DNA from: Protonemura montana | Taxonomy: Eukaryota > Arthropoda > Insecta > Plecoptera > Nemouridae | Assembly: GCA_947568835.1 (NCBI GenBank) | Contig: OX387609.1 | Coordinates: 2,856,001 to 2,920,000 of the forward strand | Direction: 5' to 3' | DNA length: 64,000 bases | Part shown: positions 1 to 64,000 of the stretch, one piece after another | Layout: each line of letters opens with the position of its first letter | Position numbering within the stretch: the stretch's first letter is position 1 | Notes under the pieces: generated by a model | The model's database searches: none | What the model was told of the DNA's origin: nothing | What the model saw: only the letters and a program-made list of their open reading frames with translations | Translations under genes and position numbers: made by a program

Positions 1-1985
1 AAAAAGGTAGCTTCTTGTCAGCGCATTCCTTTGTTCCTTTGACGGTGTGGTTCTGAGATCTCTTCTCCTAGAGGTGAGAAAAGTCACAGGAACTAGAAAC
101 AAAAGATGTTCTAGACATCGTCCATCGCACTTGCACACACGGGATACCAGCTGCTCTCTTGCTCTTTGCTCCAGATCGCCATTTTGTATTTACTCTTGTT
201 TCATACATTTCTATTAAATATTGATTAGCACCGATGTCACTTGAGCTTGAGACTGGCTACGAACCCACGACCTATCAATCATTATTTTGTTTAACGATAC
301 CTCGCGGTGCTGACCGAATCTGATAATGAACGCATTCATTCTCCTCGGAGCTTTGCAAAGATGTAATCTGTCGCAGGGTAATGAGTTCTTTGTTCGGGAT
401 TGTGTTGTGATCGGATTATTTTGTGTTTGACTGCGAGTTTGCCGAAGAAAGTGTGGGCAATGAACGAGGGATCGAGGATACCAGAACGTGAGCGGAAGAC
501 ACTTGAGGATCTTAGGCGATGGGGCCGGTCTCTTATCGTAATTGGATGCTGTCGGAACGACTTTTGCTAGATGTTGTTTGTTTCGTTATTAAGAAATGAA
601 CAGGTTTGCGTTAGAGATGATAACAATTTCCTTTAGAATAAGGGACGACGGATGACGCGTTCTATTCTTTGTCACTTGTTCTCGCTGTCAACGAGTCAAG
701 GCTGGCAATGGATGACGATGCCCTGAATTCTAAACGTACAGGAAATATTGAAACGCTGATCAAATTTTAGAATCTTCGTCTTGACTGAAATTTGTGAGAT
801 GATGACAGTTGACTATCTTCAAAAACAGGTGGGTCTCGTTCATTAAAAAAAAAAGCAAAACAAAGTAACGTAGCCAACACCTGGAGTTCATTGAGAATTG
901 TGTCATTGCTTGTATCGTTTGCACTGACAGCTAAAAAAAAAAAAAAGCAGCTCAAAGCTCAAAACGGTTCGATATGAATATCATACACAATTCTGTAATC
1001 CAGAATGACAATTTAATTGAATTTCAACTGTCCACTTTGACATTCACCAAACAAATTCGCATCAAAACAGCCAATTCTTTCGTGTCCACGAGCAAGGTAT
1101 TTTTTTTTTCATTTTCTTTTCCTTCGTTACGCCGCCAAATTCTTTCAAGTTTTCTTTGCGGTCGCAATCTTCGTTGGATCATAACATGGAGAGATTTTAT
1201 GTCATCTTCAAAGGACGCCGTTCAACTTTGATGCAAGAGGTTGGCGTTTTTTTCTTTACCTTCGACCGCGTCCTGCCGCTAGGACTCTAGTAGGACTCTG
1301 AACGTGAACCAGGAGCGACGCCACGCGGGTACTTGGTTTGATATGTTTACGATCTTCTTGCTTAGCGGTAACGGGACACGGAAATCGTCCAACGGGCAGT
1401 GGCGTGATGTCGTTTCACAGATCAACGGTGCGCTTGTTTTTCAATCGTGATAACTTCAGTACTTGCCGAAGCGTGATTGCATGTTTCAAACGTGAGCTAT
1501 TTGCTGTCAGCGCGGGAAATAACGAGTTTAATATTTGTGATTGATTGAATGTTATTGCTGTGACAGTTAAAATAGTAATTACAACATTAATGCTTTATCC
1601 GGGACATACATCCGCTTATTAAACGGCATATTCGTTTCTTACCGAATAATTTTCTAAATTTGCACGATTACCAATTAACCAATCACGTCCCTTATTTTTG
1701 TTTTTGTCTTTAGCATTGCAATCAGCACCGTAACCAAAAAAAGGCAGGTTACAAAAATCTTTTTTTCTTTAGACAAAAGAAGGTGGGCATATCACGGGTC
1801 GGATCCTCAAAGCAGAATTTAAATTTAACCCTTAAGCCAATCACAGACGGTATTTCAAGATGTTCAGTGGCTGTTTCTATGGTGATAACAACTTAACCAC
1901 CAATATAAATGAGGCTGCAGAGATCTAATTATATGGTATTCTTCTTTTCCTCAATAAATAGGAACCATTCTAAAGTTGGGTTTTA
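1..1985. other. No gene recognised
   Basis: AT-rich DNA with short T and A runs. Open frames are short and lack convincing domain content or splice-linked partners. It may be intron or 5' flank of the IgSF gene. Confidence 0.5.
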
Positions 1986-2370
1986 CCAAAATGTTCAACT
2001 ATAAGTTGGATCTCTAGCTCACAGAAACATCTAAATTTCACTGCATGTGATTGGAAGTTGTCATGGCAACACTTTCAACAAAATGTTCAACTATAAGTTG
2101 GATCTCTAGCTCACAGAAACATCTGAATTTCACTGCATGTGATTGGAAGTCGTCATGGCAACAGTTTCAACAAATTGTTCAACTATAAGTTGGATCTCTA
2201 GCTCACAGAAACATCTAAATTTCACTGCATGTGATTGGAAGTCGTCATGGCAACACTTTCAACAAAATGTTCAACTATAAGTTGGATCTCTAGCTCACAG
2301 AAACATCTGAATTTCACTGCATGTGATTGGAAGTCGTCATGGCAACAGTTTCAACAAAATGTTCAACCAG
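1986..2370. repeat. 92-bp tandem repeat, about four units
   Basis: Units contain ATGTTCAACTATAAGTTGG, TCTAGCTCACAGAAACATCT and TTTCACTGCATGTGATTGG. Starts lie near 1991, 2083, 2175 and 2267. The same satellite occurs at 48.77-49.34 kb. Confidence 0.92.
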
Positions 2371-3247
2371 GAGGCGAAATTTTAGTAAAACACTCCCCGT
2401 AGCTACGCCGCTGGTGGTAAACGCATGCGGCTGAACTGTAGCAAATCATAATTTTTAATATGGAAAAGCGAGTCCGTGGCGAAATGAAAAGAACTGGGCC
2501 GTCCAAAGGGAGGTTGGGGGGGTCGGGGAAAGGGGGTAAAAAGCTGCGTTTCATTGATTTCATCTCTTCACGTTCATGCCTAGTTTCATTTACAGCTCGC
2601 CGACAGCGCTGATGGCGTTTTTCGACCGCCGATAACGACTAATTGTTGTTTGACGAAGTGTGGCAAAACAAATGATAATGGATTTGCTAGATTTTTTTTT
2701 TTGTTTTTGGTCACGGATGGAGTGCATTTCCAGGTAGCCGGGACGGGGGGGAAAAAAATGAACGCGACGAGCGTTGAATTATTTGAAACTCGTACGGGGA
2801 AAAAATGGCGACAGCGACACAGATTTTGCTGACGTTGAAACAAATTCGCGGTTTTGTTATTTATTTTTACAGCTCGTAAATATAGGGTGGCTTTTGTTTT
2901 GTTTAGTTTTGTTTTTTGTGCCGTGTTTATTTCAAATATGGATGCTCTATTGTGCATAATTTCTGTTTTGAATGACATTTCTGAAAGTACATCTCTAAAT
3001 TTGTTGCAGTCAATGAGAGATCAGTTGTTTAAAATTATGATTTTATTGGATTTATAGGTTTAGTCAGAGACCTGCTATTGCAAAACAAAAAATACCAACT
3101 TTTTAACTTAACCAACAAAAATGAAAGGTACTCTAAAATTAAAATTTTTTTTTTTTTTATATATTTGTCTACTGAAAATTACATAGTAATTGTATTGAAT
3201 ATTGAATATAATAATCAATTTGGGACGTTTTTTTAGATGGAATTTGA

Positions 3248-3366
3248 TTTAAATTGCAAACGCTTGCAATTCGCGGGGTATTTTAGTATTATAAACACTA
3301 TAAATGTCTCAAATATTGATGCCCAAGATCGGGGTTTGAGTCCCCGTTTGGGCATCAATTTCAAAT
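3248..3366 (+). mobile_element. tRNA-like foldback element, deleted copy
   Basis: Left arm (TTGCAAACGCTTGCAAT, GGGGTATTTTA, AACACTATAA, GATGCCCAA) joins directly to GATCGGGGTTTGAGTCCCCG and the start of the right arm. Only the T-arm of the tRNA-like core remains. Confidence 0.75.
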
Positions 3367-3559
3367 AAAGTGACGAGGGACTGCGTTTGGGGGAGTCTTA
3401 AATGTTGGGTGGAAATGGTTATAAATTTTCGGTGCAAATATGCAGAGGGTTGTGAGTGAATAGTGTTGTATTATGGGGAATATTGTGTAAGATTTAATAT
3501 CAATATTTCTAGAAAATTAATTATTTTCTTGAAGATCATTGTTTTAAATTTCAAACGGC

Positions 3560-3660
3560 CGCAATCGCCATCGGGTGGCACCTACCATCACCACGTGATA
3601 CCGGCCTCGTTTGCTCAGCAAAACGTTCAACACTAGCGCTGTGACTCTGACAAAACCTAT
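3560..3660 (+). repeat. Dispersed repeat, two copies
   Basis: ATCGGGTGGCACCTACCATC, then CGTTTGCTCAGCAAAACG and CGCTGT. A diverged copy lies at 16332-16425, just before IgSF exon D. Confidence 0.7.
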
Positions 3661-5265
3661 TGATAAAAAGTGAACAAAGCGAAATCATTATGCGAAATCA
3701 CACCTGATCAACCGTAATTGGGCATCCAACCAAAAGAACAAAACGTCACGTCGGTAGATTTTCTCTGCACCCAAAACCCCAAGCATGTGACCTCTGTCTC
3801 AGATTTTCACAGCCATTCGCTGTCATTTTCCTTGGAAACTCAACAACAATTCCACATCGCCGAGAAACACGTGCACTACATGAAGCCGACACGTCATCCA
3901 CCTCGTAGACTAGCAAGAAAATGTGATTTCCCAGTTCGAATCCCCATCAAAGCAAAAGGAAATAACAGAGTGTGTCACGGTCTCCATTATGACGTTGTCA
4001 ACGTCAGGAAAAGTCAACGTCTTCTGGGTGCATTCAGCATCGTTGCATCCAGTATGCGCTCAGAGAGTCGAGTTTTCGTTTTTTTATAATAAATGACGTT
4101 TCCTCATTTTTTTTAAAGAATATCTGTATTTATATGTTGCTAGAAAGCTGACGGATATTAAATCATGCGCTCGACCGAATAAACTTGGTGAAAATATAAC
4201 TATTTTATTGAAATTCAGGTTCTTTTGGAGTTCTGATTCGAAATGTTTTTAAAATTTTATGTCTGGTTGATTTAAGATTTGTATAGCTATGAAGAAGCAA
4301 ACTTATTGTAATTTGTATTTCAGTACTGTTTCCTTGTTTTACTGTTGAAAAACATTATATAATTAATAATAATAATAAGTTTATTGTAAATTTGTTCAAT
4401 TGCACTGATTTAAAGACATCTAAGATAGATTAAATAGATATTTTCGTAGATATTTCATAGAAGTCTTCGACTAACTTTGGTAACGAACTTTTCGATATTG
4501 ATTTGAAATGGAAATTGGAATTCCATGACTGTCTGGTACGAAGAGTGAACACGCTCACACATTTAGCAATGCGTTTGCAAAAGAGAGAAAGAGAGGAACT
4601 TAAGAAGTAACTGCTTCTTACAGCCGAGCAAGAATTCACTAGTAGCATTCAATTCACTTGCAAATACGTAGCTCGGCTTTGCGGGCGAAATTTCATTGGC
4701 TTTCAAAAACTTTACCAGCCAATCAAATATGTTAATTGCACAGAACAGTTTTCTCTAAAGTGGGTTTTTTTTTTTTTTTTTAATTTCAACGAGTCTTTTA
4801 CAAAAAAAAAAAAATTATCTGAAAGCAAAGACATAGAACCGAGTTCTTTTTATCTGAGTCCAGCTGGTCTTTAGGTTATTTGAAATACGAATGATGCTAA
4901 TTAAGTAATAACTGCAAGCCGTTCTGGAGAAATTATAATGGTGTTTGACATTTAAAAACGTGGTCTATTTTCGTCGCATAAGCTAATCATTATTTGCGGA
5001 TTTATTCTAAAGCTAACGTGTCAAGTAAAACAAAGGTTTTGTAAATAATTTCTTGTCACTCAGCTGAACGAAACAGTTCTGAGGTGACAAACAAAACTAA
5101 ACTTTCTTTTCTGAATACAAAAGTAAAATAACCTTTAGCAACATCTGTTAGAAATGTTTAATTAAACTCGTGTTGGAATACGACATGAAGTGACTTTATG
5201 TTTACATATCAAAATGAAATGACATAAGAAATGACAATTAGGAAATTGAGAAATAGGATTTAACT

Positions 5266-5560
5266 ATGATGGTTCTTAGACTCTTGTCTACTTTATCTAA
5301 ACTTAGCACTAGTTTTAACAAAAACTATTTGAAATGGGTTTTGAATGCTAAGTAAAGAACAACTAAATTTCCCAACGTTTCGTAACATATACTAGTTACT
5401 TCTTCAAGGGTAAGAGCAGTCCTGACAATTTTCCAATAACAAAAGAACCACATAAAATTATAACAATTACCAAGTTCAAGCTTCCTAAATGCATCTAAAT
5501 AAAATAATCGGGCTCAATAACTTAAAAACTAATGTATTTTGTATTTTCTGAAATAATATC
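5266..5560 (+). mobile_element. Foldback MITE family 2, single long arm
   Basis: TGATGGTTCTTAGACTCTTG, then TTAGCACTAGTTTTAACAAA, AACGTTTCGTAACATATACT and TAGTTACTTCTTCAAGGG, and an inner part with ATGCATCTAAATAAAATAAT. The same order occurs at 63.7-63.92 kb and inverted at 41.8-42.1 kb. Confidence 0.8.
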
Positions 5561-5790
5561 CCGAACACATTGGCGTTTTTTTACTAACTAACCAATTATG
5601 TGTATGGATTTACCTGTACCCAATTGTCTATATATAAAAGAAGCTTAGTTATCGATCAAAATCTAATTCGATTTAATTGGTTCGATACCAAAATATCTGT
5701 TTTGTAATCAGAATTTAAAGAATAAGTCTATCCAAGTGATTAACAATGAATCTAACACTTCTAACATTGTCTTGCCTATGTCACCCACAG

Positions 5791-5991
5791 AACCTCCGCG
5801 GTCTCTGTACTTGGTGATCGACGGAAGGCGTCTGGACCCTGGCAACTTGTTCCTTCCGGTGAAGGAGGACACCGAGCTGAGCGTTGTGTGTATCGTCGAG
5901 GGAGGTCATCCGGCGCCTGCTGTCGCGTGGGTCCTCACTCCAATGGCTGACGAGTACATCACGCTCAACTCTTCTATGCCCGACGATACGG
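5791..5991 (+). CDS. IgSF gene exon A: first half of an Ig domain
   Basis: The acceptor is TCACCCACAG and the donor is G|GTAGGT. The exon encodes about 66 residues starting EPPRSLYLVIDG, with the first core Cys in SVVCIVEGGHPAPAVAW, an Ig B-C strand with its Trp. It opens with two bases of a split codon, so at least one exon lies upstream. It sits between inverted arms of a MITE (see findings). Confidence 0.8.
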
Positions 5992-8900
5992 GTAGGTCCC
6001 GATAAGGAATCACAACTATAGGTTTGCCAATTCAACGCGGATGGACTTTTATATCTGGAGGTTTTACAGTAATTACTTTGATCATTTGGAGCAAAAACGT
6101 AGTCACAATTGAAGCTTTCAAGCTTTCCAATTAACGTGATAGCTAAGAAAAATCCAGTTGAAATAGTTTTTGTTAAAACTAGTGCTAAGGATAAATCAAG
6201 TAGACATGAGTCTAAAAAGCATCATAACGTGATACCTCTTTAGTTCTATGTAGAAGTCCCCATCTTTGAGGTTAGGTTAGGTTGTATTTGGGTTGGTAAG
6301 GTTAAGATTTTTTAGATTAGCCTAGGTTAGGGTAAGTTACTGTAGAGATGGGTTAAGATAAGTAAGGTGAGGTTAAGAGTAGATTTGTTAAGATCTATGT
6401 AAAATTAGAATCGTTTCGATCAGGTTCAATTTGGCATTTTTTGGTTTGGTTAGCTAATTTAAAGTTACATTTGGTTCATTTGGATCCAGATGTTTTCGAA
6501 TTTCGTTACGGATTCTTTTCCAAGCATCCTTGCCCAGCCTTCAATGACGCCTTACATTGATGCTGCGTCGATGCTTCGTCGATTCACAGGCGAGCACGAG
6601 CACGTGAGCAGCGAAGCTCGTCTCGGTCGAGTGCAGCGAGCACATCACAACGCTACAATCACGTGCGTCGTCAGTCACGAGACGTTGGCCAACGCACTCA
6701 ACGCGTCGCTGCTGCTCGACGTGCAATGTAAGTTCAGTACATAAACTTCAATCACTTCAAACACTTAGGTAATTAAAACCACTTTAAATCGACAAAATCA
6801 CTTTTAAAAAATTACTAAAATCACTAAAAGTAAATTTAAAGTCACTAAATACCACTTAAGTTATTAAAATTGCTAAAATCTCTGGAAGACCAATCACGAA
6901 ACGTATACATGAAGTTTTATCAAAAATTATGAAAGTGAATTTTTTTGTCGTGGGTGGTAAGAAAATATGTAGCCCAGAATGTAGAAAAAATGTTCAGTAT
7001 GACATTTTGTCTATTTTTTTAATGGCGAATTAACAAAATCACGTTTAAATCAGAAGTTCCATTCAGAAAGCAATGGGTCGGGGTGCTAAGAATACTTGGT
7101 CTAAGGAACTGCCTTACAACTTAAAACTTAAAAGTTCAATTTTGAGTGGTTCCTCTTTGTATGCTCACAATATTTCGATCCAGCGATAATCTAAAATTCT
7201 TGTTGTGCTGTTACGTCGTTGGCGCTTACCGACATCGGATGTAAAAGCTTCGTTCCTAATCCTCAGCCCTCTGCCATTTCCGGTCGAAAAATTGCAAGCC
7301 TAACATTGACGAAGTTTCATTCCTGAAGACAGATCGGTACTCGAGTCAGCATTGTGATCGATGGTTCGGTGCTCTCGAACGTTGATCGGGAGGGGCGTCG
7401 ATGACGGCCGCTCTTCCCTTATGTCGGAGTATGTAACTAGTTTCCCGCGCTTTTTTGATTGATCAGCTAAAAGTCTCTTCCATTTGACTTCAGAGCTTTC
7501 AGTTCCACGACGGAATCAACATTTCACGCAAGCAAAATAAACTTGATTTTCATATTTTCCCACCGAACGGTTTGGCGTGTTGGAAACACCGGCTCTCGTG
7601 ATATCACCGAAGTTAAGCAACACTGCGCTGGGTCAAGTATTGGATGGGTGATCATCATACACATGACCAGTTCTGTTCGGGAGAGAGGTTGGAGGGATGA
7701 AAGTTAAGCAACACTGCGCGGGGTCAGGTATTGGATGGGTGACTATCATACACATGACCAGTTCTGTTCGGGAGAGAGGTTGGAGGGATGAAAGTTAAGC
7801 AACACTGCACTGGGTCGGGTATTGGATGGGTGATCGTCATACACATTACCAGTTCTGTTCGGGAGAGAGGTTGGAGGGATGAAAGTTAGTACAGCAACTT
7901 CACTCGCCTTGCTTATCAACCTCTCGACAGCATGGATTTGTGGAGGAATCCTGTTGTTCGCGTTGTACCGTCCTTCGGAAGGGACGTTAAGCCGGTGGTC
8001 CCCTTGGTCTTCGACAGGAGTAGGCTACGTGTCGGCACCAAGTTTCCCCTCCTCCCTTCTAGGCTAGGTTAGGTTCATCATCATTTTCATAACCATCACT
8101 CATTCACCGACGCCATTAGACCAGTGCCGCATGGCAAGATGTCAAAACAGTACGTCGTTAAACACCACAAATAAACAAATAAATATTTTCCAATTACGAA
8201 GCACTTCTTTAGAAGCAAAAAGAATTTGTTTGCCATTTTAAAATGCATGTGTTCGGCGATTTTATTGAATTATTAATTTGGTTTTAATTAAATTTTGTTC
8301 CCGACATGTTTTTATACCAAGTGTTATGTTTGAGGCTGCTTTTGAACGATCTGCAGTCAAAACTTTAGTTTAGAATCATGACACGTTCAGTGACCTAGAA
8401 GCTAGTCAAGTCATTAAAAGTTTTAAAACTTGTAAGAATATTATTTAGAAATCATCTTATGCACATCTGATGGCTCTGAACATCCTTAAAAAGTAATCGC
8501 ACTTTTTTGAATTCCTATCAGGATATAAGCCATATCCGGTTTCTGTAGTTTTCTGTGTAAGCTCTGTGTAAGCTTAACCGAATCTTGACCCAAGGTCTTG
8601 AATAATTTACCTCATTTTGACATTTAAAACTCTCGAAAACCTCTATCGAAACTTTTTGCAAAGCTCAAAAGGTCATAGAAAAACTCTTAATTCGTATGTA
8701 ACAGTTAGGACCTAAATTTCATACCATGCCAACAGAAGGTATTCGACAAAAATCCACGTCATCATTCCGTTTATTCAAATTCCCGCGCTCAGCCAAAGAG
8801 CAGTGACGTCACCAGAAGCCATCAAGAGTTGTCAATTTAAAATTTTCCACTTTCCACACAGTGCCGAATTTCCCGGTCGCAATCCCCCCTCACCCCCCTC

Positions 8901-11900
8901 CGCCCCCTTTCAAATTTATCGCCACGTCGTCGAAGCGATTATTCTCACCGGCCTCGTGGCTAACGAGAGTTATCATTCACGACGCGCCCGCCAGAGGTCA
9001 CCACGGCCCATTTGCCGACAAAATGACAGGCGACGCAGAGCGAAAATGAAAACAATTTACGAAACAAATTGGTGTGGAAAAAAAAAGTGCGTAACGCAGC
9101 AGAGTGTAGAGTTTGCTGTGTCAGAGCATAAATCTTGACAGAATGGACGCACGCTTCAATACGTTCAACTGCTGATGTTGGTAATTCAGAACAAACCACT
9201 CTTTACTTAGACTCGAGTAAAACGGTGACTTTAAGGGCATTGCAAATTAAATCTGATTTACGAGAAAAGCTTCTAGAGTTTATTGCCTAAGCGACCAATT
9301 AGACTTTCTATCTTCATATAATAAATATATAAAATAACTTGACGCTGGCTATCATTAAATTATTATACCAGGATAAGGACCACCAAAAAACAGCTGACAA
9401 TATGACCCTTTACCCAAAATAACTAATAGGGAACGAAAGTTGTGAAGAATTCGAATATTTTCTCTCATAAGATTAACGCATAAAGCCCCAAGAATCCCTT
9501 TGCCCTGCGATCTAGCTTCTCTCTTTAACTGAACTGCTCTAAACCTTCACCAAGAAGGGTGTGTCGGCCATTTTGTTGGCAGATCTTATCATGAATTTAT
9601 GGTAGACTGTCATTCAACTAATGGTTTATATAATCCAAGTGCAAGATTATTTATTAATTGGAAATTTGCAGCTCAGAATTTATAAAATATAGGCACAGAA
9701 AATCAGTCGAGATTTTTCAATAAAAAAAAAAGCTAGTTCACGTGACACATTGTTGGAAAGACAGAAAATACTTGGCATATAATAACAGTGTCGGGCACTA
9801 GTTGTCTTGACAGTTATTTGGGTCAAACTATAAAACATCTCCCTTTACTCGGCGGTCCTCTTAAATGCCTTCATCCAAGCATTAAAACGTTCATGCTAAA
9901 CGCCATTAATTTTGCAAGGATTCTGCCAACTTTTCTCCAACCCTTGTACGTCTCAATTCCCTTTCGTACAAAGCCCATCGCGTCCTCCTTTAATTTCGTT
10001 AAGTGTGTGAAAAGTAACAAGATGGCCGGCGTGTACTTGCCCCTGATTGCCCCAGAGAGCGTAATGAACTAACTGAATAACAGCAAGTTTATTAAAACTC
10101 CGCCGTGAGCGCTGCTGTGCAGTTAATTGCTGCTGCTGCCGCTTGGCTCACCGCCTTCTGAATAATGACCACGCGCTCATTTCTAGACGGCGTTGCTTTG
10201 GCTTGAAGTTGTCTGCTGAGGTCAATGTTTATTCATCTTTTCTGGTACACAATAGATTTGAAATAATGTTACCAGGAAATCTAATATTCTAATTTAAAAA
10301 TTATATCAATTTTTAGTAACAATACAGTTTATTTCAAATATGTATGCAATAATTACCTTAATTTTAAAACTTTTAGAGTACGAAAAAGGTAAAAGCATTT
10401 GCCAATTGTAATATTATGAACACTATAACCGTCACAAAAATTGATGCCCAAACGGGTTCTTTCTCATTCTCATCTGTCATTCTCATCAAATACACTAAAA
10501 TCGTCTAAAAAAGTTTCCAAGTAGCTCAATTGGTTAGAGCAACACCCGCGACACGTGGAGATTGAGGTTAGAGTCCCTGTTTGGACATCAATTTTTGAGA
10601 CGGTTATTGTGTTGTTAATAATAAAATACCCCGCGCATTGCAAGCGTTTGCAATTTAGATAAGATTTCAACTTAGCATTTGCCAATAACTGCGTTTTAAC
10701 TACAAAGAAAAATAAATATCGAATTATATTCCTGTAGGACCGCAAAGATTCAAGTTTCCTATGGTTCTTTTTACCCTCAATATTTAGCCTCAGAATTTCT
10801 AACAAAAAAGTTTTTTGTTTTGTTTGGAAACTATTGCCAGAAGCAACCAAACAGAAAGTAATACAACTGAAACAAAATCTAGAAATTTCCGAGCGTAACA
10901 ATGAAATAATTATGGAGAAGGAATATATTTTCCTAGAAGAAGTGAATGGTAACTTCAGTTAGATAAAGGAAGTGTTAAGTCAATTAGATATTTACTGGCT
11001 AAGTTCAAAGTAAGAACTAAATATTTTAGTAACTTTCAATATTTTGTTGTGTCAGTTTTTGCCACACAAGCAACATCAATTACAGGTCAAAAATAAACCC
11101 ACTTTACCAAATCACCGCGTCAGTAACTTCACTTTCCAAGTTCCTTCAAATTACTAATTATCAAATGCTGAAACAGATCATCGACGACACGGTTCATGTT
11201 TTCAATGTTAATTCACCATCACCCGAAGACAAATTCCAATCATTTTTCCGATGTCACCAAAAATCATTTTCATGAGAAAACAGTCTCCTTCATAGTTGTA
11301 TCTCACCATCCGGAAAATGCTTCGGGATATTTTCCTCACAGACTTATAAACCTAGATACCAATTTCCTGTGACGTGATATTATTCTAAATCAGTGCATCA
11401 GGAAAATCATTTCCTCGTGGGAAATGTATTTTCCCATCTCATTCGCTTGTCCTTTTGTCGTCATGTCAGCACCCATGACTCACCTAGACTTGCTTTAGAT
11501 GCAGTGCAGCAAAATGTTAACCCATCCAATGTTCTTTATTTTTTATTCTCAGACGGACAGACAAAGACTGTTCTCATTTTCTCTTCTCTCCAAACGCGCG
11601 TTCATTTTCAAAAGAGACGAAACAACTCCAAACGGACTGCTCCATTATAATCTAGCTGTTTCGCGTTAAAGCCAGACTGATTTGTGGTGTTTAACGACGC
11701 ACTGTTTTGACATCTGGCCATGCGGCACTGGTGTAATGGCGTCGGTGAATAAGCAAATTATGGTGATAATGATGATGAACCTAACCTAGGCTAGAAGGGT
11801 GGAGGGGAAACTCGGTGCCGGCACGTAGCCTACTCCTGTTGAAGAGCACCAAGGGGACCACCGGCTTAACGTCCCTTCCGAAGGACGGTACAACTCGAAC

Positions 11901-14900
11901 AGCAGGATTCCTTCACAAATCTATGCTGTCGAGAGGTTGATAAGCAAGGCGAGTGAAGTTGGTGTCGAGAGGTTGATAAGCAAGGCGAGTGAAGTTGCTG
12001 TCGAGAGGTTGATAAGCAAGGCGAGTGAAGTTGGTGTCGAGTGGTTGATAAGCAAGGCGAGTGAAGTTGCTGTTGAGAGGTTGATAAGCAAGGCGAGTGA
12101 AGTTGCTGGCGAGAGGTTGATAAGCAAGACGAGTGAAGTTGCTGTCGATAGGTTGATAAGCAAGGCGAGTGAAGTTGCTGTCGAGAGGTTGATTAGCAAG
12201 GTTGCCAGGTTTAAAACTTTATTTGTTTGTGGAGCAAAACAAACTTTAATTCTTGAGGGATGAAGGCCACGTTTGATGCCAACAATGGGCCACAAATGGA
12301 AATAGTTACCTTGGTTACGAGCCCTAGCAGCCAATCCCCGAACTAAAAACATGTGTACGCTCGGTAACCATAGCAACAAAAAAACAGTTGAAATAGATGA
12401 AATATGTGTTTAAATCGTCAGCCGGGGCAGTGACGTGCCCTGTAACTCCAGCTCTAGAGGGCTTGGGTTCGATAGATTGTGTTAACGCGTGAGCTCGAGG
12501 ACCGTTCATGTGACGATCCAAGTGCGACCGCTTACAACAAGACATTGCGTTTGTCGGCGTTCATGCAGCCGAGGACAACAGAGGACGGATAAGCGCAGCT
12601 CATAGGTTTGAGGTTAGGTTAGACGGTCATTGTCTTAAGATTATACAAATAAAGTAACATCGGCCTCGATGAACAAAATTAAGATGTGTTGTTAGGGTAG
12701 AAGATTCGAGATTCGTTCTGAAAGTGAACTACGTTGTGGAACACGTGCGGGGGACGCAATCTTGTCATGTCGAACCCTTTTTTTTTGACACAAAAAGCGT
12801 CTGCAGTGGAAAATGGCGGATGAAATTCTTGGTGCCAACGTTTTATTGCAAGTCAGCGCTCTTATGTTTTTTGTTATATTTTGAGTTTGTTCCTTTTGTA
12901 GTCCCGGTGATCTTTGCAAATAATTTGCAAAGGAACCTAAAAAAAAGTGACAGGTTACCTTCAAGGGACCCTCTGTGCTAATTTAAGCGCAAGTTTTTGT
13001 TGTTGTTGTTGTAAAACCGCTGACTTTTACTGCGAATTAGATTTTTTTTGTATGGTCATATTAAAAACACAATTTACCATAAAGAAAAAAAGCGAATTAT
13101 TTTTTTGTTCGTTTTCGTGAATTCGCTCGATGCCGGGGAAAGGTTAACCCGATGTCGGCAACCATATTTAAATCTAAGTCTGCTATTGTTGTCAATGCTT
13201 GCAGTGGAACAAATGCTAGGGGAACAACCGAGAATCGTCCGGCAAAATCTCAGAATCTCCCACAGATACGTTTTTAATAACATTCGGTAGGCAAATTTCC
13301 AAAGATTTTTCATAAAAGAAACAAACCATAAAGCAAATAAAATATATACAATTCGCTGTGCTCGCTACGCTCATTTAAAATGTCGGTAAATTACAATCAT
13401 ATGTTTGATTATTATGAACACTATCAACCTCTCAAAAATGTGTAATACTTAAGTGTATTCATGACTTGCAAATTCAAACTGGAAATCAAATTGAGAGATG
13501 TAAAGAAATCGCAAGTGACTTTAAGATATAAAATTCGGTGGAAGACTTTTTGCTTACATTGCCACTGTAAAATATGCCACCAGAAATTTCAGAACCACCA
13601 AAACCAGCACAAAAATGTAAAGTGCGTTGCAATAACCACCACATCCCCTACGCATCCCCTACGCATCTCCCCCTCAGCGGCATTTTCAACCAAAAAACAT
13701 CTATATCCCCCTTTCAAAAATCAATGTTCGACATTTTTCCTCTCGGCGGCTGTCTGCCTATGGCCGTGGGTCATCGCGAAAAGTGCGCTAGATTTTTCCC
13801 CCGCTTTTCATCACCCAGACAGAGATTCGTCCACATGACATTGACGTTCGCCCAAACCAGAGGGCGCTAGCGACTGACTGGCAGGGCAAAAAACATACTT
13901 CCTGAGCTCTGCACTCAGCAGAACCGACAAGCGACAGCACCTGTCGAACTGCATTTGTCTGTCGGAAGGCGTTCTACAAGCGAAGAATCTGATTCCATTA
14001 ACAACGAGTGGAGCGATCGGTGTCGCTATAATTGGACCAAATCGCTGCCAGTGGACAACGAATCCAGCGCCGAGATATCGCCTCGAAGTTGAGGGCGAAA
14101 GCACGGTTTTTTTGAGACGATTAATTTTGACGTTTCTACGCGTCACGATGTAAAAAGGAATGGCAGGAAATGAATCCAAGTGCTTTTGTTTGGAGATGAT
14201 AAGTGCAGTGACGGGAACTCGAGACTCGGAACTGACAGCCAACTTTTATCGACAGAGTTTTCAAATCGTTACCAATTTTCACGTTGCGTGTCACTTTGCT
14301 GGGTTTGAGTGCTGAGGTCTGCAGGCGTGAGTTGGTGTCGGCAAATCAGCGAGTTACTTGCCGATTGTACTCGACACGGCATGGTCTTAAAGAACACTCG
14401 ATTTAAAATTGAATCTAAAGGCCACAGCTTCATATATTTTTGTCAAGATCAATAGAAATTTCGAAAAATAATAGTGATATATATTTTTTTTTATAAGAGG
14501 CTCCAATTTAAGAGCCATCAAGACTCGTTTTTTTTTCTCAGGAGCTATACCCGTGGTAACATAAGATAGCAGAATTGAGAAGCTCTGTCAGGCGATCTCA
14601 GCATCTCCATGGCTACCAAACGTTGAATCTACCATTGAACCTTCTATGCTAGGCCATGATATACCCGTGGTAACATAAGATAGCAGAATTGAGAAGCTCT
14701 GTCAGGTGATCTCAGCATCTCCATGGCTACCAAACGTTGAATCTACCATTGAACCTCCTACGCTAGGCCATGATATACCCGTGGTAACATAAGATAGCAG
14801 AATTGAGAAGCTCTGTCAGGCAATCTTGATGGGCTTAAAAGTGGTGGTTATATTCAAAAACAACTTGTCTCAGCATGTTTTGTTAGGAAAATAGTTTCGA

Positions 14901-17900
14901 GCTCTCTGAGGCTGCTATAATTGAAAAGAAAGAACATGAAAATGAGTTAAAATGTTTTTTCATTTTCTCTCCATCATGAAATGCATCTCGGAAACAATTC
15001 TGACATCATATAAATCGTCCAGTCAGCTACGCGACTGTCAGAATGACAATTTGCAGCTTGCAGCCGAGACGAGTGAACCACTTAGCTAATCTTGGATTCT
15101 CTACAATCGAACAAACGCTTCTCCCGAGTGGAGCGTTCCAAATACTTGACACGCGTCAATTCCAGTCGAGCAAAATAAACACCTCTAAAGCCGCACCCCG
15201 TCCTTCGCCCTGCCCCACCCTGCACCCAGCAAGATCGTCGCGTGCGTCCGACGTAACTTGTTCAACGACGCATTGTGCAACGACGAGGCATTGTGAAGAC
15301 GTCACTGCGAGACGAGCGGAACAATGCGCCGATCTTTTGTCTTCGCAGACGAGATTATGGTGAAGTGGGGAAGATTAATTGATCTTCTTTTTATCCATTG
15401 CGGTATGGCAGCACAATGCTTGCCGAACGCGACCTTCGAAGTTGTAGGATTAGCATGGCGAACTCGCGTCTTATTGTACGGGTCTTACTACGTGCAGAGA
15501 TTAAAATAATTTATTGCTTTGTAAGAAAAATGAGAAGCTATGGTAGAAAATTGTGGAGGCTTTCCTTAAAATGACTCGGAAGTTCTCGCAATATCGATTT
15601 CCTTCTTGTAGGAAGCCGTGCAACGTTTGTTTTATCACTTTAAAACCGCCTGCCATTTCTCTCAGAGGAAATAAAGATTATGCCTTCAAATTCAAACCGA
15701 AATCCACGAATTTATATCTTTCCCACTGTATGTGACGTCATTAACCCAACTCCAAATATGTCACAAGTCCGCACGACGTCCTTTATGCCCGTGACACAAA
15801 CGCACATCATTAAACAGTCCAATATTATCTCGGAACTGCTCTAACTTTCTCTCTCTTAATCGCAATGCTGACCCAATACGTTTGTCTCTTTCTCCCTTGC
15901 AGACAGCCCTTCGTTCGGCATCAGCCGCGTGCCCGGATTCGGGTTTCCGGTCCACGAGGGTATGGCGATCTCTCTGCGCTGCGACGTCGACTCGAACCCC
16001 CCGTCCAGTCCCGTCTGGGTCAAAGGTAACCACCCAACCCCTGGACTGACGAGTTAGTGCACTCCATTAGCGAGCGAGCGCGTTGTGCAATCAACTTGAC
16101 GGCCCTAAAGTTCGACCCTTGCTACAATTGCTGGTCATCTCAGGGTCAAAGTCGCGTCCAATCACAGGCGTCGGTCACAGCTCAAGTTTTGGACCGGCAC
16201 GTCGTTTTGAGTGTAAAGTGATTTAATTTCGTTGTTCGTATTTGAGACTGGTTCATGCTCTATTTAGGCCAACGTCAACGATTGATATTTAGAGTCATAT
16301 TATTTAATCGTATAGATTTTGCCACAAGCACAATCGGGTGGCACCTACCGTTACCAAGTTTTGCCGGCATCGTTTGCTCAGCAATACATTAAACATTCAC
16401 GCTGTCAGACTTTATCAATAAACTCAGTGGTTATCTTTGTTTTGACAAATGTACTGTTACTACAATGAGTGTTCTTGCAGATGACGGCCCGCCGCCAGTG
16501 GCGCAGTCTGGCGACGGATTTCTCAACTTCAGCTCTATCCGCCGGGAACACAGCGGCTGGTACAAGTGCACGAGTCGCCATCTGTTGGGAGAATTCTCAT
16601 CCATTGGCTACTTCCTGAACATACGATGTGAGGAGGAGATTTTAACTTACATTTTACCTTTTTATTACATCCAGTCATGACAAAGAGTCAGGACCAGCTT
16701 TACATTTTCCAGTTGAATAAGCAAACGTTAATAAAAAACATAGTAAGTAACATAAGTAAAGGTTAATATGCAAGAAGAAGTATCTGATTGGCTGTAACCG
16801 TGGTGATAAATGAACTGACAGTTATATTTTCATACTGGTTAGTTATGCTCTGAGTCAGGTGTTGGATGGGTGACCATCATACACATGACCAGTTCTGTTC
16901 GGTAGAGAGGTTGGAGGGATGAAAGTTAAGCAACACTGCGCTGGGTCAGATTTCGGATGGGTGATCATCATACACATGACCAGTTCTGTTCGGGAGAGAG
17001 GTTGGAGGGATGAAAGTTAAGCAACAATGCGCTGTCAGGCATTGGATGGGTGACCATCACACACATGATTAGTTCTGTTCGGGATAGGCTGGTGGTATTA
17101 AAGTTAGCACCCAGCTCTACTCTCTGTTCTTTCAACCTCTCGACAGCGTAGATTTTTGATTGAATCCTCTTGTTCAAGTTGAACTGTCATTTAAAAGAAC
17201 TTTGAGCCAGTGGCCTCCTCGTTTACCACAGTAAAGTAGCAAACTACGTTCCAGCATCGGGTTTCCCCTCATTTTATCTAGACTATTTTAGGTTCATCAT
17301 CATCTACTTATTTCACCGACCCCAGACCAGTGTCAGTTCACCACAAAAAAATCGACCATCCATGACAGACTCCTTCATTTGCAGACGATCCTGGCGAGGT
17401 GACGCAGGACCCAGGACCTGGGGAGTCTACTGACGTCCAGGTAGCGCTTGGTGGCGCCGTGCAGCTGCAATGTCCGTCCGGCGTGCTAGGATGCTGGAAC
17501 CGTGTCGGCACCCAGGTGGGACAAGTGCTCAAGAAACATCTTCAACTCAACACACCTTTACAGTTGACAGATTTCACCGACTTTTGGCCTCAGTTAGCTG
17601 AAAGGCTTGGCATTTTTATTGACGCTTATGGTAGGTTAGGTTAGGTAAGATTAGGTTAGGATAGGTTAGATTAGGTTGGGTTAGGTTAGATTAGGCTGGG
17701 TTAGGTTAGATTAGGTTAGGTTAGGCTGGTTTAGGTTTAATTAGGTTAGGTTAGGTTAGATTAGGATAGGTTAGATTAGGTTAGGTTAGGTTAGGTTAGG
17801 TTAGGTTATGTTAGGTTATGTTAGTTTAAGTTAGACTTTTCTATTGACGCGTTGAGTTTATGAACTGCTTATGGTAGGTTACTTTTTCTAAATTGTAAAG

Positions 17901-20900
17901 TTATAAATTTAAGTATATATTTACCTACAAACTAACATGCTACGTCTTGCAAACACAGAATTTGGCAGTTATGGACGTGTTTCTGCCACACTTTGATAGC
18001 AAATCAGTAACTACTTTTGGCTTAGTTAAGCTGAATACCCCAGTGGCTTGGCGTTTGTATGTATTTTTTACTAACTCATCTGTGTTTTCAGGGCATGCTG
18101 GAGCCAGTTGGTCCTGGTCCCGAGCTGACTTTGGACAGAGTTCTCTACCAGGAGGCGGGCGACTACCGTTGTGTGGCCGGTAAGAGGGACATCTTCCCCC
18201 GGCATTGGAGGGAGAACCACCAAGTCAAGGTCACAGTCACGGGTAAGTAAACTAACAGTTGGTAAAGAGTTATTGGTATAATTTAAGACATTGATAACAT
18301 ACAATTGTAATAAGATCACTGTAAAATCATTATAAAAGATATGATTTGGCATTAGGACATGATTGGGTGGCATTCTTCTTATGACAAGATGCACATACCC
18401 TTCTCCCCCACCCCTCCTTCACCCTCCCCTCCAATACAACTTAAACCAAAACAAAATGTCACCTTTTTTTAATGTGGTCATTCTAGCATATTGATCACCT
18501 ATTTACTCCAAAAAAGATGAAGAGATTAAAGATGGAAACTCGTAAACAGCAGTTAACTAATGTGTGATTGTTTTTAGACTCATGTCTACTTCATGTAACC
18601 TTAGCACTCGATGGGAAATATTGGAAATTGAGTTGCTCTTTAGCTTAGCATTCAAAACCCAGTTCAAATAGTTTTTGTCAAAACTAAACATTTGTGTTTA
18701 AATACTTGCAGGCCGACCCGTGGTGTACCTCAGCAACAAGACGTTGTCAGCGACGACGGGACAGCAGCTCAACCTGGCGGTGGAGTTCTGTGCTAACCCG
18801 CCCGTCACTCGCGCGCTCTGGATGACCTCGTCGAGACTGATAGCGCCCGGGACACAGCAAGACAACGTGGTCGCACATCAGGTCACGGTCAGTACTGCAA
18901 GGTCACATGAGTCATGACAAGGTCACTCATCCAGCCTGGTCGAGGGAATGTCCTGTGTGGATTCATGAGAAAAAGGTCATGGAAATTAAAGTTAAGGACG
19001 GAGTATCATACTCCGAGGCACGTAAACGACTGCAGCTTTTTGCACCAAAATTCAGCCCCCTCAAATCATTTGCCACTGCAACAGCACACCCAGAGAACAC
19101 TCAACCCTCGAAAAAAAATTCAAGACCAGAAATAGAAAGTCTCACGCAGATGATGTCGCTCGTTTTAGCAGGTCAGAAAGAAAATACAGATAAACTAAAC
19201 ATTCAAACCAAGAAAATTGACGAGCAAACAGACCAGATCAGACAGTTACGAGAAGAAAATCAACAACTCACAAAATCAAAAAATTAAAAACGAACTCACT
19301 GTCCTGAAAACTCAATCAAATACACCTACCAAAAAAACAACAACAACCAAAACGACCAGTCGAATACAAAAAAAAAATACCGATAGAAATGTCAATAACA
19401 AAAACAATTCCAAGATCCCAAAGCTGGATGCACCTCAAACCTCAGATGACGAACAAACTAAGGCTTGTGGCAAAAAGGTTCACGAAAGAATTACTTTCCA
19501 TACCACTGACGAGGACGATGAGTGTGAGACCTCGCTGTTGACGCCCCTATAAACTCCAATATCCATTCATTCGACAAGGTCGCCACAAGGTCACTACTTT
19601 TTGTCTGGACAATTTCATGTTTCATTCCAGAATTTGGTTATGCACAATAAAATTGGTACGTCAGCAATACTCGTACAATTAATGAAAGCGTTGACACAAT
19701 AAAAGGGTTTTATTTACCTTACAATTTCTGTTCTTAGCTAATTACAATATACAAATACAATACAATATCAATCCAATATACAATTTGCATATCACAATAA
19801 CACAATCCACAATCCAATCCAATACAAATCCAATAACACAATTTCAAATCATTTTTAACCTCTAGTGCCCCAGTTTCATTCATTTTTCTCAAAAAAAGTA
19901 ACAATTATGTATTTCTTTGCCACCACAGAACGGGAGTTCGTCGCATTGTCACCAGGCGGTGCTGACGGTCCGTCAAGTGACTCCTGCCGATGGCGGGGAA
20001 TACGTGTTCGTGGTGAGATCGCCCCGAGGTCTGGCCGAGGCTGCCGTCAACGTGAACGTCACGCGTGCCAGCGGATTCTCGGTCTCGGTCGCCTCCAACG
20101 ACGTCGCCGCCCAGGCGATAGTTGGCGTCGCCATAGTCTTCGTCGTAGCGCTGGCGCTGGCGCAGACTCAGGTGCGTTCATCTTCCCGCCAACCAAGAGT
20201 CACTCTTATGATGCATGGGCTGGAGTCAGTTATCTATGTTCGGTTCAATTAATGACAGGAGCTTAAGATGCACATAGAACCTGATTAGCTGTCATCATGG
20301 AAATTAGTCTTTAACTGGCAGTTATCTTTGATTCATTTCTGGTGTTTAACGACGCACTGTTTTGACAACGGGTCATGCGGCACTGGTCTAATGACGTTGG
20401 TGAATAATTAGATGATGAGGATGATGTTGAACCTAACCTAGCCTAGAAGGGAGGAGGGGAAACCCGCTGCCGGAACGTAGACTACTCCTGTCGAAGGCGA
20501 CCGCCGGCTTAACGTACCTTCCGAAGGACGGTACAACGTGAACAACAGGATTCCTCCACAAATCCATGCTGTCGAGAGGTTGATAAGCAAGGCGAGTGAA
20601 GTTGCTGTACTAACTTTCATCCCTCCAACCTCTCTCCCGAACAGAACTGGTCATGTGTATGATGTTCACCCATCCAATACCTGACTCAGCGCAGTGTTGC
20701 TTAACTTCGGTGATCTCACGAGAACCGATGTTTCCTACACAACAAACCGTTCGGTGTAGTTATCTTATTAACTTGACTTTTTTAAACAAGCTCCTAGACA
20801 TACATGCATTTTATTTATATTTTATTTATGCTTGAAACCTTTATTATTAAACACATCAAAGTTAAAGTCGTTAAAGTTAGCGATCAGGGTTTCGGATAAG

Positions 20901-21609
20901 TATAGGGATTAGAGACAGGTTTCGAAGGTTGAGCGTTTTGTCAAGCTGAAGATAGATAGTGGTAGAAGGTTGCAGATTTAAGAGCAGGTGTCATGAGCTG
21001 TGTTGAAAAGGGGGAATGGAACTTTGTGGTGGTACAGGTTTTGTTTCGTTTTGTCACCATGGAAATTGGCGCCCATTTCTGCTGGTCCTCCCGACCATTT
21101 GGTTATTTTATGCTCATTCATACGCAGGACCTTCCTGTTTCTGAGAGAGAGGAAGGCGATTTACAGGATTTATTTCTGGTTTTACCTGTTACTATGTATA
21201 AAGCTTGTTTTGGATCCATATGAACCATTCGAATGCCTGAAATAAGGCACAATGGACTTCTCATCTAAAGGTGGCAAATTGTAGGTTAGAATTATTAGAC
21301 GAAGGGTATCAAAAAATGCAGTTTTTCACTTTAATCGATGTGGTTTATGCCTCAGCATAATCTGATACATCCCTGACTTGTCACACATAGTCCAGCAAGA
21401 TCTGGTCCTGGAATGAAACGAGGTGACGATGGTAAACGACCTCTCAAGTATCTCACATATTTTGTCTAACAAATTGTTCATTTGCTCCAGATTGTTGACT
21501 CTTGAAATTCTCAATTACCGAAGCGTCGAAGGAGCACGACCTCCGTCGGCGCCGATGACGCTGTCGTGCTTTGCAGCTGGCGCTCTGCTGGCTCCCCATC
21601 AAGACGTGA
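5791..21609 (+). CDS. Immunoglobulin-superfamily cell-surface protein, 3' part (nine exons)
   Basis: The nine exons are 5791-5991, 6590-6727, 15903-16025, 16481-16627, 17385-17515, 18092-18242, 18712-18887, 19929-20171 and 21577-21609. All junctions are GT-AG and every phase fits, giving about 447 residues. Most exons begin in phase 1, as usual for Ig-domain genes. At least four Ig-like domains are visible, each with a core Cys in the C-terminal strand or its partner: VVCIVEGG / ATITCVV, SLRCDVDSNPP / WYKCTSR, VQLQCPSG / DYRCVAG, and LAVEFCANPP / GGEYVFVV. The D-x-G-x-Y-x-C type motif is clear in the third. One hydrophobic segment (AIVGVAIVFVVALALA) follows. Such proteins mediate adhesion or receptor recognition at the cell surface. 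The set resembles invertebrate sidestep, borderless or nephrin-like proteins, but I cannot assign an orthologue. No signal peptide or first exon was found; these are probably upstream of the window. Confidence 0.82.
6150..6226 (-). mobile_element. Foldback MITE family 2, terminal piece
   Basis: TTTTTGTTAAAACTAGTGCT, then AAGTAGACATGAGTCTAAAA and AGCATCA: the inverted end of the element at 5266-5560, 0.6 kb downstream, with IgSF exon A between them. Confidence 0.8.
6590..6727 (+). CDS. IgSF gene exon B: second half of the Ig domain
   Basis: The acceptor at GATTCACAG was chosen because it restores the frame after exon A. It gives EHEHVSSEARLGRV and then NATITCVVSHETLANALNASLLLDVQ, an F-G strand with its Cys. 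Three N-x-S/T sequons occur here. The donor is T|GTAAGT. The frame is also open upstream to 6490, but using that start would break the phase. Confidence 0.75.
7552..8191 (+). mobile_element. 5S-rRNA-derived SINE, full length, 3 promoter boxes
   Basis: The element 7561-8182 is flanked by the 9-bp duplication ATATTTTCC (7552-7560 and 8183-8191). Its head matches the 5S rRNA internal region: GAAACACCGGCTCTCGTG, then TCACCGAAGTTAAGCAAC and TGGATGGGTGA. The part from GTTAAGCAAC to GGGATGAAA is repeated three times (7612, 7703, 7794; 91-bp period). A body of about 330 bp and the 3' end CGTCGTTAAACACCACAAAT follow, then an A-rich tail. 5S-derived SINEs are called SINE3. Confidence 0.9.
8192..11680. 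other. IgSF intron, mostly unremarkable
   Basis: Contains one foldback element (10398-10660) and a C-rich run near 8886-8910. No exon was recognised in this part of the 9.2-kb intron. Confidence 0.5.
10398..10660 (+). mobile_element. tRNA-like foldback element, full copy
   Basis: The left arm carries AACACTATAACCGTC and GATGCCCAAACGGG. The tRNA-like core reads AAGTAGCTCAATTGGTTAGA, then a degenerate T-arm. The right arm is TTTTTGAGACGG ... GCATTGCAAGCGTTTGCAAT. Confidence 0.8.
11681..12200 (-). mobile_element. 5S-SINE body copy, 5'-truncated, with 36-bp expansion
   Basis: The SINE 3' end (GTGGTGTTTAACGACGC on the + strand) and body are present, but the 5S head is missing. The GAGAGGTTGATAAGCAAGGC module is amplified into about eight 36-bp units between 11930 and 12200, giving open frames on both strands with a 12-residue repeat. 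Confidence 0.85.
12201..14546. other. IgSF intron, no gene recognised
   Basis: Open frames on both strands at 12.7-13.0 and 13.5-14.2 kb overlap each other and have no recognisable content. A solo foldback arm lies near 13408. Confidence 0.5.
14547..14845. repeat. 114-bp tandem repeat, 2.6 units
   Basis: Units start at 14547, 14661 and 14775 with ATACCCGTGGTAACATAAGA. The inner part has CTCCATGGCTACCAAACG. In the 9-kb IgSF intron. Confidence 0.9.
15903..16025 (+). CDS. IgSF gene exon C
   Basis: This exon follows a 9.2-kb intron. A pyrimidine tract ends TCCCTTGCAG, and the donor is G|GTAACC. The product contains RVPGFGFPVHEGMAISL, then RCDVDSNPPSSPVWVK, an Ig B-C strand. Its phase joins exon B (Y codon split 1/2) and exon D. 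Confidence 0.85.
16481..16627 (+). CDS. IgSF gene exon D
   Basis: The acceptor is GTTCTTGCAG and the donor is T|GTGAGG. The exon encodes DDGPPPVAQSGDGFLNFSSI, then RREHSGWYKCTSRHLLGEF, which completes the domain begun in exon C with the D/H-S-G-x-Y-x-C motif. Confidence 0.87.
16852..17350 (+). mobile_element. 5S-SINE copy, 5'-truncated and diverged
   Basis: Three degenerate 91-bp boxes (TGGATGGGTGA, CATACACATGACCAGTTCTG) are followed by a diverged body and an eroded tail ending at CACCACAAAAAAA. It stops about 35 bp before IgSF exon E. Confidence 0.8.
17385..17515 (+). CDS. IgSF gene exon E
   Basis: The acceptor is CATTTGCAG and the donor is CAG|GTGGGA. It encodes YDPGEVTQDPGPGESTDVQV, then ALGGAVQLQCPSGVLGCWN, the first half of the third recognised Ig domain. 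The end of a 5S-derived SINE lies only about 35 bp upstream of the acceptor. The exon ends in phase 0. Confidence 0.82.
17628..17830 (+). repeat. Interstitial telomere-type TTAGG repeat
   Basis: About 200 bp of GGTTA/GATTA pentamers with variants (TTAGATTAGG, GGCTGG). TTAGG is the telomere repeat of most arthropods. A degenerate stretch of the same kind lies at 6270-6380. Confidence 0.88.
18092..18242 (+). CDS. IgSF gene exon F
   Basis: The acceptor is GTGTTTTCAG and the donor is G|GTAAGT. It encodes GMLEPVGPGPELTLDRVLYQ, then EAGDYRCVAG, completing the domain of exon E. It is separated from exon E by an intron carrying the TTAGG block. Confidence 0.87.
18566..18690. mobile_element. Foldback MITE family 2, short two-armed copy
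   Basis: TTTTTAGACTCATGTCTACT at one end and TTCAAATAGTTTTTGTCAAA at the other, with a deleted middle. It ends about 20 bp before IgSF exon G. Confidence 0.72.
18712..18887 (+). CDS. IgSF gene exon G
   Basis: The acceptor is ATACTTGCAG. I chose the donor G|GTCAGT at 18888; CAG|GTCACG at 18882 is an in-frame alternative 6 bp shorter. The product runs GRPVVYLSNKTLSATTGQQL, then NLAVEFCANPPVTRALWM. A MITE remnant ends about 20 bp before the exon. Confidence 0.8.
18917..19595 (+). pseudogene. LINE (Jockey/I-type) ORF1 fragment, frameshifted
   Basis: The frame from about 18928 encodes WSRECPVWIHEKKVMEIKVK, then SYSEARKRL, the end of a gag-like zinc-knuckle ORF1 of non-LTR elements. An acidic coiled-coil (EENTDKL...QTDQIRQLREENQQL) follows. 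The frame shifts by one near 19281 in an A-rich run and continues to a stop at 19552. No ORF2 follows. The segment is flanked by ACAAGGTCACT at 18917-18927 and 19585-19595. Confidence 0.75.
19929..20171 (+). CDS. IgSF gene exon H: last Ig strand and membrane segment
   Basis: The acceptor is CACCACAG. It encodes NGSSSHCHQAVLTVRQVTPA, then DGGEYVFVVRSPRG, an Ig F-G strand in which the usual Cys position is Val; the Cys in SHCHQ may replace it. A linker and then VAAQAIVGVAIVFVVALALA follow, a membrane-spanning or GPI-signal hydrophobic stretch. The donor is CAG|GTGCGT. Confidence 0.82.
20320..20766 (-). mobile_element. 5S-SINE, full length, single promoter box
   Basis: The element 20329-20757 (about 429 bp) is flanked by the 9-bp duplication AGTTATCTT. 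It has one copy of the 91-bp box and a complete 5S head (CTTCGGTGATCTCACGAGAA as read on +). This looks like the unexpanded form. It lies downstream of IgSF exon H. Confidence 0.9.
21577..21609 (+). CDS. IgSF gene exon I: putative terminal exon, 10 codons and stop
   Basis: The acceptor CGTGCTTTGCAG is in phase 0 with exon H. The exon reads LALCWLPIKT and then TGA. A poly(A) signal stands about 60 bp further on. The protein would therefore end 13 residues after the hydrophobic segment. Other downstream exons cannot be excluded, so this is an inference from phase, acceptor and poly(A) signal. Confidence 0.48.
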   Translation: MALCWLPIKT

Positions 21610-21667
21610 AGCTGTCACGTTTAGGTCGTCGTCAATATAGCCATTATATACTGTACATTTAAGATTT

Positions 21668-21673
21668 AATAAA
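21668..21673 (+). terminator. Poly(A) signal AATAAA of the IgSF gene
   Basis: A canonical AATAAA stands about 60 bp after the stop codon of putative exon I. It supports this as the 3' end of the gene, although AATAAA is frequent in AT-rich DNA. Confidence 0.45.
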
Positions 21674-23423
21674 CGTATATGCCAAACCATGTAAATAACC
21701 TACGTGTTCTAATTAATCGTGCCATTATCAGCATGATCAGTCTACGGTTCACTGTAAGTATATTTTTTTTAAAACCAAAATGTACCTCGCTATCGGGGTG
21801 CGAACTCGGACCACCGGCGCATGAAGCAGACAGTTTAACCGCCCGGCCACTAAGCAAATGATGCTAACTTTTGTTTTCATTGTGCCTATAAATTGGTACG
21901 TGACAATGCCAGCCTGCGATAGCCGAGCAAGTAGTATCCTGTCACCGATCGATGTCCAATATTAATTGATCAAGTTCGTTTGATAGCCAACAGGTTGCGC
22001 AAACGATCATTTTTCCAACACTAGTGCTGGTTCGGTGATACTTGGTGCATGTCAAGGGTACGAGTGATCACATGAAAGTATCAGCTGGCTTACCACCAGC
22101 TGGCTCCATCGCCTTGATCTGTTAAGTCGGATCTTGGCACATGATGGAAATGCATCTTTTTGGAGTGGCAGGAATCTGGGGAATGTGAAGCAAAGGCGCA
22201 TGTCTTGTCTCATCTTTCTCTCTCAATGCACTGAGAGTTGAAAGTGTTATTTGCACTAATCCTATTTGTATAGGATTAGTGAACAATAGCACGCATGGAT
22301 TTTGTTTTAGGCATGCAATAATACGCTGTAGGCCATGTAGCGTGCAGACTAGTTCTCGATCATTCCGCCCGCGAGCGCTGCGCTGACGTCATCACCGCAG
22401 GGAGAAAATCTAGAATTAAAAATTGTTTTCCTTTTTTAAAGCAGTACCGCGAAAAACGTCGTGACGTCGACGACTACGCCACCTGGTAGCCAGACTGGAA
22501 TTAAACGATTCTGAAAAATGATTTGCAAAAAAAAAATCTTGGTTTGAAGAATGAATAATGTGATATCATAAACAAAAAGTGGGAATTGAACGGGAATCGA
22601 ACTCGGTACCTTCAGCACATGAGGCAGATGCATGCACCGCTCGACTACTCGAGCTGCTCTGACAGTGAATAGTTTTTTAAGACTAATAAACTGGTGAGAT
22701 GAGACGACAGCGACAAAAAAATCTGAACAAATATTGACCACTTCATCGACGATTTTCGATCAGAAATTATTTCGAGTGCATCAATATATTTCATCTGCTT
22801 TAATTTTCCCCATCCTTGTCAATCACAAGAAATAATTTCGAAGTCTTGTTCAGTTTCCTCTTCCTGGATCTTTCACCATGGATGAACAAACTGTCATTCA
22901 ACACAACCATGCATCCAAACAATGTATTTGACTCGCACTACCCACGTAGTTCGAATCTTGCCGCCGCCGCCAGCAGCGCTGCACGTCACTGCAGTTCACC
23001 ACACAGGCCCCGACCGCATGGAGAGAAACACCGCCGGGCCTTCATGACATCACATAGGAATATTGGATCGGGTTGTAGCGCTTCAATTTGACATCAATGT
23101 TGCAATCAGCGCTACCTATCGGCAGAAACTGGCATTCACTCTGGACAGCATCTTAGTTCAATGATTTGACACCAGAGCGACTTGAGCTTGGCAAAGCCAA
23201 AAAGCTACTCGGGCGGGGATCGAACGCATGCCTTCAGTTTGCGATGCAAGTGCGCTAGCCATGGAGCCACAGTGCATCAGTGCATATGAAACCGACTTGT
23301 TTTCTGCTAAGCAGCCATGGCAGATTTGTAATTCAATTATTACTACATTTAATATGTGTTTTAGCAACAAGGTCACTTAACGGATCGTAGTCAGTATTTT
23401 TTTAAAACCAAAAAATGCCGCGC

Positions 23424-23495
23424 CACAAGGATGCGAACTCGAACCCTCTGCGAATGAAGCGGACGACATTACCGCCCGTCCACCGAGCAACAACT
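23424..23495 (-). repeat. tRNA-like module A of the 1.68-kb unit (one of five)
   Basis: Minus-strand reading: GGTGGACGGGCGGTAATG as A-box region and GGGTTCGAGTTCGCATCC as B-box and T-arm. The equivalents begin near 21790, 25104, 26784 and 28465. It is a tRNA-derived sequence, not an intact tRNA gene. Confidence 0.7.
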
Positions 23496-24023
23496 CCTAC
23501 GTTAGGATTAATTGTGCCTATATATGGTACGTGACAATGCCAGCCTGCGATAGCCGAGCGAGTAGTATCCTGTCACCGATCGATGTCCAATATTAATTGA
23601 TCAAGTTCGTTTGATAGTCAACAGGTTGCGCTAACGACCATTTTTCCAACACTAGTGCTGGTTCGGTGATACTTGGTACATGTCTAGGGTACGAGTGATC
23701 ACATGAGAGTACCAGCTGGCTTACCACCAGCCGGGCTCCATCGCCTTGATCTGTTAAGTCGGATCTTGGCATACGATGGAAATGCATCTTTTTTGGAGTG
23801 ACTGGGAGCTGGTGAAGGCAAGGTGCAATCATTGCTTGCACTTGTCTGTCTATATGCACTCAGTGCATTGAGTGGACAAAGTGTTCGTTGCACTTGGCAT
23901 GCATTGCGAAAGGATTAATGTTCAAGTGCATGCATGCATTATTTGCGAAGTGCGTGTAGTATAACGCTTGAAATAATGTGAATAGTAAATTAGGTCTCCA
24001 TTATTCCGCCGCGAGCACTGCAC

Positions 24024-24110
24024 TGACGTCATTGCCGGAGGGAGAAAATCTCGAATAATTAATCGCATTCCTTTTTGAAAGCATAACCGCGAAAAGCGTC
24101 ATGACGTCAT
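24024..24110. promoter_or_regulatory. Pair of CRE-type palindromes in the 1.68-kb unit
   Basis: TGACGTCA at 24024-24031 and ATGACGTCAT at 24101-24110; the pair repeats in the next two units (25704, 25781; 27384, 27461). The outer units keep the first site. Factor binding is not shown by sequence alone. Confidence 0.45.
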
Positions 24111-24229
24111 CGGCTACGCCACCTGGTAGCCAGACTGGAACTAACCAATTCCAAAAAATTATTTGCAAAAAATTAATATCTTGGTTTGGAGAATGAATAA
24201 TGTGATTTTATAAACAAAAAGTCTCCTTC

Positions 24230-24305
24230 TGGCGAGTTTCGAACTCGGTACCTACTGCATATGAGGCAGCTGCACTAACCGCTCGACCACTCGAGCTGCT
24301 CTGAC
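24230..24305 (-). repeat. tRNA-like module B of the 1.68-kb unit
   Basis: Minus-strand reading: GAGTGGTCGAGCGGTTAGTG, then TGCCTCATATGCAGTAGG and ACCGAGTTCGAAACTCGCC. This is a Ser/Leu-like A-box with a good B-box. The equivalents lie near 22590, 25910, 27590 and 29270. Confidence 0.72.
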
Positions 24306-24844
24306 AGTGAATAGTTTTTTAAGACTAATAAACTGCTGAGATGAGACGACGGCGAAAAAAAATCTGAACAAATCTCGACCACTTCATCGACGATTTTCGA
24401 TCAGAAAATATTTCGAAGGCATCAATATATTTCATCTGTTTTAATTTGGCCCATCCTTGTCAATCACAAGAAATAATTTCAAAGTCTTGCCCAGTTTACT
24501 CTTCCTGGAACATACGCCATGGATGAACAGACTGTCATTCAACACAACCATGCGTCCAAAACAATGTATTTGACTCGCACTACCCACGTAGTTTGAATCT
24601 TGCCGCCGCCGCCAGCAGCGCTGCACGTCACTGCAGTTCACCACACAGGCCTCGACCGCATGGAGAGAAACACCACCGGGCCTTCATGACATCACATAGG
24701 AATATTGGATCGGGTTGTAGCGCTTCAATTTGACATCAATGTTGCAATCAGCGCTACCTATCGGCAGAAACTGGCATTCACTCTGGACAGCATCTTAGTT
24801 CAATGATTTGACACCAGAGCGACTTGAGCTTGGCAAAGCCAAAA

Positions 24845-24920
24845 AGCTACTCGGGCGGGGATCGAACGCATGCCTTCAGTTTGAGAAGCAAGTGCGCTAG
24901 CCACGGAGCCACAGTGCATC
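24845..24920 (-). repeat. tRNA-like module C of the 1.68-kb unit
   Basis: Minus-strand reading: TGTGGCTCCGTGGCTAGCGC, then GCGTTCGATCCCCGCCCGAG. Equivalents lie near 23205, 26525, 28205 and 29885. The last is the most tRNA-like (TGTGGTTAGCGTGC...GCGTTCGATCCCCG). Confidence 0.72.
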
Positions 24921-27900
24921 TGACGACTGACGTGATTATAGAGGCACATTAACATAAGAAGGCTTATGAAACCGACTTGTTTTCTACTAAGCAGCCATGA
25001 CAGATTTGTAATTCAATTATTACTACATTTAATATGTGTTTTAGCAACAAGGTCACTTAACGGATCGTAGTCAGTATTTTTTTAAAACCAAAAAATGCCG
25101 CGCCACAAGGATGCGAACTCGAACCCTCTGCGAATGAAGCGGACGACATTACCGCCCGTCCACCGAGCAACAACTCCTACGTTAGGATTAATTGTGCCTA
25201 TATATGGTACGTGACAATGCCAGCCTGCGATAGCCGAGCGAGTAGTATCCTGTCACCGATCGATGTCCAATATTAATTGATCAAGTTCGTTTGATAGTCA
25301 ACAGGTTGCGCTAACGACCATTTTTCCAACACTAGTGCTGGTTCGGTGATACTTGGTGCATGTCTAGGGTACGAGTGATCACATGAGAGTACCAGCTGGC
25401 TTACCACCAGCCGGGCTCCATTGCCTTGATCTGTTAAGTCGGATCTTGGCACATGATGGAAATGCATCTTTTTTGGAGTGACTGGGAGCTGGTGAAGGCA
25501 AGGTGCAATCATTGCTTGCACTTGTCTGTCTATATGCACTCAGTGCATTGAGTGGACAAAGTGTTCGTTGCACTTGGCATGCATTGCGAAAGGATTAATG
25601 TTCAAGTGCATGCATGCATTATTTGCGAAGTGCATGTAGTATAACGCTTGAAATAATGTGAATAGTAAATTAGGTCTCCATTATTCCGCCGCGAGCACTG
25701 CACTGACGTCATTGCCGGAGGGAGAAAATCTCGAATAATTAATCGCATTCCTTTTTGAAAGCATAACCGCGAAAAGCGTCATGACGTCATCGGCTACGCC
25801 ACCTGGTAGCCAGACTGGAACTAACCAATTCCAAAAAATTATTTGCAAAAAAATAATATCTTGGTTTGGAGAATGAATAATGTGATTTTATAAACAAAAA
25901 GTCTCCTTCTGGCGAGTTTCGAACTCGGTACCTACTGCATATGAGGCAGCTGCACTAACCGCTCGACCACTCGAGCTGCTCTGACAGTGAATAGTTTTTT
26001 AAGACTAATAAACTGCTGAGATGAGACGACGGCGAAAAAAAATCTGAACAAATCTCGACCACTTCATCGACGATTTTCGATCAGAAAATATTTCGAAGGC
26101 ATCAATATATTTCATCTGTTTTAATTTGGCCCATCCTTGTCAATCACAAGAAATAATTTCAAAGTCTTGCCCAGTTTACTCTTCCTGGAACATACGCCAT
26201 GGATGAACAGACTGTCATTCAACACAACCATGCGTCCAAAACAATGTATTTGACTCGCACTACCCACGTAGTTTGAATCTTGCCGCCGCCGCCAGCAGCG
26301 CTGCACGTCACTGCAGTTCACCACACAGGCCTCGACCGCATGGAGAGAAACACCACCGGGCCTTCATGACATCACATAGGAATATTGGATCGGGTTGTAG
26401 CGCTTCAATTTGACATCAATGTTGCAATCAGCGCTACCTATCGGCAGAAACTGGCATTCACTCTGGACAGCATCTTAGTTCAATGATTTGACACCAGAGC
26501 GACTTGAGCTTGGCAAAGCCAAAAAGCTACTCGGGCGGGGATCGAACGCATGCCTTCAGTTTGAGAAGCAAGTGCGCTAGCCACGGAGCCACAGTGCATC
26601 TGACGACTGACGTGATTATAGAGGCACATTAACATAAGAAGGCTTATGAAACCGACTTGTTTTCTACTAAGCAGCCATGACAGATTTGTAATTCAATTAT
26701 TACTACATTTAATATGTGTTTTAGCAACAAGGTCACTTAACGGATCGTAGTCAGTATTTTTTTAAAACCAAAAAATGCCGCGCCACAAGGATGCGAACTC
26801 GAACCCTCTGCGAATGAAGCGGACGACATTACCGCCCGTCCACCGAGCAACAACTCCTACGTTAGGATTAATTGTGCCTATATATGGTACGTGACAATGC
26901 CAGCCTGCGATAGCCGAGCGAGTAGTATCCTGTCACCGATCGATGTCCAATATTAATTGATCAAGTTCGTTTGATAGTCAACAGGTTGCGCTAACGACCA
27001 TTTTTCCAACACTAGTGCTGGTTCGGTGATACTTGGTGCATGTCTAGGGTACGAGTGATCACATGAGAGTACCAGCTGGCTTACCACCAGCCGGGCTCCA
27101 TTGCCTTGATCTGTTAAGTCGGATCTTGGCACATGATGGAAATGCATCTTTTTTGGAGTGACTGGGAGCTGGTGAAGGCAAGGTGCAATCATTGCTTGCA
27201 CTTGTCTGTCTATATGCACTCAGTGCATTGAGTGGACAAAGTGTTCGTTGCACTTGGCATGCATTGCGAAAGGATTAATGTTCAAGTGCATGCATGCATT
27301 ATTTGCGAAGTGCATGTAGTATAACGCTTGAAATAATGTGAATAGTAAATTAGGTCTCCATTATTCCGCCGCGAGCACTGCACTGACGTCATTGCCGGAG
27401 GGAGAAAATCTCGAATAATTAATCGCATTCCTTTTTGAAAGCATAACCGCGAAAAGCGTCATGACGTCATCGGCTACGCCACCTGGTAGCCAGACTGGAA
27501 CTAACCAATTCCAAAAAATTATTTGCAAAAAAATAATATCTTGGTTTGGAGAATGAATAATGTGATTTTATAAACAAAAAGTCTCCTTCTGGCGAGTTTC
27601 GAACTCGGTACCTACTGCATATGAGGCAGCTGCACTAACCGCTCGACCACTCGAGCTGCTCTGACAGTGAATAGTTTTTTAAGACTAATAAACTGCTGAG
27701 ATGAGACGACGGCGAAAAAAAATCTGAACAAATCTCGACCACTTCATCGACGATTTTCGATCAGAAAATATTTCGAAGGCATCAATATATTTCATCTGTT
27801 TTAATTTGGCCCATCCTTGTCAATCACAAGAAATAATTTCAAAGTCTTGCCCAGTTTACTCTTCCTGGAACATACGCCATGGATGAACAGACTGTCATTC

Positions 27901-29966
27901 AACACAACCATGCGTCCAAAACAATGTATTTGACTCGCACTACCCACGTAGTTTGAATCTTGCCGCCGCCGCCAGCAGCGCTGCACGTCACTGCAGTTCA
28001 CCACACAGGCCTCGACCGCATGGAGAGAAACACCACCGGGCCTTCATGACATCACATAGGAATATTGGATCGGGTTGTAGCGCTTCAATTTGACATCAAT
28101 GTTGCAATCAGCGCTACCTATCGGCAGAAACTGGCATTCACTCTGGACAGCATCTTAGTTCAATGATTTGACACCAGAGCGACTTGAGCTTGGCAAAGCC
28201 AAAAAGCTTCTCGGGCGGGGATCGAACGCATGCCTTCAGTTTGAGAAGCAAGTGCGCTAGCCACGGAGCCACAGTGCATCTGACGACTGACGTGATTATA
28301 GAGGCACATTAACATAAGAAGGCTTATGAAACCGACTTGTTTTCTACTAAGCAGCCATGACAGATTTGTAATTCAATTATTACTACATTTAATATATGTT
28401 TTAGCAACAAGGTCACTTAACGGATCGTAGTCAGTATTTTTTTTAAAACCAAAAAATGCCGCGCTACAAGGATGCGAACTCGAACCCTCTGAGAATGAAG
28501 CAGACGACATTACCGCCCGTCCACCGAGCAGCAACTACCTACGCAACGTTTATTGTGCCTATAAAGTGGCACGTGACAATGTCAGCCTGCGATAGCCGAG
28601 CAAGTAGTATCCTGTCACCGATCGATGTCCAATATTAATTGATCAAGTTCGTTTGATAGCCAACAGGTTGCGCAAACGATCATTTTTCCAACACTAGTGC
28701 TGGTTCGGTGATACTTGGTGCATGTCTAGGGTACGAGTGATCACATGAAAGTATCAGCTGGCTTACCACCAGCCGGGCTCCATCGCCTTGATCTGTTAAG
28801 TCGGATCTTGGCATACAATGGAAATGCATCTTTTTTGGAGTGACTGGGAGCTGGTGAAGGCAAGGTGCAATAATTGTTTGCACTTTTCTGTCTATATGCA
28901 CTCAGTGCATTGAGTGGACAAAGTGTTCGTTGCACTTGGCATGCATTGCGAAAGGATTAATGTTCAAGTTCATGCATGCATTACTTGCGAAGTGCATGTA
29001 AACGCTTGAAATAATGTGAATAGTAAATTAGTTCTCCATTATTCCGCCGCGAGCACTGAACTGACGTCATTGACGGAGGGAGAAAATCTCGAATAATTAA
29101 TCGTATTCCTTTTTGAAAGCATAACCGCGAAAAGCGTCGTGACGTCATCGGCTACGCCACCTGGTAGCCAGACTGGAACTAATCAATTCTGAAAAATTAT
29201 TTGTAAAAAAATAAAATCTTGGTTTGGAGAATGAATAATGTGATTTTATAAACAAAAAGTCTCCTTCTGGCGGGACTCGAACTCGGTACCTTCAGCACAT
29301 GAGGCAGCTGCTTGAACCGCTCGACCACTCGAGCTGCTCTGAAAGTGAATAGTTTTTTAAGACTAATAAACTGGTGAGACGAGACGACAGCGACAAAAAA
29401 TCTGAACAAATCTCGACCACTTCATCGACGATTTTCGATCAGAAAATATTTCGAAGGCATCCATATATTTCATCTGCTATAATTTGGCACATCCTTGTCA
29501 ATCACAAGAAATAATTACAAAGTCTTGCCCAGTTTACTCTTCCTGGATCTTTCGCCATGGATGAACAAACTGTCATTCAACACAACCATGCGTCCAAATA
29601 ATGCATTTGACTCGCACTACCCACGTAGTTTGAATCTTGCCGCCGCCGTCTGCAGCGCTGCACGTCACTGCAGTTCACCACACAGGCCTCGACCGCATGG
29701 AGAAAAACGCCGCCGGGCCTTCATGACATCACATAGGAATATTGGATCGGGTAATAGCGCTTCAATTTTACAATAATGTTGCAATCAGCGCTACCTGTCG
29801 GCAGAAACTGTCATTCAGTCTGGACAGCATCTTCGTTCAATAATTTGACACCAGAGCGACTTGAGCTTGGCAAAGCCAAAAAGCTGACCGCTCGGGGATC
29901 GAACGCTCACCTTCTGGTCTCCATGCCAGCACGCTAACCACACAGCCACAGTGACATGTAGCTGAA

Positions 29967-30612
29967 CATTGCTAAGCAACCGAATCTAAATAACTCATTC
30001 AGGTTAACTAGCGCTTCGTGAACACAATTAGTGTTGCTTTGCAGATGATGATGATTGTCTCCATAGAGACAAGACAGAAGGCCGTGCCGGAGTCACGTGA
30101 TCTCTTAGGAACCCTAGGTCACGGTTGTCAAGCAGTTGCTTAGAAGTGTTTATCCTGGAAACAGCAAAAATACACAAAATTTTGCCAGAAAATTCAAAAT
30201 TGTTTGACGCTTAAACAACTTAATTATGCTGCGTCATTAGGGTTTTAAGTAATTGATATTAGATTTATGATCGATAATCCTGGTAAAGTACCTGTTGTTT
30301 ACCTAATAAGAATGTTTCATTCTGTTTATTTCTGATAGTTATAAATATTGATGCAATGCATGTACTTGTAATTGAGATAACATTAACAGTGCAAGAGCAC
30401 ATGTGTTGTGGTATTAGTACTTCAATTATTTGGATATCTACAGATTTACTGCGATTTGTTTGGTTATCAGTCGAGATTTTAGTCTTTGATGACAATAATA
30501 ACCGAAGCATACGAGACTAAACTTGATTTGAAATATCTTTCAATGCCATCGCAATGTTAAACAATCGAATACAACAAGGTTATGATAAGCCATGGCGGTC
30601 AAACACTAGTAG
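29967..30612. other. Upstream region of the allergen-like gene
   Basis: Runs from the broken end of the tandem array to the TATA box. A minus-strand 81-codon frame at 30265-30510 has no recognisable content. No distinct regulatory motif stands out besides the TATA box. Confidence 0.45.
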
Positions 30613-30618
30613 TATAAA
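30613..30618 (+). promoter_or_regulatory. TATA box of the group-7-allergen-like gene
   Basis: TATAAA stands 56 bp before the ATG. The sequence TTCACC about 29 bp downstream would suit an initiator. The short spacing leaves a 5' UTR of roughly 25-30 nt without a leader intron. Confidence 0.65.
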
Positions 30619-30668
30619 TCGAGAGACTCGTCTGCAAATTCACCTGTTTTACCTTGATCAGCAGCATC

Positions 30669-30772
30669 ATGAAGTGGTCCACGAGTCTTCTGCTTGTGGT
30701 ATCTGTCATAGCCGTCGCCAGGGCTCACCCTGGCGCCCTGCGGGACCTATACGAACTAGAAAACCTCCCTAC
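30669..30772 (+). CDS. Group-7-allergen-like gene exon 1: signal peptide
   Basis: This ATG is the first after the TATA box and opens a textbook signal peptide with VARA before the cleavage point. The exon encodes 34 codons plus AC. The donor is AC|GTAAGTG. Confidence 0.88.
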
Positions 30773-33700
30773 GTAAGTGAGAAAAAAAACGCCAAACCCC
30801 CTTCAAACTTTAGTGAGATATTGCTGTGCAACTTTCATCATTTGACCCATAAAAGAAAAAAAAAGTATTTACAATAAAAATACGATTTCAATTTCGTAGG
30901 ATGCAACTGTTCCGATTCTAGAAATAGTAAAATTTTGGGAAAATTAGGTTTCGACGTTTCAAAATGATCAAATGTGAAGAACAATGTTAGACAAAATTGC
31001 GCTGAGGTAGTAAGACATTTATAGTTAGTTTACAGATTGAAAAGCATACAATTACTAAATGTGTATCTAACTAAAAATAAAAACGTATTGATGGTCAATG
31101 TCGTTGTTAATTTTATTTCTGGTGAAACTTATTCAAAAGGTAGCATAAAATTGATCCAGTTCTGTCATGTCAATCTTGACAAGTTAATTTGGTCTTTTTC
31201 TTTGCCCCAGAAACCCGGGTGTGGACACCAGAGTCATCGTAAACACCTACTTCGACCAGATCATCGCGTTGATGAAGGACTACATCACCAACAACGACCT
31301 GCAAGTGATGTCCATTCCAGACGCTCTCATGGGATTCTGCGTGGTAAGCATTCGCTTACAATTCACAGCGTTTGAAACTGCTGTTTGCTGTTGATTTGGT
31401 GTTGATGTCATGTGTTCCTCCGCAGCGCTACCTGTTCATAGACTGGCACGGTGAGCTGGAACTGACCCAGGGTACCCTGACCGACCTGTCGACCATCTCG
31501 AGGGAGGGCGATGCAGAGCTCACCTACGGAGTCATCAGCAACAAGATGAACGTCAAGGCTGTTATCGGGTTCGGGCTGATTGACGTGAGTCTAAACTAGA
31601 AGTTTAATTTCTGACCTCAAATGTCTTGGCAAGTGGAAACCAAAACGCCACCTACCAAAACCTACACCCTCTACTTTCGTACCAAAACGCTGCACCCTCT
31701 AGAAGTCATAGGCTTGGGTCCTATTTTCAATACACCGGAGCACAGTGGGTGACAAATGATGACACATGAGTAAGACTTTGATTTTCTTACGTAGTCACAC
31801 TTAGGGGACCAACAAGCAAAAAATAATGTACCAGACCCAGGGCTTTGCTGTGTAACTTTGTTTATCTAAGTAGAATCAATTAACAGATGAATCTTTGTGA
31901 TCCTATATCAAGAAGTGCTTATTCACTCTCTGATTTGTGGTGTTTAACGACGCACTGTTTTGCCATCTGGTCATGTGGCACTGGTCTAATGGCGTCGGTG
32001 AATGAGCGGATGATTATGAGGATGATGGTGAACCTAACCTAGCCTAGAAGGTAAGAGGGAAACCCGGTGTCGGCACGTAGCCTACTTCTGTCGAAGACCA
32101 AGGGGACCACCGGCTTAACGTCCCTTCCGAAGGACGGTACAACGCGAACAACAGGATTCCTCCACAAATCCATGCTATCGAGAGGTTGATAAGCAAGGCA
32201 AGTGAAGTTGCTGTACTAACTTTCATCCCTCCAACCTCTCTCCCGAAGAGAACTGGTCATGTGTATGATGGTCACCCATCCAAAACCTAACCCAGAGCAG
32301 TGTTGCTTAACTTTCATCCCTCCAACCTCTCTCCCGAACAGAACTGGTCATGTGTATGATGGTCACCCATCCAAAACCTGACTCAGCGCAGTGTTGCTTA
32401 ACTTTCATCCCTCCAGCCTCTCTCCCAAACAGAACTGGTCATGTGTATGATGTTCACCCATCCAATACCTGACTCAGCGCAGTGTTGCTTAACTTTCATC
32501 CCTCCAACCTCTCTCCCGAACAGACCTGGTCATGTGTATGATGAACACCCATCCAATACCTAACTCAGCGCAGTGTTGCTTAACTTTCATCCCTTCAACC
32601 TCTCTCCCAAACAGACCTGGTCATGTGTATGATGGTCACCCATCCAATACCTGACTCAGCGCAGTGTTGCTTAACTTCGGTGATATCATGAGAACCGGTG
32701 TTTCCAACACGGCAAACTGTTCGGTATTCATTCTCTGATATGATATGGATACTAGGGACAGAAAGAATAGACATTTCTTAAAAGATGGGAATCGGGTTTC
32801 AACGAATGACAACAATATCTTGGTCTCATTGTGCAGTTCTACTATGATTACTTGGCGTACATCATGAATATCGGACCAGACGGAGGCGTCGAGGCCAAGG
32901 TCACACGACTCACCTTCTCCGTCGATATTGAATACAACACGAAGACTGGTGAAGCTCACGTCAACGACATCAGCGTATGGAACACAGGGTAAGATTCGAT
33001 GAAAATTGGATGAAAGATATCTTCTTATGTAGAATGGTAACTGGTTCTGGAAGCATTGGAAATTTCTGCCATGTTCCACTGACCACTGTCCGTTGTAGAC
33101 AATATGCAAGGTATTTCTGTTTCTGTCAAGTGTTAACAGACTGTTAATTTTCTTCTTGTATTCTTGACTATAAGTCATAGTCCTCGTCGCATTGTGTTCC
33201 TACTATTTCTATATTAATATTACATTTCCCAGCACCTATCGGTGCTAAAACATGAGGTTTTTTTCCCGAAATCACACGATTTTTTTTCGAAAACAATCTT
33301 TTAAATGAACTTGATCTTATATTGAAACGAATTTAAATTAAAAAAAAAGGGAAACGATCGCGAATTCGATCGTTTTTAAATATCGTTTTCCGACAACGAT
33401 CTTGAAGTTTTCAAAATATCGATTTCAAAACGGTTTTCCCCAACTATGGCTCAACTATTGCAGCAGTTTCTTGAGCTAATAGCAGCCCACTTTCAACGCT
33501 GAAATAGATGGAAAGTAAGGGCCCAGCGGTGCATTCAAGTGAACCACCAATTCCTAAATTCCATGAACACTGGAACTTAAGTAGAATCAATTAATTTTCT
33601 ATTTTTATTTTTGCTTTATCAATTTCATACTCAAAGGATTCGCGAGTTCGCGGCGAATAAAAACCAAGTCACCTTGTGAACGGACCATATGACTTAAATT

Positions 33701-36700
33701 TACTTTCATGAACAATACGGTTGATTGTGATGCTAACATTTCAACAACTTTAGATAATTTCACTAGAAACCCAGCGGTGTGTCGTTGTCTCTGTAACCCA
33801 TCTGTCTCGTAAACAGTGCGTCGTTAAACATCAGAAATCACACCAAAATAAGCAACCCGAGATCCTATCTATGATTCTCAATTGGCGCGTTGTTGAAAGA
33901 AAAACAATGCAGTGCGTATTCCATGACCGAAATCCCTGATTATCAACGTGTGACGCGTACAATTACCACGAACACGATGATGTAATTCCATATAATTCTG
34001 CTTTACGTGAGGCTGGAGTCGAAAATACGACACAATTCCCTCCTGGCTTCTGCTGAACGCACAAGAATAATACTCGTCGATCTTCATTTTGTTAATCCCT
34101 GAATTGAAATCGGTATTTTTCCACCGCATCCTGGATTCAAATTCGTCGCGCCAGCCAGCAACAAGTTCGCTGGCACCTAGCGGCACCTAGTAGCAAACTT
34201 TTCTACTAAGCGTCAAAAAGTTTAATTTACTAAATTAATTGATCAAAAAAAGGCTTAAGACAAATCTTTACAAAAATAAGCAAAGTTTTCGGTATCTCTC
34301 GATTTGGAAATAAAATCTCTCGCGATCGCAACGAGCGTTTTCTTTGCAATTGCTCGTCATAAATCACAAAAATAATTTCAACAGCTCGTTTTTTAAGACA
34401 CGTTCTTCCAGGACAACTGCCACATATATACGATGGTTTGTACTCCAATCTGCGGGGGTCTGTCGGGGTGAAGGCAAAATCACAGGGACCATGATGCATT
34501 CATCATGGAGCTCTTCCGTCTGTAGAGGCAGACGTAATGGGGCGTTTCACGGGTGGACCCTTCATGGGTCTACACGTGACTCGTAACCCATTTAAACCGA
34601 GCAGTTACTGTCATAAGTATGACAGTCGCTAGCCTTGGATAGGGATTCGCATTGCGAATCTCCCGGTTCACGTTACTTACTAAATTAGTAGCCGTGTTCC
34701 GCACTTGGGCATCGCGGCGCCGCGGTGCTCATCCCCCCGTACCCCCGTGGGGTACGGGTGGACTTCAACTTCACCCCAAATTCGACCCCCAATTTTGATC
34801 CTTCGACACGCAAAATATTTTATATTATTCCGTCAGCAATTTCAATCCGGAAAAAAAGGTATTATCTACAGTAAATCGTTTTGTTAGTTCACCCAATTCC
34901 AACTCCTGTACTGAGTAATTAAGACCCTCTTAGGTAAAGTGTTCGATTTACGGTGATACTGGTCCGGTTTTATAAACTGCTCAATTGTGAACCACTTTAA
35001 TCAGATTCAGTTCCCATTCACACGATTCGATTCCACGTTCGATTTTGTATAAAAATAAACCATAAGAAAAATGCCAATAGTCGCAGGTGAGGCGCAATAT
35101 TTTTCAGGACAGCCTTGGAAAGTGCCAAAGATATGGTTAATCGTTTTTCGCATTTTGAAGATACCGGTTACGCATACTGTTGCGATTCATACCACTTATT
35201 TAAATTAAGTAATTGGTTATTAAGCAATACACACATTTAAATTTCAATTGAAAAACATGTTGCCAATCAGGGCATGATTAATAATTCTACATTTTTTCAC
35301 GACTTCTTACGTCCATGCAAACTGCAAAGGAATTGTCAATTGTTTTTGCAATCTGTCACTCAAAATCAAGATTGGTCGAAAAAATCTCTAAAAACCTAAT
35401 TTAGTATCTTGAAGTTGTTAAAAATTCTGTGTTCCATGCTAAGGTTGCTTGAAATAGTAGGTTAACCCAGGGGTGATTAGCAAATTGACAGTGAAATCTT
35501 GTCTAGGCTGGGGTTGAATAATACGCGTCGTATTAGAACGATTTCTCAGCAATTAAGCATTAAATCTTCGCGACTGTAGCAACACCACGCTTTTTGTATG
35601 CTTTTTGAAGTACATATTTTGTTGAAAAGTGCAAAGAAAACGGTAAATAACTGATTTTTCAATGTGTTTTTACAAGAATTCTTGCTCTTGATACCAGCAA
35701 AAAGCTGTCGTATAAGATTTTAACTCGTGTTAACATTTTATGTGGATTAGTTTTTGTTTAATTTTGAGTAAAAACCAACCATTTCAACGTAGTTAACCTT
35801 TCGCCAACCTTCGCTCAAGTGCTAAAACACAGTATATTATTGTAGCTTGAGAATGCCACGGGCTTGTAATGGGAAGAGATTTAAGTATTTAAAATATTCA
35901 TTTAAAGTTTGGCATTGCACTTGGATTACGTATTTGGAACATATTTGTTGAAACTGCACTCTATAATTAAAGGCACTTTGAATTTAAAATACCTGTTGAA
36001 AGATCTTCGAAAATTAAATTAATAACCACAAAGTTTTGGCAACGTTATCGATAAGAAACTAATTAAGATTGTTTCGGTTGTTATAAAACCCTATTTTAGG
36101 TCTTAAAAGCTTGCAAAGTAACTTAAAATTATTGACAATTTGCATAAATGTTGCAAATATCATTGATCTTTTCTAGGCTGGTGATGGAGAAAAATTGTCG
36201 TATTTTGATCAATTTCTCGCTTTTCAAGCATTAAATCGGTATGTTTTTGGTACCTACGCGACCGTAGAGACACCGCGCTCATGTAGACAATACTTTAAAC
36301 CCGCTTTTGTATCAGAAAATTCCCAAAAAATGTACAAAAATAGATTTGCAACTGTGTTTTCTTGTGATTTTTAACCATGAAGAAAGTGTCGTGTTGGAGC
36401 TACTTTAAATTTCGCAATTCCTCATTCAATTTCGAAGAAGAATCAACCATAAAAGCTTTCCCAAAATTAGCGCAAATTGACTAAAATTATCATAGACACT
36501 TTCACGTGTTCAAGTTTTCCACCAACCGACTGACCGACCGACGCGGTAACCAAATAAACCACGATTTAGGGATTCTATTATTTAAAAGTTAATTCTAACC
36601 TCTACGCTTTCACTCGCTTAACAGGCGGCTGGACATCAAACTGACCGGCACCGTGATTCTCGACGAGATTGTCAACGCCATCGCCGACGTTGTCACCTTC

Positions 36701-36838
36701 TTCTTCGAGGGGACGATCATGGACCTCATTGCTGCCACCATCGAGTCCATCCTGAACAACATCTTGTCTACTGCACCGCCGCCAACGACGGAATCCGTTC
36801 AGATTCCGTACGAGATGCCGGCCAAGATTCACTCCTAG
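30669..36838 (+). CDS. Secreted group-7-allergen-like (TULIP/BPI-fold type) protein, complete, five exons
   Basis: Five exons (30669-30772, 31211-31343, 31426-31584, 32837-32988, 36625-36838) join in phase to 253 residues. Residues 1-19 form a signal peptide (MKWSTSLLLVVSVIAVARA). The mature part has the layout of mite group 7 allergens (Der p 7 type): an N-terminal helix (VNTYFDQIIALMKDYI), GELELTQGTLTDLSTI then REGDAELTYG, a beta-rich middle (FYYDYLAYIMNIGPDGG), and a hydrophobic C-terminal helix pair (LDEIVNAIADVVTFFFEG). That family has the elongated BPI/JHBP-like lipid-binding fold. Its role in arthropods is not settled; lipid or pattern binding outside the cell is the usual proposal. 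The last about 20 residues are a Pro/Thr-rich tail. The assignment rests on pattern likeness recognised by eye. Confidence 0.85.
31211..31343 (+). CDS. Group-7-allergen-like gene exon 2
   Basis: The acceptor is TTGCCCCAG and the donor is GTG|GTAAGC. It encodes NPGVDTRVIVNTYFDQIIAL, then MKDYITNNDLQVMSIPDALM, the N-terminal amphipathic helix and the start of the sheet. Confidence 0.88.
31426..31584 (+). CDS. Group-7-allergen-like gene exon 3
   Basis: The acceptor is TCCTCCGCAG and the donor is GAC|GTGAGT; 53 codons in phase 0. It carries the GEL...REGDAEL segment that most resembles mite group 7 proteins. Confidence 0.9.
31921..32739 (-). mobile_element. 5S-SINE, full length, five promoter boxes
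   Basis: The element 31935-32725 is flanked by a 14-bp duplication with one mismatch (ATTCACTCTCTGAT / ATTCATTCTCTGAT). Boxes start at 32221, 32312, 32403, 32494 and 32585, exactly 91 bp apart, then comes the 5S head. It lies in intron 3 of the allergen-like gene, about 110 bp before exon 4. Confidence 0.92.
32837..32988 (+). CDS. Group-7-allergen-like gene exon 4
   Basis: The acceptor is CATTGTGCAG and the donor is GG|GTAAGA. It encodes FYYDYLAYIMNIGPDGGVEA, then KVTRLTFSVDIEYN and VNDISVWNTG. It starts about 100 bp after the 5' end of a 5S-derived SINE. Confidence 0.9.
34489..34758. other. String of seven short perfect or near-perfect hairpins
   Basis: Hairpins lie at 34489-34508 (8-bp stem), 34517-34534 (6), 34553-34573 (8, one G-T), 34607-34626 (8), 34642-34662 (9, one G-T), 34678-34690 (5) and 34736-34758 (10), all with loops of 3-6 nt. 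The segment lies in the last intron of the allergen-like gene and matches no repeat elsewhere in the window. Confidence 0.8.
35500..36420 (+). repeat. Old diverged tandem duplication
   Basis: The blocks near 35505-35690 and 36175-36390 share CTAGGCTGG, GTCGTATT, ATTTCTC, AGCATTAAATC, GCGAC-GTAG and ACACCGCGC in the same order, about 660-670 bp apart. It forms part of the 3.6-kb intron of the allergen-like gene. Confidence 0.6.
36625..36838 (+). CDS. Group-7-allergen-like gene exon 5 and stop
   Basis: This exon follows a 3.6-kb intron; the acceptor is GCTTAACAG. It encodes RLDIKLTGTVILDEIVNAIA, a hydrophobic helix through IESILNNILS, and a Pro/Thr-rich tail ending KIHS-TAG. Confidence 0.9.
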
Positions 36839-36908
36839 AAGCACATTTCTTACATGCCGTTCGTTTGGCAGACCACTGGCCCAAGAAAACGGTTCAATTA
36901 TGTGCTGA

Positions 36909-36914
36909 AATAAA
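36909..36914 (+). terminator. Poly(A) signal AATAAA of the group-7-allergen-like gene
   Basis: AATAAA lies 71 bp after the stop codon and is followed within 25 bp by A- and T-rich runs. Confidence 0.7.
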
Positions 36915-37419
36915 AAGTAAAAAAAAGGTTTTTTTTTGCCACAAAAAAAAAATGCCACGCGATATATAACAAGAAATTGTATTTTATTTTTCTTATCCTC
37001 AGAGGTATAAAAGCAACATCATTCATGACTACATGTATCACTCAAATATTAGATTGTATGCTGGTAATATTTGTTTTTGTTTGTCTTTGATATAGTATTA
37101 TGAATTAAATTAACATAATAATGTGCAATTTATTTTTTTTTAATAATTTCAGTCGACGAATATCTCGATCCAGCCATGCCCTAAAGAATTCTGGGCACGC
37201 ACGCACACAAATCACTTCGGGAAACAAGTTCTGAAGAGTTCGGAAAGTAGAAACTAAGTCAAAGCGAAAAAGGTCGCACACACTCGACAGAGCTAGAAAA
37301 CGTCGCAAACCGAAAGCCATTTTGATTCTGCGTGTCAATTACAAACTCGTCTTGACGGGACTCATCCATCTTTCACCGCTATATTACAAGCTAGAATAGT
37401 ACAAATAGCTATACTTGGT

Positions 37420-37982
37420 TGGGGGGTTGGGGGGTAGGTAAGTAGGTAAGTAAGTAGGTAGGTAGGTAGGTAGGTAGGTAAGTAGGTAGGTAGGTATGTG
37501 GGTATGTGGGTAGGTAGGTAGGAATGGGGGTAGGTATGTGGGTAGGTAGGTAGGTATGTGGGTAGGTATGTGGGTAGGTAGGTAGGTAGGTAGGTAGGTA
37601 GGTAGGTAGGTAGGTAGGTAGGTAGGTAGGTAGGTAGGTAGGTAGGTAGGTAGGTAGGTAGGTAGGTAGGTAGGTAGGTAGGTAGGTAGGTAGGTAGGTA
37701 GGTAGGTAGGTAGGTAGGTAGGTAGGTAGGTAGGTAGGTAGGTAGGTAGGTAGGTAGGTAGGTAGGTAGGTAGGTAGGTAGGTAGGTAGGTAGGTAGGTA
37801 GGTAGGTAGGTAGGTAGGTAGGTAGGTAGGTAGGTAGGTAGGTAGGTAGGTAGGTATGTGGGTAGGTAGGTAGGTAGGTAGGTAGGTATGTGGGTAGGTA
37901 GGTAGGTAGGTAGGTAGGTAGGTAGGTATGTAGGTATGTGGGTAGGTAGGTATGTGGGTAGGTGGGTAGGTATGTGGGTAGA
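37420..37982 (+). repeat. TAGG tetranucleotide microsatellite with TGTGGG interruptions
   Basis: About 560 bp; the central 280 bp (about 37568-37850) is an uninterrupted GGTA run. Both edges carry GTATGTGGGTAGG variants, so the edges are older than the centre. The long minus-strand frame rich in Pro-Thr-Tyr-Leu is a product of this repeat. Confidence 0.95.
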
Positions 37983-39310
37983 TATTAAGGGATTTTTGCT
38001 GAAAGAGGACAGGTAATTTACGTGACGCTCTCGATTCTTTTCCGACGGCTAGAGTTTTAAAACTTTCTACTTTATGTCTCTCTATTTGCATTACTTTCAA
38101 ACGACTGCTTTTTATCATAATTATTACACCATCAAATATCGTATCGTTTGAGTGCTGTAACCAATATCGCGGCCCTAACTGGAACCGACTTCGACGTTTC
38201 TTAGAAGAAAAGAGACGTCGAGAGGATTGTTCCGAAAAAACCGTTCTACTTTCGATGTGATTTTCACTTTGCATCGAATCTTAGCCAGTAAAATCGTGAA
38301 AACCAAAAAACAAACTAAAAACTCGCCGCCTCCAGCTCGGTGAACCGAACGAAAGTCGATTCGAAACGAACCGAGAGTAGACCTCGATTGTTTCCGTATC
38401 CCGACCATCGTTGAAAATTGGCAAAAACAAAACACCTCCGAGCATCGATACATCCTTCGATAAAATTAACTATCTTTTAACGATTAATTAAATATAAGGT
38501 AATATATAAAAGAAGCTAGCATAAATATTTGCAGCACTCAACTTGCTATGGCCCTAAATGAACAGAGTTTAAATATTTTACACGTTACTTATAAAAGTGG
38601 AATATTTTTGATCTGGTTCATTGCGGATTAGATTACGACAAGAAATGACGCTTCTTGCGAAACAAAATAGGATTCGAAAGGAATAGAGAAGGCCGGCTCT
38701 GAAGAGATTAACCAACAGAAGCGGACGATTCGTTCGACAGAGATAGGCAAGATTATCCGATAGAGAAATCTGAAATCGACCGAACGTAAAAACACTCGAA
38801 AATCTCAAAAAAAAAAGGCTCGTAGAAATGTGAACCGCTTCCTACACGGCCTGAATCCAACGTCCTGGCACTAAAATATCATCTGCAACATTTGTAAACT
38901 CGGACGTGGGGCAGAACTGCCAACAACGTGCCAGTGCAGAACAGGTACCTCCAGCACGCTTTCGTCATTTCCGACGCAAAGCTTTTGCCCGACGTTCTTC
39001 GCTCGAAAACGCAGTTCAATAAACGTCGATTAATAACCAAAGCAGTGGCGAAGTGAATCCGTCCGGGCCACGCAAGGTAATGCTATTCTGAAATGCACGT
39101 TCTTTCGTTGGCGGTCGCCAAGTTTTCGCACGACGTTGTTTTTTCATAAAAGTCTTTCTCATTGTTTTTCTTCAACTAAGATAATAATAATATATTCAAT
39201 ATTTATAAAACTTGTCCGCACATTTAATAAGGATCTAACGCCTACCGTTTCCGCGTAATGCTGAGTATTGGCTTGATGCATCGCGCACTCGTTCGCCGGG
39301 TGACTTGAAG
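37983..39310. other. Intergenic region between two convergent genes
   Basis: Follows the microsatellite. Rich in CGA and TCG words, with short minus-strand frames that lack family likeness. The msn 3' UTR should extend into its right part. Confidence 0.45.
39223..39228 (-). terminator. msn: Possible msn poly(A) signal (ATTAAA)
   Basis: An ATTAAA variant stands about 340 nt past the msn stop on the minus strand. No AATAAA on that strand was found closer. Weak evidence. Confidence 0.25.
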
Positions 39311-39500
39311 GGAATCTCTTCGCGGCAAGTTAAATGCCCGGGGGAATTTCTTTCAGGCAAGCTAAATGCCCGGGGGAATTTCTTTTCAGAAAGTTACGTG
39401 CCTGGGAAATTTCTTCTCGACAAATTAAATGCCTGGAGAATTTCTTCTCGGCAAGTTACCTGCCCGGAGAACTTCTTCTCGGCAAGTTACCTGCCCGGGA
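39311..39500. repeat. msn: 31-32-bp minisatellite in the msn 3' UTR region
   Basis: About six units, each containing a GCCCGGG/GCCTGG core and a TTTCTTCTCGGCAAGTTA-like part. Cores lie near 39336, 39368, 39400, 39431, 39462 and 39493. The array starts about 65 bp past the msn stop, so it is probably transcribed in the 3' UTR. It creates spurious open frames on both strands. Confidence 0.8.
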
Positions 39501-39564
39501 GGGTTCCGTGAGGGCCGGTCGGATGCCCGGGCGATTCGTTGGCTGTGCCGAGCGAGTTGACCAA

Positions 39565-39648
39565 TCACCAGTTGGCCATGCCCGGCTTGTTGAGCGTCAT
39601 GAAGTAGATCTGGCACGACGAACCACCTTTCGCCGAGGAGAAGAATAC
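39565..39648 (-). CDS. msn: msn exon 14: C-terminus and stop
   Basis: The acceptor is TTCAG followed by GTATTCTTC. It encodes [20 protein letters not shown] and KPGMANW-TGA, the conserved Msn C-terminus. Confidence 0.96.
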   Translation of the reverse strand, partial: VFFSSAKGGSSCQIYFMTLNKPGMANW

Positions 39649-42600
39649 CTGAACAAAAGGACACGAGTTTAGCTGCGTAATCAATCTACAGTTCTACCGT
39701 TGAGTGTGCAGGTTCTAGGTACAGGCTGAACGTTGATGTAGAACAACGGTTTAACATCAAGGTTCTGTCTCTACCTAGAACCTGCACACTCAACGGTTTA
39801 ACATCAACGTTCTGTCTCTACCTAGAACCTGCACACTCAACGGTTTAACATTAACGTTCTGTCTCTACCTAGAACCTGCACACTCAACGGTTTAACATCA
39901 ACGTTCTGTCTCTACCTAGAACCTGCACACTCAAAGGTTAAGCATTGACATTCTGCCTCTACCTAGAACCTGCACACTCAACGGTTAAGCATTGACATTC
40001 TTCCTCTACCTATAACCTGCACACTCAACGGTTTAACATCAACGTTCTGCCTCAGCTCACCTTATCGTTGCGTTCGCAAAGGAACTTGAGTCGTTGTGCC
40101 TTCTTGTGCATGAACACGCCGTCCAAGTGACCGGTCTCCACGCTGCGGATCTCGATGGCCTTGTTGCCCCAGCCCATGATCTGCCCCGTTCCAATGTAAG
40201 CCACGGACGTTGGCATCTCACCCCACTGCAGAACGATGTTCTTCGACACCTGCCAAGATGACAAGACAAATCAAAGTTTAACAACATTGCATTTTTTGTT
40301 GTTGTTGTTGTAATAGGGAAATCTCCTTTAAAATATTATTTAATTATTATCATTGTGTTCAAATACGCGTTTAAAATAAAATCTGACGTATTTTTTCTTT
40401 TTACAATCCGATCATAACTTTTCTCTTTCTATTTGTTTTAAGAATGGCTAAAATATAAATTCTCGTGGTGCGATGAAAACTGGCTGTGACGTCAGAAATT
40501 CTGTTCTGACGTCATTTTGGGTCACCTTTGCGTTCGCTTCTGTTTCTTGACGTTTTTTGTCGTCATACTGACGTCAGATATCACCTCATGTCATAAAAAA
40601 TGGCGACCCTCGTTTTCGCACGAGATTGAAACGCAAACATTTTAAACAGAGATATTTTATTTAAAATTGGATTTAGAAGAAAATAAAAAATATGTGTTCA
40701 TTATTTTCTCACTCAAAAAAATAAAAAAATAGTTTTAAATTTAAAGAGATTTCCCTATTATTGTACGTTTTCTATTACATGTTCAGTCCATTTGCAGCAA
40801 ATGCGAAGCTTGTCTGCGGGTGCTGGATGGGTGTTTCTTTTCATAGGTGCACGTAATGCGCCCAGGAAATGCAATGGGTGTAGGTGTACGGATAGGTGTA
40901 CGGATAGGTGTACAAGCGCTGTATTGGGCATGTGACCATCATACCCATAACCAGTTCTGTTTGGGAGCGTCATAATTTTTTTGGGCAAATTCCTCTAACC
41001 CAAGATTTCCATTTTTCAATTTCAATGCCAGCGGCACATCATTGGACTCTAGTACAGCAGAACATGATCAAGTTCATCGTTGCGAGCAGTGTTTTAAAAT
41101 TGAAAATGTGATCATCTAAACAGCAGCAATTCTGTCGCTGCATTCTTTCCAAAGCATTGCACAAAAACTATAAATAACTAGCTGATTGGATTTGCTGATC
41201 AGAATGGATTTATCATTTATCATTAAATGATGGGGAATCCGAAAATCATCACGTTCAGCCACATTGGATTTGACTAGCCCACGGCCAAATAAGTGTATTG
41301 TTCGACTAGCTGCATGGCACGGCACTATAGCGTACATGAAAGGTCGAGCGCGGAGAGAGACTCACCTTGCCGTAGGTATTGACGTAGACGCCCTCGTTGT
41401 CATAGCAGAGCAACAGTTGCATGCCATTGGAGTTTGGCAGCGGCACGATGCAGTGAGGTGAGATCGGCCCTTGCGTCTGCAGGAACAATCATCGGCACGT
41501 TACGATACGATTCTCGTTGCTCGCGTATCCACACTTTGTCTAAACCCTGAGCTGGACTGGATCCCATCGCAGATACCAAATTCCCGTTTTTCTCGTGAAG
41601 ATTAGCAAGAAGGGAATGTTAGGTATAAAATCAAATATGTTTGCTGTGACGGAACAGTGCTTTCTTAAAGAAATACCACATTGCAATGTCAATTTCAATT
41701 TTTTTTCCATTTATTTGTGCAATTTTTTTCTTTTGAACCTTTCAAAATACCAGAAAATCAGGAAAAATGAATTTAACCACAACTTAACTTTCACCTATGA
41801 TGGTTTTTAGCTCAAGTCTACTTGATTTATCCTTAGCACTTTTTTTAAGAAAAACTATTTGAAATGGGTTTTTGAAAATACAAAATACATTAGTTTTTAA
41901 GTTATTGACTCTGATTATTTTATTTAGATGCATTTAGGAAGCTTGAACTAGGTAATTGTTATAATTTTATGTGGTTCTTTTGTTATCAAAAAATTGTCAG
42001 GACTGCTCAAACCCTTGAAGAAGTAACTAGTATAAGTTACGAAACGTCGGGAAATTTAGTAGCCCTTTACTTAGCATTCAAAACCCAGTTGAAATAGATT
42101 TTCCTTTAACCTAAATACAGTTACAGTATAATTGTACTGGGTTTGAAATGAATAAATCAATAAATAAATAAGAAACCTTACTGCCAACGTTTAAAGGAGG
42201 TGTTTCCCGCAAGGCAACTTTTCGTACACTCACGTGCTTGGGCAGGTAAATGTCGTAGACGGACGCCGAGTCGAGGTCGACTGCGTGGAAACCGTCGGCC
42301 GAGCCGTAGATGACCTTGAGTCTCGTGCCTTCCTCGACGGTCAGGTCGACAAGCAGCGGCCGGTGGGCAAGGTCACCGAACGACTGCAAGCAGAGCGCGA
42401 AGTCAGGCGAAAATTGTCAAATGTAAAATAGAAGAAAGTGTGGTGGCAAAATTTAGTACTAAGCAGTTCTTTAACAATGCTAGTCTTGCCTATGTTGAAA
42501 AAGCAGTTTTGCTTTGCAATAGGAGTGCAATTAGCTATCGACCAGAAAATACATCAAATGCCGAAGAAAGATGTTAACGAGTTTATTTCAATCTTTCCTG

Positions 42601-45600
42601 ATTACAAAGTACGCCGGTGTATTTAAACTGAATTCAAGACAAATCTAGAGACAAAGTTACAGACAATTTTCTTGCAACTCAAGGGAATCATTAATAAATT
42701 GTCATTTTGATAAATTTTGACAATGTCGGCAACAAATGAAGCTAAAAGGTCCGAGTTTCTATACAAAGACGAGGCAGATTTTAGTTCTTATCGAAGAAGC
42801 AAATGAATTTACTTCTAGTTTGCGTGAGAAATGAGAAATTCTCGACATCGAAAACTACAGAATCGCCGTCGCTACGCATTTAAAACAAGCGTCCGCCACT
42901 CACCTTGAAGGCCATGAACTTGTGATACGGCTTCGGTGCCCACGCGTAGATCTCGATGCTGTCTTTGAGCGCGATGACGAGGAACTTGATTCGCTCATAC
43001 TTGACGATCTTGAAGTGAACGGCGCCTTGCAGGTCGCCAACGTTGATCCAGCCGTTGCGACGCTCGACTTGCTGCAACGACCCAGCGCGGCCAAACACAG
43101 TCACTCCAGACACCGGCAGAGCAAAGGAGTGCAGAGCAATCCAGCGGGACCCACATCACAGTTCAAGTCTGGGGTTTCAATAGTTTACTAACTATGATTG
43201 GTTTTACTCATGTCTACTTAGCACTAGTTTTAACAAAAACTATTTCAACTGGGTTTTGAATGCTAAGTGAAGGACAACTAAATGTCCCAAAGTTTCGTAA
43301 CATGTACCTGTTACATCTTCAAGGACTGCTCTAACCCTTGAAGAAGTAACAGGTTCAAGATACGAAACGTTGGGAAATTCAGTTGTTCTTCACTTGGCAT
43401 TCAAAACCCAGTTGAAATAGTTTTTGTTAATTTACTACCTATTTTTGTTGTACGGATACCAGCTGAAGAGAATTACATTTTCAGATCGGATCTCTCATTT
43501 ATAGAAAATGATGGGGAATCCGTAAATCATCATCTGAAGTATTTGAAATCTCGTTTAAATTGCAAACGCTTGCGATGCGCAGGGAATTTTGTCGCGCTGT
43601 GCATCGATTTTCAAGACGTTAGTAGTGGGAAGTGGTCATTTCCTTTGTCAAGAAATCAAAATACCTTCAAATATTATTGGCACACAGAATCTTTTCAACA
43701 AAGGAAATTTAGCACTTGGAAAGTAGTTAACTATTGACCAAGTTTTTGTGCCAGAGATTTCAGTGCACGTACAAATCTAGATAATTTGAAAAATCTACAA
43801 GTACTCTATGTAAGTGCATTTTACAAGTCTACGACATTCTACAAAGTGCTTTCTACAAATCTACTAAGTGTCTAGAGCAAACTACAGAAACAAACTGTAC
43901 GTGAAAGACCATTTTACAAGCCCGAACAATCTACAAAAGGTACAATCTACGACAAATGAATTGAGTACGTTAAGATGCAAGCGGGAGCGCAAATTACCAA
44001 AACCATTGAAGAAGTAACGCAAAAGAAACCACATGAATGGTTACGCTATCAGCTAATGCTCGTCAAAATGAGAAGATACTAGCCGTGATCGTAGTACATC
44101 TCTCATTGACGAAGGCATCAGCGAAAAAATTAAAGCAGCGTCATTTCACATGGTTACCTTGCTAGACCTTTCCGGCAATTAGCGCTCCCCTTCGATAGTA
44201 TTTCCAATCTCCATCGTACAAACCAACCAGTGAAAATGGCCATACAATAGAAAAAACATACTGTATCTTTCCGTCCCGAATCCACTTCTTGAGGCTTTTT
44301 TGGCCGCCCTACCCGAAGACAAATCTACGACAATCATACTTAATAGAATGCCGTGTCACCTACATCACTCACCCCGTCCGTGCGGAGGATCTTGCTCTTC
44401 AGCCACGACAGGTAGTAGACGCGGACTCGATTCTTCTTGCCGCTGATCGTCACGAGAATGTTCTGGCCTTCGAGGACCTCCATCTGCTGGAAGCGTCGTC
44501 GTGAGATCAGCTGGTAGACCTTGCCCTGGCCGGAACGGTCGAGTAGCATCAAGCCATTCTCGGTGCCGATCAGGAGGTTGACGCCTGGAAGAGGAGGACA
44601 GCGTTAGTTCTGCGAGGAAGATGACAGCAGGCGAGATCTTTTCATTCCGTTTAACCTTCAGTTGAAATCTCTGCAGTTCTAAATTCATTTAAATAATGAT
44701 AATGGGCTGTAAATCCATCACCAGAGACTTTTTATGTAATTTCATTAAATTAACTATACCATAATTTTATTATTATAAACACTGCTACCGTCTCAAAAAT
44801 TGATGGCCAAACGGAGATCTAACCGTTTGGGCATCAATTTTTGAGACGGTAGTAGTTTCCATAATAATAAAATAACCCACGCATTGCAAGCGTTTGCAAT
44901 TTAAACAAGATTTCAATTAACTATGCCATCAAATTGATCTACAAAAACGAACACATAGCAAGAAAGGAACGTGGTGAATCTCAGGCAGTGAATCAATTAG
45001 CCTCGGACATAAAAAATCAGAAATGTTACAAGAAAATGAATAAACCTTGTTCTAATTAATCTTCCGCTAGCTTTTTTCACGGTTGACAACATTTCAGTCA
45101 TCACCTTGCCATTGCTACTCACCAAAGCCTGCATTTTAAGATCAGAAAGGATTTATCATTTATGAAAAATGATGGGGAATCCGTTATTCATCATGTTCAG
45201 CACGAAGCTTCAAGGAGTTACACCTTATTTATCTAATAAATAACAATTTAAAGCCAGGTTAACCAAATATAGAAACCCATACAATGTTTGTTGAAGCTAG
45301 AAGAGGCATAGGCCAGATTTTACCCCTATACATTCTGGAGTTAATTTATTATCACTAGAGATAGGATAGTTATGCAAAATAAAACCTCAAAACATGCAAG
45401 AACAAATGGCAAAACATGCAAAACATGCAAAAACAAATGCCAAAATATGCAAAACATGCAAAATCGTAAAAAATCAGGTATGAAGTGGATTGGCGGGTAA
45501 AAAACACAAATTTCTATAATTTTATCATCGTGTATTTGGTTTTATTAACTCTACCGATACGTCAGTATGTAACTGTTTACTTAAACCTAGATGCACAATG

Positions 45601-48600
45601 GCTAACTAAAATCATTTCCATATTATGCGGCGTTAACCGATGCCGCCTATCTGATAAAATGTTTTTATATGAGGAGAACGATCTTTCAACATCACACGAC
45701 GTTACTGGGGCATATTTTAAATTACAGATTTGAGAGGGGGACAAACAATCTTCTCCAAAATCATATGTGTCTCCTGCCATAATTTTCTGCACTCCACACA
45801 ATGGCTTGTAAGAAATATTCTTATTCAGTACATAGTCCAGTTTGTTAAGTGCTACTTTGGCACGGCCACCGGGAGCTTTAGACAGTTCCGAGTGGAGATC
45901 TTGTATTATCTGAAGCGATGTCGTCAAAGGTTCTCCAATCGTCTCTAGCAATTTTCTTTTTCCAGGAATGGTACCAAAATTGGATTTAATATATATCAGA
46001 TCGCTAACTATTGATTTGGATGTGAATAATTTCTGAATGGTTTTTATGCTTGCCGCCTATTCTGGATCAAACGACACTATCACTGATTTGACCTCCTCAA
46101 AGTGGTCACAATAGAATAGCTGCCTCGAGCCACGATCCCCAACAAGTGATGATAGGTTCAGGTGGCAGCGGAACTCCAGGTAGCAAATTTCGATAAGTAT
46201 TTATCCTCGATGGAGCTTTAGAAAAAACTTTCTTGGTACATGATATTAGGGTGTTGACTTCATCATAAAGATTTCTTACTGTTTCTGCAACTCGGTGTAT
46301 GGCATGTGCCAAGCACGTTAAATGGTGGAGATTGTAGTAGATGTTTTGTAACACTTCCCCCGCTTTTACCATATATGGTGCTGCATTACTAATAAGAAGT
46401 AAGACGTTCTGATTCATGCCGCCACTAGGCCACAAAGACAATAGCCCCTCATTAAACAAACTTGATACTGTCTTATGATTTGTCTTCTCTAACACATGAG
46501 AGCAAAGAAGATGTGGTATACAAGGTCCCTCGTTGGTTAACTTCCCTACTATTAGATTAGCGATATATCGCCCCTCTACATCGGTTGTTTCATCTACACT
46601 TGTCCAGATGTCATGTGTGCCGATGTCAGCGCGGATCCCTTCTTACGCCATTTCGTATGATTTGGGAAGATATCCTTTTCTTATAGTTGACGAGTCGGGA
46701 ATAACTTTATTCGAATATTTTGAAATAATTTTTTGTACCTACACATAATTTGAAAAAACGAGAGAAATTCAGAATATTTAGTAAAAAGGCCAAAACATGC
46801 AAAAACATGCAAAAAAAAACAAAAATATGCAATTTTCAGAAAAAGTACCCAAATATGCAAAACATGCAAATTAAAAACAGCATTTTTAGAACCAGGGAGT
46901 GATGAAATGGATATATCCACGTTTTTGCATGGGATTTAATGCATAAATCAAAACATGCAATTGCATAACTATCCTATCTCTAATTATCACCATGGTAACA
47001 ACTCCCAAAATTCTGGAGACACTACACTAAAATACACTAAAATTGTCTCAAAAAGCCAGTGTCCAAGTAGCACAATTGGTTAGAGCAACACCCGCGACAG
47101 GTGGAGATCGGGGTCCAAGTAGCTCAATTGGTTAGAGCAACACCTGCGACAGGTGGAGATCGGGGTCCAAGTAGCTCAATTGGTTAGAGCAACACCCGCG
47201 ACAGGTGGAGATCGGGGTCCAAGTAGCTCAATTGGTTAGAGCAACACCCGCGACAGGTGGAGATCGGGGTCCAAGTAGCTCAATTGGTTAGAGCAACACC
47301 CGCGACAGGTGGAGATCGGGGTTCCAGTCACCGTTTGGGCATCAATTTTTGAGACCGTTATAGTGTTGATAATAATCAAAAAAATCTATCAATTGCCTGT
47401 GTGACTGTACGTACCCCAGAGTGCCGCGCAGAGAATCTCCGAGTTGAATCGCTTCTTGTACTTCCTGATCTCGGGCGTGTCGGACCCGACGTCGTGGCTG
47501 GTCGGAGTCACGTTGACGTTGACGTGGGACTCGCGACGCGACGGTCCCGTCCCGCCCGCGCCGAACCCGAACGTCAGGAACGATCGCTGCTTCTGCGACA
47601 ACATCGCGGGCGGCTTTACGGCGTTTCGATACTGCGGAGGCGGGGGAGAGAAAACAAGCACACGACGGGCGGTTAGTCACTTCTAGGTGCGGAGCTCGCT
47701 GCTGGTTAGTTCGTGCTGACGATCGATTAAAGCTGCGTTTGTTAGTTAACGATCGAAAGAAGCAATCGATTAGGTTTTTAAGAAAAATGTATTGTCATTA
47801 AGAAAAACTATTTGAAATGGTTTTTGAATGCTAAGTAAAGGGCTACTAAATTTCCCGACGTTTCGTAGCTTGTACCTGTTACTTCTTCGAAGGTAAAAAA
47901 AAAAAAAAAACCTCTGAAGAAGAAACTAGTCTATGTTGCGAAACGTCAGGAAATTTAGTAGCCCTTTACTTAGCATTCAAAAACCATTTCAAATAGTTTT
48001 TGTCAAAACTAGTGTTAAGGATAAATCAAGTAGACATGAGTATAAAAACCATCATCGTCATTGCTATGGTGACAAAGGAAAGGGAGGGAGCGCAAGTTAC
48101 CAGAGAAAGAAATCGGTGTCGTGCATTTCTCTCCGAATGTATCTGACAACGACATTTAGGCTAAAACGTCAGAATTCTCAGGAATTCGAGATATTTCTCG
48201 ACGATTGCACCCAACTTTTTTCTCCAATAACTTCGGCTACTTCTCCCTTTCGTTCTTCGCCTTAGTAAATATCCCATCTCTCGGCACCCTATTGTATTGA
48301 TTAATTCAGCTAGTTTTTAATACCTTTACATGAATGGTTAAAAATTTAAATAATAATATTAAATTTAAATACTTTTATCTTACATAACTTGAAGCAAATG
48401 ACCTCCGAAGCTCAATTTGTACATCGAGATACTTAGCCGTTAGAGCCGATATGTTAAGCAAATTAGTGATTCACATTTCTAAATTAAGTTAAGTGTCAGA
48501 TTGCGAGCTAACGAGATTAATGTCACGTCTAGAACGTTGTCACCGCCGTTCACCGACATCGAATCGAGCATGCACCGCCGGTCAGTGCAAAGTGCCGTGC

Positions 48601-51600
48601 CGGTCGGCGGTGATTCCAAACCAAGGCACAGAGCGGGTACGCGAGCATGAAACTTGAGAGGGGCTGGAACGTCGCCAATTGCAGACCAATTTTACAAACA
48701 AAAAAGTGCCCCGCTTTTACGTTTCCCTTGGTATTTGATCACCAACATCCTGTTTTTACCAAATTCTTCAGCTATGAGTTTAGCTTCCAACTCACAGAAA
48801 CATCTGAATTTCACTGCATGTGATTGGAAGTCGTCATGGCAACAGTTTCAACAAAATGTTCAACTATAAGTTGGATCTCTAGCTCACAGAAACTTCTGAA
48901 TTTCACTGCATGTGATTGGAAGTTGTCATGGCAACAGTTTCAACAAAATGTTCAACTATAAGTTGGATCTCTAGCTCACAGAAACATCTGAATTTCACTG
49001 CACATGATTGAAAGTCGTCATGGCAACAGTTTCAACAAAATGTTCAACTATAAGTTGGATCTCTAGCTCACAGAAACATCTGAATTTCACTGCATGTGAT
49101 TGGAAGTCGCCATGGCAACAGTTTCAACAAAATGTTCAACTATAAGTTGGACCTCTAGCTCACAGAAACATCTGAATTTCACTGCATGTGATTGGAAGTC
49201 GTCATGGCAACAGTTTCAACAAAATGTTCAACTATAAGTTGGATCTCTTACTCACAGAAACATCTGAATTTCACTGCACGTGATTGGAAGTCGTCATGGC
49301 AACAGTTTCAACAAAATGTTCAACTATAAGTTGGATCTCTAGCAAAACGAATTCACCGTTATTGATGTGAATTTAAATGTGTGTATCGGAAATGAATACA
49401 AGCGACTGAATGCATAGTCGAGCGAACATTTCTCGATTAGTTTGGTCTTTGAAACAATGCATTTACATATGATAACACTACGACCAAAGGGACTAACGGC
49501 TATGACCGTCTTCTATTCTACGCCGCTTTGCGTCTTGGTTTGGAAACGGCCGCACGTGAGTTACAAAGTAGATAGCCGTGAGGTGACGTAGCGTACTTAC
49601 TTGAACAATTAGTATCACTGTACAGGGACCGTGTTTTGTGATCCCAGCTCGTTAGTCGAGTTACGCAAGAGAGAGAAGACAGAAAGTAGTGGATTAGTGA
49701 ATGCACTTCTCGTGAAAAATACTGTACAAACACAAACACAAACACAAACACAAGGTGTGTGTGGGCGGCAAACGTACACATGCTGAATTGCAGCAGAGAT
49801 TTTTCACTAAGCTAGGAAAGCCAGCAACAATCGCTTTAAAGATTGAAAGGTAAAAAACAGAAATGCATATGAAATTTATTGCAGCTGAGATTTTTCACTG
49901 AGCTAGGAAAGCCAGCAACAATCGCTTTAAAGATTGAAAGGTAAAAAACAGAAATGCATATGAAATTTATAGAAAAAAAAAAATCAGCTTTTAATCAAAA
50001 CTAGATGCTGAACGGTGCCACTGTCAGTTTGACATAAGACTGTAAAGGCAATCTCTGCGTGGGAAAACAAGGTGGTGTTTTTACTAGTCGCATGCATTTG
50101 TAAAGAGCTTCTACGATGCATTTAACCGTATGGCACCAGCACTGTTTTATGATTTGCTTCTAAATTTTTGAAATATTTAATATAAAAAAAAAAAAACACA
50201 AAGCTAAAAAACAAAAGCACATAGACAAACAAAACACACACACACATCTGCATGCAGAGGACCGGTAATTTGTTCTTGTACGCAGACACGGCTAGAAATT
50301 GATAATAATTTGTATTTCCGTGGTTTCCTGGACGACTCAATTAAATTAGGCTGTGATTAGAAGTAATTTCTAACAAGTGCAAATAGATTTAGACAAGTCT
50401 GTCGGATTTCATCAGTAACTAAGGTAAACCACAAAATTTTAAACACACACTTGAAAGTTTATGATATTTATAAGCCGAGGCTCACAATGATTAAAAAAAA
50501 TTACAAATAAAAGTTTTCTTCCTGAGCAAGTCAACGGATACCACCGCGACCGATGTTTCCATCACTCACCTCCTCGCTGGTCGACTTGTCCTGTCGTTGT
50601 CCGGGAGTACCCGGACTGGACGACGTCTGCGTGAGCAGATCCGGGAGCACGGAGCTCGTACGAGAGCCGGGCGTGCCCAGCTGACCGGGCGACGAGTCCA
50701 TGCGGTGAAACCCGTCACCGCCGCGGTTCTACAAGGAAGAGAAGTCAGGCAACGTTCGATTGTCAGGCCAAGATCAACGATAGAGCCTTCGTACACAGAG
50801 CTACTCATCTTTATTGATACCACTTTCATGTTTTTATTACTAATATTCGTAGAAATTGTTCGTCTTTGGTTGTCAATCAGGTTAATGTATATTAGTTTAA
50901 TTGTATCATAGAAACCAGACAGGTTTAATTCAGATATTTGCCAGAAGAACTGACTGACAAACTGACTACCATTTTACTGACAAATTGGTTTAGTCAAGCT
51001 ATGAACCACCGTGTTTCTAAGAGGTACACCTCTCCTAATAATTCTTTTGTTAACTTGTAAAATTTGTATTATGTGATCTATCGAATATGTGCATGACCGT
51101 CTTATATCAACCTTAATCTCTGGACATTACATTTTTTTTAATTTTTTTATTATAAAGAATTCTCTGCCGAACCATTTTGTAATCTAAGATCTTATCCGAT
51201 ATTTATTGGTTTATTGGAATGTTATCATATGCTTTTAGATGACGATCTTATTAAGCCATTGAGCAAGCCGGGAAGCTTTTGCACTCTATATGGAAACCAA
51301 GGGGAACTTTGACATTCAACGCTGTGATTTTCTCTTCATAAGGTAGCGACTCAGACCTGTTTATGGTACAAAGGCTTTTGTGAAATTTGGATGATTCAGT
51401 TTTGGATTTTGTCATGAAAAGACTGATTTAAAATTTAGTATGAACTGTAATTTACCTAAATGTTTGAACTGAATGAGGATTGAATCGAAGCAAACGTTGC
51501 TAGTGAATGCGTGGGCGATTTTGAATGCGATTCAACGCAAAGAAAGTTACCAAACCTGATGTCAACGACCCTGCAAACTCAAACCTACAGGCAAAGTAAC

Positions 51601-54600
51601 AAAGAAAACCAAAAGAAACAACTCAAAATCAAAAACAAATACAAAAACAAACAAAACTAGCAGAATCTGTGAAGAGAACTAAAGTAAAGGTTACATCCGA
51701 CCGTGAGGCCAGAAGGACAAAGCTGCCAAGTTTAAAAAACAAAACGCAAATCAAACACAGGAAAAAAAACACAGGCAACACTCGAGCGCCGGGGCAGAGG
51801 CTCGAGCCCGAAGATACAAAACTGGGAGGAAGCGGGACAAACGAAAGACGAAGATCGCAGTTGTTCGACATCTTCTTTCATGCAACGTCGTCTTCAAGAT
51901 GATCCATGCATTTTCATCAACGACTTCAAGTTGCAATCTGTCCGAGTCAAGTAGCGCTATCATCGCTTCTTCTTTAATCGCCACGTGGCCAAGCTCATCT
52001 TCTTCGGCAAGCAAGCATTCATCTGAACTTTCACGTAGCGACCGTTGTCTTCTTTCTTCCGAGCGTTTCTTCCTTGTTCAAGCTTCGCCCAACGAACGTC
52101 ATTCTCCCCGAACTTGCAATCGCGTCTAGCGGTTAGTAGGGAAAGACAAACACGAAATCCCCCAAACTTTTCGTGCAAAACTTGCAATCGACACAAGGGT
52201 GTTAGAGGTTAACCGTTAGTTGCGTTGCGTACGCGACAAGAGTTTTACGAGAGAGTTTACGGAAAGTTTACGCCAAGGAAAGGAGAGGTTTTTTCATGCT
52301 TAACTCGGCTTGTGGTGTATTTCTATGGACGGCGATATGGAATAGGTTTAGCTCGCAAGGGGGTAACGGCATTGAAGTGAAACTTAGAACAGACGTGCTA
52401 TTGTAGCTCGAGGTAAGAATCAGACGGCGCAAATAAAGATTAATTTGAATCCATTTTCTGTCAAATTAAAATTCCACTGCCAATACGTTTGCTACACTAG
52501 GATTAATTTGAGTTTGCCACTTTCTGGGGCGCTTGTACTAACCTAGAAAACATGACACCATGATGCTACTGTTAACTATCCGATTTAAAAGCAACAAAAT
52601 AATGTTTTTCTTTGGTTGAAACATTTAATAATTTCAGGAAAACAAAATATTTAATGAAAAACAATAAATGTTAATTAACCGAAGTTAAAATTAATATATT
52701 TTGGATTACTTTTAACTTTTATCAGGTTTAGGCAGGAAACCAAGCTCGCAAACTGCTTTTTGGCAGCCATTGCTAGAATCCGCTAGTGTACGGTAGGTAT
52801 TTAGCAGAAGCCATTCGGACTTTTAGTTTTGCATTTAAGTTCTTATTTTTCAATAGAATTAATATCACGTAAATAAACTGATAAATCCACAAAGAATTTA
52901 ACTGCATGATGCATTGTTTGATCATAATTTTCTGGTTAATTTCAAACTCCCCGGTGAAGACTGGCTTTATTTTGCATTCTAAAGTTGGCAATGTGTAGTC
53001 AGAGTCCACCAGGTTGTGGCAAGGTAAGGCTAACACAACTGTAGAGGCTAGGTAACTAATTGAAAGTGGAATGATGAAATGAAAGGCCAATGATTGAGAT
53101 CACGGTAGCGCCATCTGGTTCACGACCTGAACAACAAAAGCTTACATCAGAAGTCAGTCCAACGTTGTCGTTGTTCTCTTGGAAAGCCAAACCTAGCCGA
53201 CGCCGTCTCGGAAATAGAAACCAGCCTAGCACGGAATTCCAAAGCGGTGCACACTCGAAAGACGAAGAGAGAGAGAGAGAGAGATAGTTCCCCTTCGCGC
53301 GCGATCCCGACTAACCTGCCGCAGACTGGACTCGGTCCCGTTCTCGGAATCTTCCGACGCTCCGTTCCGCCGCCGCATCTTGTCGGCCTCGCGCGAGAAC
53401 CTTCGCTCGACGTCGCGTCTCCGCGCGTCCAGCTCTTCGCGCAACTCGTTGCGATTGTTTCGCGCGAGCACGATGTCGCCCTCCGTCTTCTCGCGCCGCG
53501 GTCTCGGCGGTACGTCTGCGCGATCGTTCGCCGCCTTGTTGCCGCTGAAGTCGGTTAGTACCGGATCCGGTCGCTTCTTGTTCGGCGGCGCTTCGATCCC
53601 GGCGACCTCTGAGCTCCTGCGGTTCCCGAACAGACCGGCCTTCGACTCGAAGACGGCAGAATGTCGCGACGCCGCCGGGAAAAAGTCAGAGTTCTCGCGG
53701 CGGAATCCGGAAAGCCTTGAGTCAGAGTCGTTGCGTCGATGTTGCATTTTTGTTTCAATAAGTGACTCTCGCTTCTTGTCAGCCAAGTTCGGCGGCGGAT
53801 CGTTTGCTTTGTCAAGACGTTCGGAGAATCCTTGGAAGAATCGAGCGAAGTCCCAGTCTTTGAGCAGGAGCTGATCGTCGACGTCGGATCGACGATGCTG
53901 CTGCTGGTGGTGGGATCGGGCGGCGGCCTCACGTTGCTGGAGCGAAGTCGCCGACGTTGGGTTAAAACGCAGGGCGGTGGCGGGGGACGGAAGTAACAAA
54001 GGAAAATGCGAGGGTTCGGCGAAAACGATAGCCCTGCGGTCGATTGACGTTGGAATATTTGCAGTGAAATGATAAACAAATGGTAATGATAAGTATTAGG
54101 ATGAATTCTAATTTAAATTGCAAACGCTTGCAATGCGCGGGGTATTTTATTATTATCAACACTATAACCGTCTCAAAAATTGATGCCCAAACGGGGACAG
54201 AAACCCCGATCTTCACCTGTCGCGGGTGTTGCTCTAACCCAATGAGCTACTTGGACACTGGCTTTTTGAGATGATTTTAGTGTATTTGATGAGAATGACA
54301 GATCTCCAAGGAGTAGAACCAAGAGGCTGTGAATACTCACAATGATAAGTGGTTTGATGTCGGTTATATGCAAGAGGATGAAATGAGATGATCAAGATTT
54401 ACAGCGTTGCAGCGTACGAACGAAATGATAAAGAAATCGCTAGTTTCCGTATCGTTGCTATCGAATGACAATATGTAAACATATGTAAAATATGTATATG
54501 AATATGTAAACAAGGAAAATTGCAAACGTCTGATCTTTTTTATTATTATGAACACTATAACGGTCTTAAAAATTGATGCCCAAACAGAGAATGTAAAAAT

Positions 54601-57600
54601 GCTAAAATTGGTCCTCGTTTGGGCATCAATTTTTGAGACGGTTATAGTGTTCATAATAATGTAATACCCGCGCATTGCAAGCGTTTGCAATTTAAATCAA
54701 ATTTCATCTAACAAAAACATCTACTAATCTTCTTTCTAGCCAACTCCTGTACACTCGAGTTGTATTTCAATTAAAATGCAGACCCAGGAACTTAGCACAT
54801 TGAAGAACCTGATTGCAGCGGCTTTGTTTTCGACCACATCGCATCTTAATTTGTAACGCGACGTGAAAACTCTCAAAGCGATCACATTCCCGTTGGTTTC
54901 CGCACGAAACAGTGCCGGGTATTTCAATTACCGACCTGGCGACTTATATCTCCGGTCCCCGGTAGCAACACTCACCCTCTTCAAGACCAGCGTTCGGTCG
55001 CCGCTCTCCTCTTCGTCAGGTGTTGGCGGCAGCGGACGGTTCGGGGCACCGCTCGATGACGGTCCCACTGCGAGATCAAAACATCGGCGTCAGCATTTCA
55101 CAAAATCTGCCAGACTCGTTTATTTTTTATTTTTTTATTTGGTGTTTAACTTAGCACTGTTTTGACAACTGGTCATGCGGCACTGGTCTAATGGCGTCGG
55201 TGAATAAGTGGACGATGATGAGGATGAACCTAACATAGCTTAGAAGGGAGGAGCTGAAACCCGGTGCCGGCACGTAGCCTACTCCTGTCGAAGACCAAGG
55301 GGTTCACCGGCTTAACGTCCCTTCCGAAGGACGGTACAACGCGAACAACAGGATTCCTTAACAAATCCATGCTGTCGAGAGGTTGATAAGCAAGGCGAGT
55401 GAAGTTGCTGTACTAACTTTCATCCCTCCAACCTCTCTCCCGAACAGAACTGATCATGTGTATGATGATCACCCATCCAATACCTGACCCAGCGCAGTGT
55501 TGCTTAACTTTCATCCCTCCAACCTCTCTCCCGAACAGAACTGGTCATGTGTATGATGGTCACCCATCCTATACCTGACTCAGCGCAGTGTTGCTTAACT
55601 TCGGTGATCTAATGAGAACCGGTGTTTCCAACACGCCAAACCGTTCGGTTCCAGACTCGTTCTCTATCTTATTATTATGAACACAACCGGATCAAAAATT
55701 GATTCCTAATTTCAAGTCCCCGTTTGGGCATCAATTTTCAATACAGCTATAGTGTTCACAATAATAAAATACCCCACGCATTGCAAGCGTTTGCAATTTA
55801 AATGAGATTTCATCTAAAAACGTTCTCCGAAATGCGCTCTTTGCAATCTTATTCTGAACTATTACATGTTGAATCGACTTTAATCACTACTTTACATGAA
55901 CTAGCCATCAAGCTTCAACGCTGCCAAGCTGGGATTTCAACTTTAAAATGGTGTTCCACTAATTTTAAGACCTGCAATGGTTAGATGATGTAATGAAGGG
56001 TATGAGCAAACCTTTGAAGATCTATTTTGATCTATAATATCTATAATCAATTATTTACTTTGCCCTCTAGCTTAGAGATCACAGCTTCACTATGGTCAAT
56101 TTAAGAATGAGCAGTTAAAATAGCTGACTTCATCTGTATTGGAAAATGTTTCTTGCAATTCCGAGCGGGTTTTCACGGTGAAACCATCGGCAATAGGTTA
56201 GTTAGATACAGATCTAACAGCCTGCCTTGACCAATAATTTTGCGGTGCCCTATTCCCCCTATGTAAGATACTTTTGTCTAAAGAAAAATCAGCATTGCCT
56301 TTCTTATACAATTACTCGAATTAACCATTTGGAACCAAAACGATAGGCATAAGGCATAGGCAGAACCTCACTAATTTTTTAAACGCAACAAATTTTACAT
56401 GCCATGCTCGTGTTCCCCAACCTTAACGGTTTTAATCTTGTCGTTCTGATACGTACAGCCACGCCAAGTGTAAAACGCAACCCAACCAAAGCTGTACATC
56501 GAGACGGCACACGAATCAATCTCACTACGACGACGACTGCAGGACAAAACTAACCAACACTTTCCACACGGCTACCAAAAGCGTGAAAGGCAATTTAACT
56601 TTCAGTTCCCAAAGGTTTTAACCGTTAAATTACACAGACGCCTGCATCACTGCATTACTATAATTAAAACACGGAGAGTTAAGTCACGTGACATGCATGC
56701 AAGTTTCGGTAATTAACTTCAGCGATGCTAATTTAATTTAATGCGACATTTGAAAGCCTCACTCTAGTTAATTACATTATTCTTGTTGCTGTAATTTTAT
56801 TGTAATTGAAAACTCTCAAGTCTTGCAGTATATTTGATAATTTATTGTTTTTTTGTATTTAGTTTTTTTTTTATTTAAATTTCTTTATTTTAGAGAGCTG
56901 TAGAAGAGCTATAAGAATGATTGTTTTTAGACTCATATCTATTCGATTCTTAGCATTCAAAACCTAGTTCAAATAACTTTTGTTAAAGCTATAAGAAAGG
57001 TCGGTACAGGGTGTGTACAACAAATTGTGGTATTTACATAACTTTAAGTATAAATTAACTATATGCATAAATAAGAAACATAATCAAGATTCAATTTTTA
57101 ATTAACTATCAAAGTATTCTTTGATCGAGGACGGCATGATTAGCAGGAGATGGCGCTTTAGTCTACGTGTCTGAAGGTTTAGTAGACTTATAATTTATCA
57201 CAAATTAATAGTTCTGACTTCTTGAGTGACAAGCTTTGATATGATATTTTGGTGTCATAAAAAATGAACAGAGATCAAGTATGAATGGACACAAATTGCG
57301 TTCGTTAAACGATTTGCTGTGCATCTCAAGTTGCATTTTTTTCCGCAAGAAACTCGCCATAGGTTTGAAGCGGAGATTAAATGCGTGCGAATCACCGAGA
57401 TGGAAAATAAATTCCTTAGAGATGACTTTACATATCAGTTCAGAGTTTTAAACACGCCACCATTAAATCGAGCCAATGTTTACGTCCTTGGGACACTATA
57501 AGGCTTCTAGCTGCAGGACTAGTTGTCAAAAACAGAGCATCGTTAAACCCCTGATAATCAACCAAACAAAGTAAGAGCGGCTCACCTTTAGGTTCGTGCG

Positions 57601-60600
57601 ATGCCAACGACTGCGGCCCGTGAGCGTTGTCTATCGGCCTGTAAGGAGAAAGCTCGGGGCTGAGCAAATAATAGCAACCAAGGAGAACGGAGAGAGAGAG
57701 AGAAACGGCACGTATTAGTATCGGAAGACAAGACATACACGAAACAGATTCCCGGCGTTGCAAAGCCGATGGGAATGAATTTACTCTAGCAAATCCTTCG
57801 ATCGTATTGATTTGTAGATGGGATGTAGTCACAAGATTGGATCAGCTGTCAACCAATCACGTAGTTAGGTTACTCCAAGGTAAAACAATGGCAGCTGGCA
57901 TAAATGGGTGAATTCCCAAATCAAGATTGCAACAGTCAATTTAATTGCCAGTAGTTAATTTGTTGATAACTTACGATACGATGGAAGGGAGGACCATTTA
58001 CATTAGTGGAGCATCTAATAAAAGGGTCGTTCAATGTTTTCGATGCAATTTTGAGATTTACAGAGACATTTAGAAAGTTTAAAAAATTCTTAGCCTACAT
58101 TAATTCTTGGTTGAATGGCAAACGCTTGTAAGTAGCGGGGGATTTTACTACAAGGATCATTGATAACTGCTCAATAAGTTGTTTTTGCTCGAGTTCTCTG
58201 GCCTTTATATGAATAACTCACAGCGGCTTTGGTGGGTCGCTGGCTAGAAGCGTGCCATCGTTGCGCACGGCGCCGCGCTCATCGTCTTCGTCCGAGTCTG
58301 AGTCTACGGCGGCGGCGACTGGCGGCGATTCCGCGGGCAGCGGCGCAGTCCGACCGTTCTGTCGCGCGGGTCGCGCGGGCACTTCGCTGCCCGCCACGCC
58401 GAGCTCGTTGAGTTGCGCCGCCAGCATGTCCAGGTCCTGCGCGCCGCGGGGAGTTAGAAGGGGACGGCGCTACACGTGCCTGCGTTACTTTACTAGGGTC
58501 GCTATTCGTATGTCGGAATATACCCGATGGAATACCCAGGTCAGCTGATGAGTGTAGCATAAAGCACGTGAAACCTAATTTTTTTTTTTTTTATTTCATT
58601 TAAAATTCCCAAATTATTAGTCAATTCAGATTTGTTCTGCTATTAAGGTCGGCTTGACTGCTTTTGTAATTTACCACTAAAAACTTAGCTCAGCCATCAA
58701 TTTAACTAAGTACCTACTGCCCTGGTTTTTGCTATGGCTGCAATTTCGGTTCGTTATAAATTACGATGGCAGTAAAATTCCTAGTGATTAACCCGCCACT
58801 GACACCTAATGAGTAATAAATAGTTTTGAAGAATGGACAAATAGATGCTTATCAGTAACCAAGGATTATCGATATCAACTCTAAAATTTGCCAAACTATT
58901 ACACTGACACAGATAAAGATAAATACCTTCACGACAATTTAACACAATCATCATTACGGCCTAGCTCAGATGTTTCATCAGCTCCACTAAACAATAACCT
59001 AACCTGACAGCTCCTAACCTTTGGATCAAAAACTATTCTTACTAATTACGAGGAAGAACTCTTTTCCAATGTCTTCTACAGTTAAATAGACAGATGTACC
59101 CAGCTCCTGTTTAATTAAACCAGCATTATCTTTTGTAGAGGAAGATAAACTCAACAAAGATGTGTCATTATATGTACCTTGTTGTTGTAATCTATTTGTC
59201 GACAGTTTAAGTGCATTTTGAGGTTAAAACCTAGTCATTTACTACACCAAGAAGCAAGGTTCGTGTACTACCTAATCGACAAGATGCAAAGTGCAGCTTG
59301 TATTTAAAACATTCCTTGCTCGCAGTGTCTAGTACATCTTCGTAATGCGAATATCAGATCTATTAGCACTACTGTCACTATTGCTGCATGCAACTGTAGA
59401 ATTCATGCTCGTTCACACACAACCAGGTAAATTAGTCAATGCGCTTTCGATTTAGCAAGCGGACCTTCTTTGGTTAAATATCAGTTTTCGAAATAACTGT
59501 AGAACTTTTTTTAATTTTCTTTATTGGGGTCTGAGAAGTTTGTGAACGAGCAATGAATATCACTAGTAAGGTTAGTATTACGACAGAGACACAAACAAAA
59601 GAGAAATGTAACGAATGTCCAAACATCCAACGAATCAAAGTCCAAATGAGTTTGTTTTCATTTTGATAACAGATAGATTTGTTGACTTGCTACGAACACC
59701 AGAAAAAAGACGAAATTTTAACAGAATTAACGCGAAAGAAAACGTAAATACTTTAATATTATTATTAGATCACGAGTCACTGTTTCAGTGCAAACAAATT
59801 TCAGTTAAATCAATGATTCTATTTCACCAAACAAACACTACAATAACCAGTAAAGTCAATAATGAGTAGTTCCGGTTGTTTTTGAGTTCAAAGTTACTTT
59901 ATTCATGACGTTATTGATGGTAAGACCATCATATGAGTTGCATTTACTTTGTACGTGTCTCTGCGAAAACGTGGATGCCATTCTGAAACGTTACCATGGC
60001 GAGATGGGCCGAGACCGTTACAAAAATAACACGTTTCCAGCGTGAATCATCGTCCCGTCTCGCCACAGCTTGATAAAACAGAACGACATCGGAATGAAAA
60101 CAAATCCGACGAGTGCTCTGAAGCGAAAATAGAGTGAGAAATGTTTGAGAAAGTTACCTCTGGCCTTGCTGGTCTTGCCGGGTGCTACACACAGGAGAGA
60201 AAGAAAAGAGCGGAATTAGGTGCAAAATAAAATAAACAGCGTGAACCAACACTCGTGGTTTTAAAAGCAAACAAAACCAAACCAAACGGAAAGACAGCGG
60301 TGCCGTAACCAAGGTGGAAGGACTGGGCGGACAGGTGTAAAGAGACTGGATATCCTGGTGTTTGTTTAAAGATAAGATAGTCGGGGTTATCTTGAGGAAT
60401 TTATTTCAAGGTAAATAGCAGTGCTGAATCGGTAAGGTGACACATAAAGACAATGGAGACGGTAGGAAACCTGTGACTGAATCATGGAAATGCCGTAATA
60501 CGGGAAGGATCGAAGATGCAGATAAATCTGGCTCTGGTATTTTAACGGAGAGATTCGTCAATGGAGTGCGTTAGCTTCAACAAGTGCTTATCGATTATGA

Positions 60601-63353
60601 CAGAGAGTATTGCGATTATTGGCAAAGTGAGACAGGCAAATGATGGTTTTTAGACTCGTGTCTACTTGATTTATCCTTAGCACTTGTTTTAACAAAAACT
60701 ATTTGAAATGGGTTTTGAATGCTAAGTAAAGGACAACTGCCCTTACCCTCGAAGAAGTAACTAGTACATGTTACGAAACGTCGGGAAATTTAGTAGCCCT
60801 TTACTTAGCGTTCAAAACCCAGTTGAAATATTTTTTGTTGAAACAGGCTAAATTGTAAATGTTTTAAAATGTCTCTGTTGAGAACCAAATTACTAAAGCC
60901 TATATGTGAGGACTGTCATAACTAGGGGTGGCATAAAGACTTTCAGACGTGACAATTTCGAGTAGCTCTGCTATTTTCTGTGCAAGTTTATCGGTGACTT
61001 CTATGAGAATCGTTCATGAAAACAATTCCAAGATGACGAACCTAAGAAAATAGCTTCCCTGCCTAAGCTACCGGTAAGATCTGGCAACTTTGCAATAGGG
61101 ATAATTTGTTAGTGCAGCTGGTTGGCTTTTAAAATCCTCAAGTCAGTTTATCAGCTGTTTAAAGCCGAAGAAACCAGTCGGTTCTGGCCGCAAGAAAACC
61201 GAAAAGGAAATGTTGTTCCTCTAAACTTTGGATATTGAGATAAGATAATCGCCAAAGAAACGCTACCAATTTTCGTGCGATTAGGTTATTATTTATAAGG
61301 ACTCAAACTTGGTTAATTACCAGATTCCAAGACTCAATATAAAACTTTAAAATACAAATCAAGGGCATATTAATTAAATTTTCTCACAAAATCATATGAT
61401 TTCATGTAAAAAGCATCAAATTTGAACGGACATCGCTTTTTACCATCGAATGAGCCCGCAAAAACCATCGACGATAAGTGATGGGTGAATGACAAGAGGC
61501 TAAAAGAAAGGAATAGAGGGGAGTGAACAGGTTTAAGTCTCCAACCAAAAATGAAAACATAGAATCAACAGAAAAGAACGATAAAATCAACGTCGACCGC
61601 TTGTACACAAACCACATCTCTGGCACCGACTGTCCGTAGCCGTCTCGACTTCAACTAGACCTTGTCGGGTCTTGTTACACTGCGAGCGTACATCGTGCGG
61701 TTGTAAGCAAGCGTTTTGTGCAACGATGCAATTGCTAAGCGTGCATAGGACGCTTGCAACAAGTTTAAGCTAAAGGGTACATCGATTTAGGGGTGTTTTT
61801 TATTCGCTACATAATCAAGCGGTACAAGAATATACTGCCAGTTACTGGAGCATTGCCATTCAGAAGCTATCGTTTGGATTGGAAGCACATTGACACTTAA
61901 GAAAGATCCCATAGAGATTTTAGACCAATCCTGGTCGTTCCTTTGAAGTTAGAAAGCTAGAAATCGAGTGTGTTTTGGGTAAAAGGTAAAGCTGTCTAAA
62001 CTAAGTCTTTGTTTTTATTTCAAGATCCACTTGCCAGAATAAATCCCCAAAAATAAATTTTTTGTTTTAACAGATTGCAGTGCAATGTACAAAATAATTT
62101 AAACATTTTTTTTTTAAACGGAGTCATTTGCATTTGAGTTAAGATAAGAATTTTGTATGCAAATTTTGGCAAATGTCTTGATTTTTTCCTTCAAAAGTTG
62201 ATAATTTCAGCAGAAAAAGTTGAAAAAGTTTATACCAACCATTCCCTGCTTTTACGACAACTTCTTGCAGAGGAAAAATAAAAATTTTGTCGGTTTTTGA
62301 AGCCTTGAGACGAATTTTTAAGAAGTCTGGAATCTTTCCCCTCGAGTTATCAAGTAGAGATAATGAAATTATTACACGTTGTATTGATATTTGATTTCTT
62401 ACGAACTAGATTAATAGACAACGTGTTGGTTAAAGAGGTAGGACAGAGTTGTTGTCTGATTTCCAATCCAAACACAGCTTCAGATGGCAAATAAAGCAGT
62501 GCTACCAACAGAAATACTGATATCATGAACCAACTCAGATAACCTGCAACTAGGTAGATATATTTACACGCTAATCGCAACTTTTTAAATCTGGAACGCT
62601 GAAATCTGCACTTATTTTACATAAAAATAAAACTATGTTCATTAGAAATAAAATAAATTCTTTTCTTTCAAAAGTGTACTCAACCATGTTCAGTTCACTT
62701 CTGGTAGAAAATTAGATTTCTGGATGTGGAACCAGAAAAATATTAGTGGAAAAACATTAACGTTCTGTCTCTACCTAGAACCTGCACACTTGACAGTTTA
62801 GCATTAACGTTCTGTCTCTACCTAGAACCTGCACACTCAACAGTTTAACATTAACGTTCTGTCTCTACCTAGAACCTGCACACTCAACAGTTTAACATTA
62901 ACGTTCTGTCTCTACCTAGAACCTGCACACTCAACGGTTTAACATTAACGTTCTGTCTCTACCTATAACCTGCACACTCAACGGTTTAACATTAACGTTC
63001 TGTCTCTACCTAGAACCTGCACACTCAACGGTTTAACATTAACGTTCTGTCTCTACCTAGAACCTGCACACTCAACGGTTTAACATCTTGAACTACGAAG
63101 ATGGCAGTGAGTTTTAGCAGCACGCCAGTCAACCCCGCTTGAAAACAAGTCCTAGCGTTCGGGAAAAAGCAAATCGAGAGCGACCACGTCGTCAGACTCA
63201 CCATCGGCTTGAAGATGTGCGAATTCCGCTGCGCCGCCTGCTGATTGGTCGAAGCAGAGGCCGACACCCCACTTGGGGGCGTGGCCGGCTTAGAGTCACG
63301 GTCGCGCGGGGGTGGCGGCAGCGGTCGTGACGGGGGATGCGGGTCAGGGACCA
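39565..63353 (-). CDS. msn: misshapen (MAP4K4/TNIK/MINK-type Ste20 kinase), C-terminal 14 exons
   Basis: Fourteen exons on the minus strand join with fitting phases into about 818 codons ending in TGA. They cover the proline-rich and charged linker and the entire citron-homology (CNH) domain. Diagnostic stretches are [77 protein letters not shown] and FLCERNDK with the C-terminus NKPGMANW, all nearly invariant in arthropod Msn. The kinase acts in the cytoplasm upstream of JNK and on cytoskeleton and adhesion; the CNH domain binds Rap/Rac-type partners and scaffolds. The N-terminal kinase domain is not in the window and should lie beyond position 64000. The gene converges on the allergen-like gene. 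Confidence 0.97.
39696..40050. repeat. 47-bp minisatellite filling the last msn intron
   Basis: About seven units of a 47-bp repeat with cores TACCTAGAACCTGCACACTC and AACGTTCTGTCTC. The first unit (39696-39739) is inverted with respect to the rest, forming a foldback at the left edge. The same repeat recurs at 62757-63088 in another intron of this gene. Confidence 0.9.
40061..40249 (-). CDS. msn: msn exon 13 of window: CNH domain
   Basis: The acceptor is TTGGCAG and the donor is AAG|GTGAGC; 63 codons. It encodes [20 protein letters not shown], then [20 protein letters not shown] and [14 protein letters not shown]. Confidence 0.97.
40915..40975 (+). mobile_element. 5S-SINE fragment
   Basis: A short piece matches the promoter box (TATTGGGCATGTGACCATCA, ACCAGTTCTGTTTGGGAG), preceded by short GTGTACGGATAG repeats. 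Confidence 0.55.
41180..41245 (+). repeat. Short dispersed repeat (three copies in msn introns)
   Basis: GGATTTATCATTTAT, then AATGATGGGGAATCCG and ATCATC. Further copies lie near 43480-43535 and 45133-45195. The core ATCATTTA...AATGAT is a small inverted repeat. Confidence 0.7.
41366..41476 (-). CDS. msn: msn exon 12 of window: CNH domain
   Basis: The acceptor is TTCCTGCAG and the donor is AAG|GTGAGT; 37 codons. It encodes [20 protein letters not shown], then [17 protein letters not shown]. Confidence 0.96.
41797..42108 (-). mobile_element. Foldback MITE family 2, long copy
   Basis: The left tip is GATGGTTTTTAGCTCAAGTC and the right arm is CTTGAAGAAGTAACTAGTAT ... CATTCAAAACCCAGTTGAAA. It contains the same inner block, inverted, as the copy at 5.3-5.5 kb. 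It lies in the msn intron between exons 11 and 12. Confidence 0.82.
42234..42383 (-). CDS. msn: msn exon 11 of window: CNH domain
   Basis: The acceptor is TGCTTGCAG and the donor is CAC|GTGAGT; 50 codons. It reads [20 protein letters not shown], then [19 protein letters not shown] and ends YDIYLPKH. Confidence 0.97.
42904..43071 (-). CDS. msn: msn exon 10 of window: CNH domain
   Basis: The acceptor is GTCGTTGCAG and the donor is AAG|GTGAGT; 56 codons. It reads [20 protein letters not shown], then [18 protein letters not shown] and [15 protein letters not shown]. Confidence 0.97.
43190..43434. mobile_element. Foldback MITE family 2, two-armed copy
   Basis: Arms of about 110 bp meet at TTCAAGGACTGCTCTAACCC, with CTTGAAGAAGTAACAGG in the second arm. 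Confidence 0.82.
43550..43592 (+). mobile_element. Solo arm of the tRNA-like foldback family
   Basis: TTTAAATTGCAAACGCTTGC with a degenerate continuation. Similar solo pieces occur near 13408-13441 (ATTATTATGAACACTATCAA) and 58115-58150 (GGCAAACGCTTG). Confidence 0.55.
44364..44584 (-). CDS. msn: msn exon 9 of window: CNH domain
   Basis: The acceptor is TCTTCCAG. It encodes [20 protein letters not shown], then [20 protein letters not shown] and [15 protein letters not shown]. Two donors lie 9 bp apart in frame: GGG|GTGAGT (exon end 44373) and GAT|GTAGGT (exon end 44364). The longer form gives ILRTDGVSD before QVERR, like insect Msn. Confidence 0.95.
44763..44904. mobile_element. Foldback element, near-perfect hairpin form
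   Basis: Arms of about 50 bp (TTTTATTATTATAAACACTG ... GATGGCCAAACGG) are mirrored after an 8-bp loop (AGATCTAA). The tRNA-like core is lost. Confidence 0.85.
45577..45951 (-). pseudogene. hAT transposase remnant, C-terminal dimerisation region
   Basis: It contains [20 protein letters not shown], then [15 protein letters not shown], the hAT family C-terminal motif (S-x-x-x-E-R-x-F-S). It is separated from the central fragment by about 155 bp with stop codons. Confidence 0.88.
46106..46495 (-). pseudogene. hAT transposase remnant, central part
   Basis: The translated fragment contains [20 protein letters not shown], then [16 protein letters not shown] and [17 protein letters not shown], a hAT catalytic-region pattern (C-L-A-H ... 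W-G-T-W-L-x-A). No BED zinc finger precedes it, and stops follow, so the copy is not functional. Confidence 0.85.
47022..47378 (+). mobile_element. tRNA-like foldback element with five tandem tRNA-like units
   Basis: CCAAGTAGCTCAATTGGTTA units start at 47062, 47114, 47166, 47218 and 47270 (52-bp period; the first has CACAATTGG). Only the last unit continues into a T-arm and the right arm (GTTTGGGCATCAATTTTTGA). Each internal unit ends at GATCGGGGT. Confidence 0.88.
47415..47631 (-). CDS. msn: msn exon 8 of window: start of CNH domain
   Basis: The acceptor is CCTCCGCAG and the donor is G|GTACGT. It runs [20 protein letters not shown], then FGFGAGG...[14 protein letters not shown], and then the invariant [20 protein letters not shown]. 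Confidence 0.97.
47798..48056. mobile_element. Foldback MITE family 2, two-armed copy
   Basis: AAAAACTATTTGAAATGG ... GTAACTTCTTCGAAGG-like first arm, a poly(A) centre, then GAAGAAGAAACTAGTC and a complete right tip ending AGACATGAGTATAAAAACCA. Confidence 0.82.
48770..49345. repeat. 92-bp tandem repeat, second locus, over six units
   Basis: Unit starts at 48856, 48948, 49040, 49132, 49224 and 49316 plus a diverged leading part. Same orientation as at 2 kb. In the msn intron between exons 7 and 8. Confidence 0.92.
49788..49970. repeat. 91-bp direct duplication
   Basis: Two nearly identical copies, starting at 49788 and 49879 (GCAGCAGAGATTTTTCACTA / GCAGCTGAGATTTTTCACTG), each ending GAAATGCATATGAAATTTAT. 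Confidence 0.88.
50570..50728 (-). CDS. msn: msn exon 7 of window: [10 protein letters not shown] linker
   Basis: The acceptor is TTCCTTGTAG and the donor is GAG|GTGAGT; 53 codons. It contains [20 protein letters not shown] and ends DKSTSEE, leading to YRNAV of the next exon, as in insect Msn. Confidence 0.92.
51000..53315. other. msn: msn intron between exons 6 and 7, nothing identified
   Basis: Open frames near 51.6-52.2 kb on both strands were examined; none has msn-like content or fitting splice sites. A-rich at 51.6-51.8 kb. Confidence 0.45.
53266..53286. repeat. GA microsatellite beside msn exon 6
   Basis: About ten GA repeats lie 30 bp inside the intron after exon 6; on the transcript strand this is a CU run just after the donor. 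Confidence 0.8.
53316..53936 (-). CDS. msn: msn exon 6 of window: long charged linker (207 codons)
   Basis: I took the acceptor as GCTCCAG at 53937; the frame is open further upstream, so the 5' limit is uncertain. The donor is CAG|GTTAGT. Residues are strongly charged, with [18 protein letters not shown] near the start, [19 protein letters not shown] in the middle and an Arg/Glu-rich, probably helical C-terminal part. Its phase 0 at both ends fits exons 5 and 7. Confidence 0.8.
54108..54302 (-). mobile_element. tRNA-like foldback element, minus orientation
   Basis: The right arm is first on the + strand (TTGCAAACGCTTGCAATGCG). The reverse-complemented tRNA-like core follows (ACCTGTCGCGGGTGTTGCTC, TAACCCAATGAGCTACTTGG), then the leader TTTTTGAGATGATTTTAGTG. 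Confidence 0.82.
54516..54704. mobile_element. Foldback element, long hairpin form
   Basis: Left arm GAACACTATAACGGTC...GATGCCCAAAC and right arm GTTTGGGCATCAATTTTTGA...GTTATAGTGTTC enclose a loop of about 30 bp. The right end keeps GCATTGCAAGCGTTTGCAAT. Confidence 0.82.
54976..55067 (-). CDS. msn: msn exon 5 of window: [12 protein letters not shown] motif
   Basis: The acceptor is TCTCGCAG and the donor is AGG|GTGAGT. It contains [20 protein letters not shown], the proline-rich motif known in this kinase family as an SH3-adaptor docking region. Confidence 0.9.
55110..55661 (-). mobile_element. 5S-SINE, full length, two promoter boxes
   Basis: The element 55121-55650 is flanked by the 11-bp duplication CCAGACTCGTT. 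Boxes start at 55418 and 55509 (91-bp period), then the 5S head follows. It lies in the msn intron just upstream of exon 5, and 6 bp from a tRNA-like foldback element. Confidence 0.92.
55668..55804 (+). mobile_element. Foldback element, deleted core
   Basis: A short left arm (ATTATTATGAACACA), AAGTCCCCGTTTGGGCATCA, and a complete right arm ending TTGCAAGCGTTTGCAATTTA. It lies 6 bp from the target duplication of the 55.1-55.65 kb SINE. Confidence 0.78.
56916..56992. mobile_element. Foldback MITE family 2, minimal copy
   Basis: Only the two tips remain, fused: GATTGTTTTTAGACTCATAT and CATTCAAAACCTAGTTCAAA. Confidence 0.65.
57586..57638 (-). CDS. msn: msn exon 4 of window (53 nt)
   Basis: The acceptor is CTCCTTACAG and the donor is G|GTGAGC. 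It encodes [17 protein letters not shown]. The phases (1 base + 17 codons + 1 base) exactly join exons 3 and 5. Confidence 0.82.
58222..58436 (-). CDS. msn: msn exon 3 of window: [13 protein letters not shown] linker
   Basis: The acceptor is CGCGCGCAG and the donor is CT|GTGAGT. It begins [16 protein letters not shown], which corresponds to the D-L-x-x-L-A-x-x-L-x-E-L block of MAP4K4/TNIK. It then has an acidic Ser run ([12 protein letters not shown]) and ends [12 protein letters not shown]. Confidence 0.9.
58560..60157. other. msn: msn intron between exons 2 and 3, nothing identified
   Basis: AT-rich sequence without recognised repeats; one 84-codon + strand frame at 59615-59869 has no recognisable content. 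Confidence 0.45.
60158..60184 (-). CDS. msn: msn exon 2 of window: 27-nt microexon
   Basis: The acceptor is GTGTGTAG and the donor is GAG|GTAACT. Nine codons give HPARPARPE, in phase 0 with both neighbours, so inclusion or skipping keeps the frame. It leads directly into DLDMLAAQL of the next exon. Confidence 0.65.
60640..60845. mobile_element. Foldback MITE family 2, two-armed copy
   Basis: TGATGGTTTTTAGACTCGTG at the left, GTTACGAAACGTCGGGAAAT in the right arm, right tip eroded at TTTTTTGTTGAAACAGG. It lies in the msn intron between exons 1 and 2. Confidence 0.82.
60850..62756. other. msn: msn intron between exons 1 and 2, nothing identified
   Basis: No repeat or exon recognised between the MITE copy and the 47-bp minisatellite. 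Confidence 0.45.
62757..63088. repeat. 47-bp minisatellite, second locus
   Basis: Seven head-to-tail units, same orientation and sequence class as the array at 39.7-40.05 kb. Most units read CATTAAC where the other locus mostly has CATCAAC. It ends about 110 bp from msn exon 1 of the window. Confidence 0.9.
63202..63353 (-). CDS. msn: msn exon 1 of window: proline-rich linker
   Basis: The acceptor is CCCTCCAG and the donor is ATG|GTGAGT on the minus strand. The product runs [20 protein letters not shown], then a Ser/Thr/Gln-rich part ending SHIFKPM. The PPPPR-type motifs suit SH3 binding. It begins with two bases of a split codon. Confidence 0.82.
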
Positions 63354-63701
63354 CTGGAGGGCAGACAATGCGCTTTAGACATCTACACGTCTAAACGTTT
63401 TGTTATAGGGGTTTCTTTTGGGTTATTTTGGTATTACAGTTCAGTCAGTGTCCTAGGGCCTAGGGCTAGTGCTAAACGAACTGCTGGGCAAACGAGCCAT
63501 CAACCCCACGGCGCTTGCCGTTGTCTTTTTTGCCGTTGACCCAAAATATAGATACAGGTATATCGATTGTTGCGGTCAACACTATAAAGTTAATGAGAGT
63601 GTTACCTCATGTAACCTCGAATGAAAATAAGCTGCGTAACGAAATAAATTTTTAACCCTGAATAAGACGGGGATTCAATCTAGAAGGAGCTATCATCTTT
63701 G

Positions 63702-63920
63702 TTTTAAGAATAACTATTTGAAATGGGTTTTGAATGCTAAGTTAAGGACAACTAAAATTTCCCAACGTTTCGCAACATATACTAGTTACTTCTTCAAGGG
63801 TAAGAGCAGTCCTGACAATTTTCCAATAACAAAAGAACCACAAAAAATTATAACAATAACCTAATTCAAGCATCCTAAATGCATCTAAATAAAATAATCA
63901 GGGTCAATAACTAGAGCCAC
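63702..63920 (+). mobile_element. Foldback MITE family 2, single long arm
   Basis: Closely similar to 5310-5530, including CAGTCCTGACAATTTTCCAA and ATGCATCTAAATAAAATAAT. The outer tip is missing. Confidence 0.8.
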
Positions 63921-64000
63921 GATTATATGGTGATGCGCGAAATCGCGAATTGTTCTTATCTCTTGTTATGCTTACAAATGAGTGCCATTCATTGAATTCC

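Follow-up and report, generated by a model that had tools for sequence, protein, structure and literature searches.

Short interspersed elements (SINEs) of the SINE3 class, which are derived from 5S rRNA, carry a 5S-like head with an internal Pol III promoter, followed by a body, and are flanked by target duplications; to our knowledge, multiplication of a unit is not part of the definition of this class. Foldback-type elements carry tandem subrepeats in their inverted ends. 5S-derived SINEs are treated in PMC10886601 and PMC5063351, and among the open-licence papers listed no title or abstract opening names another 5S-derived SINE with tandem units. The closest described system is that of the SINE-derived satellites (sSats) reported by Vassetzky and co-workers from 56 squamate genomes (PMC10702118). 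According to that paper, an inner part of the SINE is tandemly repeated, in snakes as a 67-nt unit containing box B, and the arrays comprise few to very many units, are mostly of independent origin and occur in several variants. They are also biased towards subtelomeric sites, the more so when long, with plain SINEs as a less biased control. Satellites derived from 5S rDNA in the fish Hoplias and the frog Physalaemus, referenced in PMC12692304, are 5S-related too, but judging from the titles they stem from 5S genes and not from a SINE.

The arrays described here agree with squamate sSats in those features that could be tested. A portion of a SINE is tandemly repeated, and SINE sequence flanks the array on one side or on both; the repeated inner segment includes promoter boxes, as does box B in snakes; and the arrays are concentrated towards chromosome ends. 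The original prediction knew of no described family built this way, which does not stand beside the squamate sSats, built alike and subtelomeric as they are. These sSats differ in being formed from tRNA-derived SINEs and in mostly keeping one SINE end, while the present element has a 5S head and often keeps both ends, and position is tested here against age and subfamily, a further point of difference. Our main reading, to which we assign a probability of about 0.7, is that a promoter-bearing 91-bp segment of a 5S-derived SINE is turning into a satellite by tandem growth after insertion.

The window, that is, the whole stretch of DNA analysed, comprises 64,000 nucleotides (C12:2856001-2920000). 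The genome measures 258 Mb in 34 contigs, and 247.6 Mb of it lie in 11 of these. The SINE consists of a 47-bp head, n 91-bp units and a 289-bp body. The window holds the following copies and related elements.

31934-32724, minus strand: whole five-unit SINE copy
32678-32724, minus strand: 5S-like head (47 bp) of the five-unit copy
32223-32677, minus strand: five tandem 91-bp units with 5S A and C boxes
31934-32222, minus strand: body (289 bp) of the five-unit copy
32725-32739, no strand: target duplication on the 5' side of the five-unit copy, with one mismatch to its 3' duplicate
31920-31934, no strand: target duplication on the 3' side of the five-unit copy
7563-8171, plus strand: three-unit copy, units at 7610-7882
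20336-20754, minus strand: one-unit copy
55140-55648, minus strand: two-unit copy, units at 55420-55601
16846-17303, plus strand: degraded headless copy with about three units
11681-12201, minus strand: SINE copy without the 5S part, with 7-8 tandem copies of a promoter-free 36-bp piece of the body at 11924-12201
47061-47341, plus strand: tRNA-like element, its first 52 bp repeated five times (47061-47322)

The predicted ladder of one, two, three and five units at 20.3, 55.1, 7.5 and 31.9 kb was confirmed, with the longest array at 32223-32677, where identity at a lag of 91 bp was 0.948; in 20 mononucleotide-shuffled versions of the window it never exceeded 0.36. All four of these named copies are flanked by target duplications 9-15 bp long, the 31.9-kb pair having one mismatch. 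Across 31 SINE copies, 15 had target duplications with a score of at least 8, against 4 of 155 in the control with mismatched flanks, of which 1 of 155 reached a score of at least 9. The first 120 bases of the four named copies match 5S rRNA (Rfam RF00001) with 43-67 bits. The 91-bp unit starts with the A box AAGTTAAGCAAC, which is identical to that of the 5S genes of the genome in an alignment with five of them, and the C box part GGATGGGTGA is common to the SINE copies and the five genomic 5S genes, the 7.5-kb and 20.3-kb copies having one altered base directly following it. The unit had been said to hold an A box, an intermediate element and a C box; it does carry the A box and the greater part of the C box, but the intermediate element is not kept, the stretch between the A and C boxes having diverged from the five 5S genes in the aligned window copies. 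With its 5S-related 5' part containing A and C boxes, its target duplications and its copies dispersed through the genome, the element resembles the SINE3 class and, on these features, probably belongs to it. It is a 5S-derived SINE with a diverged intermediate element, and we do not regard an intact one as strictly defining the class. In the one-unit copy the direct repeat AAGTTA bounds the unit, 91 bp apart, and the direct repeat ACAGCA bounds a body piece, 36 bp apart.

Other repeats were observed as well. At the start of contig C11 (C11:70-49868), 5S genes occur in groups of two on the plus and one on the minus strand; the groups recur roughly every 9.5 kb, which looks like linkage to some further repeated unit. 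Within the window, a 92-bp satellite unit that by eye is unrelated to the SINE is common to 1987-2367 (about 4 copies) and 48791-49343 (about 6), and a 47-bp tandem unit is common to 39744-40053 and 62753-63086 (about 7 copies each). A degenerate TAGGT-type (TTAGG-like) array lies inside the chromosome at 17632-17834. The sole Pfam match of an exon beside the SINE, to Grp7_allergen, was below threshold (E 0.07).

Allowing at most one mismatch, we found 7,592 junctions of head and unit in the genome, 23,702 between units and 7,356 of unit and body; the reversed-sequence controls gave zero matches. The lists of junction places, each giving the first 100, serve to indicate presence and not density, and the unit-unit list lacks minus-strand places that occur in L016, L017, L018 and L021. 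Among 50 sampled copies with both head and body, 31 had one unit, 7 had two, 4 had three, 3 had five and 2 had six, and the longest were one each with 8, 9 and 11 units; the longest headless array sampled had 49 units (L017). The unit number in sampled copies thus ranges from 1 to at least 49. One register is common to all sampled 91-bp arrays, which counts against growth after insertion. Arrays with a 92-bp period also occur: one in which the 5S head is followed by 45 bp from the start of the unit is joined to 91-bp units in L016 (minus strand, approximately 7480-8220), and head-unit junctions lie 92 bp apart at C1:1225130-1225612.

The multi-unit state is strongly associated with chromosome position. 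Our first sample was blind to the array, being defined by a rare one-base variant of the body that occurs at 77 places on 11 chromosomes. Copies were classed by what lies upstream of the last unit, which classified 60 of the 77 (33 multi-unit and 27 one-unit); the other 17 were dropped because the copy was truncated or had neither head nor unit upstream. Classes in this sample were set by hand, with four degraded heads (L074, L082, L083 and L118) judged visually to be one-unit and L072, whose second unit is truncated, scored as multi-unit. On chromosomes of at least 25 Mb, multi-unit copies made up 10 of the 14 lying up to 3.5 Mb from an end and 0 of the 11 deeper ones; on chromosomes below 25 Mb, the corresponding counts were 12/13 and 11/22. 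The 3.5-Mb cut was picked post hoc, and the regressions take distance itself. In a logistic model of 54 copies, from which six body pieces (L166-L171) were left out, the multi-unit state depended on distance to the end (p = 0.0005) and also on the length of the chromosome (p = 0.02), but not on subfamily as defined by three sites (p = 0.72).

A sample of 53 copies from C1-C4, which overlaps the first (L049-L068) and in which the C1 loci L009-L048 had been selected through an exact match at the unit-body junction, gave the same picture, with 22 of 28 copies multi-unit within 3.5 Mb of an end and 1 of 25 deeper. Distance was significant with body divergence and subfamily in the model (p = 4e-6); subfamily added signal (p = 0.009) and body divergence did not (p = 0.89). 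Within the subfamily with 72T/79C in the body, multi-unit copies made up 1/7 in the interior vs 16/17 near ends, and among copies less than 5% diverged 1/10 vs 12/15. Five-unit arrays lay within 3.5 Mb of an end at 37 of the best 40 places, compared with 31.5% of random points, 33 of 77 SINE bodies and 23 of the best 40 matches of the one-unit SINE; in these best-40 sets overlapping rows were removed by hand, and some array places are close together. Arrays thus prefer subtelomeric sites and plain SINEs are less biased, as in the case of sSats. The number of units depends mainly on chromosome site, in what looks like ordinary local satellite growth rather than a novel promoter architecture, and in the present samples position predicts the outcome better than subfamily or age.

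The units themselves give information on when the arrays grew. Adjacent units in one array differ by 4.4%, compared with 6.0-6.5% across loci, and adjacent-unit identity is 0.949 for n = 2, 0.918 for n = 3, 0.958 for 4-6 units, 0.966 for 8-13 and 0.974 for more than 13. Homogeneity therefore climbs with array length apart from n = 3, a further characteristic of SINE-derived satellites. In the three arrays of more than 13 units, likeness at three variable sites drops with spacing (F from 0.65 to 0.43 over eight steps), and it also drops, less smoothly, in arrays of 8-13 units. Three-unit copies show no such drop, and in them adjacent units (F 0.29) are less alike than the first and third (0.64), which counts against growth after insertion. 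Private variants that units of a single array have in common were too scarce to inform. In copies with two or three units, the units are 2-10% different from one another. When the unit-unit difference is divided by the difference between body and consensus, a ratio of 2 corresponds to a duplication as old as the insertion; the ratio was 1.31 for n = 2-3 (14 loci), 0.62 for n = 4-6 (7 loci), 0.74 for n = 8-13 (8 loci) and 0.48 for n > 13 (3 loci). These values indicate that the longer arrays grew well after insertion and that the first duplications are older. By the same measure, the duplications at n = 2-3 would on average be about two thirds as old as the insertion, and some of those in two- and three-unit copies may have been present already at insertion.

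End bias is also seen in arrays without the 5S promoter. The junction of the 36-bp body piece has 2,386 matches genome-wide, and of the 100 exact matches listed, 65 are on C1 at 31.1-32.7 of 33.1 Mb and 35 on C2 at 0.55-1.22 Mb. The tRNA-like element at 47061-47341 has no visible relation to 5S, and its 52-bp segment presumably contains an A box, judging by the motif; all 40 best-scored genomic matches to its arrays lie within 3.3 Mb of a chromosome end. Among the matches listed, the 36-bp and 52-bp arrays thus share the end bias of the 91-bp arrays. Because the promoter-free 36-bp segment and the segment of the tRNA-like element behave alike, the promoter content of the 91-bp unit seems incidental.

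The number of units had been predicted to be either copied with the RNA or expanded afterwards. Of these alternatives, expansion after insertion is favoured over an RNA-copied number, because n forms no clades and depends on chromosome position. Most likely, a second unit arises when the 6-bp direct repeat AAGTTA undergoes slippage or recombination, after which unequal exchange or replication slippage would add and remove units, probably faster where recombination is high; retroposition would spread mainly one-unit copies. Recombination is in general high near chromosome ends and on small chromosomes. The proposed test, whether copies of equal box number form clades, gave a divided answer. For exact n there are none: among 27 multi-unit copies, the class of n required 15 changes on the body tree compared with 14.3 after shuffling (400/500 shuffles as low). 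One- versus multi-unit state does cluster on the tree of 57 bodies (10 changes vs 19.1; 0/500 shuffles as low), as would be expected if a SINE master of two or more units had been retroposed, multi-unit copies forming an inherited subfamily in which only the longer arrays grew later. Location also clusters on the body tree, however (48 copies, 11 changes vs 16.3, 2/500 shuffles), so that subfamily and position are partly confounded. The 72T/79C subfamily is rich in multi-unit copies, accounting for 25 of 33 compared with 11 of 42 counted as one-unit, a class that in this tally takes in copies with a partial unit; yet no added effect of subfamily is seen in the first sample, the one blind to the array (p = 0.72). 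Target duplications (score of at least 8) at 6 of 14 multi-unit copies, against 4/155 in the control, also fit such a master, but an active one should hit chromosome interiors, where multi-unit copies on large chromosomes number 0/11 and 1/25 in the two samples, and this shortage persists within 72T/79C and among copies less than 5% diverged. At unit site 22, A predominates in one-unit copies (21 of 31) and in first units (12 of 19), but last units mostly have G (13 of 19); this difference could reflect a founder carrying two unlike units or exchange among loci. Little positional identity of first and last units was seen beyond this site, and first-first and last-last units are hardly more alike between loci than first-last ones, which speaks against the master. 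We consider an inherited multi-unit lineage unlikely, and retain it at that level because of the site-22 pattern and the age ratios, the units of n = 2-3 arrays being old.

Far less probable still is that multiplication of the promoter is adaptive for the SINE, either by increasing transcription or by letting promoters survive 5' truncation, with many-box copies as favoured sources. In accordance with this proposal, aligned copies retain the A box together with most of the C box, and the unit consensus is free of TTTT. However, the last two units of the 31.9-kb copy each contain TTTT, and this motif could stop Pol III. If an inner promoter drove transcription, headless copies would be expected to start at unit positions 44-48, but only 1 of 25 (one of them cut by the locus edge) does so (L062, at 46); the remaining starts are scattered from 1 to 66, several of them at 1, where a degraded head upstream was missed by BLAST. 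Box number forms no clades, and the promoter-free 36-bp arrays show the same end bias among the matches listed. The functional promoter ladder that had been proposed is thus unsupported. It is equally hard to believe that the arrays, or their differences in length, are artefacts of assembly. Tandem arrays are prone to mis-assembly, but here the junctions number in thousands, units inside one array differ by several per cent, and the dependence on chromosome position is lawful. Growth of the 91-bp segment after insertion remains our preferred explanation.

Some interior arrays on C1 form inverted pairs, and the 300-bp segments L177 and L178, which lie immediately within two of these pairs, are the two ends of one dispersed repeat: the best 40 matches to each form 33 pairs, all of them inward-facing and spanning 2,553-2,794 bp (for example C1:20985005-20987695). 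Identity among these best 40 matches is 98-100% for L177 and, apart from itself, 96-98% for L178. A 30-base piece of L177 occurs at 46 places genome-wide, and 27 of the 40 best-scored L177 places lie within 3.5 Mb of a chromosome end. The junction-listed range of C1 contains four core copies, at 19.04, 20.98, 22.42 and 23.32 Mb. All four, when checked, had unit-unit junctions just outside the core, and at 20.98, 22.42 and 23.32 Mb SINE parts flank it on both sides in inverted orientation. The sole five-unit array more than 5 Mb deep among the best matches listed (C2:12.0 Mb) adjoins a match to L178. This 2.7-kb repeat flanked on C1 by inverted arrays, the core of which was read as two stretches of 300 bp, is comparable to foldback-type elements. 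We therefore suggest, tentatively and at somewhat less than even odds, that the 91-bp arrays also form the variable-length inverted ends of a young, foldback-like mobile element with a core of 2.55-2.79 kb. This suggestion is graded down because two more inverted pairs of multi-unit SINEs, 3-4 kb apart (C1:8952343-8956288 and C1:26088484-26091794), contain no L177 piece, the 8.96-Mb C1 copy (L041) runs on into sequence unlike L178, and two L177 frames of 65 and 71 aa had no match in Pfam.

If the foldback-like reading is true, SINE arrays travel in two vehicles, as SINEs and as the ends of a foldback-like element, and the latter could bring arrays to the inner parts of chromosomes, in which arrays rarely grow locally. 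Spread over the chromosomes, the roughly 7,400 copies of one SINE place a single starting sequence at thousands of sites and amount to a natural experiment on how satellites arise, read out as array length. In it the drivers of satellite start and growth, such as recombination rate, the chromosome end or chromatin, could be tested directly with a genetic map.
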